Of a stretch of DNA of 44,182 nt, positions 1 through 44,182 are shown in pieces (the stretch's first letter is position 1; each line of letters opens with the position of its first letter). A model generated the notes under the pieces. The model was not told the DNA's origin. It saw only the letters and a program-made list of their open reading frames with translations, and ran no database searches. Made by a program: the position numbers and the translations under genes. The stretch is from a virus. The DNA is taken from IMG/VR virus record IMGVR_UViG_3300031227_000104, positions 1 through 44,182 of that record. The stretch is one strand, 5' to 3'.

Positions 1-552
1 AGTCAAGACGTGATTGGTATGGGCCGCACGGAGTTGACAGGCGGAACTTGGACAAAAGATTCCTACATAGGTGTCACTGGTAAATCCAATAGTGACGGCA
101 ATGCCACTGCTAACACTGGTGGGGATAACAACGATGCGTATATGAGCTATAGGGGAATAGAAAACTTCTATGGCAATATTTTTAAGTGGGTGGATGGCAT
201 TAATATTAATGACAACATCCCGTATGCAAGCAACACGGAAACTGATTTTGCAGACGACACAGACACAGCTTATACCAGACTGACCGATACTGGTGGCAGT
301 GGGATTACACTGCATAACGTTAATGGATACCAAACGACATTAGAACAAACAAAAGCAGGGTTTCTGCCGTCTGCTGTTGGCGGATCAAGCAATGAGTATA
401 TCACTGATTATTATTATCAAAATCCTGGTTGTCGTGTGGCTAGGTTCGGGGGTGATGCGAGTGCTGGGGTGAGTGCGGGTGTTTTCTGTTGGTATCTAGT
501 TGATGGTTCGGGTGTTGATTATGTGAGTGTCGGGTCTCGGCTCTGCTTCTAA
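1..552 (+). CDS. Tail fibre/receptor-binding protein C-terminus with FGE-like C-type lectin domain, DGR-target type (5' truncated)
   Basis: The reading frame is open from base 1, so the gene begins outside the window; the first internal ATG is at base 10. The visible 183 codons contain the block YRGIENFYGNIFKWVDG and end in GVFCWYLVDG...GSRLCF. This is the pattern of the formylglycine-enzyme-like C-type lectin fold found at the C-terminus of many phage receptor-binding proteins diversified by retroelements (family knowledge). The last 120 nt (431-550) hold only 10 A, against 40 A in the preceding 120 nt. That is expected if adenine-templated positions have been mutagenised. A perfect inverted repeat starts at the stop codon. 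No reverse transcriptase or template repeat is visible in the window, so active diversification is not shown. The likely role is host-surface binding at the tail tip. Confidence 0.75.
   Translation, partial: SQDVIGMGRTELTGGTWTKDSYIGVTGKSNSDGNATANTGGDNNDAYMSYRGIENFYGNIFKWVDGININDNIPYASNTETDFADDTDTAYTRLTDTGGSGITLHNVNGYQTTLEQTKAGFLPSAVGGSSNEYITDYYYQNPGCRVARFGGDASAGVSAGVFCWYLVDGSGVDYVSVGSRLCF
431..550 (+). other. Candidate DGR variable region (adenine-depleted)
   Basis: This stretch codes for the last 40 residues of the lectin domain and is strikingly poor in A compared with the flanking sequence. It ends in the C/G/T-rich stretch GGGTCTCGGCTCTGCTTC, which sits where an initiation-of-mutagenic-homing sequence would lie. 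No second, A-rich copy (template repeat) was seen in the window, so the call is by analogy. Confidence 0.45.
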
Positions 553-575
553 TTAAATTCAGAATGAATTTAATT
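551..575. repeat. Perfect inverted repeat (10-bp arms, 5-nt loop) just after the lectin gene
   Basis: The arms AATTAAATTC and GAATTTAATT are exact reverse complements around AGAAT. The repeat overlaps the stop codon of the lectin gene. A hairpin immediately downstream of the variable region is a known requirement for target recognition in the BPP-1 retroelement. There it is GC-rich; this one is AT-rich. It lacks a T-run, so it is a poor terminator. Confidence 0.6.
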
Positions 576-625
576 ATGGAAACAAAAGATTTGACTGAGT
601 AGGCAACGGGAAACACAGAAGCGCA

Positions 626-961
626 ATGGTAACTATGAATCATCTAAGAATGTCAATATATCACTTTGCGATAGCAGCCTTAATAATTTGCTTCTGGCTC
701 GTGGGCTGCGCAGCGCAAAAGCCGTTTACAAAGGTTATTCATATGCCAGCAACAACTTACATTATTACTGATCATGTTCCAGACTTAAATGGTAAGAAGG
801 TGATAAGTCTTTGCTACAAAGGTGGTAATCTAATTTATGTCAAGGGCTATCGGCAAAATAGGAAGATTGTCCCTTATATGAAGGTTTTGGGTCATGAGGT
901 TCAACACATGCTGAACTATGTTGATCCAGAAATTGTTGATCCTCATGATGTTGTTTTTTAA
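626..961 (+). CDS. Small lipoprotein with HExxH motif
   Basis: The 111-residue product has a short N-region, a hydrophobic stretch and a lipobox ending LVGC at about residue 28, so it is probably exported and lipidated by the host. Near the C-terminus it has GHEVQHML, a match to the HExxH zinc-metalloprotease signature, but no third ligand can be assigned with confidence. It lies between the receptor-binding gene and the lysis-like genes. The ribosome site is weak. Possible roles are a surface-exposed superinfection-exclusion lipoprotein or a small protease; neither is shown. Confidence 0.6.
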   Translation: MVTMNHLRMSIYHFAIAALIICFWLVGCAAQKPFTKVIHMPATTYIITDHVPDLNGKKVISLCYKGGNLIYVKGYRQNRKIVPYMKVLGHEVQHMLNYVDPEIVDPHDVVF

Positions 962-982
962 CTTGGACGAAAGGAACAAAAG

Positions 983-1324
983 ATGCAACTCACTCCTGAA
1001 GCGACACTTGGAATTTTGGCTCTATTTGGGATAACAGTTGTTGGAATCCTGATGATACTGAAACGCTATGGGGTGATTGAATTTGGGGGAGCGAAAATGT
1101 GTTCTGAACACACAGGGTTTTGCACAGCGTTTAAGAAAGTGAAGCATGAGCATATTATCCAAGGGGAAGATATTAAGCATTGTCAAGAAGGTCTTGAGGA
1201 AGGAAAAGTTATCCTCCATATTATCAAAGTAGATATTGGTGAGATTAAAGAAAATATTGCCGTATTGCTTGATAGAGCTCAACAGACAAAAAAGAATGAT
1301 CTGAAGAGTTGGCAAAATGATTAG
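983..1324 (+). CDS. Holin-like small membrane protein
   Basis: The 113-residue product has one clear transmembrane helix (residues about 9-27, LGILALFGITVVGILMIL), followed by a basic patch and a charged helical, coiled-coil-like tail. It overlaps the next gene by 8 nt, and that gene resembles a peptidoglycan peptidase. This holin-endolysin style arrangement is the main reason for the call. An AAAGG ribosome site precedes the ATG. It could instead be a spanin-like or other inner-membrane protein. Confidence 0.45.
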   Translation: MQLTPEATLGILALFGITVVGILMILKRYGVIEFGGAKMCSEHTGFCTAFKKVKHEHIIQGEDIKHCQEGLEEGKVILHIIKVDIGEIKENIAVLLDRAQQTKKNDLKSWQND

Positions 1325-1664
1325 CCTAAAGGATAAGTCAGTTTTATATAGTCTTTTGGAAGTTGAATATGACAAGACTCTTATTGATATAATAAGCTGG
1401 CTTGCTGGAGAATATCCCGAACAGGTTGTGGTTACCTGTGGCTATAGGTATGGGGATAAGGGAGTTCATGGAACCCTACCTTGCAGGGGAATAGATATAC
1501 GCTCTTGGACGTTTAAGAGTCCAGACAGAGTGGCTAACTATGTTAACTATGAATGGGAATATGATTCAGAAAGGCCTGAGAAGAGCGTGGCAGTTTTTCA
1601 TGACACAGGATCAGGGCTACATATCCACCTTCAAAGTCACCCGAAAACAAGGAGAAGAAGATGA
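1317..1664 (+). CDS. Putative M15-like peptidase / endolysin
   Basis: The 115-residue product contains TCGYRYGDKGVHG, then CRGIDIRSWTF and finally GLHIHLQ. The order R...H, D-x-R, H-x-H matches the zinc-binding layout of the D-Ala-D-Ala carboxypeptidase/hedgehog fold (peptidase family M15), where His, Asp and His bind zinc. The length is short but within range for a bare catalytic domain. It is translationally coupled to the holin-like gene upstream and to the secreted protein downstream (4-nt overlap). The role inferred is peptide cross-link hydrolysis at lysis. The identification rests on motif order, not on a search. Confidence 0.5.
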   Translation: MISLKDKSVLYSLLEVEYDKTLIDIISWLAGEYPEQVVVTCGYRYGDKGVHGTLPCRGIDIRSWTFKSPDRVANYVNYEWEYDSERPEKSVAVFHDTGSGLHIHLQSHPKTRRRR

Positions 1665-2014
1665 AAAGATTTTTGATTGTTTTGCTTGTGTTGGTTTTGT
1701 GTTTTTCTACAGGGGTGGTTGTAGCCTCAGCTGATTCGGTAACCTTAGAATGGTCAGCAAATAGCGAACCGGATTTAGTTGGTTATCGAGTTTTTATACG
1801 TGACTGGAAAGGAGTTTATAACTATACAACTCCTGCTTGGGAAGGAATAGAGACTACCTGCATCATTGACATAGGTAGCCTAAAGCTTCCCCATTTCGTA
1901 GCCAGAGCATATGACATCGAGGGATTTGAGAGCGAAAATTCCAATGAGGTCTATTTATCCAATGGCCCTCCGGCAAGCCCTGGAAGCCTGGCCATTATCC
2001 CCCAGGGCAACTAA
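1661..2014 (+). CDS. Secreted fibronectin type III domain protein
   Basis: The 117-residue product starts with an obvious signal peptide (MKRFLIVLLVLVLCFSTG, cleavage probably near ASA-D). It is followed by a single FnIII-like domain with the typical strand patterns VTLEWSANSEPDLVGYRV and ARAYDIEGFESENSNEV. It overlaps the lysin candidate by 4 nt. FnIII and Ig-like domains are common on phage surfaces, but a Sec signal peptide is unusual for a virion part. It may be exported to the host periplasm. Its function is unknown. Confidence 0.65.
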   Translation: MKRFLIVLLVLVLCFSTGVVVASADSVTLEWSANSEPDLVGYRVFIRDWKGVYNYTTPAWEGIETTCIIDIGSLKLPHFVARAYDIEGFESENSNEVYLSNGPPASPGSLAIIPQGN

Positions 2015-2024
2015 AGAAAAAAGA

Positions 2025-2055
2025 CTTGATGAATCCATTAAATGGATCAAGCGAG
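2025..2055. repeat. Dispersed dyad element, copy 1
   Basis: The core ATCCATTAAATGGAT is a perfect 7-1-7 dyad centred at 2040. It lies in the leader of the gene starting at 2071, just before its ribosome site, and is followed by the flank CAAGCGAG shared in part with other copies. Confidence 0.85.
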
Positions 2056-2070
2056 TGGGAGGGAAAGAGT

Positions 2071-2346
2071 ATGAGTTTTCGGAAAGAAGTGAGAGAGAGT
2101 TTGGGAAGGTTAGAGGAAAAGATGGACTGGCTGACTAAACTCTATGGGGATATGAGTGGGCTGAGAGATCAAAATGAGGCTCTCTTTGACAAACTTATTG
2201 CAAAGGATTGGGGAGAGTATATGGATAGTCCTTCCGTGGAGAAGAGAGCAAGTAAGCCCCCTTCAACAGAAATGGTGATGTCACCGACTCAAGATGAAAG
2301 TTCTATCGGGGAGATTCTAAGTGATGAAGAACTTATTGGACAGTAA
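2071..2346 (+). CDS. Hypothetical protein with helical N-terminus
   Basis: The 91-residue product is unrecognised. The N-terminal half is a probable coiled coil (RKEVRESLGRLEEKMDWLTKL); the C-terminal half is low-complexity and rich in Ser, Pro and Glu. I chose the ATG at 2071 because it follows GGGAGGGAAAG. The upstream in-frame ATG at 2026 lies inside the dispersed dyad element and has no ribosome site. It sits just upstream of the portal gene. Confidence 0.6.
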   Translation: MSFRKEVRESLGRLEEKMDWLTKLYGDMSGLRDQNEALFDKLIAKDWGEYMDSPSVEKRASKPPSTEMVMSPTQDESSIGEILSDEELIGQ

Positions 2347-2456
2347 TAAAATCTTTGGGTTACTATATCACTAAAGAAGAAGCTGCTCAAGCTTATAACG
2401 AAGCAGCGCTTAAGTATCACGGTGAATTTGCTTTGTTGAATAAAATTGGAGAATAA
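2346..2456 (+). pseudogene. Remnant of an HNH-AP2 homing endonuclease (AP2 C-terminal tail)
   Basis: Between two genes, one frame reads SLGYYITKEEAAQAYNEAAL, then KYHGEFALLNKI and a stop. This is the characteristic end of the AP2 domain of HNH homing endonucleases (LG-x-x-x-T-x-EEAA-x-AYN-x-AA and HGEFA-x-LN). No start codon or N-terminal part is present, and the frame is closed at 2325. It resembles the AP2 tails of the intact endonucleases at 29145 and 31135. The remnant supplies the ribosome site of the portal gene. Confidence 0.75.
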
Positions 2457-2457
2457 T

Positions 2458-4467
2458 ATGACGCAAAAACTATTGAATAGCCGAGCAGCGGATTATCTAA
2501 AGAAGAAACCTCCAGGAAAGCAGGGGAGAGCAGAAAGGGTTCTTTGGACTTATATTGAGAATAGAAGGGGTGATGCTCTTGAGTCTCGGAGACCTTATGA
2601 GCAGAAGTGGCTGTTGGAACTTGCTTTTCTTGCTGGAAGACAGTATGTTTTTTTTAACTCGAGTGCTCATATGCTACAGAATCTGGAGCCTGTGCGGGGT
2701 AGGATTAGGATGATGGACAATCAGATTATGCCCAGGGTAAGAAGGCAGATTGCTGATTTTATCAAGAGTGATCCTATTATGTCTGTGGTGCCGAGCTCGA
2801 CAGAAGATGAGGATATTAAGGCGGCCAAAGCTGGGGATAAGTTCTTGACAAGTTTTTGGCAAAGCAACCGGATGAAGAGAAAGACAAGGCAGCTGGCTGG
2901 TTGGCAGTTTACTACCGGAAATGTCTTTCTGGATCATCGGTGGAATAGAAAGATTGGGCCTATTAAGCTGGATGAAAAGACAGGGAATATGGTCTATCTG
3001 GGAGATGTTGATGCAGGGATTTGGTCTCCCTTTGAAATTTTGGTTCCAGCGGTGACTATGGGAGATATAGATCTGCATAGCTTTCCTTGGATGATTAAGA
3101 ATAAGTGGAGAAGTGAGGAGTATTTTGCTGAGAACTATGCTAAGGGAAGTATGGTTCCGGCAGAAGGTATGCCTTCGTCTTTGATGGATACAAGTTTTAT
3201 GCTTGGGGGTGGGACTGGAACTCAAGCAAGGAAGTTTCCTGGGGCTATGCTTCTTGAATATTACCATAAGCCTGATAAGATTTTTCCGAGAGGACTGTAT
3301 TGTGCTGGTGCTAATGGGATTATTTTGGAGACCAGGGATTATCCCTATACAAAGTTCAACACAGAGCATTTTAAAGATGTAGATATTCCCGGACAGTTTT
3401 GGGGAAAGGCAACCATGGAGGATGCTATTCCTCTGCAGAAAACCTGGAACTCAACGCTTTCGGATATTCATGAGTTCAACCGGACAATGGGGAGAGGAAA
3501 GTATCTTATTCCTGATAAGTGTAATTTCCGAATTGAGTTTGATAATGTTACAGGACAGCATATTTACTATAAGCCGGTTATGGGAGCTAAGCCTGAGCTT
3601 CTTTCTATGAAGAATATGCCCACAAGTTTTACAGGGACGCTGGAACTGACTTGGAATTCGCTGAACAATCTTTTCTCTCAGCATGAGGTTACTCAAGGAA
3701 CAAATAAGAGTGATATTAGGTCTGGGGAAATGGTTGCGATTCTAAGGGAACAAGATGCTCATGGAGCTATCCCAAGCCACCAGATTTTCGAGGAGGGTCT
3801 CGAGGGATTTATGTCTGGAGTTTTGCAAAGGGTTCAGAAAGGATATGATCAACCGAGAATGATTAAGGTTGTGGGGAGGGATAGGGAGATTGAGGTAGCA
3901 AGTTTTGGGGCTGCTGATTTGGCTGGGAATACTGATGTAACTGTGAAAAAGCAGTCAAGTTTGCCTGATTCGAGAATAGCGATAGAAGCTCAAATAATGG
4001 ATCGGTTTACGAGAGGACTTTATGGTGATCCTCAAGACCCTGAGGTGAGAAGAAATGTAATGAATATGCTTGACGATGCTGTTGTGAAGGATATTTATTC
4101 TGGAGCTAAAAAGGATGAGGCTGTGGCTCAGTGGGAAAATAGGTTGTTGGCTCAGATAGACCTTCCGCCTAATGTTTATGATAATGATGCTTTGCATATG
4201 AAAATTCATATGGAGTTTCAAAAGAGTATGGACTACCAGAAGCTTAAGCTAAACGACCGAAAGCTTTTTATTGAAATTGAGGCTCGATTTTTGGCTCACA
4301 ACGTGGTTCATCAAAAGAGGGTGACTGAGCAAAGAGAAGCGATGCTTCGAGAACAAGCAATGTTGAAAGGAGGAGGCAGTGGAGGAACAAGTGGAAGTGG
4401 TGGAAGCGGAGGAAGCAAAGAGAAAGGCGGAGGGGGAGGCAAGACTCAAGCTGGAGCAGGAAAGTAG
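2458..4467 (+). CDS. Portal protein
   Basis: The 669-residue product has features of podovirus portals. An N-terminal helical region carries RRPYEQKWLLELAFLAGRQY and VRRQIADFIKSDPIMSVVPS. Later come the ISP-type wing segments and GTNKSDIRSGEMVAILREQD in the stem region, then a long C-terminal helical barrel. It ends in a glycine/serine-rich tail (about residues 638-669). Twelve copies would form the DNA entry channel at the capsid vertex. I chose the ATG at 2458 because GGAG lies 6 nt upstream; an in-frame TTG at 2446 is possible. The scaffold candidate and capsid genes follow, the usual morphogenesis order. Confidence 0.85.
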   Translation: MTQKLLNSRAADYLKKKPPGKQGRAERVLWTYIENRRGDALESRRPYEQKWLLELAFLAGRQYVFFNSSAHMLQNLEPVRGRIRMMDNQIMPRVRRQIADFIKSDPIMSVVPSSTEDEDIKAAKAGDKFLTSFWQSNRMKRKTRQLAGWQFTTGNVFLDHRWNRKIGPIKLDEKTGNMVYLGDVDAGIWSPFEILVPAVTMGDIDLHSFPWMIKNKWRSEEYFAENYAKGSMVPAEGMPSSLMDTSFMLGGGTGTQARKFPGAMLLEYYHKPDKIFPRGLYCAGANGIILETRDYPYTKFNTEHFKDVDIPGQFWGKATMEDAIPLQKTWNSTLSDIHEFNRTMGRGKYLIPDKCNFRIEFDNVTGQHIYYKPVMGAKPELLSMKNMPTSFTGTLELTWNSLNNLFSQHEVTQGTNKSDIRSGEMVAILREQDAHGAIPSHQIFEEGLEGFMSGVLQRVQKGYDQPRMIKVVGRDREIEVASFGAADLAGNTDVTVKKQSSLPDSRIAIEAQIMDRFTRGLYGDPQDPEVRRNVMNMLDDAVVKDIYSGAKKDEAVAQWENRLLAQIDLPPNVYDNDALHMKIHMEFQKSMDYQKLKLNDRKLFIEIEARFLAHNVVHQKRVTEQREAMLREQAMLKGGGSGGTSGSGGSGGSKEKGGGGGKTQAGAGK

Positions 4468-4720
4468 GAAGAAAACCTTAGCCGAATGCGCTCAAGCTTG
4501 GAATGGTTTTATTAAGGGATTGCTGCAGGCCCAGCATAGCTGGAATAAGTACTGCGAATTTACTTTTAAAGGTGGGGTGAAAATCGAGGAGTATTCCCTG
4601 GAAATTCAAAAGATTATCTATACGGCTAATCCTCATGGGGAGTTTTCATTGCTTGTTGATGATTTGCTTACAAGACCCCCTGTAAAAGAATTTCTTATCA
4701 GTCAATTACTTAAATTTTAA
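4379..4720 (+). CDS. Hypothetical protein overlapping the portal tail
   Basis: The frame opens at a GTG at 4379, 3 nt after a strong AAAGGAGGAG site, and overlaps the last 89 nt of the portal gene in another frame. The portal's GGA/GGC-rich Gly-Ser repeat becomes a Glu/Val/Lys-rich helix here (EEQVEVVEAEEAKRKAEGEA). The rest continues as an ordinary-looking sequence to residue 113 (AQAWNGFIKGLLQAQHSWNK and onward). The non-overlapping part fills an otherwise empty gap between portal and scaffold candidate, which supports it being real. Its function is unknown. Confidence 0.55.
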   Translation: MEEQVEVVEAEEAKRKAEGEARLKLEQESRKKTLAECAQAWNGFIKGLLQAQHSWNKYCEFTFKGGVKIEEYSLEIQKIIYTANPHGEFSLLVDDLLTRPPVKEFLISQLLKF

Positions 4721-4721
4721 G

Positions 4722-4734
4722 TCGGCGAAGCCGA
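4722..4734. repeat. Triloop hairpin TCGGC-GAA-GCCGA
   Basis: A perfect 5-bp stem closes a GAA loop just upstream of the AAGGAG site of the gene at 4751. It is one of six similar GGC-triloop-GCC hairpins in the window. Confidence 0.75.
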
Positions 4735-4750
4735 AAAAGGAGAAACGATT

Positions 4751-5626
4751 ATGCCAGGAACAAAAGGTGCCGGGGATCAAGGAGCTGGCGGAGGCCAGGG
4801 AGATGGCAACCCCACACAAATCCAGATTACAGTGGGTGATGAGACTAAAATGGTATCGGCAGAAGAAGTAGCTACAGCAATGGCTAAGGCCGGTAATTTT
4901 GACAGTACAAACGAGAAGTTTGCTCCGTTTAAAAAGGTTTTGGATGCTTATGGAATTGATTCAAATGAGTATTTGAGGAATAGCGAAGCAAGTTTTGCCC
5001 TGATGAATCAACTGATCTCTCAGGGAGTGATTGATGAACAAGGAACTGTTATTAATAAAAAGGCTGGGGATGGTGATAACAAACTTGTTATTCCGGTAAA
5101 GCCCACGGGTAAAGGCGACGAAGGTTCGAAAGGGAAAGCCACTCAAGTAGTGCTTGATGCGTTAACCAAGATTGGTGATCGCATGACTAAAATTGAGGAT
5201 GGCCAGTCGAATATTTATCGCAGGAATATCAATCAAGATGTTAAAGCTGTACACTCCAACCTTGATGATGATGATATTTCCAAGATTTTGGCAAAGGCTC
5301 AAGCGGATCGAAGCGTAAGCTTCTGGGATCACGCTAAGGCTGCGTCAGAAGCAAAAGTGGTAAGTGTAGGGCAGACAGAACTAAGTCATGCGAAGAATAC
5401 GATTCAGCTTCTTATTAAAGCTGGGGTACTCGAAGAGGGAAAGGTTGATCTGGAGAAGCTTGACTTAACGGCTTTGAAAGAGCAAGATCCTTCTAAAGAT
5501 CCTCCAGTTCATGAGGGGAAGAAGTTTATGTTCGCTTCTCGGCGAAGAAAGTTGGGCAAGGCTGCCGAAGAGTTCACGCTGCCCGGAGATTCAATGAAGG
5601 AAATGTTAGATAAGAACTTAGGATAA
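4751..5626 (+). CDS. Scaffold-position protein (putative capsid assembly scaffold)
   Basis: The 291-residue product is acidic and Gly/Lys-rich at the N-terminus (GDQGAGGGQGDG), largely helical in the middle, and ends in a basic-to-helical C-terminus (FASRRRKLGKAAEEF, then SMKEMLDKNLG). It lies between portal and major capsid genes, which is where scaffolding proteins are encoded, and its composition fits. No specific family is recognised. An AAGGAG site precedes the ATG. It would direct capsid protein polymerisation and leave or be cleaved before packaging. Confidence 0.6.
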   Translation: MPGTKGAGDQGAGGGQGDGNPTQIQITVGDETKMVSAEEVATAMAKAGNFDSTNEKFAPFKKVLDAYGIDSNEYLRNSEASFALMNQLISQGVIDEQGTVINKKAGDGDNKLVIPVKPTGKGDEGSKGKATQVVLDALTKIGDRMTKIEDGQSNIYRRNINQDVKAVHSNLDDDDISKILAKAQADRSVSFWDHAKAASEAKVVSVGQTELSHAKNTIQLLIKAGVLEEGKVDLEKLDLTALKEQDPSKDPPVHEGKKFMFASRRRKLGKAAEEFTLPGDSMKEMLDKNLG

Positions 5627-5639
5627 GGAGGAAAGAAAA

Positions 5640-7091
5640 ATGGCTTATACAGGCTCAAGCGCAGCCATGCTGGCAAGCTATGATGAGGCGCTAAAATATA
5701 TGTACCTGCCGGCTATGCAGGAGTATCTCAACGGAGATACTATCCTGGCCGATAAGATTGACGTAAATGAGAAAGATGTGAGTGGAAAGAAAGCTTACAT
5801 TGAGAATCATTATGGTCGATCAGCGGGAATTGGGGCGAGAGCTGATGGTGGAGCATTACCTAACGCCAGTTTCCAGAAGTTTAAAAAGTCCGAAGTCTCG
5901 ACGAAGTACAACTACGGTCGAGTTAACTTTTCCGGGCCTACAATTGCGGCAACTCGAGATGAAAGAGGAGCCTATGCAAAGGTGGTTCAGTCCGAGATCG
6001 AGGGAATTACCAAAGATCTCATGAAGGACATTAATCGGCAGCTATGGGGTGCTGGTTATGGGATCATCTCTCGATGGAGAACAGGGAGTGATGGTAGCTC
6101 AGGTTCCCAGTGGACAGTGCAGAAAAAGTACTGTAATAATAGTGCAGGCGGAGATGGCTTTGGCTCAACCTTTGGGTCAAAGTATATTGATGACTGGGCT
6201 TATGTTTCCACGACAGGGATTACGGAGCAGGCTGGTTATAATACCATACTTCCTACGTGGAGTTCTGGAATAACAGCTACTACGTTGACTTCTACTGTTC
6301 TGTTGTTTCCGTTGACTGGGTCTATCTCAGCAGCAACTGATGGAACTTATGTTACTCTGGGAACCACGCATACTGATCCAGGGATCAGCGAGGTTGCCGG
6401 AACCTTTCTCGTTCGACTTGGGAATGGGGTAAGTCTTTCAAGTACTTCTGCAGCCGGTGCCGGAAGACTGGAGATGATGGGTATTCGAGGGATCGTGACT
6501 GATAGTAATCTCGATGATATCTCCTTTATCAATGGAGGCGCAGTGGATGGATTTGCGGCGTCAGTGGCCGAAGATGTTTTGCAGGGGATAGATGTTGATA
6601 CCTACGCTTGGTTTAAATCCCAGGTTTTGGCGGCTTCGGGTGGAAGGTACACCTCGCAGAGACAGCTGACTCCGAAACTGATGCAGCAGATGTTTGACAA
6701 GGTTGAGTTGAAGGCCGGGAAAGACTATGGCCCTGATATGATTATCACAACTCATGCGATTCGACGGGAATACCTGGACTACATGGAAGCCCGTCGAAGA
6801 ACAGTTAACACGATGACGCTTGATGGTGGGTGGACAGCCATAGATTACAATGGTGTTCCGCTCATGGTCGATCCTGATGCCATAGATGGGGAGATGTACT
6901 TTCTCACTTTGAAGGATCTACAGCTTTATCGTATGAGTGATTATGACTTCATGGATCGAGATGGGGCGATTTTGTCTCGGATCACGGGGTACGATGCTTA
7001 TGAAGCGGTGCTCTATCGCTATGCAGAACTTGGGGTCAACAACAGGGCATCTCACGGAGTGATCTGTGATCTTGCCTACGATCCTGATTAA
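5640..7091 (+). CDS. Major capsid protein (HK97 fold)
   Basis: The 483-residue product follows the scaffold candidate with a strong AAGGAGG site. The N-terminal region has EYLNGDTILADKIDV and YGRSAGIGARADGGALP, the motif style of large HK97-fold capsid proteins. It continues with YNYGRVNFSGPTIAATRDERGAY and a helical IEGITKDLMKDINRQLWG spine helix. A beta-rich insertion (about residues 160-300) may be a surface domain. The C-terminal part (MIITTHAIRREYLDYMEARRR) is typical of the P-domain. A hairpin terminator follows the gene, consistent with a highly expressed capsid gene. Confidence 0.85.
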   Translation: MAYTGSSAAMLASYDEALKYMYLPAMQEYLNGDTILADKIDVNEKDVSGKKAYIENHYGRSAGIGARADGGALPNASFQKFKKSEVSTKYNYGRVNFSGPTIAATRDERGAYAKVVQSEIEGITKDLMKDINRQLWGAGYGIISRWRTGSDGSSGSQWTVQKKYCNNSAGGDGFGSTFGSKYIDDWAYVSTTGITEQAGYNTILPTWSSGITATTLTSTVLLFPLTGSISAATDGTYVTLGTTHTDPGISEVAGTFLVRLGNGVSLSSTSAAGAGRLEMMGIRGIVTDSNLDDISFINGGAVDGFAASVAEDVLQGIDVDTYAWFKSQVLAASGGRYTSQRQLTPKLMQQMFDKVELKAGKDYGPDMIITTHAIRREYLDYMEARRRTVNTMTLDGGWTAIDYNGVPLMVDPDAIDGEMYFLTLKDLQLYRMSDYDFMDRDGAILSRITGYDAYEAVLYRYAELGVNNRASHGVICDLAYDPD

Positions 7092-7109
7092 AGCAGAGCT
7101 TGGCTAAGG

Positions 7110-7142
7110 TTGGTGGGGAGGCTTAGGTTTCCCCACCTTTTT
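7110..7142 (+). terminator. Rho-independent terminator/attenuator after capsid gene
   Basis: GGTGGGGA and TCCCCACC form a perfect 8-bp GC-rich stem around a 10-nt loop, followed at once by five T. It lies 20-50 nt after the capsid stop codon. Downstream genes continue on the same strand, so it probably reduces rather than ends transcription. Confidence 0.85.
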
Positions 7143-7196
7143 CCCAAACCAGAACAGAATCGAGCGGTGAAACCGCTACACAGAGGAGGATAGTAA

Positions 7197-8156
7197 ATGG
7201 GAAATTTGAGAGAACATGAATTGCACACAGCGGCTGTGGCACAGCTTGGGTTTATTCCCGGAGCTTGTCACTACGCAGCTTTGGGAAGTGGGACACCCTA
7301 TGGGTTTCTGCGGGATGATCGAAGACTTCCTTCTTCAAGGCTGCATATGAATATCGTAGACGCATATGATGCTGCGGGAAGACAGAACGGGAATAACAAT
7401 GTAATCTTTGTTACACCTGACTCACATCCCCAGGGAGCTGCGTTAACCTTGAACAAAAACATGACTCATCTTGTGGGTATGTACCCAGGGATGCCGATGA
7501 ATGGGAGGGCAAGAATTGGGCACAGTACTTCTGTTAGCCCACTGCTTACCTTAAGCGGCTATGGTAACTTGCTCAAGAATCTCTACTTTATGCACGGTGG
7601 AGCTGCTGGTGATCTCATTGGTATGCAGATTACCGGTGAGCGAAACATGCTGGAGAACGTTCACATAGGTGGACCAATGGCCGCAGCTCAAGCCGCTGAG
7701 GTTACCTATGCTACCCTTGATTTGACCGGATGTTCCGAGGGTTATTTCAAGAAATGTACCTTCGGTACAGACACAGTTGCCAGAACAAATTCCAACTGTA
7801 TCCTTCGAATCGGAGCTGGATCAGTACGGAATACCTTTGAGGACTGCACATTTCTTATGTGCTCAGGGGTAGGCGATTCGTACTTCATCGAAGTTCTGGT
7901 AGGAAGTACTTTCTCCTGGACGATGTTCAAGAACTGTAGGTTTATTACCGCCTATGGTACAGCAGCAACCGTAGGAATTCTGAACAGTTCGGTATCCTAT
8001 GGTCATAAGTTGCTGTTTGATTCTCAGTGCGCTATGTTTAATGCGACTGATGCAATTGCCGCAGCTGGTGAGGCTTCAGTTCTTCAGGGTAATGGTGGTT
8101 TTAATGCTGCAGATGAGCAAATTCTTTTAAGTACTGCTTATGACCACACAGTTTAA
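7197..8156 (+). CDS. Right-handed beta-helix virion protein (putative capsid decoration or fibre)
   Basis: The 319-residue product shows repeating turn patterns typical of parallel beta-helices: TLSGYGNLLKNLYF, GERNMLENVHIGG, GCSEGYFKKCTFG, SVRNTFEDCTFLM and FSWTMFKNCRF. It lies directly after the capsid gene behind an AGAGGAGG site. In related phages such a protein is often a head fibre or decoration protein (inference from position). A catalytic glycan-degrading role is possible for the fold, but no active site can be picked. Cysteines recur at equivalent helix turns. Confidence 0.65.
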   Translation: MGNLREHELHTAAVAQLGFIPGACHYAALGSGTPYGFLRDDRRLPSSRLHMNIVDAYDAAGRQNGNNNVIFVTPDSHPQGAALTLNKNMTHLVGMYPGMPMNGRARIGHSTSVSPLLTLSGYGNLLKNLYFMHGGAAGDLIGMQITGERNMLENVHIGGPMAAAQAAEVTYATLDLTGCSEGYFKKCTFGTDTVARTNSNCILRIGAGSVRNTFEDCTFLMCSGVGDSYFIEVLVGSTFSWTMFKNCRFITAYGTAATVGILNSSVSYGHKLLFDSQCAMFNATDAIAAAGEASVLQGNGGFNAADEQILLSTAYDHTV

Positions 8157-8179
8157 GAACTGAAAAAAGGAGGTAAAGT

Positions 8180-8356
8180 ATGGCCTATTGTACTCGTTGT
8201 GGTAAAGAAGTTGAAGCAACTCAGGGAATGGAGTGTGCTATCTGTGGGTCAAGCCTTATGGCTGAGAAGCCTAAGGTTCGAAAACCTGTGCTTCCAAAGA
8301 TTGAGGCTCCAAAGATTGAGGCTCCAAAGATTCCAAAACCTGTCAAGAAAGTTTAA
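8180..8356 (+). CDS. Small zinc-ribbon protein with Pro/Lys repeat tail
   Basis: This 58-residue gene is preceded by AAAAAGGAGG. Residues 4-22 contain two CxxC pairs (CTRCGKEVEATQGMECAIC), a classic zinc ribbon. The tail repeats PKIEA-PKIEA-PKI, made by exact 15-bp direct repeats in the DNA. It lies between the beta-helix protein and a His/Cys-bearing protein. The role is unknown; it may bind nucleic acid or act as a small structural adaptor. Confidence 0.75.
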   Translation: MAYCTRCGKEVEATQGMECAICGSSLMAEKPKVRKPVLPKIEAPKIEAPKIPKPVKKV

Positions 8357-8416
8357 CCTAAACAGAGGGGAGAGCAAACATAGCCTCTCCCCTCAACTTC
8401 AAAGGAGAAAAGAAAC

Positions 8417-9343
8417 ATGAAAGCAGAAGCCCCCGAAGAAACTCGCAAAGAAATATCATTCTACGAACAGCTTTGCGGTATAGATATTATAGACCCTATT
8501 CTCAATCTTTGGCACCAGGGAAAAATGAGTGCAGGACTTGATGGAAAGTTTCGTCTCCATGAGGAGCTTGCTATCAATCGTCTTTGGATATTTGGTGCTT
8601 TTTGTCCCCATAGAGACTGCACCAAATGGGCTACCATCTATCATGACTATTATAAAATCCTTTCCCCTCCCTGCAAAGATTGTTGGAAGGTAGTTATGGC
8701 TCCCCAAACAATTCTCGAACTTATTGAGATTCAAAAGCTTCAAGACAAGCTTAGCTGGCCCTCAAAGGCTGGACCGGAACAACGAGACTACACAAGTGGT
8801 CTTGGAGGCTATCGAGCCTTCTGGTACTGTCCTTTTGGAACAGGACTTGAGGGTGGGAGAAAACATTTCAAACGAGTCCAAAAAGCTCTTGAAGATTGGT
8901 TTGGGATAGAAAAAATAGCCGAGTATCTCAAAGCTGGTCTACTCTATCTCAAGCGTGGTTGTACTGAGCTTGAGCGAGACTTCGGCCCCTCCGACCAATG
9001 GGATGAGATAGATCACACGGCTAAATTTAATCTTCTTGAGACTGTGTGGGAACCTTCCGCTAAGCGTCTCGATCTCACAAGAGAGTTTAGTCCCTTAGTC
9101 TACACCAACTTTAAGCGTTGGATTGAGTTTGCTATAGCCCATGGAGATCCCTCAGTTTGTCAGCTTATCGGCGGAGGGCCTTTGGGTGTCCCGGCAGTTA
9201 AGTACCATAACTCAATACACTCAGGAATGGATTTTAAAGCCAGGGTAGATCCGTTAAATGGAACAATGGAGGATGAAAATGCAAAGGGAGAAGATAAAAC
9301 AAAGGAAAAGGATTTGTTTGGATTTGAGCATGCAGAGGGCTAA
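8417..9343 (+). CDS. Hypothetical virion-region protein with CPHRDC/CKDC motif
   Basis: The 308-residue product has a Cys/His cluster (FCPHRDC, then HDYYK, then CKDCW at residues about 62-92) that probably binds zinc. A Trp/Tyr-rich globular part follows. No family is recognised. The final 40 residues are polar and charged. They begin at RVDPLNGTMED, encoded by dispersed dyad copy 2, which suggests the C-terminus was extended by that element. It overlaps the start of the next gene. The AAAGGAG site supports the ATG at 8417. Confidence 0.6.
   Translation: MKAEAPEETRKEISFYEQLCGIDIIDPILNLWHQGKMSAGLDGKFRLHEELAINRLWIFGAFCPHRDCTKWATIYHDYYKILSPPCKDCWKVVMAPQTILELIEIQKLQDKLSWPSKAGPEQRDYTSGLGGYRAFWYCPFGTGLEGGRKHFKRVQKALEDWFGIEKIAEYLKAGLLYLKRGCTELERDFGPSDQWDEIDHTAKFNLLETVWEPSAKRLDLTREFSPLVYTNFKRWIEFAIAHGDPSVCQLIGGGPLGVPAVKYHNSIHSGMDFKARVDPLNGTMEDENAKGEDKTKEKDLFGFEHAEG
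9241..9271. repeat. Dispersed dyad element, copy 2
   Basis: The core ATCCGTTAAATGGAA, centred at 9256, is a diverged dyad. It is read in frame as DPLNG inside the gene ending at 9343, and lies 23 nt before the start at 9279 with GGAGG in between. Confidence 0.7.
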
Positions 9344-9836
9344 GGAAATCCGGGAGATGAATAAGAAGGATGATCCTTCGGTTCCTAATATGCCTACCCA
9401 GATGGAGTGGAAGAAGTTTGTAGGCTTGGAGGCTGGGGTTCATATTCCTGATCGAGGGTTTACGAAGCAACTTCATGTTCTCGATGAGGAGCTTGAGGTG
9501 GCCTGGGATTGGGGATCAGAGAAATGGGAGATCTTTAGGTTTCCTAAGAATGGGGAAGAAGCCCACCATGTTATGACTGTGGAAACAAAGGGGAAGGAAT
9601 ATAGGGAGCTTGGGGCAGACATATTGCTTAAGCTTCATGCTGGAGATCCGGCAAGGTTTTCAGCTGGGGAATTTGTCAAATACTTTGAGGAGATGGATAA
9701 GCAACAGAGGAGAAAGAAAGAGGACGAGTTTAGGACTTTGATTACTGATATAGCTTTGGACTCTTTTATAAACCTTCACTGTAAGATTATCCAAGTTCCG
9801 AAGGAATATGCTGTGGAAAGAATGGTTGAGGCCTAA
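9279..9836 (+). CDS. Hypothetical virion-region protein
   Basis: The 185-residue product is unrecognised. It has a basic N-terminus (MQREKIKQRKR), a central beta-like part (LHVLDEELEVAWDWGSEKWEIFRF), then a long charged helix (FVKYFEEMDKQQRRKKEDEF). I chose the ATG at 9279 because GGAGG lies 6 nt upstream; the ATG at 9258 falls inside the dyad element. It overlaps the previous gene by 65 nt. Operon position suggests a head-completion or accessory virion role, unproven. Confidence 0.55.
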   Translation: MQREKIKQRKRICLDLSMQRAKEIREMNKKDDPSVPNMPTQMEWKKFVGLEAGVHIPDRGFTKQLHVLDEELEVAWDWGSEKWEIFRFPKNGEEAHHVMTVETKGKEYRELGADILLKLHAGDPARFSAGEFVKYFEEMDKQQRRKKEDEFRTLITDIALDSFINLHCKIIQVPKEYAVERMVEA

Positions 9837-9851
9837 GGGGGAGGGGAGAAG

Positions 9852-10103
9852 ATGCCAGATCTGATTGCTAAAGAAAAGGTTGAAAGTTTTAAGTTGACTA
9901 AGGAGCACAAGGCTTTTGCCAAGACCTTTAAGAGGGTTAATGAGGTTAGTGCTATGGTTCAGCAGGGGCTGAAGATTCAGTTTGGAAAACTTGAAGCACT
10001 GAAACAGATTGCTCAGGAAGTGGAAGGGCAAAAGAAAGAGTTGCTTCTTCAGGCTCCTAATCAAAGTGTTTACGACTCCGCTGATGAAGGGATGGTGATG
10101 TAG
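9852..10103 (+). CDS. Small helical hypothetical protein
   Basis: The 83-residue product is Lys/Glu-rich and predicted helical throughout (VNEVSAMVQQGLKIQFGKLEALKQIAQ). The start follows GAGGGGAGAAG. It sits directly before the head-tail adaptor gene with a 1-nt gap. The function is not recognised. Confidence 0.6.
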   Translation: MPDLIAKEKVESFKLTKEHKAFAKTFKRVNEVSAMVQQGLKIQFGKLEALKQIAQEVEGQKKELLLQAPNQSVYDSADEGMVM

Positions 10104-10104
10104 A

Positions 10105-10959
10105 ATGGATGCCTATGAAATGAGGCGACAACTGAGAGATAATCTCGGAGAGCTTGTTGCAAGTCATTGGACTAACGCTCAGTTAGTTCGTCGATTGAAT
10201 CTTGAGCATGTTGCTGTGGGAAGGATGGTTTTGGATTCTCCTGGAGATTGGCTGCTGAAGAAAAGCGCAGCGCTTACTCCAAGCTTGAATAGGCTAACCA
10301 TGCCTTCAGATTGTGTAAGGCCAGCCTATGTTGAGGAGGTTACTTCGGGAAGAGTTATTCCTATCCGAGGGACGATAAGGGAGAGAAGACAGGGAAGAAC
10401 GCCTGGAACCTCTATTGGGGCTGGTATGATTGAGGCCTATCTTATCGGGGGTTATATTGAGATTAACATGGATAGCTTTGGAGATGCTTGCTATCTTTGG
10501 TACCAGGGAAGGGCAAAGGATCTTGCTTCGGGAACTTGCCAAGTCAGTACCAGCGCAACTTCGGTCTATTTTAACTTGGCTAACTTTCCTTCGGGAGTAG
10601 ACGATTACTATAACGGAGTAACCCTTCGTGTTTGGGATGCTACATCTAATGCTCTCAATGTTAACCAAGAAATAGCTGACTATACAGGGCTTACAGGAAT
10701 AGCTACGATAGCAAGTCCGGCTGCAACTCCTGCAGTATCGGATAAGTATGGGACAGTTTCTGAGCTTCCAAGAGAAGTTCTTGGGTTGGTTATTCTGAGA
10801 GCTACGGTTAAGGCTATGGCAAAACCAAGTTCAGCCTTTGAGAAAGAACTCTTTTCTTTCTATAGGGCAGAATTGAAGACTGCTCAGGAAGAAGTAGAGG
10901 AATTTCTCTCAACAAGGATAAGCGGGTCTACGTATACTCGGATAGTGGAGGCAGGTTAA
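10105..10959 (+). CDS. Head-tail adaptor (connector) protein
   Basis: The 284-residue product has a helical N-terminus (AYEMRRQLRDNLGELVASHW, then LVRRLNLEHVAVGRMVLDSP) and LPSDCVRP-type turns. A beta-rich insertion follows (about residues 140-210, VSTSATSVYFNLANFPSG). It ends in a C-terminal helical bundle (LPREVLGLVILRATVKAMA). This helix-insert-helix layout and the position between capsid and nozzle genes match adaptor proteins of podoviruses (P22 gp4 / T7 gp11 role). It is joined to the next gene by TAATG overlap. No enzymatic motif was seen. Confidence 0.6.
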   Translation: MDAYEMRRQLRDNLGELVASHWTNAQLVRRLNLEHVAVGRMVLDSPGDWLLKKSAALTPSLNRLTMPSDCVRPAYVEEVTSGRVIPIRGTIRERRQGRTPGTSIGAGMIEAYLIGGYIEINMDSFGDACYLWYQGRAKDLASGTCQVSTSATSVYFNLANFPSGVDDYYNGVTLRVWDATSNALNVNQEIADYTGLTGIATIASPAATPAVSDKYGTVSELPREVLGLVILRATVKAMAKPSSAFEKELFSFYRAELKTAQEEVEEFLSTRISGSTYTRIVEAG

Positions 10960-13400
10960 TGACTACTCAAGTTATCCCGGAAAGATTTGTAGGACAGTAT
11001 CACGGAGTTATTCCTCCGACACTTCTGAAGAAGGGTTGGATTTCGGGAGGAAAGAATGTAAGAAAGGTTTCTCAGGGGGGAGGTTGGAAGGCAAGGAAAG
11101 GGTGTGCTCTTCATAATACGACTACGCTTGAGAGTGGGGCAGATGCGAAGAGTCTTCACTACTATATCAATCCCTTTTCGGGTGATGAGCATTTCGTGGC
11201 TCAGGTTAATTCGAAGCTTGTTAGGGAGAGTGCTCAGAATAAGCTTCCGCCTACGCAAGATACAAGCTATGGGACTACCTTGGGGGTAAGCGTTGGGACA
11301 ACTCCAGGGTTTTCGGCTCAAGTAGGGGAGTATCTTTTCTACGCTGATGGGTCTGGGAGACCAATAGTCTATGGGGGAGCTTCCCCGAGGGTTAGAGGTT
11401 TCTTTGTTTATGATGCAAGTGAGGTTGCAGATTGTGACTACTCGAGAAAAGTTATTGATGGGAGATCGGATACCTATGGGATAGTGCTTGAGGCTGCAGC
11501 TGATTATTTTATCGTCTTGACAGAGGAAAGGATCTCTGGGGTTACGCTTGATCTTGGGACTGGGTTTAATACCAACGCAGAGACGCTGGTGGTTGAGGCT
11601 TGGAGAAGTGGGGCTTGGGCAGCAGTCTCATCTGTAGTTGATGGAACACTGGATGCGGCAGGTTCAACCAAGACTCTTGCTAAAGATGGAACAATTTCTT
11701 GGACAGCCTCAAGCTCAGACTTGATGAGAAGTTATCTGGGAGTTCAGGGATATGCCTATAAGTTCTCTTGGACTGGAGCAATGAGTACTCCGGTGTTTGT
11801 GATTTCAGCTACTTGTACTCAAGCTGCAGCTTCTATGACCAATAAGTGGAATGGGGAGATGAGCTGGGTAGCCGGGGCAAGGTTTTATGACCATAGTCTT
11901 TTGGAGTACATAGAGTATCTTGGGAAGGTTACAAATGAAAGCTCCTCGATGTATATGGATGTCTCCGCTGCGGAAACGACTGATTTTATCTATCTTAAAA
12001 CTCCGGAACCTGCAACTATCTTTGGGATAGGAATTGTGGATGGTTATGGAAATGTAGATGCAGCAGCGATAGATCGGATAGAGTATTGGAGTGGGAGTGC
12101 TTGGACTGCAGTGTCTACAAATCTTGGGGATAAGACTAAGGATGGAGGAGGGACAAAAAGCTTTGCTCAAACAGGAACCTTTGCTTTTGATGCTTCGGCG
12201 ATAACCCCTCAGAGAAGGATTCTGCAGGGAGATCAGCTTCCAGGGTACTGGTATAGGCTTTCTTGGGCAGCAGCACTAAGCGCAGATACGAGAATCTATG
12301 CTATTTCCTATGGGGCTTATCCGGAGACTCTTTCTACCTATGATGGAGTAGTGGAATTTAAGGGAAGGCTTTTTGCTTGGGGAGATCCAGAATATCCCAA
12401 CCGGCTTCGGTTCTCGGCAAGGGATAATCCTGCTTGTTTTAATGGGATGGATAGTGGATACACGGATGTCTTTGGAGATATGAGTCCAATTCTCTGCGCT
12501 GTTAAGTTCTATAATGAGCTTATAGTCTTTAAGAAGCATGGGGTTTGGCTTCTTGAGGGGGAGAGTCCGGGGACTTTTGGAACACTGAAGATTACAGAGA
12601 GGGTAGGGCTGGCTACTCCCAAAAGTGTAGCTGTCTGTGAGGTTGGGTTTCCCGGAGCACATGTAGATGAAGCTATGACAGTGGCTATTTGGCAGGATAT
12701 AGATGGGGTTTATACCTTTGATGGAAGGAAGACTAAGAAGAACAGTTATGCTATAGATCAATACTTCAATCCTGAGAGCTCAAGCTGTATTCCTGCAGCT
12801 TCGATAAGGAGTCTTCAGGCTTTTAATGATTCTATAAACAATGAGTATCATCTTCTTCTTCCTACAGTTGAGCTTGTCTTTAACTATGTGACTGCTGAAT
12901 GGTATCCCCCCTGGGAAAGAAAGATTGTCTTGGGGACTGGGGTTAGCTTTAGAGCCAATGACAATCGGGAGTATGTTTATGGGGCTTCGGCCTCTGGGTT
13001 TGTGATGAGGCTTGAGACTGATACTTCGGATAAGACTACGGCTAATGCTGATGAACCTATTGATCATTCTGTGAAAACAAGAGCAGTTTCAGTTGAAGGA
13101 GGAGAGAGGGTTATTCGTTTTGGGCTAAGAAGGATTTTAGCTGAGCTTAAAGCAAGAGCTGCAGGGGATTTGGTGACTAAGACCTTTAAGGATTTGGCAA
13201 GTTCAGGGACTACTCAAGAGGTTCCGCAGGCTCTAAGCATGATTGAGACAGGGTTTTCTGTGACTGTTCCTCATTTGACTATGTCGATTGAGGATTGTCG
13301 ATGCTTTCAGGTAGAATTTTCTCTCGACGTGGCTGATGAAGAGATGGAGATCTATTCCTTTGGTTATGAGTTAAGTGGTAGGGGGTTGAGTGAGCAGTAG
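10959..13400 (+). CDS. Tail nozzle / packaged-DNA stabilisation protein
   Basis: The 813-residue product opens with a motif series seen in podovirus nozzle proteins (GWISGGKNVRKVSQGGGWKARKGC). In the middle it has inserted beta domains with Ig or sugar-binding look. It then shows VVEFKGRLFAWGDPEYPNRL, FSARDNPACF, ILCAVKFYNELIVFKKHGVW and WQDIDGVYTFDGRKTK, the propeller-like blades typical of P22 gp10 / T7 gp12-like proteins. It should close the tail below the adaptor. The start is TAATG-coupled with a GGAGG site. Confidence 0.7.
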   Translation: MTTQVIPERFVGQYHGVIPPTLLKKGWISGGKNVRKVSQGGGWKARKGCALHNTTTLESGADAKSLHYYINPFSGDEHFVAQVNSKLVRESAQNKLPPTQDTSYGTTLGVSVGTTPGFSAQVGEYLFYADGSGRPIVYGGASPRVRGFFVYDASEVADCDYSRKVIDGRSDTYGIVLEAAADYFIVLTEERISGVTLDLGTGFNTNAETLVVEAWRSGAWAAVSSVVDGTLDAAGSTKTLAKDGTISWTASSSDLMRSYLGVQGYAYKFSWTGAMSTPVFVISATCTQAAASMTNKWNGEMSWVAGARFYDHSLLEYIEYLGKVTNESSSMYMDVSAAETTDFIYLKTPEPATIFGIGIVDGYGNVDAAAIDRIEYWSGSAWTAVSTNLGDKTKDGGGTKSFAQTGTFAFDASAITPQRRILQGDQLPGYWYRLSWAAALSADTRIYAISYGAYPETLSTYDGVVEFKGRLFAWGDPEYPNRLRFSARDNPACFNGMDSGYTDVFGDMSPILCAVKFYNELIVFKKHGVWLLEGESPGTFGTLKITERVGLATPKSVAVCEVGFPGAHVDEAMTVAIWQDIDGVYTFDGRKTKKNSYAIDQYFNPESSSCIPAASIRSLQAFNDSINNEYHLLLPTVELVFNYVTAEWYPPWERKIVLGTGVSFRANDNREYVYGASASGFVMRLETDTSDKTTANADEPIDHSVKTRAVSVEGGERVIRFGLRRILAELKARAAGDLVTKTFKDLASSGTTQEVPQALSMIETGFSVTVPHLTMSIEDCRCFQVEFSLDVADEEMEIYSFGYELSGRGLSEQ

Positions 13401-14688
13401 AAGAAGACTATATTTAAACTTGAAGGCTGGGATTGTCAGCCTCTTTAAGACTCCTGCTCACTATCTCAAAGAGCTTACTGGGAAACAAAGTCTCTTCGAG
13501 AAACCTTATTTTGATGGAGACTATAGAGCTATGAATCTAAAGTTTCCAGTTCCTACTTGGGGAGAACCAAAACCTAAGTCTGGGGGTCTTTGGCCTCCTC
13601 CGGGGGGAAGCTATTGGTCCAGATTTATCTTTGGGGAGGGAGAGTGTGGTCTGAGTATTTTTAGGGGTGGAGAGTGTGGAGAACTTGTCAACCTACATGC
13701 TTCAATTGACCAACTTACTATGGGGCCTTATAGTCTAGGTACCTCGTATCTATGGGTCGCAACCTCAAGTGATCAGGAATTAGCTATAGTCCAACCGATT
13801 GAAGAGCATCTTTTTGGTGCTTCGGCTACCATTCCTATTCAGTTGAGTGAAGAAAACTCGGGTACAGTAACAATCTGTGTTAAAGCTCAAATCGCAAGTG
13901 GCTCTTTTCTAAAAGATATTAAGTTTCCTATCCCTCTTCCTTGGTGGGATCCTAAGTATGATTATCGTTGGCAAGTTTTTCGATATATGTTGGCTAATGT
14001 TTTTCCAGTCGCAGAACACAGACTAAAGGATAAATTATGGGACTGTGGTTGTGTAGACATTGAGGTTGAGTGTGACACTTGTGACGATACAGGAATGGCT
14101 TGGGATAGTGAGACAAGCGCTGAAACGGTGGCTCGGTCGGCTTCGTGCACGGTAGCGATAACCGATTCTCTTGGAACCGGGGGGCCTTATGCCTGGGGAG
14201 TAACCGGAACCGGATTTACGCTCGACAATGTAGAAACAGTAGGATTGACGAATACCCTTAACGCTGATGGATCTGCTTGTGGAGCGGCTACGATTACCGT
14301 AAATGGTTGTGGTGATGTTGAGATTGAAAGCTCGGTAAGATGCACTAGTGGTCATTGGGTAAGAGATAGCTTTACTTGTGGTCCTTCAGGTCTTTGGACG
14401 TCTCGTAGTGGACCAACTTCATATGTATTTTATTTAATACGAGGTAAGGAAAAAAGCGCTCAAACTATAGTTGGATGCTTTACCGATGCAGAATTATGTG
14501 TTGCTTGTGAGGGTTTTTGTAGTAGCAACAAACCTTGTATAGATTACGTTTGTGCGGATATACCACCAGGCACTTTTGCGGATTGCGGCGGAAGTTACGA
14601 AACTTCTCTTCATGATTGTACAGATGGTGATGATACTCGCTGTTTTTATGGGGCAACTCCATCATATTGGCTATGGGAGTGTTATTAA
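13390..14688 (+). CDS. Cysteine-rich virion protein with Ig-like segment
   Basis: The 432-residue product starts at a GTG that overlaps the nozzle gene by 11 nt, after GGTAGGGGG. The N-terminal 210 residues are Trp/Pro/Gly-rich (LWPPPGGSYWSRFIFGEGECG). A bacterial Ig-like stretch follows (GPYAWGVTGTGFTLDN). The C-terminal part is very rich in cysteine: 22 Cys overall, most in the last 215 residues (CGCVDIEVECDTC; LCVACEGFC). Phage virion proteins are usually poor in Cys, so disulfides or metal sites formed outside the cell are likely. The role, possibly tail or fibre attachment, is inferred from position only. Confidence 0.55.
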   Translation: MSSRRRLYLNLKAGIVSLFKTPAHYLKELTGKQSLFEKPYFDGDYRAMNLKFPVPTWGEPKPKSGGLWPPPGGSYWSRFIFGEGECGLSIFRGGECGELVNLHASIDQLTMGPYSLGTSYLWVATSSDQELAIVQPIEEHLFGASATIPIQLSEENSGTVTICVKAQIASGSFLKDIKFPIPLPWWDPKYDYRWQVFRYMLANVFPVAEHRLKDKLWDCGCVDIEVECDTCDDTGMAWDSETSAETVARSASCTVAITDSLGTGGPYAWGVTGTGFTLDNVETVGLTNTLNADGSACGAATITVNGCGDVEIESSVRCTSGHWVRDSFTCGPSGLWTSRSGPTSYVFYLIRGKEKSAQTIVGCFTDAELCVACEGFCSSNKPCIDYVCADIPPGTFADCGGSYETSLHDCTDGDDTRCFYGATPSYWLWECY

Positions 14689-15056
14689 TGAAGAATATTG
14701 AAGAAATTTTAGCTCCTTTTGATTTATCTTTTGGTAGAAAACAAGACCTTGGAAATCTCTTGCTGCACCTGAAAGATAATGGGGTAAGTTGTGAAGAGGT
14801 TCTTGAGTATATAACAGAATTAAAAAAGAAAAGCATAGAGGAACAGTTGCTTAGGGAGAAAAATAGTAAAAAGATGGTAGTGAAGCTCTGCCCCCTCTGC
14901 TCAAAACCCATGCGTCTTCTTCCAGTAAATGTAGGCCCAGGGACTGCGGTTAGAGGAGGTTGGAGGAGCGTCTATCTTTGCCAGAACCAAGAGTGTATGC
15001 ATACTATTTACAACAAAGAATCTGTAGAGGAAATAACAAAGAGGGGAGGGAAATAA
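14688..15056 (+). CDS. Zinc-ribbon hypothetical protein
   Basis: The 122-residue product starts at the ATG of a TAATG overlap with the previous gene. The N-terminal half is helical (LAPFDLSFGRKQDLGNLLLH, then VLEYITELKKKS). The C-terminal half has LCPLCSKPM and YLCQNQEC, two Cys pairs forming a probable zinc ribbon, with a central RGGWRSVYLC strand. It resembles small Ogr/transcription-type ribbons in outline only. Function is unknown. Confidence 0.55.
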   Translation: MKNIEEILAPFDLSFGRKQDLGNLLLHLKDNGVSCEEVLEYITELKKKSIEEQLLREKNSKKMVVKLCPLCSKPMRLLPVNVGPGTAVRGGWRSVYLCQNQECMHTIYNKESVEEITKRGGK

Positions 15057-15057
15057 A

Positions 15058-15735
15058 ATGGCTGGAACCGGATTAGGATTATTTCTACCGAGTGAGACTG
15101 CCTACAAAGACCCCGGAAAGTTTCGAGATACCCTCGAGGCTGAGGGGAATAAAGAAGCAACTTATCTCGCCCAGATGGATCAGTTTTTTGCTCAGCTCGA
15201 AGAAAGCCAAAGACAGTTCGATGTAACCACTGAGCAAAAACAAGAATTCTTCGAGGAGGGTCTTGCTTGGGAAAAGGAGAAAAGTGCTGATGAGCTTGCC
15301 TTTGCTCGTTGGGCTAAAGAACAAGATGTTGAGCTTGGGGAGAGAGGTCAGGATGTTCAGCGGTATGGTATCCGAGCTCAGCGAGACGTAGGTATGGCAG
15401 GAGTTGCAGCCGACCGAGAAAGAACTGCGATGAACCGTGAGCTTGGTAATCGACAACTTGATGAACGGGAAGACGTCAATGATTTCTACCAAGGTCTTTA
15501 CCGAACTGAAGAAGTTCGAAGACAAGAAACCCACGACGTAGCCAAAAAAGGAATTGCTTCTCTCAACGGAGGAGGTTCGGCCGACCGAGAAAGAACTGTC
15601 GGAAGCTATGACTATGGAGATATCTATGCGTCTCGAAATTCCGAAGGAGCTTTAAGCTTTTCTGATAGTCCTACCAGAGAAGATGGTAGAGATGATTGGT
15701 ATAATGCTGATGACTGGAAAGATACTCTTTGGTAA
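15058..15735 (+). CDS. Putative internal virion (ejection) protein, coiled coil
   Basis: The 225-residue product is strongly helical and Gln/Glu/Arg-rich (YLAQMDQFFAQLEESQRQF, then ERGQDVQRYGIRAQRDVG). It includes repeated ADRERT motifs at about residues 120 and 178. It precedes two much larger helical proteins in the usual place of podovirus ejection proteins. A GGGGAGGG site precedes the ATG. The acidic, aromatic C-terminus ends DDWYNADDWKDTLW. No catalytic motif is present. Confidence 0.55.
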   Translation: MAGTGLGLFLPSETAYKDPGKFRDTLEAEGNKEATYLAQMDQFFAQLEESQRQFDVTTEQKQEFFEEGLAWEKEKSADELAFARWAKEQDVELGERGQDVQRYGIRAQRDVGMAGVAADRERTAMNRELGNRQLDEREDVNDFYQGLYRTEEVRRQETHDVAKKGIASLNGGGSADRERTVGSYDYGDIYASRNSEGALSFSDSPTREDGRDDWYNADDWKDTLW

Positions 15736-15759
15736 ACCTAAAGGGGAAAGGAGAAAGAT

Positions 15760-16998
15760 ATGCCTGAAGAAATGCGTCCTCCCTACTCTCTTGGTGGAGG
15801 AGGAAATATGGCTGGGCTTTATCAGACGATGTTGGCTCAGCAAGGAAAGAAAGAGCAAGAACAATTCAACCGAGCTAAGGGGACTATAGCTTCCCTAATC
15901 AACTCTTACCATGTAGCAGGCTCGGTGAGTATGAAAGAACAGGTAGCTCAGTCGATGCGAGATTACTATGGAGGACTTCCACAGTCTCTTCGCACAGCTG
16001 TAGACCCATACATTAAACACAGCCCTATCTCTCCTATGGAGGAAAAGAGAAGGGAATTCCTTAAGTACAATACTCCTCCTCAAGAGCCCAACATTCCCTC
16101 GGGAAGCTGGAAAGAAAACGAAGGGGTTTGGGAGAAAGAATGGGCAAAGCATCTTTTCGATCAGTCAGATTACGACCGAAGGCTGCATATTTTTATGCAG
16201 GGGCCTGCTTCAGCACCCGAAAAGAAAAACTTCCAGCCGCTTGGGGGAGGGAAAGCTGCCTTACGAAGTGCTGATAACTCAGTAACTGTGCTCGACGAAG
16301 CAAACTTAGGTGTTAGGGAGATGGCCAAGAGACTCGGGCTCGATGAAGACAAGGCTCTTCAAGCTGTCTATCTCAATGAGGGAATGTATGACTCAGGAAA
16401 GAAAACTGGGGTTGTAATCAACGGGACTATTTTTGAGTACACCCTTGACTATAACCTTCTTGCTACTCCGGGAGATCCTCTTTATTCTCGAAGAATGACT
16501 GGCTCAAAACAAGCTCCGCTTCCACCCGAAGCTACCTACCCCAAAGACCTGGGGGAATTTGTAGGACAAATGGCCGCACTTAACCGAGAAGACCCAGAGG
16601 TCGCTAAACTTCTTGACAACCTTGACAAAGTAGCCAATATCAAGCTTAAGCCTGGACAGAGATCTCAACGAATTTACTCTCCAGAGGCCTCGGCTTACTT
16701 TGAATCTCGTTGGCCAGGATACACAATCAACATAGAGCGGACAGATCAGGGAAGTCTTTTCTGGCGCTCTCTTGATTGGGTTCCTCCTTTTGCTTTCTTT
16801 ATCGACGATGCCACAGGAAAGAAAGGCTATGCAGCCAACATAATCAAAGGAACCCTTTTCCCCCTTAAGATCGACGAGGGTAAGCCCGTACCTATCTACA
16901 TAGATACCCAAGGAGTAGTTCGAGATAAATACAGCCAAGTCATTGGAACAAACGTAGAGGAGGCTCGTTCAAATCTGCAAGGAAGATTGAGGAGATAA
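15760..16998 (+). CDS. Putative internal virion (ejection) protein
   Basis: The 412-residue product is unrecognised at family level. It begins with a Gly-rich segment (YSLGGGGNMAGLYQTML) and a helical region. A mixed domain follows with LGVREMAKRLGLDEDKALQA (possible helix-turn-helix-like packing) and a C-terminal segment rich in beta structure. It lies between the coiled-coil protein and the 1076-residue protein, with a GGAAAGGAG start. Position suggests a capsid-internal protein injected with the DNA. Confidence 0.5.
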   Translation: MPEEMRPPYSLGGGGNMAGLYQTMLAQQGKKEQEQFNRAKGTIASLINSYHVAGSVSMKEQVAQSMRDYYGGLPQSLRTAVDPYIKHSPISPMEEKRREFLKYNTPPQEPNIPSGSWKENEGVWEKEWAKHLFDQSDYDRRLHIFMQGPASAPEKKNFQPLGGGKAALRSADNSVTVLDEANLGVREMAKRLGLDEDKALQAVYLNEGMYDSGKKTGVVINGTIFEYTLDYNLLATPGDPLYSRRMTGSKQAPLPPEATYPKDLGEFVGQMAALNREDPEVAKLLDNLDKVANIKLKPGQRSQRIYSPEASAYFESRWPGYTINIERTDQGSLFWRSLDWVPPFAFFIDDATGKKGYAANIIKGTLFPLKIDEGKPVPIYIDTQGVVRDKYSQVIGTNVEEARSNLQGRLRR

Positions 16999-17001
16999 CT
17001 T

Positions 17002-20000
17002 ATGCCAGAACTTATCGACCGTATGAGCGAAGAAGAAATGACCCAATACGAGGATCAGGGAAACCCAAGTCTTGACCGAATGGATCCTCGAGAAGCTCCA
17101 ATTGAAAGAATCTCGGGCGATCCGTTTAATGGATCAATCGAGGGGAAAAAGGAGGTTCCTCTGAGAGATTGGGAGAAGGATTTGGCAGAATGGTCTCCGA
17201 ATGTCTATGCAGGGATGAGGGCTATGGTGCTGGATCTAATTCCCTTTGCTAACTATGTTGTTCTTCCTTCGGCGAGGGATGAGTTTTTAAAGCTTGATCA
17301 AGAAGAACAGACCCAAGCTCTTCTTTGGGAAAGTCTGGGAGCAGCTCTTTGGGGAAGGTTTCCCCGGTTAGGGACTGACGCTAAGTATCTCTTTGGAGTG
17401 GGGGTAAAGAAACCCCTAAGGGCTCTTGGAAAGCTGCTGGGAGCCGAGGTTAAACAAGCTAAGGTAGTTCCCTATGAGGATGCTGTGAAAGGACTGGAAA
17501 GTCTTGTAGGGAAGGATAAGATTAAGCCTTTTGTTTGGGCAGAAGAGGCTCAGAAGAGACTTGTGAACAGAGGGTTTGGGAAGGATGAAGCGGAGGCTGT
17601 GGTAGGAAGTATGGCTTCGGGAAGTGATGATCCGCTGCTTAATCTAATTGTGGAGAGAAGATATCGAGGGAAGACAACTACGAAGGAGTTTCAAAAGGCA
17701 ACCCATTGGAAGACTGGGGGAACCTACCCGAAAAGAGTGCTGAAGAAAGAGCTTGTTGAGGAATTTGGAGAGGATGTGTTGAGGGCTAAGTTTTATGGGA
17801 AACAGTTTGAGAAACTTCTTGTCCGAGATGTCTTGAAGGTTAAGCCCACAGAAAGGACTACAGATTTTATCTTCAAAGCTCATCTTGATCGGCTCTATCC
17901 AAAGAAGATTGGGGCAGGTTTTGGAGATGTTACTCCAGCTCAAATGAGCAACATTCTTCTTGATATGATGGAGCATAAGGCACTAAGCTGGCAAATTCAA
18001 CACCCAACGATTTTGGCTACGTTTAAACCTGCAAGGGTAGTTTTCGGGTATGGAGAGAAGGTGATGGGAACTCTTTCTGGAATCTATGCTCCTCTTAAAG
18101 CCTCGTTGGGAAGGATGAATAAAAGCTACTTTAACAATTCTCTTCTTTTTTCAAAAATGCTTGAGCAACGAGGGGTAGGAAAGGTGAAGATTAAGGAGAG
18201 TGGGGAATTTCTTTTCAAGAGGACGAAGTGGGCTAAACCAGCAGTCTTTGATGAGGCCTATAAGGTGATGAGAAAACTTGATGAGCTATCTCAAACAGTT
18301 TCGAGGACGAAAGGAAAGGAAGCCGTAGAGGGGCTGAGGACTGAGATGGGAAGGGTGGCTAAGGCTGTCTCTCCTGGGGCTAAGGTTATTATAGAGACCG
18401 CAAGAGTCTATTTGGATCATCTCTATGGGGAGCATGTTAAGCTTCAAATCCCCAGATTGTTTAGAAAGGCTAATCTTACTCGGTTGGGTCAAGCTAAGGT
18501 AGATGAAATGCTTACCGGGCCTGGAGGTTTAAACTACGCTGTGGATAGACTTTTCTCTACTGCCAGCGGAAAGAATCCCACAGAAAAGATTGTAGGAATG
18601 AAAGAGCTTCTTGGAAAGGTAACAGAGAAGTTGACCTTTCAGGGGGAGACTCATCCGTATTTTATGGCCGAAGGAAAAGAGCTTGGGGTAGTTCTTAAGG
18701 GCGGTAAGAATAAAGCTGGGCGATCGATCCGAGGTTTAGAACAAGAACTTGCTTGGACTAAAGGTGGGTTCATGAGGTATCTGGATAATTATGTGGCCAG
18801 AGTCTCAAAGCATGAGGATGCCCTCTTAAAGCGATGGAGAGGAGGCCTCTTTAAGGAACAGTCCGCTTTTCATACCAAGCTTAGAGAGCTTGAGAAACAA
18901 AGAGGAGCTCCGGTAGACTTTGGAACTATGATTCAAGCAAGGACTATGTCTCATGCTAAGGAACATTTTCTCTACGACAAGCTTGGAGAGGTGGTGAAGT
19001 TTACTGAAGGACTGCCTCCAGCTTGGATTGAGTATGCGGAAAGTTATTTCACTGGAATTCTGGGAGTTCCCACCGTGTCTGACTATAAGCTGGCCCAATT
19101 TTTTACCAAAACTATTGGTGGATTGACAAGAATGATGGGGAAAGGGGAGGGACTTTGGAATGAAAAAAGAGTTATCAATCTGGCCTATAGTGTAAACAAC
19201 ATGGTCTATCTTGGTGGTCTTGGGTTTAAACCTTTTAGTGCCGTGAGGAATCTCTTTCAACCTCTTCTTACTGTTCCCGGAGATCTTGGTGGGGTTAAAG
19301 ATTTAGGAAAGTTAGCCGAGGGATACCGCTGGGCATTCAACCCAAAGAACCGAGCCTATATTCGAAGCATTGGAGCAATCACAGAGTATGCTCCTGAGAT
19401 TCATATGAGACCAAGAATGCTCCAAATAGGAAAAGTAATCAAAGGAAGGGAAATGCCTACTCTTGAGAGCCTTCGAGACACAAGTATGTGGATGTTCAGA
19501 GGTTCGGATAGGTTTAATAGGTATGTTACTGGGGGAGCAGCTAACATCAAGTGGGATAGGCTTGTGAGTAAATTTGGTGGTGAGGTTAAGCCTCAGTATG
19601 TGGGAAGGTTCTCGAAGAAACTTGGGTTGGATAAACGGTATGAGTGGAGCAGAGCAGATGTAGAGGATCTTCTCTACAGAGGGAAGACAGGGGAAGCCAA
19701 AGCCTCTTACATCAAAGATGTTATCTCGGATACTCAGTATCTTTATGGAGCTGCAGAAGCTCCGGTGGTGTTGAGAAAGTATGGAGCCATAGGTCGAACA
19801 GGGGCAATTTTTCAGAGCTGGTGGATGAACTACGGAACGCTGCTTCAGAAATGGGCGACCACAGGGGCAAGTCCTGGGGCTAAGGTTGAGCGAATTTTCA
19901 CTGCAATGATGAGTCAGAGCATGGCTTTTATGCTTATGGAACCACTTTGGGGTAAGGCTACGGCAGCAAGAGGAACAGCTCTTGGGCCGTTTCCGGGAGA

Positions 20001-20232
20001 CTTTAATGAGTTCTTGCTTCCTCCGGGTTGGACTCCAGCCTATCATGCAGGAAGAGCGGTTATGTCTATCACTGATCCAGAGGTCTCTGCGAGACATGCG
20101 AAGGCCGTCCTGGATTCGGCTATGATCTTTCTTCCAGGAGGCCTTCAGGTTAAATCGTTTTATCGAGGGGCTAAAGAAGAGGGGTTTGCAGGATTCTCGA
20201 GGGCTATCCTTAGGCTAAAGAAAGAGGACTAA
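17002..20232 (+). CDS. Large internal virion/ejection protein
   Basis: The 1076-residue product is the last and largest gene of the rightward structural block. It is mostly helical and basic, with several hydrophobic or amphipathic stretches (IPFANYVVLP; VNNMVYLGGLGFKPFSAVRN; MMSQSMAFMLMEPLWG), as expected for proteins that cross the host envelope during DNA ejection. The first 53 codons look like an add-on: they contain dyad copy 3, read in frame as DPFNGSIEG. A perfect AAAAAGGAGG site with an in-frame CTG follows at 17161. The main body may therefore start there or once did. No peptidoglycanase motif was seen. Confidence 0.6.
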   Translation: MPELIDRMSEEEMTQYEDQGNPSLDRMDPREAPIERISGDPFNGSIEGKKEVPLRDWEKDLAEWSPNVYAGMRAMVLDLIPFANYVVLPSARDEFLKLDQEEQTQALLWESLGAALWGRFPRLGTDAKYLFGVGVKKPLRALGKLLGAEVKQAKVVPYEDAVKGLESLVGKDKIKPFVWAEEAQKRLVNRGFGKDEAEAVVGSMASGSDDPLLNLIVERRYRGKTTTKEFQKATHWKTGGTYPKRVLKKELVEEFGEDVLRAKFYGKQFEKLLVRDVLKVKPTERTTDFIFKAHLDRLYPKKIGAGFGDVTPAQMSNILLDMMEHKALSWQIQHPTILATFKPARVVFGYGEKVMGTLSGIYAPLKASLGRMNKSYFNNSLLFSKMLEQRGVGKVKIKESGEFLFKRTKWAKPAVFDEAYKVMRKLDELSQTVSRTKGKEAVEGLRTEMGRVAKAVSPGAKVIIETARVYLDHLYGEHVKLQIPRLFRKANLTRLGQAKVDEMLTGPGGLNYAVDRLFSTASGKNPTEKIVGMKELLGKVTEKLTFQGETHPYFMAEGKELGVVLKGGKNKAGRSIRGLEQELAWTKGGFMRYLDNYVARVSKHEDALLKRWRGGLFKEQSAFHTKLRELEKQRGAPVDFGTMIQARTMSHAKEHFLYDKLGEVVKFTEGLPPAWIEYAESYFTGILGVPTVSDYKLAQFFTKTIGGLTRMMGKGEGLWNEKRVINLAYSVNNMVYLGGLGFKPFSAVRNLFQPLLTVPGDLGGVKDLGKLAEGYRWAFNPKNRAYIRSIGAITEYAPEIHMRPRMLQIGKVIKGREMPTLESLRDTSMWMFRGSDRFNRYVTGGAANIKWDRLVSKFGGEVKPQYVGRFSKKLGLDKRYEWSRADVEDLLYRGKTGEAKASYIKDVISDTQYLYGAAEAPVVLRKYGAIGRTGAIFQSWWMNYGTLLQKWATTGASPGAKVERIFTAMMSQSMAFMLMEPLWGKATAARGTALGPFPGDFNEFLLPPGWTPAYHAGRAVMSITDPEVSARHAKAVLDSAMIFLPGGLQVKSFYRGAKEEGFAGFSRAILRLKKED
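17112..17142. repeat. Dispersed dyad element, copy 3
   Basis: GATCCGTTTAATGGATC, centred at 17127, has outer flanks CTCG and CGAG that also pair. It lies inside the ejection-protein gene, 34 nt before an in-frame CTG that follows a perfect ribosome site. Confidence 0.8.
17146..17163 (+). promoter_or_regulatory. Internal ribosome site AAAAAGGAGG with in-frame CTG
   Basis: A consensus Shine-Dalgarno sequence is followed 5 nt later by CTG (17161) in the frame of the 1076-residue protein. The spacing and the upstream dyad element repeat the arrangement seen at true gene starts in this phage. This suggests an alternative or ancestral start. Confidence 0.45.
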
Positions 20233-20565
20233 GCCCAAGAGACAAAGAAGATAAAGGGTGACTGAAGCGATAACTGTATTTCGAATAGAAAGCAGTTGTC
20301 GCTTTTTCTTTTCCTCCTTTCTTAGCTTGTTTTGAAAATTTAGGTGATAGTTTATCCGAAAAATATAGTATTGGGTCGGTTTATCTTTATAGTACATGCT
20401 TACATAATCAAGCAAGAGACTGTTGAGAGAAGCTATTTTTTGTGCTGTCTCTCTTGTCATATGAGAACAACGGAGAGCCATTTCACCTGTTCTGTTAAGC
20501 GTTCTCGCTATGTTTTCTCTTGCCAGTAGAGAGACTCCCTCAACTCCAACCCAGTTAAGTTTCAT
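20215..20565 (-). CDS. Hypothetical protein, last gene of the leftward operon
   Basis: The 116-residue frame starts after GGAAAGGAGAAG and overlaps the previous gene's stop by 4 nt. The first 65 residues look globular and helical (RENIARTLNRTGEMALRC, then TAQKIASLNSLLLDYVSMY). The end is a basic patch followed by a hydrophobic stretch (VTLYLLCLLGLVLFL) encoded across the terminator hairpin and 18 nt into the convergent gene. The tail may be a real membrane anchor or simply read-through sequence. Not recognised. Confidence 0.55.
   Translation of the reverse strand: MKLNWVGVEGVSLLARENIARTLNRTGEMALRCSHMTRETAQKIASLNSLLLDYVSMYYKDKPTQYYIFRINYHLNFQNKLRKEEKKKRQLLSIRNTVIASVTLYLLCLLGLVLFL
20266..20310 (+). 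terminator. Terminator between convergent structural and early operons
   Basis: AGCGATAACTG pairs with CAGTTGTCGCT (11 bp, one G-U) around a 16-nt loop. TTTTTCTTTT follows on the plus strand. It ends the rightward late operon 34 nt after the last stop codon. It lies inside the 3' part of the opposing gene (20215-20565), so that gene's transcript also carries the hairpin. Confidence 0.85.
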
Positions 20566-20873
20566 TTAGGATCTTCTCCTTTCCACAACCCGTTAAACCG
20601 GAGAGTTACCTTTCCGTTAAGTCTTGCTGCTGTACATTTGTAGGAGTACCCATAGAACTGAATCTTCATTCCCTTTTGAATTCGCATGAGTTGGGGTTGA
20701 GGAGGTTGGAGCTGGGCAGCTATCTTCTCAACCTCCTTTTGGTAAGCGTCTTGTTCTTCAGGTTTGCCTGTAAGTTCTTTTCTGGTGTTCTCAATGGTTT
20801 TCTCTTTAGCTTTCTTAGATAAGTTATCCTCAAGTATTTCAATAGGATCATACAGTTTTGGCTTAGGCTCCAT
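20562..20873 (-). CDS. Hypothetical charged protein with small beta C-terminus
   Basis: The 103-residue product has a Lys/Glu-rich helical N-terminal two thirds (DNLSKKAKEKTIENTRKEL) and a compact C-terminus (GMKIQFYGYSYKCTAARLNG) that could be a small nucleic-acid-binding barrel. It overlaps genes on both sides by 4-11 nt, as is usual in this operon. No family is recognised. Confidence 0.5.
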   Translation of the reverse strand: MEPKPKLYDPIEILEDNLSKKAKEKTIENTRKELTGKPEEQDAYQKEVEKIAAQLQPPQPQLMRIQKGMKIQFYGYSYKCTAARLNGKVTLRFNGLWKGEDPK

Positions 20874-21129
20874 GATTTTCCCCCTTTAGTGAGCGCAAAA
20901 TTAGTAGACTAATCCCACTGTTCTCTGGGCCAAAAGGAACCATAGCTAAAATCTTTATATCGTAGTTATGTTTCCACTGGTTGAGTTTCTTTTGAATCTC
21001 CATAAGTGTTGACCGTTCTTCGATAAGCAGCTTGTATTCCATTTTTTCCTCCTTTGCATGGTTAAGCGGTAGGATGATATTCTCAAGTTTTTCTCTATAA
21101 CCAAATTCTTTTGGTAAGTATTCAATCAT
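20863..21129 (-). CDS. Hypothetical protein with two possible in-frame starts
   Basis: The 88-residue frame begins at the ATG at 21129, with GGAG 9 nt upstream. A second ATG at 21042 follows a much stronger AAAGGAGGAAAAA and gives a 59-residue protein (start MEYKLLIEERSTLMEIQKKL). The second start may be the main one, with the first 29 codons a small upstream frame lacking a stop. The product is a short helix plus hydrophobic strands. Not recognised. Confidence 0.5.
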   Translation of the reverse strand: MIEYLPKEFGYREKLENIILPLNHAKEEKMEYKLLIEERSTLMEIQKKLNQWKHNYDIKILAMVPFGPENSGISLLILRSLKGENHGA

Positions 21130-21153
21130 TTTTCTTCTCTCCACCGTTCTTGG

Positions 21154-22344
21154 TTAGCATTTTCCTACCCAGTAGACAAAAGTCTCTTTGGTCTTGTCGC
21201 AGTATTCTGTCCTAATAAGCTTCATAGTCTCCAGGTTTTCTAAGATCTCTTGAAGGCCCTTAAGTGTTACATCTCGATAGTTAAGCTTGAGAAGTCGAGA
21301 CGAGGTTGTGGTCTTGAACATCTTAGTCTGTTTGATTACTTTATCTAAGACTATACCTATGGGTGATCTTCCGTGAGCCGAAAAGGCCTCAGAGGCTGTT
21401 TCAAAAGTAGTTTTAACCAGCTTGATCGCAGTTTCTATATCCCCCCTTTCGAGAACGAGATCATTCTTTCGAGCAACATGGATACACATAGATGCCCGGA
21501 TTACTTGAACATGGACACGAGAGAAAGCAGCGTAGAGCCTATCATCTCCTACTGAGTCTGCCCAAGGTTTAATCCCTTTATACCACTCTATGAAAAGCTC
21601 TTCAGCTCCTTCTCCCCAAACAAACTCTCCCGCTATGTGAGCTATCATTTCAAGATCAGCTCGAAGCTTTTTATAAAGCTCCGCCGGGGGAGGTGGTGGG
21701 ATAGGTACTTCTTTATACCGGTCTACCCCACTAATGAGCAAAAACCGAGAAGTAAACCCTCCACCAATAGCCTCCTCAGGTAGATTTCGAGCTAACCAAT
21801 CTGGAGTCGTAGCAAAGAGACACGAAATGCAGAGATTCCTCAAGAGATCCTCTCCTTTTCCTGCGGTTCCATAGTCCCACTTATCGTGACAGTCATAAAG
21901 ATCGGTTATTGCCTCGATCATATTCTTTGGATCAACAGCAAGGAAAGAGGAAAGCTCCTTAGAGACAAGAGCCAAGGGAGCCTGAGGCCTTTTAAATCCT
22001 TTGTAGAAAAATTGTTCTGTTTCCGAAAGAGCAGCAAGCCGTTTGGTCAAATGTCTCTTTGTAGGGGAATCAATTCCTACGGGCAAGCCTATATCCTCAA
22101 GAATCTTCTTGGCAAAACCTACTGGAGCCCCTTTTCTCGACCACCCCGGAGGAGCAACTACCATGATAAAAAGATTAGGGTAGATTGTCTCCATACCAAA
22201 GGGTAGCCAAACCCTCCGCTGAAGGGCTGAGCCAAGGATAAAAAGTCCTGACCACAACCAAAAATGTCGGGGAGATTCTGTTTCTTCTACGTACTCCCCA
22301 AGAGTCTTAAGCCAGCTTCCGCTGCATTTACGTGATGAGCTCAA
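21154..22344 (-). CDS. DUF3987-like replication ATPase (primase/helicase-associated)
   Basis: The 396-residue product starts at a TTG overlapping the previous stop (TTGA) after GGAGGAG. Residues 10-45 (LGEYVEETESPRHFWLWSGL, then ALQRRVWLPFG) and the P-loop-like APPGWSRKG at about 64-72 resemble the DUF3987 family. Members of that family are phage and plasmid helicase-like ATPases, often joined to primases. A C-terminal winged-helix-like part (LKLNYRDVTLKGLQEILENL) may bind DNA. The P-loop is not canonical GxxxxGK(S/T). The placement next to the polymerase fits a replisome role. Confidence 0.6.
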   Translation of the reverse strand: MSSSRKCSGSWLKTLGEYVEETESPRHFWLWSGLFILGSALQRRVWLPFGMETIYPNLFIMVVAPPGWSRKGAPVGFAKKILEDIGLPVGIDSPTKRHLTKRLAALSETEQFFYKGFKRPQAPLALVSKELSSFLAVDPKNMIEAITDLYDCHDKWDYGTAGKGEDLLRNLCISCLFATTPDWLARNLPEEAIGGGFTSRFLLISGVDRYKEVPIPPPPPAELYKKLRADLEMIAHIAGEFVWGEGAEELFIEWYKGIKPWADSVGDDRLYAAFSRVHVQVIRASMCIHVARKNDLVLERGDIETAIKLVKTTFETASEAFSAHGRSPIGIVLDKVIKQTKMFKTTTSSRLLKLNYRDVTLKGLQEILENLETMKLIRTEYCDKTKETFVYWVGKC

Positions 22345-22862
22345 CAGAGATTCTCCTCGAACCAGCCAGGAATTCTTCTCAATTCTGGAGCTGGAACAGA
22401 AGTAATCCTACCCTTGAGCTCTTGAAGAACCCAATCAAGCATCTGAAGCATCCCAGGAGTCATACCATAGTCCACATAGAAAGCAACAACCTCTGCTTTT
22501 CTTGCCCAAGCTTTCCCACAGGCCATTCCCAGCTTTCTTTCCTCAGGCTTAGTGTCTTTAAGCCAGCGAGTATAAAATCCATGAGAAGCAAAAGGAGCTT
22601 CTCCTCTCCCCAAAGAATCAAAGATACAAGCCTCAAGATACCTTTCATTTCTTTCTCTTTCTGCTATCTGCTCACCAAAAAGAACAGACGGTTTCGCTGC
22701 GAACGGGCTTTCTATAAGTACTCTTTTCATGTTCACTTCTCCTCCCTGAATTAATTGTTTCCAGATTCCCATTATCGGCCTCCAGTCTTTTTCCAGTTTT
22801 GAATCTACAAACCAAATTTCTCCGTTTGGTACTTCGTCTGAAGATACTATCTTGTATTTCAT
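22341..22862 (-). CDS. Nucleoside 2-deoxyribosyltransferase-like protein (DUF4406/DUF7768-like) with N-terminal extension
   Basis: The 173-residue frame starts by TGATG overlap. From Met45 it contains RVLIESPFA, ERERNERYLEACIFDSLGRG, EAPFASHGFYTRWL, DTKPEERKLGMACGKAW and VVAFYVDYGMTPGM. This is the motif series of a widespread phage family with the nucleoside deoxyribosyltransferase fold, and a role in nucleotide metabolism is inferred. The ATG of Met45 (22730) has its own GGGAGGAG site, so a 129-residue core product is likely. The first 44 residues look like a separate small protein (KIVSSDEVPNGEIWFVDSKL) fused in frame. Confidence 0.65.
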   Translation of the reverse strand: MKYKIVSSDEVPNGEIWFVDSKLEKDWRPIMGIWKQLIQGGEVNMKRVLIESPFAAKPSVLFGEQIAERERNERYLEACIFDSLGRGEAPFASHGFYTRWLKDTKPEERKLGMACGKAWARKAEVVAFYVDYGMTPGMLQMLDWVLQELKGRITSVPAPELRRIPGWFEENLC

Positions 22863-23071
22863 CAGCTTCTTCCAGTCTTTCTCCAGTAATCAATCTGCAA
22901 AGCCATTCGACAAAGTCTCGACAGCTTCAAAAACTCAGCCCGAATGAACCGAGGGAGAACCATATTCCTACTCAGGTGTAGAAAACTTCCCTGCGCTGCC
23001 TTCAAGGTTCCCTTGGCTCGAAAGCGCTCAAACTGCTCAATCTGCTTCTGTGTCCGAATCCGTTTGCTCAT
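22862..23071 (-). CDS. Small basic hypothetical protein
   Basis: The 69-residue product is rich in Arg and Lys (MSKRIRTQKQIEQFERFRAK). It is coupled to the polymerase gene by a TAATG overlap with GGAGG just upstream. It may bind nucleic acid or act with the polymerase, but no family is recognised. The upstream extension to 23104 lies within the polymerase gene and has no ribosome site. Confidence 0.6.
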   Translation of the reverse strand: MSKRIRTQKQIEQFERFRAKGTLKAAQGSFLHLSRNMVLPRFIRAEFLKLSRLCRMALQIDYWRKTGRS

Positions 23072-25590
23072 TAGGCTGCCTCCAATTCCTTCAGTTGTCC
23101 CCAACTATCCGGGCTCCACTTAAAGTCTACAGGAATGTCAAGCTCTTTTCCCTTAATCATCAAAGGAAAGTGAGAAACCTCCGTAATCCTTTTCCGACAC
23201 TCCTCCAAATCCTCAGGCCTACATTGTCCTACCACTTCGTCATGCGAGTTAAGAAGAATCTCTACCTCCGGAATCTCCTGCCAAACTCTTTGTATAGTCA
23301 TCTCAGTCATTTCCCCAATAGTATTCTGGGGCTTAAAAGCGTAGGCTGCATTGTAAAGAGCTGGCCCAAACCTTCCCATGAACTCTCTTTTCCTCCCAAT
23401 CGCTGAGATCAGAGTTCGGGTTGCCCTTACCTCGTCTCGGATTTCTCTCTGCCAAGCAAGAAGGAAAGGATTTCGAGCCTTATGGGTTTCCAAGAAAGCC
23501 TTACACTCACTGAACTCAAAGATAAATCCCTGTACAGCCAGAACCTCTTGAAGCTTGTACGGCCCCATACCGTAGTTACCCGCGTGAACAATAGTCTTCC
23601 CAATATCCCTATACTCTTTGAGAGTGTGTTCCTCTTTTGTAATCGCATCTCGCCAAAGAGCTTTAGGAAGATAGGCTACCGTCTCCGGAATCCCAAAGAT
23701 TCTCTTTGCATTATACCAGTGAACATCAAACCCGTTGAGAAACATCTGGATTCTTTCTTGGTCTCGAGAATCCCAAGCAACATACATAGCCTCTGCTTGT
23801 CTTCTATCTGAAGCTATAAGAACCATCCCCTTATCCGGGATAAAGAGCTCTCGAATCAGTCTCCCCTCCTCAGAACGGACAGGAATGTTTTGTAGGTTCC
23901 CCCCTTCCCTGTCTACCTTAGTCCAACCTCCAAAGGGGGAGGAGGAAGAATTCATCCTCCAAGTGGAGACAAGAGAATAAGAAGTCCTCACCCGACCGTC
24001 CGAGTCTAACTTCATATCGGCATAAGTAGAGGCGAGCTTGGAGAACTTTTGATAGTCAAGAATTGCCTCAACAATTTCCCCATTTGTGGTTCCTCTATAC
24101 TTCCTCTTAAGCTTATTCAGCGCATTCTTATCCGTAGTAACCTTCTTGGTTGTCCTCTTAATCTGAAGATCTAACCCAAGAAACCCATAGAGAAGCCTAC
24201 TCTTCTGCGTATGAGAGTTGAGATTTATATCCATCTTAGTCAAGTCGACTACAGTTTGTTGGCATTCAGAAGCTCGCTTAGTAAACCGTTTGCTAAGCTT
24301 TTCTTTCTTTTCCCTATTTATCCTTACCCCTCGGATAGTCATACCAAGGTGACTCGGCAGAATACTCATAGATCTTTTATACCCCTCATAAGTCTGAAGC
24401 TCTTTTGCGTTAGCCACAGTGATGGGATAGATTTCTCTTGTCACACAACAGTCCTTCCCGTTGTATCGAAACTCAGATTCATCAGTCCTACTCCCTACGT
24501 TAACCCTCCCTTCATCCTTATAGTAAGGCTCCCAGGTATACATAGAACAAAGAACTTCAAGACTCTTCCACAGGTAAGGATAGCTCGCATGGTGGCAGTA
24601 CATGGTATCCCCATAGGTTCCCTCGGCTACCCTCAACCCATAGTATCTACCAAGAATAGCCAGATCGTACATGCCTCCCTGAAAGATTTTCCTCATATCT
24701 GGGGAAAGAAAGATTTGCGAGATCAACCTCCAAAGATGAGCCTCTTCCTCCAACGTCCAAGCAAAGGCCCCTCTCCGCAGAATCGGAACAACAAAAGCCC
24801 AATTAGGTTTCTCTCCAAAACCAATACACCAGACTATAGGCCCATGAGTTCCCTGCAAGGTTTCTATATCGCAGGAGAGATACGGAGGTTTAGTCTTTAA
24901 AACCCACTCAAGTCTCGAGACAAGCTCTCCATAGCTCAACGAAATCTCGTACTTTCTCTCCGGTGGGGCATAGTTTGGGTTTTCTGCTTGCATCTTAACC
25001 CTATCCATGTCAACCTCAAAGAGGGGTAGGGCATTCTGACTCCGCTCCTTCTTCATCCCCTGAAGCTTCACCCCCTCCTCATTCATAGTTCTCATCACAT
25101 GACTCGGGTGCAAGCTTACATAAACCTTAAACCCAGGAACCAATGTACAAGGAAGGATACTCCCCCTCCACTTATAACTCCGTTTCTTCCCGGTCAGATG
25201 ATACATAGGAGTCCGCCCCAAAGCTACGAGAACATTCGGCCCCTCTCCTGTAGCCTTTCGGTGGGCAAGAAGTTTTTCAAGCCAAATCCTCAGCCGCTCA
25301 AGGTGTTCCATTCCTTCCCAAGTTAGCCTTGTCCTTTGCTTCGGCCCTTTATCCTCATAAAAATAAGATACAAGATTATTCGGAGGTCTCTGGTTAAAGA
25401 TATTCCCCACGAGAGATTCCGAATAGGTAATCCTTTTCTTAGCAAAAACCCGCTTCATAAACTGTCCCGCAGCTCCCACAAAAGGAGTACACAAAATATC
25501 CTCATCCTCCCCAGGAGCTTCGCCAATAAAGCACATTCGAGCATTCTTTGGGCCTATAGGTTTGACTACATTAGTAGTTAATTTTTGCAT
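23071..25590 (-). CDS. Family A DNA polymerase with N-terminal uracil-DNA-glycosylase-like domain
   Basis: The 839-residue product has three parts. Residues about 18-200 resemble family 4 uracil-DNA glycosylase: IGEAPGEDED at 22-31, NIFNQRPPNN, then SLHPSHVMR; the usual N-terminal CxxC of the Fe-S cluster is absent. The 3'-5' exonuclease follows with SCDIET and YNGKDCCVT. The polymerase domain has motif A as SDRRQAEAMYVAW, motif B as RDIGKTIVHAGNYGMG and motif C as NSHDEVV. In motif B a His sits where E. coli Pol I has Phe762. I chose the ATG at 25590 because it follows GGAAGGAGAGGA; the ATG at 25623 lies in dyad copy 4. It is the main phage replicase. Confidence 0.92.
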   Translation of the reverse strand: MQKLTTNVVKPIGPKNARMCFIGEAPGEDEDILCTPFVGAAGQFMKRVFAKKRITYSESLVGNIFNQRPPNNLVSYFYEDKGPKQRTRLTWEGMEHLERLRIWLEKLLAHRKATGEGPNVLVALGRTPMYHLTGKKRSYKWRGSILPCTLVPGFKVYVSLHPSHVMRTMNEEGVKLQGMKKERSQNALPLFEVDMDRVKMQAENPNYAPPERKYEISLSYGELVSRLEWVLKTKPPYLSCDIETLQGTHGPIVWCIGFGEKPNWAFVVPILRRGAFAWTLEEEAHLWRLISQIFLSPDMRKIFQGGMYDLAILGRYYGLRVAEGTYGDTMYCHHASYPYLWKSLEVLCSMYTWEPYYKDEGRVNVGSRTDESEFRYNGKDCCVTREIYPITVANAKELQTYEGYKRSMSILPSHLGMTIRGVRINREKKEKLSKRFTKRASECQQTVVDLTKMDINLNSHTQKSRLLYGFLGLDLQIKRTTKKVTTDKNALNKLKRKYRGTTNGEIVEAILDYQKFSKLASTYADMKLDSDGRVRTSYSLVSTWRMNSSSSPFGGWTKVDREGGNLQNIPVRSEEGRLIRELFIPDKGMVLIASDRRQAEAMYVAWDSRDQERIQMFLNGFDVHWYNAKRIFGIPETVAYLPKALWRDAITKEEHTLKEYRDIGKTIVHAGNYGMGPYKLQEVLAVQGFIFEFSECKAFLETHKARNPFLLAWQREIRDEVRATRTLISAIGRKREFMGRFGPALYNAAYAFKPQNTIGEMTEMTIQRVWQEIPEVEILLNSHDEVVGQCRPEDLEECRKRITEVSHFPLMIKGKELDIPVDFKWSPDSWGQLKELEAA

Positions 25591-25609
25591 TCCTCTCCTT
25601 CCATTCTCT

Positions 25610-25640
25610 CTCGATGATTCCATTTAATGGATTAAACGAG
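25610..25640. repeat. Dispersed dyad element, copy 4
   Basis: TTCCATTTAATGGAT, centred at 25625, with outer CTCG/CGAG pairing. It lies between the ParB-methyltransferase stop and the polymerase ribosome site, 35 nt before the polymerase ATG. Confidence 0.85.
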
Positions 25641-25649
25641 CAGAGTACC

Positions 25650-27362
25650 TTAGCAAGTCCGGTCTTTAACCAACTCTTTTCTCCAGTCAAGCATAGCTTG
25701 TTGACTTTCAGGATTCTCCTGCCAGTATCTTGTCCAATCTTCGGTTCCTGGTTTGATAAGTTTAAAATCTGTGGGGATAGGCTTAGCTTGCCAATCTTTG
25801 TGCTGGTAAGTCTGTCCTTCCTCCGGGGTCTCTTTTCTGGCTACTTCGGCGTATCCTTTAGCCAAGTTGAGAAGTTCAAGATTTCGATAATCCTCGTCGA
25901 TTTCAATTTGAAACCAGTTAAGGGCCAAGGTTGCCTGAAGACTCTCTGCTGCTACCCCAAACATACCTGAGCCTGCCATAGGGTCGAGGATTGTATCTGA
26001 GGGTTGGGCTGAACGGAGAAGAAGTTCCTTGTAGATTTGGGGATGCTTGGCTGAAGGATGAATGTCCTTAAGGGATGGGGTAGGCATTGGGGTAGGGATT
26101 ACATCTGGCGCTCCTTGTTTGACCAAAGGCTTGGAGCCTTTTCTTGCGTAGGCGATGGGCTCATAGGATCGGCCTGGCCAAACCAGAGGGTTCCGAGTCA
26201 CATGGGCTCCCACTTTGTGCCAAATTAAAGGCATATGGTTAGTTTTGAAACCAACCTTTTCTAAGGTGTTATAAACAAAGGTTGCTGAGACTATCCCAAA
26301 AAACATATAGAGATGGGAATCCGGTTTCATCTTTTGGTAGATAAGGGTAAGCCAACTCTCAAGGCTTAGCCAAAACTTATCCCAAGAGTCTTCGTATTCT
26401 TTAGTCCCAGGATTTGGCTTTGAAACCTTGTCGAACTCAACTCCCCAGGGTGGATCAAAGCAAACAATGTCAAAGCTCTCGTCTTTAAACCCGAGAAGCT
26501 TCTCCTCCATCTTTCCAAGGATACATCGTTTGCTATAGTAGACAAGCTGCTTTTCCAAAGCAAGCTCCTTGGCTGCCTGGCCCTGCAAAATCTCATTCCC
26601 AGTTAGACTCTTTATCTCCTCCCGGTGTTTTGCCCACTTTTCCTCTCTCTTTTTGTCTTGGAAGGTTGCCTCTGCTCGAGCTTGTTCAGTTAATGGAGCT
26701 TGCTCGGAGACAGAAGTCTTTTGGGCTCCAAGAGCCTTGACGAGAAGCTCTTGCCTTTGGACTTGGGTAACAAGGCGTTTGGCAATCTTCTTAGCCGTGG
26801 TTTTATTGGGTGCTGCAGCAACCTCAGGGATAGAAAGAAACCCCGCAAGGATAATATCTTCTTGAAGAATTGATTTCCCTATCCCTATGTGAGCTGCTGT
26901 ATCCTCATAGCCATGCCCTCCCATTTGGCCAGGAGAGGTCTTGCCAAAACGCTCTTGAAGTACGTTGTGGAGTCTTTCTTGAGCCTTAAGTTTCTCCTTC
27001 CATTCGAGATCCTCTCGACATAGGTTCTCATCAAGCTGAATTTGCTCGAGAAGAAGTGGATCTGTGATTTCTTCTTTGACATAATACTTGAAAGGAGTTT
27101 GGAGGAAAAGGCAAGCTCGAAGCCTCCGTTCTCCAACAATAAGTTCAAGAGCCCCCTCTGGGTTTGTATAACATACTCCAGGTTGAGTTTGTCCTGTTTC
27201 TCGGATTGAGTCAATAAGCTCTTCGAGAGGTTTTCGCTTGAAGAGTTGCCTATGCCGATCATCTCGGACAAAGATTTCAGATGGGTTTCGGGCATAGATT
27301 GTTTCTTGAGGTTTGGGTGCCGCTTCGTTAAGACTTGGTGCTGATCCTAAAATTTCAGTCAT
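25650..27362 (-). CDS. ParB-like domain fused to DNA methyltransferase
   Basis: The 570-residue product has an N-terminal ParB/Srx-type nuclease-fold domain (VGERRLRACL, with GERR at 77-80) and a helix-turn-helix-like stretch at about 140-175 (EDTAAHIGIGKSILQEDII). After a charged linker comes an N6/N4 methyltransferase: catalytic DPPW at 303-306, then IHPSAKHPQIY, then SAM-binding DPMAGSG at 460-466. Catalytic motif before SAM motif is the beta-class order. Such fusions are common in phages and probably protect phage DNA from restriction. The ATG follows GGAGATAGAG. The specificity is unknown. Confidence 0.88.
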   Translation of the reverse strand: MTEILGSAPSLNEAAPKPQETIYARNPSEIFVRDDRHRQLFKRKPLEELIDSIRETGQTQPGVCYTNPEGALELIVGERRLRACLFLQTPFKYYVKEEITDPLLLEQIQLDENLCREDLEWKEKLKAQERLHNVLQERFGKTSPGQMGGHGYEDTAAHIGIGKSILQEDIILAGFLSIPEVAAAPNKTTAKKIAKRLVTQVQRQELLVKALGAQKTSVSEQAPLTEQARAEATFQDKKREEKWAKHREEIKSLTGNEILQGQAAKELALEKQLVYYSKRCILGKMEEKLLGFKDESFDIVCFDPPWGVEFDKVSKPNPGTKEYEDSWDKFWLSLESWLTLIYQKMKPDSHLYMFFGIVSATFVYNTLEKVGFKTNHMPLIWHKVGAHVTRNPLVWPGRSYEPIAYARKGSKPLVKQGAPDVIPTPMPTPSLKDIHPSAKHPQIYKELLLRSAQPSDTILDPMAGSGMFGVAAESLQATLALNWFQIEIDEDYRNLELLNLAKGYAEVARKETPEEGQTYQHKDWQAKPIPTDFKLIKPGTEDWTRYWQENPESQQAMLDWRKELVKDRTC

Positions 27363-27399
27363 TCTCTATCTCCAATCAGGGGGGCCTGGTAGTTAATTT

Positions 27400-27768
27400 C
27401 TATTTCAGTGGATTTGCAAGTAACTCAACCCTTACCCTTAGAGCGCTGTATGGTTTTCCTCCTGGGTTAACAGAGACTACTTTAGCAACAAGCATTTGCC
27501 CTTCGGAGAGTCGATTCAGCACCCACTTGTTTTTAAACCCTCCAGTCTTCGCAGGCACATAACCAAGGAAGACTCCAAGCCCGGTAACAATCTGAACCGC
27601 ATCTTCATCAAACTTATTCGTAGGTTCAGGGACAAAGAAAACTTCTTCCCCAATCTCCAAAGCCGCTATATTTTCTTGCCAAGCTTCCCGAAATCCTACT
27701 CCAGCAGCATAGAACTCAATCTTTTCCTCTGGTTCTCCATCAAGAAAATCTAAATTTTGCTCATTCAT
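27400..27768 (-). CDS. Stand-alone HIRAN domain protein
   Basis: The 122-residue product matches the HIRAN pattern: AAGVGFREAW, then LEIGEEVFFVPEPTNKFDED-AVQIV, GVFLGYVPAKTG and LVAKVVSV. HIRAN domains bind DNA ends or damaged DNA and are usually fused to helicases; small stand-alone copies occur in phages. It starts by ATGA overlap with the gene upstream in the operon. A role at replication or repair ends is inferred. Confidence 0.75.
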   Translation of the reverse strand: MNEQNLDFLDGEPEEKIEFYAAGVGFREAWQENIAALEIGEEVFFVPEPTNKFDEDAVQIVTGLGVFLGYVPAKTGGFKNKWVLNRLSEGQMLVAKVVSVNPGGKPYSALRVRVELLANPLK

Positions 27769-28046
27769 TTTTCTTTTACTCCTTCCGGCTTAGCCGATTT
27801 GGTTGTTTGGCAGCTTCGCTGCAGCAGTTCAAGTCCTTTGAGAAAGTCAGCAGGAGAAAGTCCAGCCTTCTTTAAACTTGCTGCAATCCCTTTTGCTTTA
27901 GCAGCAGGAGAAGGTTTCTTTTTCCGGTTTCGGAACTCCTCAAGACTTTCTCTAACTCTATTCCGCTCCCCGACAAGCTTTTCCTTAAAGGCTTCGTAGG
28001 AAAACTCTGAGGGAGCAAGCCCTATAACACTCGTTAACCTATTCAT
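27765..28046 (-). CDS. Hypothetical basic helical protein
   Basis: The 93-residue product has an Arg/Glu-rich helix (KEKLVGERNRVRESLEEFRN) and a Lys/Ala-rich stretch (KKKPSPAAKAKGIAASLKKA). The latter resembles histone-like or SAP-type DNA-binding tails only in composition. It overlaps both neighbours (8 and 4 nt). Not recognised. Confidence 0.55.
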   Translation of the reverse strand: MNRLTSVIGLAPSEFSYEAFKEKLVGERNRVRESLEEFRNRKKKPSPAAKAKGIAASLKKAGLSPADFLKGLELLQRSCQTTKSAKPEGVKEK

Positions 28047-28245
28047 TCTCCCCTCCTCCGGGGGCTTTCCAATCCTCCATCACTCGGGTTGCTACCACTT
28101 CTTCAAGAGGAGGAAGTTCAGCATGAGATACAACTATATGTCTTACCACCTTTCTCAAAATTGCTGAGCGCTCCCCATGTCCTGGGAAGATTCGGAAGAA
28201 CCTTTCCCAGAGACTGTCATCAATCTGAAACTTAACTGGTTTCAT
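28039..28245 (-). CDS. Small putative ribbon-helix-helix-type regulator
   Basis: The 68-residue product begins with a strand-like VKFQIDD, followed by SLWERFFRIFPGHGERSAIL and RKVVRHIV. This is a strand-helix-helix order like ribbon-helix-helix DNA-binding proteins (the R-S-A-I/E-L helix entry is typical). A strong AGGAGGAAG site precedes the ATG. It is the first gene downstream of the two tRNAs. The assignment is by pattern only. Confidence 0.5.
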   Translation of the reverse strand: MKPVKFQIDDSLWERFFRIFPGHGERSAILRKVVRHIVVSHAELPPLEEVVATRVMEDWKAPGGGENE

Positions 28246-28313
28246 TCTTTCTCTTCCTCCTTTATTTGGTCAAGTAAGCCTAAAGCCCAATCACGATGTT
28301 CTCCTTTCTTGGA

Positions 28314-28383
28314 AGAGGTGGAGGGACTCGAACCCATCATTAGAAGGATCAAAACCTTCTGCCTTTCCTAATGGCTACACCTC
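28314..28383 (-). tRNA. tRNA-Gln (UUG)
   Basis: The acceptor arms GAGGTG/CACCTC pair. The D-arm is GCC-ATTAGGAAA-GGC. The anticodon stem is GAAGG/CCTTC with loop TTTTGAT, giving anticodon UUG. The T-loop is TTCGAGT. The T-stem has only three clean G-C pairs plus mismatches, and CCA is not encoded. It is probably a phage-carried tRNA for CAA; the imperfect T-stem lowers certainty that it is functional. Confidence 0.75.
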
Positions 28384-28449
28384 TTTAAAAACTTGCTAAG
28401 GCTACAATTTCTTTTGCCCACCAATTTCCTCTCCCTCACCTTAGTAAGC

Positions 28450-28524
28450 TGGAGCGGGAAGCAGGATTCGAACCTGCGACTTCGATCCTGGAAAGATCAC
28501 ACTCTACCCCTGAGCTATACCCGC
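28450..28524 (-). tRNA. tRNA-Gly (UCC)
   Basis: It is a complete cloverleaf: acceptor GCGGGTA with partner TTCCCGC, D-arm GCTCAGGGGTAGAGT, anticodon loop TTTCCAG on a GATC/GATC stem (anticodon UCC), T-arm GCAGG-TTCGAAT-CCTGC, discriminator U and encoded CCA. It reads GGA codons, which are frequent in this phage's Gly-rich genes. It is transcribed with the early operon. Confidence 0.92.
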
Positions 28525-28540
28525 TTTTCCTCCTTTAGGC

Positions 28541-29131
28541 TTAAAAGCCCAGACCTGCTGCTCCACCACCATCAAGCGAAGGCTCAAGCCCTCTCTCAGT
28601 TCCATCCCCGAGCGGAGAACCCGATCCTCCCCCAATGGACTTGGGATCAATATTCATGGAGATAGAGTTTATCGTTTCTCCAGCAGATTCGGCTCGGTTA
28701 TCAACCTCCTGAATCACATAGACAAAAGCCTTCTGATTCTCGGAAAGAGAGACTTCTTTACCTTCGGAAACTCCTCCAAAGGCCTCGACCCAGGTGTGAA
28801 TTACCCCTGCTTTCCAGTCGGCTTTGGGCTGACCATCGTTCATGAAAAGATCAGCATCGGTAGGATTGGGAAGTGGAAGCCACTTTGTGAAGGCTCTTCC
28901 CTGAAATTCCGGAGTTGAGCTTTCCACTTTGAGCCTGACCACAATGTTCTCACCAGACTTCTCGTTGATTTCCACAGCATCCTTAAAGGACAGCTTTTCT
29001 CCCGCTCCTTTCCAGTAAGAATTCTTATCCTTAAAGGGTTCTTTTACGATCTGCATTTCGTACCAATCTTCGGGCAAAAGAACTCCCTCTTGTATATCCT
29101 CTTTTCCTATACTAACATTGAACGTAGCCAT
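28541..29131 (-). CDS. DUF669-like protein, putative ssDNA-binding partner of Sak4
   Basis: The 196-residue product starts MATFNVSIGKEDIQEGVLLP after AAAGGAG. It has a beta-rich core (YEMQIVKEPFKD, NIVVRLKVESSTPEFQGRAF, WVEAFGG) and a Gly-rich acidic C-terminal tail (GGGSGSPLGDGTERG). This resembles the DUF669 phage family and single-strand-binding proteins in layout. It is encoded downstream of the Sak4-like ATPase, with an HNH gene inserted between them. The role inferred is ssDNA handling in replication or recombination. Confidence 0.55.
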   Translation of the reverse strand: MATFNVSIGKEDIQEGVLLPEDWYEMQIVKEPFKDKNSYWKGAGEKLSFKDAVEINEKSGENIVVRLKVESSTPEFQGRAFTKWLPLPNPTDADLFMNDGQPKADWKAGVIHTWVEAFGGVSEGKEVSLSENQKAFVYVIQEVDNRAESAGETINSISMNIDPKSIGGGSGSPLGDGTERGLEPSLDGGGAAGLGF

Positions 29132-29144
29132 GCTTAAATCTCCT

Positions 29145-29669
29145 TTAGTTAAGTACGTTAAATTCTTTTTCTGCGCGTTTTCTCGCCTCAACAGCTTCCT
29201 CAAAAGAATCAAAACTACCAAGATTAACTCTTTTTTTATCTATGTTAATATAAGCTTGATATTTATTTTTTCTTTTAAGAAAATGAACACCTCGGTGACC
29301 AGAAATATTATCTGATCTAAGCTTTGCATTAAGTGCGTTTTCACTCCGGGTACAAATTCTTAGGTTTTTCTTTCTGTTATCAAGTCTAACCCGATTAATA
29401 TGATCAGTTATAGGAAACAAAATTGTGCTTCTATGAGTTTCCATAATCAAATCTGAGAGAGGTAATCGCATCTTTTGCTTATCTTTTGTTCTCAACCAAA
29501 TTTCTGTAATAGCATATCCATTAGGATCTAACCACCAACGAAACTGAAGGACTCTTTTAAGATCTTCGGTATCAACTATGGTTAATGCTACTAGATTACC
29601 TTCTTTATCCTCGAGTGAAAGCCAAGTTTCTTCTCCAACAATCACATAAGAATTTGTTTCCCTTGCCAT
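29145..29669 (-). CDS. HNH homing endonuclease with AP2 domain
   Basis: The 174-residue product contains the HNH core ITDHINRVRLDNRKKNLRIC with downstream Asn residues (RSENALNAKL). It ends in an AP2 DNA-binding domain (SGHRGVHFLKRKNKYQAYIN, then LGSFDSFEEAVEARKRAEKE). It is a free-standing homing endonuclease inserted between the Sak4-like and DUF669-like genes, and is paralogous to the one at 31135. It is more AT-rich than its neighbours by eye. An AAAGGAG site precedes the ATG. Confidence 0.9.
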   Translation of the reverse strand: MARETNSYVIVGEETWLSLEDKEGNLVALTIVDTEDLKRVLQFRWWLDPNGYAITEIWLRTKDKQKMRLPLSDLIMETHRSTILFPITDHINRVRLDNRKKNLRICTRSENALNAKLRSDNISGHRGVHFLKRKNKYQAYINIDKKRVNLGSFDSFEEAVEARKRAEKEFNVLN

Positions 29670-29721
29670 AGTTCTCGTTCTCCTTTTTAGGTTAAGTTTA
29701 GTTTATTTCTCCTTTCCAACT

Positions 29722-30612
29722 TTAGTCTTTCTCTTCCTCACCTCCCTCCCCAAAAAATCTCCTCCCCCAAAGTCCTTTAAACCCTTGAGGATCCTTGGAG
29801 TCAAAGTCAAGCTCAATCGGGTCTTCCCAGAACTTCCCGAGGGAATTGAGTGAAGACTTAAAGAACTCTTGTCTCCCACTTCCCGCTGTTTGCCAATAGT
29901 AACAGAGCTTCCCATCCTCATTGGGAACTCGATAGCAATAGTAGGTCTCATTAAACCAGTTGGCTACCTCTGTCCTCAGCTTCCCCGTAACCTTAGGATA
30001 AAACTTTTGAGACCCTGTAGAATCATCCTGAAAAAGCTCAATATGCCCCGAGTAAACTATATGAAGGGGGAGGGCCAGAGTAGCGAGAACAAACTTAGCC
30101 AGATTGTCCATTTGAGGCCCATAGTGTTGCCTCGCCGGACTTCCTCCCAGACCTCGCTTTGAATCCAAGAGAAGTGCCCAATTAAGACTCACCCTCCCCA
30201 TCATAGTCAACCCATCAAAGAAAATTCCCGAGTAAGGAAAAATTCCCTGCCGAACCTCCGCAAGAACCACGTCGAGAAACCTCACCGCCTTGGCCCAAGC
30301 CTTTGGACTTCTGGGATTCTCTTCAGGAATAGTATAAACGTCTACATTAGGAAGCCCAGCAACCGTATCCCATCTCCCGTCAAAGTCAACAAGAAGGGTT
30401 TTTCCGGGAAGGGTTCTAATGGCTGTCGTCTTCCCACTTCCCGAGGGCCCAGCAAGAAAGGCTTTCCACTTATGCTTATCAGGATCAAGACTTGCTTCCT
30501 CAGCCTTAATCACAACTCCTTCCCCAGAGAAGGCACTTTCCTTCCCTCTCTCTTCTTTAGGAGACTCAGAAACTTCCTCTTCTTTCTCTGCTTTCTTTGC
30601 CTCTTCATTCAT
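29722..30612 (-). CDS. Sak4-like RecA-fold ATPase (AAA_24), recombination
   Basis: The 296-residue product has an acidic N-terminal leader (EEAKKAEKEEEVSESPKEE). The P-loop GPSGSGKT is at 55-62, TLLVDFDGRW near 72-81 and FDGLTMM (Walker B region) near 145. It matches phage AAA_24/Sak4 ATPases, RecA-like proteins that work with single-strand-binding proteins in strand annealing and exchange. The C-terminus is acidic (EGGEEEKD), perhaps for partner contact. It overlaps the previous gene by 8 nt. Confidence 0.8.
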   Translation of the reverse strand: MNEEAKKAEKEEEVSESPKEERGKESAFSGEGVVIKAEEASLDPDKHKWKAFLAGPSGSGKTTAIRTLPGKTLLVDFDGRWDTVAGLPNVDVYTIPEENPRSPKAWAKAVRFLDVVLAEVRQGIFPYSGIFFDGLTMMGRVSLNWALLLDSKRGLGGSPARQHYGPQMDNLAKFVLATLALPLHIVYSGHIELFQDDSTGSQKFYPKVTGKLRTEVANWFNETYYCYRVPNEDGKLCYYWQTAGSGRQEFFKSSLNSLGKFWEDPIELDFDSKDPQGFKGLWGRRFFGEGGEEEKD

Positions 30613-30778
30613 CAGCCTTCACCTCTTCTTTTTCCTTTTTGATTCTCGAAGTTTCGGTTATGCTACCCCAAGCAGCAAAGTACGGTCTACCTGGCTGCAC
30701 AAGAGATCGCTTAAGCACATCTTTAACCGAGGCTTCTTCTTCTCCTTCATAAACCAGTGTTCTTGTCACCTTAGGCAT
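30605..30778 (-). CDS. Small hypothetical protein
   Basis: The 57-residue product starts MPKVTRTLVYEGEEEASVKD after AAGGAG and overlaps both neighbours by 8 nt. Its N-terminal strand-helix layout recalls small regulators, but nothing is recognised. It sits directly before the Sak4-like ATPase. Confidence 0.55.
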   Translation of the reverse strand: MPKVTRTLVYEGEEEASVKDVLKRSLVQPGRPYFAAWGSITETSRIKKEKEEVKADE

Positions 30779-31076
30779 TTTCCCCTTCTCCTTTCTTTTC
30801 CTTAGCCACAAAAAAGGCTTTCCAGGCAAATTCTGCTTGCTTTACCCGATTAAGATGTCTCTCCCCAGACTCATCATCAAACAGGGCCTTCCAAAGACTT
30901 GCTCTTGGAAAGTCCCAAATTTCAACCAGCTTGAGAATTCCCTGACCGTTTCCATTCCGAGTCTTAGTCAACCAACCTAACCGGCTCAGTTTTTCGATTC
31001 CATCCTCGAGCCTAAAAACAAAAGGCCCTTGGAAGATTGTTCCCGCTACAGTTTCCAGCTCCAGTTGACAATACAT
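30771..31076 (-). CDS. Hypothetical protein
   Basis: The 101-residue product is compact and Trp/Phe-rich (FVFRLEDGIEKLSRLGWLTK, then LVEIWDFPRASLWKALFDDE), with a Lys/Glu tail. Its start follows AGGGGGAGAG, 41 nt after the centre of dyad copy 5. No family is recognised. Confidence 0.55.
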   Translation of the reverse strand: MYCQLELETVAGTIFQGPFVFRLEDGIEKLSRLGWLTKTRNGNGQGILKLVEIWDFPRASLWKALFDDESGERHLNRVKQAEFAWKAFFVAKEKKGEGENA

Positions 31077-31101
31077 CAGCTCTCCCCCTTTTCTCCTAAT
31101 C

Positions 31102-31132
31102 CTTCATGGTTCCATTTAATGGATCACTTCTC
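31102..31132. repeat. Dispersed dyad element, copy 5
   Basis: TTCCATTTAATGGAT, centred at 31117, has diverged outer flanks. It fills the gap between the end of the HNH-AP2 gene and the ribosome site of the gene starting at 31076. Confidence 0.75.
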
Positions 31133-31134
31133 GG

Positions 31135-31647
31135 CTACTCCATAGTTGCTCGATTTTGCTCAGCTTTTACTCTTGCTTCAACCGCTTCTTCGAAGGTATT
31201 AAAATGACCTAAAGCTATTTCTCTACTATATACTTTAATCCGAGCTCGCCACTTTCTCCTTCTTTTTACATAGTCTACTCCTTTATAACCGGATTTATTA
31301 TCAGAACGAAGAGTAGTGTCCCAATTATTCTTGTTAAAAGAACAACGCTTTAGCTTACTTTTTCTGTTATCAAGAGGGTTTTGCCTAATATGATCTATTT
31401 TGTAGTTTAAATTTCCTTCTTCCTTTGTTCGCATAATTAGCTGATGAAGAAGAAGAACTGAGTCACCTATATGGCTTACAACATAACCGTGAGAACCAAT
31501 GTACCAGTGATAAGGAATAATCTTTTTTAAGTCTTCAGTGTCAATTAGTGCCTCATCTTTTGTTTTACCATACCTATCTTTAAGAATAATATAGGTAACT
31601 TTATCAACAGTCCTATACTCATTAGTCTTACACAAATATTTGGCCAT
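31135..31647 (-). CDS. HNH homing endonuclease with AP2 domain
   Basis: The 170-residue product has an N-terminal strand-rich part, the HNH core LLHQLIMRT...YKIDHIRQNPLDNRKSKLK and an AP2 domain (SGYKGVDYVKRRRKWRARIK, then ALGHFNTFEEAVEARVKAE). The ATG overlaps the nuclease stop codon (TAATG). It looks like a mobile insertion between the PD-(D/E)XK nuclease and the 31076 gene. It is a paralogue of the genes at 29145 and, for the HNH part, 37678. Confidence 0.9.
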   Translation of the reverse strand: MAKYLCKTNEYRTVDKVTYIILKDRYGKTKDEALIDTEDLKKIIPYHWYIGSHGYVVSHIGDSVLLLHQLIMRTKEEGNLNYKIDHIRQNPLDNRKSKLKRCSFNKNNWDTTLRSDNKSGYKGVDYVKRRRKWRARIKVYSREIALGHFNTFEEAVEARVKAEQNRATME

Positions 31648-32723
31648 TATTTTCTCCGCTCAATTTTGTTAAGCAATTCTTTACTTATTCCTTTCCTTTT
31701 TTTTCTTATCTGAAGGGAAAAAGGAAGACTTTTTGAAATTCCTCTTCGGCTTTCTGCTGTCGATCTTTTCCAGGGCTCCCACTTCTCCCTTCTATAGGTT
31801 AAATTAGGGAAACTCATAGGATCGAGAAGAGCTGGGGGTAGGCCTGAGAGACAAAGGCCTTTGTAGGGGCAAGCAGCTTTGCCAATTCCTCCTGTGCAGT
31901 TAATCGTGTCTGTAGTCTTAGGGAAATGCCACCTGTCCCAGCTTTTTTCTATGTTTTCTATATCTCTTCTCCAGTCTTGCTCAAACTCTCTAAGGGCATC
32001 CTCTGTTCGAGACTCTATCTGAATGGCAAATTGGGGAGTCTTGCCGGTTCCTTTAACCAGCTGTTTTGTTGTCATATGAAGAAGGACTCCGGCACACTCA
32101 CCAACAAGCTGCATGATGTACCAGAAATATCCGGTTACTTGGGAAGAAAATCTCCACTGCATAAGCCAGAAGTCCGAGAGCCATATCCCAGTGGTTTTCT
32201 CCTCTAAGGGCATAGTTCCAAAACCCGGATAGTCTATATACCCATCCATTGAGCCTCCGAGGAAATAGGAAGAAGCTCTTCCTCCGGAGAGGGGTAGAGG
32301 CCACAACCAGCCAAGCTCGGCTCCTCCTTTAACCAAACTCCAAGGCTCGGAAGGATAGGTAAGCACATAGGCTTTCCAAAGCCGAGTTAGGTTGTCTCGA
32401 TTATCCAGCCGAATATCGGTGGCTCCAGAGTTGTCCCAATAGTCTAACCCAATGGTTAGAGCCTCTAAGGCTGCTTCTTTCCACTCAGGAGAATAAGGTT
32501 CAGCCTGAGCACCTGGAAGCCTGTGCCAATGACCTTTGATCTCATGCCAGGCTGATCCCCAGGCAAAATAGGAAGGTCGAACTAAATAGTCAACTCCTCG
32601 AACCCAGGTCCAATAAAACTTTCGTTGACACTGATGATAGCCTACTCTCATAGTATTATCGAGGATTTTTGGAGGGCCAAGCTCTCGCCGGGCTGTCTCT
32701 TCGGGGGTAAGGGTTCTTAGCAT
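31647..32723 (-). CDS. PD-(D/E)XK nuclease with likely Fe-S cluster (RecB/Cas4-like)
   Basis: The 358-residue product shows the RecB-family order: Cys32 in HQCQRKFYW, AWGSAWHE with His60, GSMDGYID with Asp160, LEEKTTG with Glu175-Lys176 and QVTGYFW with Gln195. The distal cysteines Cys276, Cys285 and Cys291 lie in NCTGGIGKAACPYKGLC. One early and three late cysteines are the Fe-S arrangement of AddB, Cas4 and related phage exonucleases. It is probably the exonuclease partner of the Sak4-like annealing system. The start follows GGAAGGAG. The last 35 residues are basic. Confidence 0.82.
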   Translation of the reverse strand: MLRTLTPEETARRELGPPKILDNTMRVGYHQCQRKFYWTWVRGVDYLVRPSYFAWGSAWHEIKGHWHRLPGAQAEPYSPEWKEAALEALTIGLDYWDNSGATDIRLDNRDNLTRLWKAYVLTYPSEPWSLVKGGAELGWLWPLPLSGGRASSYFLGGSMDGYIDYPGFGTMPLEEKTTGIWLSDFWLMQWRFSSQVTGYFWYIMQLVGECAGVLLHMTTKQLVKGTGKTPQFAIQIESRTEDALREFEQDWRRDIENIEKSWDRWHFPKTTDTINCTGGIGKAACPYKGLCLSGLPPALLDPMSFPNLTYRREKWEPWKRSTAESRRGISKSLPFSLQIRKKRKGISKELLNKIERRK

Positions 32724-32725
32724 TT

Positions 32726-32932
32726 TTAGGTTTTCTCCTTCCAAAGGTTGCACCACTTACAAGACCAACTTTCCCAGTAAAGGGCTGAAGCGTAGTCAAG
32801 GCACTGCGAGTAAAAGGGGCAGTTTATAAAACGGTGAGAAGCTAACTTCTCAAAGCTTAGCCTCTCCCATTCTGTTGGTTCTGCCCCTTCAGGCAGTTTT
32901 GGTGTTTGTTTATTCTTCCTGGACGGCGGCAT
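32726..32932 (-). CDS. Small protein with four cysteines (putative zinc binding)
   Basis: The 68-residue product starts MPPSRKNKQTPKLPEGAEPT after GGAG. It has CPFYSQC and then CKWC, a possible four-Cys metal site. The start overlaps the previous gene's end by 23 nt. It lies directly upstream of the PD-(D/E)XK nuclease. Not recognised. Confidence 0.55.
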   Translation of the reverse strand: MPPSRKNKQTPKLPEGAEPTEWERLSFEKLASHRFINCPFYSQCLDYASALYWESWSCKWCNLWKEKT

Positions 32933-33242
32933 CCTGATCTCCAATAGGATTTAACTTCAGCTTTTTAAGATTAGCAAGAAGAGCCTTTCCAATCCGAATC
33001 TGTGCAACGGTAAGCCCAGATCGCATAGCCAAAAGCTCATCAGCAGAAAGCGCTTGCGCAAGGGCAAACATTTCTCGTTGAGCCGCCTCCAGATTCCTCT
33101 TCAAGTCCCAGAGAATTTCCTCTGAGGCATAGGCCTTCTGCCTATACTCCTCGAGAATTGGATTGAGAAAATTAATCTGATCTTGAATTTGAGTTTCCTT
33201 CTCTTTAGCCTCTTTGTACAATAATACAGGACTTAAGTTCAT
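32910..33242 (-). CDS. Coiled-coil hypothetical protein
   Basis: The 110-residue product is almost wholly helical (EAKEKETQIQDQINFLNPIL, then LKRNLEAAQREMFALAQALS). It ends with a KLKLNPIGDQDAAVQEE tail. I chose the ATG at 33242 because GAGGAG precedes it; the frame extends further upstream without a ribosome site. Function is unknown. Confidence 0.6.
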   Translation of the reverse strand: MNLSPVLLYKEAKEKETQIQDQINFLNPILEEYRQKAYASEEILWDLKRNLEAAQREMFALAQALSADELLAMRSGLTVAQIRIGKALLANLKKLKLNPIGDQDAAVQEE

Positions 33243-33395
33243 AGGGTTTCTCCTCACTGCGTTAAATTTACCCAAAAGTATAAGTTTCACTTCTCAATTC
33301 CTTTTCCATTCGCTAAAAACAGCTTACCATAAATGGGCCTGTTTGTCCCTATTTACAGCAATAAACTTTCCACTTTGGGAAAAAACTTTCCCCTC

Positions 33396-33650
33396 TCAGC
33401 TTTTTCCCAAAGGTGCTCCACACAGTTTACAGCAGGTTCCTTTAATCCCTATCCTTTTAACACCGGCTCCAAGGTTTTCAACAGAAGGAATAAAACCTCT
33501 TTCTGCTATAGCGGCTATTAGCCATTTTGCTGCCATATTATTACTTAGTATCTTAGGCACAAAAGAGAGAGATGCATCATAACCTAATACATTATTTAAG
33601 TCTTCTCTCATCTCAGTTGTCCAAGCTGGATTTAGTCTTTGTCTTGCCAT
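33396..33650 (-). CDS. Hypothetical protein with CCKLC motif
   Basis: The 84-residue product has a helical N-terminus (PAWTTEMREDLNNVLGYDAS) and a C-terminal GTCCKLCGAPLGKS that may bind metal. An AAAGGAAAA site precedes the ATG. The 150 nt between it and the next gene (33243-33395) hold no recognised feature. Confidence 0.5.
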   Translation of the reverse strand: MARQRLNPAWTTEMREDLNNVLGYDASLSFVPKILSNNMAAKWLIAAIAERGFIPSVENLGAGVKRIGIKGTCCKLCGAPLGKS

Positions 33651-33676
33651 AAATTTTCCTTTCTCCCCAAATGGGA

Positions 33677-33925
33677 CTAATAAAGGTCTAAACTATCTTC
33701 TCTTTCTCCCCCACCAAAATCACTCCAGCTATCTCCGCCTATGTCCCACCGTTCGAGGATAACTTGATCTCCGGCAACGGTGCTTTTGATACAAAAAGGA
33801 AGGGCTAAAATTTCGCTTTCGGCCATAAAATTTGCGAACTGAGTTATGTGGATAAAAACTCTTTCCCCTTTCTCTACTAAGTCTACAACTGCGCTCATAG
33901 TGAAAACTTTTTCTGGTTTTGCCAC
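33677..33925 (-). CDS. Hypothetical protein
   Basis: The 82-residue product starts at a GTG 8 nt after AAAGGAG. It is strand-rich in the middle (GERVFIHITQF, then VAGDQVILERWDIGGDSW) and acidic at the end. A triloop hairpin lies just upstream of its ribosome site. Not recognised. Confidence 0.55.
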   Translation of the reverse strand: MAKPEKVFTMSAVVDLVEKGERVFIHITQFANFMAESEILALPFCIKSTVAGDQVILERWDIGGDSWSDFGGGEREDSLDLY

Positions 33926-34121
33926 AACACTTTCTCCTTTCCCCGAAAGGGCTTTGCCGATGAAGCCTAAACCTCTCGGCCCTTTGATGGGCTTTCCGGT
34001 GAAAAGCCTGAGAAGCGGCTGGGCTTTTTACCCAACTTCCCCAAGTTCCCCAAGATTCTCCCTTAACCTCTTTCGAAGAAGCAGCCCACAACACTACAAG
34101 ACAAAATATCAGCTTTTTCAT
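33729..34121 (-). CDS. Signal-peptide ORF running into the next gene (doubtful)
   Basis: An ATG at 34121 follows GGAGGAG and begins a textbook signal peptide (MKKLIFCLVVLWAASS) of a 130-codon frame. After about 40 residues the sequence becomes Arg/His/Lys-rich and overlaps the gene at 33677-33925 in another frame for 197 nt. It is therefore probably an original short secreted peptide that has lost its stop codon. The start also overlaps the end of the gene at 34063 by 59 nt. Confidence 0.4.
   Translation of the reverse strand: MKKLIFCLVVLWAASSKEVKGESWGTWGSWVKSPAASQAFHRKAHQRAERFRLHRQSPFGERRKCCGKTRKSFHYERSCRLSRERGKSFYPHNSVRKFYGRKRNFSPSFLYQKHRCRRSSYPRTVGHRRR
33950..33958. repeat. Triloop hairpin GGC-TTT-GCC
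   Basis: A 3-bp GGC/GCC stem with a triloop lies about 12 nt upstream of the AAAGGAG site of the gene starting at 33925 (it reads GGC-AAA-GCC on that strand). It is a weak member of the hairpin family. Confidence 0.45.
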
Positions 34122-34293
34122 CCTCTCCTCCTTTTTTAAGATAGTCAGCCAAGGCTTTCTTTGACCTTTTATACTCTCGTTCAATAGAGTTATGATCAGA
34201 AGGATGTTGAGAACCTAACCAAGCATACTCAATAACAGCTAACTCGAATCTATCCAGCAGCTCTTGCCATTTAGGCTTCTTTTCCTTCACCAT
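34063..34293 (-). CDS. Hypothetical helical protein
   Basis: The 76-residue product starts at 34293 after AGAAGGAGAGG. The upstream ATG at 34326 lies in dyad copy 6. The sequence WQELLDRFELAVIEYAWLGS and SIEREYKRSKKALADYLKKG suggests a small all-helical domain. The last 20 residues overlap the signal-peptide frame. Not recognised. Confidence 0.55.
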   Translation of the reverse strand: MVKEKKPKWQELLDRFELAVIEYAWLGSQHPSDHNSIEREYKRSKKALADYLKKGGEDEKADILSCSVVGCFFERG

Positions 34294-34819
34294 TTTCCTC
34301 TCCTTCTTTATCCTCGATGAATCCATTTAATGGATTAACCCTGGTTATCTTTTCAGCACCTACTTTTGCTTCCCCTTGGGGACCGACTTTTCTTTCCCAT
34401 TCCTCGATGATCTCTACAAAGTCTTGGTCTGAGATCTGGTTTGAGGAAAGAGCAACTTGGGCTATAGAAGAGGCTTCGTCAAGAGAAGAGGCGGAAAGAA
34501 GATTATCCAAGACAAAGGTCTCAACAAGGGAGAATGCGAGGAACGGCTTTGCCGCTGGGGTGAGGTCTCTGCAGAGTACTCGAAGGGTGGAGGCAGATTC
34601 TCGAGTAACTCGGAAGTACAGCTTTTGACCTGAGGAGGTCAGATGGGTGTAGAGGTAAGACCGGATAGAGGTTATTCTCTCCGGGGTATCTGTGATGGTA
34701 AAGGCAGAGCCTGGGCGAAGGGCTTCGAGGGCAGGGATAATGTTAGCCAAGACTGATTGGCCCGCCTGGGATAGGGTTCGGGTTTTATAAGCTTGGTTTA
34801 AAGACTTCTGGTTGCTCAT
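34271..34819 (-). CDS. Hypothetical early protein
   Basis: The 182-residue product starts MSNQKSLNQAYKTRTLSQAG after GAAAGGAGAAAG. Its central part (TDTPERITSIRSYLYTHLTS, then LYFRVTRESASTLRVLCRD) has a helix-strand alternation that may contact nucleic acid, but no family is recognised. The C-terminal tail beginning VNPLNGFIED is encoded by dyad copy 6 and ends in a Glu/Gly-rich run, again suggesting extension by the element. A triloop hairpin sequence lies within the gene. Confidence 0.55.
   Translation of the reverse strand: MSNQKSLNQAYKTRTLSQAGQSVLANIIPALEALRPGSAFTITDTPERITSIRSYLYTHLTSSGQKLYFRVTRESASTLRVLCRDLTPAAKPFLAFSLVETFVLDNLLSASSLDEASSIAQVALSSNQISDQDFVEIIEEWERKVGPQGEAKVGAEKITRVNPLNGFIEDKEGEENGEGKEA
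34313..34343. repeat. Dispersed dyad element, copy 6
   Basis: ATCCATTTAATGGAT, centred at 34328, is a perfect 7-1-7 dyad. It is read in frame as NPLNG at the end of the gene above and lies 35 nt before the start at 34293. Confidence 0.85.
34544..34554. repeat. Triloop hairpin CGGC-TTT-GCCG (inside a gene)
   Basis: A 4-bp perfect stem with TTT loop lies inside the coding region 34271-34819. It is the only member of the family that is not in a leader or intergenic region. Confidence 0.5.
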
Positions 34820-35078
34820 GGGCTTTCTCCTTTCTTTTCTCCTTACTGGTTTGGGGAAACTCAACGCAGTCTAAGTTAAGCTCGGTTAAGTAGCCATAAA
34901 CATACAGGCCATGTTTTAGCGGAACTTTTACCTTTTCTGGTGATCGTTTCCATACTTTTGGTTTGCCATTAACCTTCCACCTTATTGGTGTGTTATCAGC
35001 ATTAAGCTCTCCCTTCACTGTTGAGTGAAGTATAGTACCTTGCTGCAACTCTTTTGCCTCTTGTAATGTTATAGTCAT
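34785..35078 (-). CDS. Hypothetical small beta protein
   Basis: The 97-residue product begins MTITLQEAKELQQGTILHST, with strands continuing (IRWKVNGKPKVWKRSPEKVK, then GLYVYGYLTELNLDCV). The layout suggests a small SH3-like or OB-like barrel. It starts after GAAAGGAG, and a triloop hairpin lies 24 nt upstream. It overlaps the next gene by 35 nt. Not recognised. Confidence 0.55.
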   Translation of the reverse strand: MTITLQEAKELQQGTILHSTVKGELNADNTPIRWKVNGKPKVWKRSPEKVKVPLKHGLYVYGYLTELNLDCVEFPQTSKEKRKEKAHEQPEVFKPSL

Positions 35079-35101
35079 AAGATTTCTCCTTTCCCCTAAT
35101 A

Positions 35102-35112
35102 AGGCTTTGCCT
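35102..35112. repeat. Triloop hairpin AGGC-TTT-GCCT
   Basis: A 4-bp perfect stem lies between the stop of the gene at 35111 and the AAAGGAG site of the gene starting at 35078. It is a member of the hairpin family. Confidence 0.6.
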
Positions 35113-35308
35113 AAAGACCTCCGTCTTTTCTCTCAATGTCTACCCGGAGGATATTCTTCTCAGACTCGTAGCGAATATCCTCAAGGAGGTAAGTTCTTCC
35201 CCAACTATCCTCAAAGATAAGAGAAGCATTGGAGAATCGAATTTCTTCTTTCCCCGAAGGGAGGCTAATCCTCAGATTGGTGATCTTAACTCTTAGGTCT
35301 TTTAGCAT
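35111..35308 (-). CDS. Hypothetical small protein
   Basis: The 65-residue product is strand-rich (VKITNLRISLPSGKEEIRFS, then TYLLEDIRYESEKNILRVDI). It starts after GAGAGGAG and overlaps the first gene of the operon by 23 nt. Not recognised. Confidence 0.55.
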   Translation of the reverse strand: MLKDLRVKITNLRISLPSGKEEIRFSNASLIFEDSWGRTYLLEDIRYESEKNILRVDIERKDGGL

Positions 35309-35564
35309 AATCTATCTCCTCTCGAGAAATACGTTTGAATATTGCTCTGGTTTCTTTAGCCACATCCCCTCTCCAGTGAGTCATATTTGTGAGGATATAA
35401 AGGGAACGAGTTCGAAGTTCCTCCGAGCTTATTTGGCTTCCTAACCCCGAGGCAAGCAAGCCTTGTTTAGCCCTGTTGGCTGCCCAATTCAAAGCTTTGG
35501 CTTCTTTGTTGTCTACGATATTCTGACAGGCATGTCGAAAGTATTGAACTGATGAGTAAGGCAT
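35286..35564 (-). CDS. First gene of the leftward early operon, hypothetical
   Basis: The 92-residue product (QYFRHACQNIVDNKEAKALN, then SEELRTRSLYILTNMTHWRG) is helical and basic. A consensus AAGGAGG site precedes the ATG, and the leader begins at the promoter at 35665-35693. First genes of early operons often act on the host, but nothing in the sequence shows this one's role. Confidence 0.6.
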   Translation of the reverse strand: MPYSSVQYFRHACQNIVDNKEAKALNWAANRAKQGLLASGLGSQISSEELRTRSLYILTNMTHWRGDVAKETRAIFKRISREEIDYAKRPKS

Positions 35565-35664
35565 AATCTATATTCCTCCTTGTTGCCCCTTAGGGCTGGT
35601 TTCCTTGGGGCTGGTTGCCCCCCTCTGGGTTTGGGGTTAGTTGATCGAATTTCAATTATGATTT

Positions 35665-35693
35665 AGTATACACTATGGGGAGGGATAATGCAA
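35665..35693 (-). promoter_or_regulatory. Sigma70-type promoter for the leftward early operon
   Basis: On the minus strand TTGCAT is followed after exactly 17 nt by TATACT, a close match to the -35 and -10 boxes. It lies about 100 nt upstream of the first early gene. Confidence 0.75.
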
Positions 35694-35873
35694 GCAATCG
35701 AGGAATTAAAATGATTCTATGGATGATTAAATACCTTAACCCACGAATACGCAAATGCCCGAACCAATCTCTAAGGGAATGTCTATTCGGTTATCTGCGA
35801 CCAGGGGGCCTTAGCCTTTGGTTTCCAGTTTGCTGGTTTGATTCTTAAAGGGAGAGGGAAAGATAGTTCTGGT

Positions 35874-35917
35874 TCTCTAAGCAGTCTCTAAGCAGTCTCT
35901 AAGCAGTCTGGAAGCGA
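35874..35917. repeat. Four tandem 11-bp iterons
   Basis: Three exact copies of TCTCTAAGCAG are followed by a diverged fourth (TCTGGAAGCGA). The 11-bp period places each copy on the same helix face, as for initiator-binding iterons. The repeats lie 50 bp from the poly-A tract. Confidence 0.85.
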
Positions 35918-35967
35918 GAAAAAGATTTCTGGATTAAGGAAAAATTTTAGACCCCTTTTCTATAGAG

Positions 35968-35993
35968 AAAAAAAAAAAAAAAAAAAAAAAAAA
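35968..35993. repeat. 26-base poly-A tract
   Basis: An uninterrupted run of 26 A follows an A/T-rich segment. It could be bent or easily melted DNA at an origin. The exact length is vulnerable to sequencing error. Confidence 0.8.
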
Positions 35994-36230
35994 TCTAACT
36001 ACATGAAAAGCGACCTAACTAAAGAACTTTCTCCCTCCCCAAAACTTTCACTCGCTCTCCTTCTCCCTTCCCTTTTCCCAAAATCTAAAGGCCCCACCCT
36101 GCAGATAAGGGAATAGACATTCCTGAGCATGTTCGTTCGTTGGTTTGTTTGCATATTCGCATATTTTGGGGAAAAGGCAACCCCCCACCCTCCCCCGGTT
36201 AGGTTGCTAACGAGGATACCCTTAGGACTT

Positions 36231-36261
36231 CTCGATGGTTCCGTTAAATGGAATAATTCTG
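36231..36261. repeat. Dispersed dyad element, copy 7
   Basis: TTCCGTTAAATGGAA, centred at 36246, keeps pairing through changed bases (TTCC/GGAA instead of ATCC/GGAT). It lies in the control region, just before the 54-bp-spaced dyads, and is not followed by a nearby start codon. Confidence 0.75.
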
Positions 36262-36390
36262 GGTACAAATTTTTGAATTCTTCTTATGTAATGATTTCGA
36301 TAGGTTACGAAAAGTGGTTCAAATTTTTGAATCCTTCTTTTCCAATGATATTGGGGAGTTAGAAAAAACGGTACAAATTTTTGAACTTTT
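36262..36390. repeat. Three dyad sites spaced exactly 54 bp apart
   Basis: GGTACAAATTTTTGAA (36262), GGTTCAAATTTTTGAA (36316) and GGTACAAATTTTTGAA (36370) are nearly identical. The middle copy holds a perfect dyad, TTCAAA-TT-TTTGAA. The first two copies share further similarity downstream. GGGGAGTTAGAA also occurs twice (36353 and 36458). They are candidate operators or origin sites. Confidence 0.85.
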
Positions 36391-36486
36391 AGCCCATAAT
36401 TGGATGGGTTGAGGATTTGAAGAAAGAAGAAAGAAAAGAAATAAAGATAATCATTTCGGGGAGTTAGAAGATAAATCCAGAATTTG

Positions 36487-36516
36487 TTGCATTATGGCAT
36501 AAAAGCTGCAATAGTA
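36487..36516 (+). promoter_or_regulatory. Possible weak promoter for the gene at 36561
   Basis: TTGCAT is followed after 19 nt by TAGTAT; the spacing is longer than ideal. It shares its -35 hexamer with the leftward promoter. It lies about 45 nt upstream of an isolated gene that needs its own promoter. Confidence 0.35.
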
Positions 36517-36560
36517 TGGGGTAAGCCAATTTTGGCGCAACCCAAACAAAGGAGAACAAA

Positions 36561-37073
36561 ATGACAGAGCAAACAGAAAGCAATGGTAATGGCGTAGGAG
36601 CAGTGGTGAAGAGGGAAATCGAATATCATGCTCCCGTAAGAGAATTTGACAATACCAAGAATGTCGTAACCAATATCGGTTTTACAGCGAAGTCTGATGA
36701 AAAGTATCAGGTTATCTGGTTGATTCCTGAGACCGATGAGGAGTGTCAAGAGCGATATGATTCCCCATTAAGCGCACTTATCGAGGCCGGTGTTCGCCAA
36801 CTTTCTACAAGACCGGATTACAAAACAGTTGGGTTTGAAGATGATGGTACACCAAAGCCGGATGGTCATGAGGCCATGCAAACTTTGGCTGATGGTTATG
36901 AAATCGGGAAGAGGACTGCCGGGGTAGGCCAAAAGATTATGGCGCAAAAGGCCAAAAATGCCGAGGCCGAACTCGGAATGACAATGGAACAGATGGTTGC
37001 CAAAATGAAAGAGATGAAAGAGGCCGGGTTGCTGATTGAGGACGTACCCGAAGAGGCCGAAGAAATTGAATAA
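36561..37073 (+). CDS. Isolated hypothetical protein in the control region
   Basis: The 170-residue product is acidic, with a mixed N-terminal domain (VVTNIGFTAKSDEKYQVIWL, then SALIEAGVRQLSTRPDYKTV) and a long helical C-terminus (AKNAEAELGMTMEQMVAKMK). It starts after AAAGGAGAAC and is followed within 25 nt by a strong terminator, so it is a single-gene unit among the repeats. It differs from its neighbours in codon feel (more GCC/GAG). It could be a regulator or origin-binding protein, but no family is recognised. Confidence 0.65.
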   Translation: MTEQTESNGNGVGAVVKREIEYHAPVREFDNTKNVVTNIGFTAKSDEKYQVIWLIPETDEECQERYDSPLSALIEAGVRQLSTRPDYKTVGFEDDGTPKPDGHEAMQTLADGYEIGKRTAGVGQKIMAQKAKNAEAELGMTMEQMVAKMKEMKEAGLLIEDVPEEAEEIE

Positions 37074-37096
37074 CCCCTAACCTAACCCCATACCAT

Positions 37097-37130
37097 AACC
37101 CGGTAGGGTTTAAAGCCTGCCGGGTTTTTT
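37097..37130 (+). terminator. Rho-independent terminator
   Basis: AACCCGGTAGG pairs with CCTGCCGGGTT (11 positions, one G-U) around an 8-nt loop and ends in six T. It closes the single-gene unit 36561-37073. Confidence 0.9.
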
Positions 37131-37199
37131 AATGCCTCTCCCCTTAACGGTAACAAGAACCATTACTGCTTAGCCCATCCCATCCGGTAGGTCTGATCC

Positions 37200-37391
37200 T
37201 TTCAGCTCAAACAATCACAGAAGAGAAGGTTTCAGTTGAAAGCAGCCCATCCCCCACCACTGCCCAAACAATCACAGCCGTAACCATCATAGCTTTAAAG
37301 ATCATAGTTGAAACCATCCCAGTCCCAACAGTCACAGCACTGATCATCACAGTTGAAATCATTTCAGCCGAGAAGGTTTCAGTTGAAAGGG
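37200..37391. repeat. Degenerate tandem repeat, about thirteen 15-bp units
   Basis: Units such as TCACAGCCGTAACCA, TCATAGTTGAAACCA, TCACAGTTGAAATCA and TTTCAGTTGAAAGGG follow one another. One unit is shortened to 12 nt (37260-37271). The best-conserved part is TCACAG or TTTCAG followed by TTGAAA. One frame is open through the array but has no start codon or ribosome site, so it appears noncoding. No family is recognised. Confidence 0.85.
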
Positions 37392-37475
37392 CCTGGGGGG
37401 ATTTGCTTACTCGGAGGGAGGGATAAACCCCTCTAATCAGCCGTATAACTTTTAGGGTTTCTGGAGACGAGGAAC

Positions 37476-37486
37476 CGGCGAAGCCG
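37476..37486. repeat. Triloop hairpin CGGC-GAA-GCCG
   Basis: A 4-bp perfect stem with GAA loop lies in noncoding DNA upstream of dyad copy 8. It is the same type as the hairpin at 4722. Confidence 0.6.
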
Positions 37487-37509
37487 AACCTGGGGGAAGG
37501 ATTTAAGCC

Positions 37510-37540
37510 CAGAAGCGATCCATTAAATGGATTGATGCAG
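37510..37540. repeat. Dispersed dyad element, copy 8
   Basis: ATCCATTAAATGGAT, centred at 37525, is a perfect 7-1-7 dyad. It lies 80 nt upstream of the rightward promoter's -35 box, so here it would not be in the transcript from that promoter. Confidence 0.85.
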
Positions 37541-37604
37541 GTTTAAGGTGGGGGGAGTCTGGGGAGGGAGGGAAAATTAATGGGGTTGATTGGGCCAAAG
37601 AAAT

Positions 37605-37633
37605 TTGACTTTTTTGTCTCTTTAGCATAAGAT
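37605..37633 (+). promoter_or_regulatory. Sigma70-type promoter for the rightward late block
   Basis: TTGACT and TAAGAT are separated by exactly 17 nt, close to consensus. The first start codon lies about 45 nt downstream after ACGGAGG. It would drive the HNH, transglycosylase and terminase genes, and perhaps all late genes. Confidence 0.8.
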
Positions 37634-37677
37634 GAAATTAGAGGATAAATTTATATTTGTATGACGGAGGAAATTCT

Positions 37678-38259
37678 ATGCTTGAGTCTGCAAGAGCTTT
37701 AATAGGGACTAAGATTCCAAACGAATACTTGGTTGATGGGGATGTAACACTTATTAAGCTCAAGGAAGGTGTTTGGACTAAGATAGATACTAAGAACTAT
37801 GACAAGGTAAGGTATTGCCGCTGGGGTTTAAGTAACGGCTACGCCAGAACAGCAACCTTTGGACCTACAATAAATATGTCAAGGTTTCTTGTTCGAGGGA
37901 AAGAAGACGAAGTTCCTGATCATATTAATCGAGATAGATTGGATAATCGTGAAGAGAATCTCCGTTGGTGTAGTTTTAGTGAGAATAGCTTAAACGCAGA
38001 TCGTTGTGATAAAACCGTAGAGCAGCGGGCTTTTAATACACTCAGAGAAGGTTTTGATCTTGAGGAGATGACTAAGGATCTTCCTCCGAAGATGAGAGAT
38101 TTGCTTCTTTGGTCCCAGACAGAAAATTTCAAAAGGTTTATTGAGTTTCTTAGCTCCCTCTATGAGGGAGAAAAGGTACCCACAACTCTTTCCGAGCTAA
38201 GGATACTTCAAGATTGGCCAGATTTGATGGCTAAGTGGCTGCTTAAAGAAAAGGATTAG
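37678..38259 (+). CDS. HNH endonuclease-like protein with unusual helical C-terminus
   Basis: The 193-residue product has the HNH core VPDHINRDRLDNREENLRWC followed by SENSLNADR, as in the AP2-type homing enzymes here. No AP2 domain follows. Instead, about 90 residues of helical sequence (FNTLREGFDLEEMTKDLPPK, then LLWSQTENFKRFIEFLSSLY) end in WPDLMAKWLLKEKD. I chose the ATG at 37678 because ACGGAGG lies 7 nt upstream. It may be an HNH domain recombined onto an unrelated phage gene. Confidence 0.7.
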   Translation: MLESARALIGTKIPNEYLVDGDVTLIKLKEGVWTKIDTKNYDKVRYCRWGLSNGYARTATFGPTINMSRFLVRGKEDEVPDHINRDRLDNREENLRWCSFSENSLNADRCDKTVEQRAFNTLREGFDLEEMTKDLPPKMRDLLLWSQTENFKRFIEFLSSLYEGEKVPTTLSELRILQDWPDLMAKWLLKEKD

Positions 38260-38264
38260 AAGAA

Positions 38265-39422
38265 ATGGCCTTAGCAAACTATGATGAGATTATCTCGGGA
38301 GCCTCAAAACTTTACAAAGTTGACCCAGATCTGCTTCGGGCAATGATTCAAGTAGAAAGTAGGGGGAGAACTGGAGCGGTTTCATCTAAGGGGGCTCGAG
38401 GGCTCATGCAGCTGATGCCTGAGACGGCAAGAGCGATGGGAGTGGAGGATCTCGGAGACCCCAGACAGAATATCTTTGGTGGGGCTAAGTACATAGCCAA
38501 ACAGCTCAAAGCTACCAAAGGGGATGTTTCCCTTTCGTTGGCTCGGTATAATGCAGGGCCAGGAGCTGTGAAGAAATATGGTGGAGTTCCTCCGTTTAAG
38601 GAAACTCAAGCCTATATTCCCAAGGTTCTTGAAGCCTATGGAAGATTTAAGCAGACCTCCGAACCCAAAGTCTCTTCGGAAGTCTCCCAAGAAAGAAGGT
38701 TGGGATCAGGATCTACTGGTTCTTGGCCGAGTGGAGAGGGGCTTAAAGAGGGGGTTGAAGCTGGGCTTGGTGGGATACCTGATGTAGGTCTGGAGGTTAA
38801 GGACTCACTAAAGGAAATCTATCGAGTAGCTTCACAACCTTTAGGCGGAGAGGCAATCAACCCCAGACAACCTTTCAGTGAAGCTCCGTTTGAGTTTTTG
38901 GGAAGTCTTGTTGGATATATAGCTGCTCTTCCTGTGAAGGTTGTTGGAGACTTGATTGGGAAGGGTGAGCAGGTTCAAAGAGGAGCTGCACAGACTCTTC
39001 TCGGTGGGCCAAGAGGGGAAACAGGGGATTGGACTTCTGAGCAGCTAAGGATGGGAATGGCAGCAACGGAGTTTACCCTGGAGGCTATGGTTGGGTCTAA
39101 GCTGTTAAGTAGGCAGAAGGTAGCTAAGGGAGCTCGGAGAGTGCTTTATCAAGAATTTGGAGCTATAGAGAATTCCGCTCTGAAACCAATGAGTTCGGGG
39201 AGGAAAGAATTCTTACGGACTGGATTAGAAAAACGTCTAAGCAAGAACCCCAGACCAGACATAATTCAACGGTCAGACAAAGTTCCAGGATTTTTCAATG
39301 AGTTCGTAGAACAAATTGCTAAACCCGGAGAAGATATAGTACTGTCTCCAAAGTCTAAAGCTATGCGTGAGTCAATGAAAAAAGGTAGAGGAGCTTTTTT
39401 AAGAGAACAAGGATTGCTTTAA
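38265..39422 (+). CDS. Virion lytic transglycosylase (SLT domain) with long C-terminus
   Basis: The 385-residue product has an N-terminal soluble-lytic-transglycosylase domain (residues about 5-128). Its catalytic Glu31 is in MIQVESRG, followed by SKGARGLMQLMPETA, NIFGGAKYIAKQL, SLSLARYNAGPGAV and a final ETQAYIPKVL. It cleaves the glycan backbone of peptidoglycan. The other 250 residues are Gly/Ser-rich then helical, as in ejection-associated proteins that open the cell wall during DNA entry. Its place next to the terminase genes rather than the ejection cluster is unusual. The ribosome site is weak. Confidence 0.85.
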   Translation: MALANYDEIISGASKLYKVDPDLLRAMIQVESRGRTGAVSSKGARGLMQLMPETARAMGVEDLGDPRQNIFGGAKYIAKQLKATKGDVSLSLARYNAGPGAVKKYGGVPPFKETQAYIPKVLEAYGRFKQTSEPKVSSEVSQERRLGSGSTGSWPSGEGLKEGVEAGLGGIPDVGLEVKDSLKEIYRVASQPLGGEAINPRQPFSEAPFEFLGSLVGYIAALPVKVVGDLIGKGEQVQRGAAQTLLGGPRGETGDWTSEQLRMGMAATEFTLEAMVGSKLLSRQKVAKGARRVLYQEFGAIENSALKPMSSGRKEFLRTGLEKRLSKNPRPDIIQRSDKVPGFFNEFVEQIAKPGEDIVLSPKSKAMRESMKKGRGAFLREQGLL

Positions 39423-39433
39423 AGGAGGAAAAG

Positions 39434-39970
39434 ATGGGTCGCCCCGCAGAAAATTTACCCGATCGAACTCAGATTAAACAACTGAGAAACCACCACAGGT
39501 CTATGGCAAGGGATATTGTTGCTATGGGTGAGCTGAGAAATAAGGATCTTGCTCGGATCTATAATATGGCTCCTGCGCAGATCTCAATTATTACTAACTC
39601 CCCCCTTTTCATTGCCGAAGTCTGTAGGTTGGAAACTGAGGTTGAAGAGAGTATCTGTGATGTTAGGGAAGGGATAAGGCTTTTGGTACCTCGGGCCGAA
39701 CAAGTTCTCAAAGAAGAGCTCTATAAGGATGATGAGGATGGAGAGGGTGGGAAGAAGCTTAGCCTCTCGGAAAGGAAGCTCCGATTGGGGGTGGCTGCGG
39801 ATATCTTAGACCGAGATGCTGGAAAGAAAAAGATGGGGGAGAGTGCGGCGAAGAGTCTCCATTTTCATCAGCATAACGAGATCCATGTGGTTAAGGATAT
39901 GACTACCGAGGAGCTTCAAAACGATGTCTTTAAACTTATTGAGGATGTAGACGAGAATGTGATAGGCTAA
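39434..39970 (+). CDS. Terminase small subunit
   Basis: The 178-residue product has a helix-turn-helix-like N-terminal part (MGELRNKDLARIYNMAPAQI) and a central helical region (EVEESICDVREGIRLLVPRA). The C-terminal part ends in an acidic tail (MTTEELQNDVFKLIEDVDEN). Position, length and the DNA-binding N-terminus fit a packaging-recognition subunit. It starts after AAAGGAGG and overlaps the next gene by TAATG. Sequence similarity to a named family was not tested. Confidence 0.65.
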   Translation: MGRPAENLPDRTQIKQLRNHHRSMARDIVAMGELRNKDLARIYNMAPAQISIITNSPLFIAEVCRLETEVEESICDVREGIRLLVPRAEQVLKEELYKDDEDGEGGKKLSLSERKLRLGVAADILDRDAGKKKMGESAAKSLHFHQHNEIHVVKDMTTEELQNDVFKLIEDVDENVIG

Positions 39971-40876
39971 TGGAAAAACTTATCAAAAACGAGAAGATGC
40001 GGTTAGCTTTAGAAGAGCATATAGGGGTGGAACGTCCTGGGGCAGAAAGCTTTCTTATGGATGCTATGGAGGTTGCTGCACAAATGTTGGGTTTGCCTAT
40101 GGGTATGATGAGATACCGAGGAGCTAAGAAAAGTGTAGCAGCTGCATTGGCTAAAAAGATGAAACCTGTGAAGGGAACTTACCACGAACCTTTCGTTGGT
40201 TCAGGAAGCTCGCTTCTTAGGGTTGGGAAAGCTGGGAAGTTTGAAAAAGCTATAGTTTCCGATAAGAATCCTCAGGTTACAGAGTATCTTAAAGAGATTA
40301 AAAAGGATCCTCAAGGAGTTAAAGAAAGTTTTCTACGGTTTAGTGAGGGACTTATCCAAGGGGATAAGGGGGAAAGTACTCAAAGAGGATATTCCTTTTA
40401 TAAAAGAAGTTTGGGGAAAGCTTAGTAAAGGAACCTATGAAGGAGCTGATAAAGCGGGAGCTCACTTGTTTCTTGGAAATTATAACCGTGTGTATATGCC
40501 TGGGGAAATACCTCGTGTATCTCCTGGGAGCTATGTTTCGTCTAAGAGTGTAGCACAAAAGATTGATGATCTTGGTGAGGTTATGCAGAAGCGGAATGTT
40601 CAAATTAAGACTCAAGGTTGGGAAGAAAGTTTAAAAGATATTAAACCAGGAGATTTTGTAAATTTAGATACCCCTTATCTGAAAACTTTTGGCTACCCAG
40701 GTATAAAAAGTACTACCGCCGCAGATCACGCTAAAATGAGTCAGTTGCTTGAGGAAGTAAGTGGAAAGACTTCGGGGATTGTTTACAACTCTCCAGTAGG
40801 GGCGAAGGAATTTCCTTGGCTTGAGTTTGAACCAACAGGATTGTTGAGGGGAGAAGAAGTTGCTGGACAATGGTAA
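39970..40876 (+). pseudogene. D12-class (Dam-like) adenine-N6 methyltransferase split by a frameshift
   Basis: Two overlapping frames together make one enzyme. Frame one (39970-40425) has MRYRGAKKSVAAALA and the SAM-binding motif YHEPFVGSGSSLL. Frame two (40343-40876) has KVLKEDIPFIKEVWGKLSKG, HLFLGNYNRVYMPGEI and the catalytic LDTPYLKTFGYPG, a DPPY-type motif. Sense passes from one to the other around the run AAGGGGGAAAG at 40366-40376, where one extra base breaks the gene. It could be a natural mutation, programmed slippage or a sequencing error. If intact, it would methylate adenine, possibly at GATC. Confidence 0.8.
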
Positions 40877-42725
40877 AGCTATTTTAGGCCAAATACCAAA
40901 GGATTATAGGGAGAATTTAGCCTGGAGGAGAGGGATTCTTTCCAAGTCTCGGAGGGATCTCATTTTCCGGGCTAAGGTTAAAGAGCTCTTTCATAGGGAT
41001 ATCATCTTTGCTTTTAATGCTTTTTTCTATACTCTTGATGTAAGGCGAAGACCTTTTCACCACCAACCTTTCTGTACCTATAAGTATCAAGAAGAGAAAG
41101 TCCTTCTCCCCTTAGTGGAGGCAATCAATGGAGGTTGGGATTGCCCTATGGAGAAGAGTAGGGATATGGGAGCTTCTTGGCTTGTTATCCTTACCTTCCT
41201 GTGGTTCTGGTTAGACCCAAAAGGTGGGACAGATTTTCTTTTAGGCTCTCGTATTGAAGACTATGTAGACAAGAAGGGGGATATGAGGACTCTTCTTGAG
41301 AAGGCCAGGTATACGCTGAGGAAACTCCCCAAGTGGCTGCTTCCCAAGGGGTTTGTATGGAAGAAGCATGATAACTTTATGAGGCTGCAGAACCCTGAGA
41401 CTGGAGCTTCGATAACTGGAGAGAGTAACAACGCTAACTTCTCGACTGGTGGGCGATATGCTGCAGTTCTCTTCGACGAATTCGCTAAGTGGGAAGGAAC
41501 TGATCGAGCAGCTTGGATGGCTGCTGGAGATGCGACACCGTCTCGAATCCCAGTATCTACTCCATTCGGGGCTGCTGGTCAACATTACGATTTAGTCACC
41601 GATACTACAAAGCGGAAAATCCGCCTTCACTGGAGCCTTCACCCAAGAAAAGCCGAGGGAGCCTATTGCAACTGGCCGAGAAAAAAGGATGATGAGGATC
41701 TCGAGGGTGAGGGTTTGGAGACCCTAATCCGGAGTCCTTGGTACGACAGGGAATGTCAGAGAAGATCGGCTTTAGAGATTGCACAAGAGCTTGATATCGA
41801 CTATATTGGGGCAGGTCGCCCGGCTTTTGATGACAAAGCGGGCAAGCGGGTAGGAATCCTTCTGAAAATTGGTCGAACACCTGAGACTTACTATGACTTC
41901 AATCTGGGGGGCTTGGAGTTGATTGACGTAGGCGGGGTGCGAGACTCTGAAGGATTCCTTACCGTTTTCCGGAAACCTAAAAAGGAGGATTCCTATGCGC
42001 TCGGAGTTGATGTAGTCGAAGGGACGGAAGATGGAGACTACGCAATTGTTAAAGTTCTCAACCGTAGGACTAAAGACTGTGACGCCAGTTATTTCTCACG
42101 GATTAACGAGGTTGAGCTTGCTCGTATTATCAAGATTGTTGCCGACTTCTATACCACCACCGATGCTCCCTGGGTGGGAATAGAAACAAACTCCCCAGGC
42201 CTTGCTACCTTTGATTTCTGTTTTGAGATCTACGACGTAGAAAACCTCTTCATGATGCCTATTTTCGACTCTGCAAAACAATCCGTAAGCTTCAAGAAGG
42301 GTTGGAGGACTACGGAGCCGAGTCGAAAAGTCCTGGTTTCAGGGGTGAAGAATTGGCTTCTTGAGAAACAGGGATGGGGAGATTCTCGGCTTTGCCGGGA
42401 GATGACTACCTTCGTTATAAATAAGAATCAAAAGCCTGAGGCTAAGTCCGGCTGCAATGATGATGAGGTTATGGCTTGGGGAATAGCAATCCAAGTAGAC
42501 CTTATAGCCCCTGAGGTAGACTATGTGGCTCCCAGAAGGCTTCGAGAAGATGGGCTTTCCCAAGAGATCTTCAGGCCTAAAAAGATTGAGGGAGAGCCAG
42601 AGACTCTGGAGGAAAGATGTCTTGCTTGTGCGTTGAAGCGACGAGAAGAGAAAGACTTAATAACCCATCACGGCTCGATTGATCCATTTAATGGATCGGT
42701 TGAGTATGGGTGGGTAGAGAGCTAA
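40860..42725 (+). CDS. Terminase large subunit
   Basis: The 621-residue product has an adenine-binding and Walker A region (EKSRDMGASW, 98-107), Walker B AVLFDE (202-207) and coupling motif STPFG. A C-terminal RNase H-like nuclease follows (ALGVDVVEGTEDGDY with Asp383; VGIETNSPG; NDDEVMAWGIA near 530). It powers DNA packaging and cuts concatemers. The start is a TTG overlapping the methylase remnant by 17 nt, after GAGGGGAG. The last residues, DPFNGSVEYGWVES, are encoded by dyad copy 9 and lie beyond the usual end of the nuclease domain. Confidence 0.92.
   Translation: MLDNGKAILGQIPKDYRENLAWRRGILSKSRRDLIFRAKVKELFHRDIIFAFNAFFYTLDVRRRPFHHQPFCTYKYQEEKVLLPLVEAINGGWDCPMEKSRDMGASWLVILTFLWFWLDPKGGTDFLLGSRIEDYVDKKGDMRTLLEKARYTLRKLPKWLLPKGFVWKKHDNFMRLQNPETGASITGESNNANFSTGGRYAAVLFDEFAKWEGTDRAAWMAAGDATPSRIPVSTPFGAAGQHYDLVTDTTKRKIRLHWSLHPRKAEGAYCNWPRKKDDEDLEGEGLETLIRSPWYDRECQRRSALEIAQELDIDYIGAGRPAFDDKAGKRVGILLKIGRTPETYYDFNLGGLELIDVGGVRDSEGFLTVFRKPKKEDSYALGVDVVEGTEDGDYAIVKVLNRRTKDCDASYFSRINEVELARIIKIVADFYTTTDAPWVGIETNSPGLATFDFCFEIYDVENLFMMPIFDSAKQSVSFKKGWRTTEPSRKVLVSGVKNWLLEKQGWGDSRLCREMTTFVINKNQKPEAKSGCNDDEVMAWGIAIQVDLIAPEVDYVAPRRLREDGLSQEIFRPKKIEGEPETLEERCLACALKRREEKDLITHHGSIDPFNGSVEYGWVES
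42674..42704. repeat. Dispersed dyad element, copy 9 (best extended stem)
   Basis: GATCCATTTAATGGATC is centred at 42689. Thirteen consecutive positions on each side can pair if G-U is allowed (CTCGATTGATCCA with TGGATCGGTTGAG) around a 5-nt loop. It overlaps the terminase 3' end and lies 69 nt before the next gene. Confidence 0.9.
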
Positions 42726-42728
42726 AAG

Positions 42729-42741
42729 GCGGCTTTGCCGC
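42729..42741. repeat. Triloop hairpin GCGGC-TTT-GCCGC
   Basis: A perfect 5-bp stem with TTT loop lies between dyad copy 9 and the GGGAGG site of the gene at 42758. Here the two leader elements sit in tandem. Confidence 0.75.
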
Positions 42742-42757
42742 AGGGAGGAAAGAGAAG

Positions 42758-43111
42758 ATGAGTGAGAATGTGAAGACTATGGAGTTGTTTCGAGGGACTG
42801 GGGGAGCCATTGTGAAAAAGGCTACGCTTACCAGTGATGCTATAGATATGAGTAAGCTGAGGCTGAATGGGAATTTTTCACTTCATATGATTAATACTGG
42901 AGGGACGGTTACGGTTACAGTGTTGGTTTGTTCGACGCTAAAGGGAACTTTTGTGGCTCCTTCGGTTGCGGTTACTGTGATTTCGGCTGGGGCTGCAGGA
43001 ACTCATTTTACAGGGTTTAGTCCTCCACTGGCTCCGTTTATTAAGCTTCTTTTTACGGAGACTGATGTGGCAACTGTGACGGCTATGGATGCTTGGTTGA
43101 ACTATCAGTAG
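42758..43111 (+). CDS. Small beta-rich protein, possibly virion decoration
   Basis: The 117-residue product (SENVKTMELFRGTGGAIVKK, then LHMINTGGTVTVTVLVCSTL) is rich in Thr, Val and Gly and probably all beta. I chose the ATG at 42758 because GGGAGGAAAG lies upstream; the frame extends up to 42710 without a ribosome site. It lies between the terminase and a holin-like gene. A decoration or tail role is inferred from composition only. Confidence 0.55.
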   Translation: MSENVKTMELFRGTGGAIVKKATLTSDAIDMSKLRLNGNFSLHMINTGGTVTVTVLVCSTLKGTFVAPSVAVTVISAGAAGTHFTGFSPPLAPFIKLLFTETDVATVTAMDAWLNYQ

Positions 43112-43173
43112 GCCCTTAGGCTCTTAGGGTTTGAGAGATTGACTGCTTGGGGGGAAGAGAGAGGAGAGAAGAA

Positions 43174-43425
43174 ATGAATATTGGAGCTAAGATTATAGGG
43201 AAGGTGAGAGAAAGTCTCTCGGAGGATAATGGGAATCTTTCGAGTATGCGAATTTTAACCGCCTTGGTGGTTGTAGTGGTTCTGGGGAACTGGACCTATA
43301 TTAATGTGACTACCGGGGTTTTGCATGGATTTGACTGGCAAGATCTGGGTGTGATTCTGGGGCCTTTAGGCGCAAAGACTTGGCAGAAGGGTAAGGAAGG
43401 AGGGAAAGCTGATGAGGTTTCTTAA
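43174..43425 (+). CDS. Holin-like phage membrane protein
   Basis: The 83-residue product matches a common phage pattern: an amphipathic start (VRESLSEDNGNLSSMRILTA), one strong transmembrane helix (ALVVVVVLGNWTYINV), then FDWQDLGVILGPLGAKTWQK and a charged tail. Proteins of this form next to terminase genes are usually annotated as holins. It starts after GAGGAG and overlaps the next gene by 14 nt. This is the second holin-like gene of the window. Confidence 0.6.
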   Translation: MNIGAKIIGKVRESLSEDNGNLSSMRILTALVVVVVLGNWTYINVTTGVLHGFDWQDLGVILGPLGAKTWQKGKEGGKADEVS

Positions 43426-44056
43426 GCTGTTTGGAAGTTGGTTAGTTGTAGGGTTGCTAAGTTTGGGTTTGGCAGGAACGGGTTTGGCTTGGGATCAGGG
43501 AACCTGGGATGGTTCGAAGCTTAACCAATATAAAACTATTTATATCGACGCTGGAGCCCTTGTACCCTGCACAACAAATGGAGCACTTGCAGGTACTTAT
43601 GAGTACGGTACGCATGACTTAGATCATGATTATTATGCTTTCGATGCCGGAGCTACCGAAGAGAGGGTACAGTATAAAAGCCCGATGCCTGAAGATTGGG
43701 ACAGGGGAACTGTTAAGGTAAAATTTTACTGGTCCTCAGCAACAGGTAGTACCGCAAATGATACTTGTGAATGGGGAGTTAAAGCACAAGCATTTTCTGA
43801 CAGCGATCCTAATGATGCGGCCTTTGCTGATGCAGGAGAGGTTATTAGTGATGTTTTGTTAGCTGATGCTGGAGCAGATGCTCAATTAAGTGACGCAACC
43901 CCAGCGGTCACTGTTGGCGGGTCTCCTGCTTTGTCCGATATGATAGTTTGGGAAATCTATAGGAACACGGATGGTACAGATGATATGGCGGAGGATGGCT
44001 GGTTAAAAGGGATTGCCATACAATATAAAGCCACCAGTGCTGTAGCTGCATGGTAA
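43412..44056 (+). CDS. Secreted beta-sandwich protein
   Basis: The 214-residue product begins with a clear signal peptide (FGSWLVVGLLSLGLAGTGLA, cleavage near LAW). It then has a beta-sandwich-like domain (YYAFDAGATEERVQYKSPMP, VKVKFYWSSATGST, MIVWEIYRNTD, IAIQYKAT). The mature domain resembles a module often found in phage tail or fibre regions. A signal peptide on such a protein is unexpected and suggests export to the host envelope or a borrowed reading frame. It lies near the receptor-binding genes if the genome is circular. Confidence 0.65.
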   Translation: MRFLKLFGSWLVVGLLSLGLAGTGLAWDQGTWDGSKLNQYKTIYIDAGALVPCTTNGALAGTYEYGTHDLDHDYYAFDAGATEERVQYKSPMPEDWDRGTVKVKFYWSSATGSTANDTCEWGVKAQAFSDSDPNDAAFADAGEVISDVLLADAGADAQLSDATPAVTVGGSPALSDMIVWEIYRNTDGTDDMAEDGWLKGIAIQYKATSAVAAW

Positions 44057-44068
44057 GGGAGAAATCTG

Positions 44069-44182
44069 ATGAAAAAACTTATATTTATGCTGTTTTTAAT
44101 ACCATCCTTAGTATTTGCTGCTGAGTATGAAAAATGGGCAATGGTTGAAGATGGGAAAATTATCCAGTTCAAAACCGTTGAT
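44069..44182 (+). CDS. Secreted protein, 3' truncated by window edge
   Basis: The 38 visible codons start with a signal peptide (MKKLIFMLFLIPSLVFA) followed by AEYEKWAMVEDGKIIQFKTV. It starts 12 nt after the previous stop. The frame is open at the window's end and would run in phase into base 1 if the ends were joined directly. Family not recognisable from this fragment. Confidence 0.6.
   Translation, partial: MKKLIFMLFLIPSLVFAAEYEKWAMVEDGKIIQFKTVD

Follow-up and report, generated by a model that had tools for sequence, protein, structure and literature searches.

Does the adenine-poor end of a phage tail gene mark the target of a diversity-generating retroelement (DGR), and if it does, where are the reverse transcriptase (RT) and the template repeat (TR)? 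This question is raised by a viral DNA of 44,182 nucleotides (IMG/VR record IMGVR_UViG_3300031227_000104, positions 1 to 44,182), hereafter the window, which opens inside an adhesin gene. An earlier note on this DNA, made from the letters alone, had proposed a DGR-like variable region (VR) followed by a hairpin, with no RT in the window. The features at this end of the window are as follows.

1-552, + strand: tail/adhesin protein, C-terminal 183 codons with a predicted C-type-lectin-like fold, matching phrog_5302; the 5' part lies off the contig end.

430-549, + strand: DGR variable region, the A minimum of the + strand, with an A-site signature against the TRs of relatives.

532-549, + strand: IMH-like end, GGGTCTCGGCTCTGCTTC, identical in the homologue L005 and, over its last 12 nt, in L010 and L013.

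550-576, + strand: perfect AT-rich hairpin with a 12-bp stem and a 3-nt loop, overlapping the stop codon, identified by folding and a stem scan.

The A-poor segment was reproduced, with positions 431-550 holding 10 A, 16 C, 50 G and 44 T and positions 311-430 holding 40 A. Intervals of 120 bp on the + strand contain 33.2 A on average (sd 6.2), and in a scan of the 44 kb, 431-550 was the sole place on that strand with 10 or fewer. Base composition is all that could be read from the window alone, and to that extent a G+T-rich lectin end that arose by chance or codon bias, with no link to a DGR, would suffice. This explanation is given a negligible probability in view of the adenine-site tests, the VR/TR/RT loci of homologues and the TaqVP fold, all of which stand against it.

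An alignment-driven search with the tail protein yielded 80 related IMG/VR loci. Of these, 49 have an RT bearing the DGR-like motifs IGNYLSQ and YCDD/YMDD just downstream on the same strand; a TR was recognised in 48 of the 49, in almost every case in the interval from the VR end to the RT. When VR/TR pairs were pooled, changes were found at 981 of 1466 TR-A sites (67%) versus 84 of 3334 other sites (2.5%). The best PDB match of the RT profile was 8ub7, 'Reverse transcriptase' (E 6.7e-55), which we take to be the BPP-1 DGR RT; its E value is over 30 orders of magnitude better than those of group II intron and antiviral RTs. Six contigs (L020-L023, L025 and L033) have 447-bp gene bodies that are 100% identical and VRs that differ at 13-20 of 120 bases. 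Such VR variation over identical bodies indicates that the DGR is active in nature within this tail-protein family.

The window VR aligns without gaps and in register with the 120-nt VRs and TRs of relatives. Compared with the TRs of ten relatives, it is changed at 74-82% of TR-A sites versus 20-38% of other sites (Fisher p 1e-8 to 2e-4). The window's A-sites were taken to be the 26 positions that are A in most relatives' TRs; at these, the window reads 8A/1C/13G/4T. It thus carries A at 8 of 26 inferred A-sites versus 1 of 62 positions where the TRs have no A (p 1.7e-4). Adenine mutagenesis predicts this pattern, and composition alone is insufficient to explain it. Strong support for the earlier proposal comes from the relatives that carry TR and RT and from the adenine-site test in the window itself, and 430-549 is a genuine DGR variable region at the tip of a receptor-binding tail gene.

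The ORF at 1-552 matches phrog_5302, 'tail protein', with E 5.7e-35, and its nearest homologue, L005, is 79% identical in the shared part. The cut 183-aa piece alone gave a poor predicted model (pLDDT 59); an AlphaFold model of the 401-aa domain of L005 reached a pLDDT of 82 and a pTM of 0.89. TaqVP (5vf4) was the sole significant solved-structure match of the L005 model (E 3.5e-6) and also the sole solved structure reached by profile (E 1.2e-4). PDB entry 5VF4 is TaqVP, the DGR variable protein of a Thermus aquaticus prophage (PMC6328139). The variable protein is accordingly modelled with a C-type-lectin fold. TaqVP and the L005 homologue share 16% identity, with a TM of about 0.45; a further difference is that the DGR of TaqVP comes with a VR, an IMH and an accessory gene of its own.

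The ORF ends at 532-552 in GGGTCTCGGCTCTGCTTC-TAA, a letter-for-letter match to L005, and the two relatives that share the last 12 nt of GGGTCTCGGCTCTGCTTC, L010 and L013, are both RT-bearing. Several relatives have TRs that end in an A-bearing counterpart, CAGCTCAGCTTA. The IMH-like tract that had been described at the VR end holds up; it is GC-rich, and 12-18 nt of it are the same as in relatives' VR ends. The hairpin that follows, TAATTAAATTCA-GAA-TGAATTTAATTA, is the only perfect stem of at least 9 bp (loop 3-7) in the 44-kb window, and its folding z is -3.7. It is present right after the VR and perfect, as the earlier note had said, but its stem is 12 bp long and not 10. Its role as a DGR feature was not borne out, a perfect stem of at least 7 bp being found at the same place in only 6 of the 49 RT-bearing relatives. 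The known BPP-1-type DGR hairpins, which lie downstream of the VR, are GC-rich and 7-10 bp long with a 4-nt GRNA loop (PMC3240598). The window hairpin was rejected as a DGR hallmark on account of its AT-rich stem, its 3-nt GAA loop and its lack of conservation in most relatives; it is unusual for the window genome, yet it is no evidence for a DGR.

Other repeats and fused genes were observed in the window. A dispersed short palindromic repeat with the core ATCCATTWAATGGAT occurs in at least nine copies, on both strands and often at gene ends (2025-2050, 9248-9274, 17112-17137, 25610-25635, 31102-31127, 34313-34338, 36231-36256, 37518-37547 and 42674-42699), and is possibly a binding site or a small repeat element. 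Tandem repeats at 36262-36390 (three units, 54-bp period, GGTACAAATTTTTGAA...) and at 35874-35915 (11-bp period, TCTCTAAGCAG) are intergenic and located where the coding direction switches. On the - strand, 23071-25623 encodes a family A DNA polymerase and an N-terminal uracil-DNA-glycosylase-like domain in one ORF, and 25650-27362 encodes a ParB N-terminal domain fused with a DNA methylase domain.

The statement that the window contains no RT was confirmed, as neither PF00078 nor a 12-sequence DGR-RT profile returned anything from it; as a positive control, PF00078 detected 9 of 9 RT-bearing relatives. The same applies to the TR. The best place in the window has 31 non-A mismatches in 120, shuffled VRs have a mean of 31.3, and whether the full VR or 40-nt pieces of it are used, the best candidates in the window stay at the shuffled-VR level. 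No A-rich near-copy that fits the window VR was found in a scan of 80 RT loci, where the best had 17-18 non-A mismatches; the best TR found anywhere was that of L001, at 17 non-A mismatches, which is no fit. An IMH-based pattern search for a template gave no match, a TR-form pattern search returned already known loci only, and no second copy of the window gene body with a different VR was found. A search of genome contigs gave a single match, a 3.7-kb contig of a Cloacimonadota MAG; no host was assigned, because this sole match ends before the VR. A complete autonomous DGR, with TR and RT in the same genome, was thus not found in the window, outside of which lies about 1.1 kb of the genome.

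Three further features bear on what that outside part contains.

2446-4467, + strand: P22-like portal, the right synteny anchor, 70-77% identical in L083, L084 and L085.

40860-42725, + strand: terminase large subunit (Pfam Terminase_6N), the left synteny anchor, collinear in L083 and L085.

43518-44182, + strand: upstream part of the exchanged cassette, 98.9% identical to L003.

In three related phages (L083, L084 and L085), the terminase module and the portal are neighbours, with the portal about 5.5 kb after the terminase module in L083 and L085; in the window they are found at the right and left ends. L003 is a contig of a phage that is otherwise unrelated and encodes a lambda-like tape measure. 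It differs from window positions 43518-44182 at 7 of 665 bases (98.9% identity), the last difference being 123 nt before the window end, and is 100% identical to positions 1-73. In L003 both window flanks are in line, separated by 1,079 bp; the lectin frame reads through. This arrangement suggests that the window and L003 are products of a single assembly that merged the sequence they share, and that what is missing is the adhesin gene's 5' part and not a hidden RT. Synteny and L003 together identify the window as a nearly full phage genome that was opened within the adhesin gene and probably lacks about 1.08 kb, a gap size (about 1.1 kb) taken from another phage, L003.

The cassette portion at 43518-44182 consists of the 3' part of ORF 43412-44056 and the 5' part of a 149-aa ORF that starts at 44069. 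Because the L003 homology begins inside ORF 43412-44056, the cassette has moved between unrelated phages; its junction within this ORF is sharp. At the place of the window's adhesin, L083 has an unrelated-looking ORF (4493-5407), the end of which resembles DUF1566-type lectin domains; as a guess, this resemblance suggests that adhesins can be swapped in and out of a slot between terminase and portal.

The possibility that the TR and RT of the window genome sit in an unassembled stretch between the contig ends draws on a record that is linear and without end repeats, and on a terminase-to-portal distance of 5.5 kb in L083 versus 3.5 kb plus the gap in the window. It conflicts with the position of the RT, which is downstream of the VR and on the same strand in 49 of 49 relatives, on a side where the window is contiguous, and with the in-line flanks and continuous lectin frame of L003. 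We regard it as very improbable. As the genome is near-complete by synteny and by the recombinant L003, an adjacent RT and TR probably do not lie past the window, and the option left by the earlier note, that they lie beyond it, is unlikely given the L083/L085 synteny and the 1,079-bp gap in L003. The window genome probably lacks both RT and TR, because the contig would represent nearly all of a circular or permuted genome with its cut in the adhesin gene.

The window shares this condition with other members of the family. Besides the window, 19 relatives with at least 2.5 kb of downstream sequence have no RT or TR, and about a third of the tail-protein relatives with enough downstream sequence have neither. 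The age of VRs was gauged by the frequency of A at fourfold-degenerate third positions, which were used because protein selection does not hold them. Among 14 RT-bearing relatives, A occupies 5 of 329 such sites in the VR versus 322 of 928 in the gene body; among 11 RT- and TR-less genomes (the window and ten others), the counts are 8 of 239 (3%) versus 228 of 742 (31%). The window alone gives 1 of 22 versus 15 of 61, a small count. With this fresh imprint at synonymous sites, the RT-less VRs were probably copied from a template recently. L028, with A at 4 of 21 fourfold sites in its VR, looks like a decaying relic.

An old relic, with the DGR lost in the distant past and the VR by now evolving slowly like any ordinary lectin tip, would explain a window without TR and RT, and natural losses are visible in L004, where about 20 nt of the TR start are left, and in L020 compared with L021. 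In such a relic, however, A should return at synonymous sites, where the window has it once in 22 and the eleven VRs at 3% of sites, versus 31% in the body; this reading is improbable. L020 and L021 are 99.85% identical over 10.6 kb, and 1.1 kb with TR and RT is missing in L020. The TR and RT were apparently deleted naturally at a GGGCAG microhomology (L020 10616-10947 versus L021 10616-12063), although the deletion may be an assembly error, and the L020 contig stops soon after. In L051, the stretch after the VR matches what follows the TR in L053, and L012 is like L015 only until 13 bp past the stop codon of the VR gene. In a gene-body tree, RT presence is scattered and support near the window is weak; therefore, the tree does not date the loss.

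We consider it highly probable that the window carries a fresh VR on a lectin-fold adhesin, written by a DGR and later separated from its TR and RT. An error-prone RT would have copied an A-rich template into the ligand-binding tip of the adhesin, randomising the template adenines, and this tip would have been made recently by mutagenic retrohoming. The target cassette would then have parted from TR and RT by deletion or recombination ending at the VR, with parallels for separation at the VR end in L004, L012, L020 and L051. Recent loss, or transfer of the cassette away from the VR's TR and RT, is the most likely course. The IMH-like end is intact, and rewriting would require a related TR and RT acting in trans, supplied by a host, a prophage or a co-infecting phage.

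Helper-dependent diversification goes further, with the phage keeping the target only and the TR and RT coming from the host, a prophage or co-infecting phages. Relatives without RT and TR are numerous, the closer ones with a fresh imprint even at synonymous sites, and the cassette is common to an unrelated phage at 98.9-100%. L001 (10635-10754) and L002 (4703-4822) have a TR adjoining the VR and yet no RT in their 50-kb and 71-kb contigs. For some orphan VRs, the TR of a different phage fits, with 2-4 non-A mismatches over 110 nt (L012/L015, L006/L098, L067/L062 and L066, and L079/L042). L012 and L015 come from the same sample, 3300005613; this pair was rejected as proof of trans action, 4 non-A mismatches being the expectation at 94% body identity. 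For phage BPP-1 in the laboratory, TR, avd and RT work in trans from a plasmid (PMC3240598). On the other hand, recent separation explains each case equally well, the contigs may be fragments, no two RT-less genomes that share a body but differ in VR were found among the relatives, and no TR matches the window. Helper dependence is a tentative possibility, and it is doubtful that phages of a community exchange RT-less DGR cassettes that are diversified by the TR and RT of hosts, prophages or co-infecting phages. Fresh RT-less VRs are compatible with recent separation as well as with ongoing supply in trans; the phage has either just lost RT and template or borrows both from a helper.

Phage DGRs of the BPP-1 mtd type resemble the window in the C-terminal VR of a tail adhesin, the A to N pattern, the GC-rich IMH-like end and the C-type-lectin-like fold, and the window's relatives have a TR and a DGR-type RT. 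They differ from the window, in which no TR or RT was found and whose hairpin, not conserved in relatives, has an AT-rich stem and a 3-nt loop. To our knowledge, the RT and VR of remote DGR targets share one genome, whereas no RT at all was found in the window phage genome. Remote-target DGRs are like the window in having a VR that does not adjoin the RT, and RT-anchored DGR surveys miss targets away from the RT (PMC8144416).

DGR targets as such are well established; a fresh VR in a near-complete phage genome without RT and TR is less charted. In the open-access literature, no earlier account was found of phage targets without an RT being diversified in trans, which is weak evidence of novelty. 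If RT-less targets are equally common in phages generally, the reach of targeted hypermutation in phage populations is underestimated, and existing metagenome reads would allow a test of whether one DGR serves several replicons in nature. The helper-dependent reading, if true, would amount to helper-dependent hypermutation of receptor binding.
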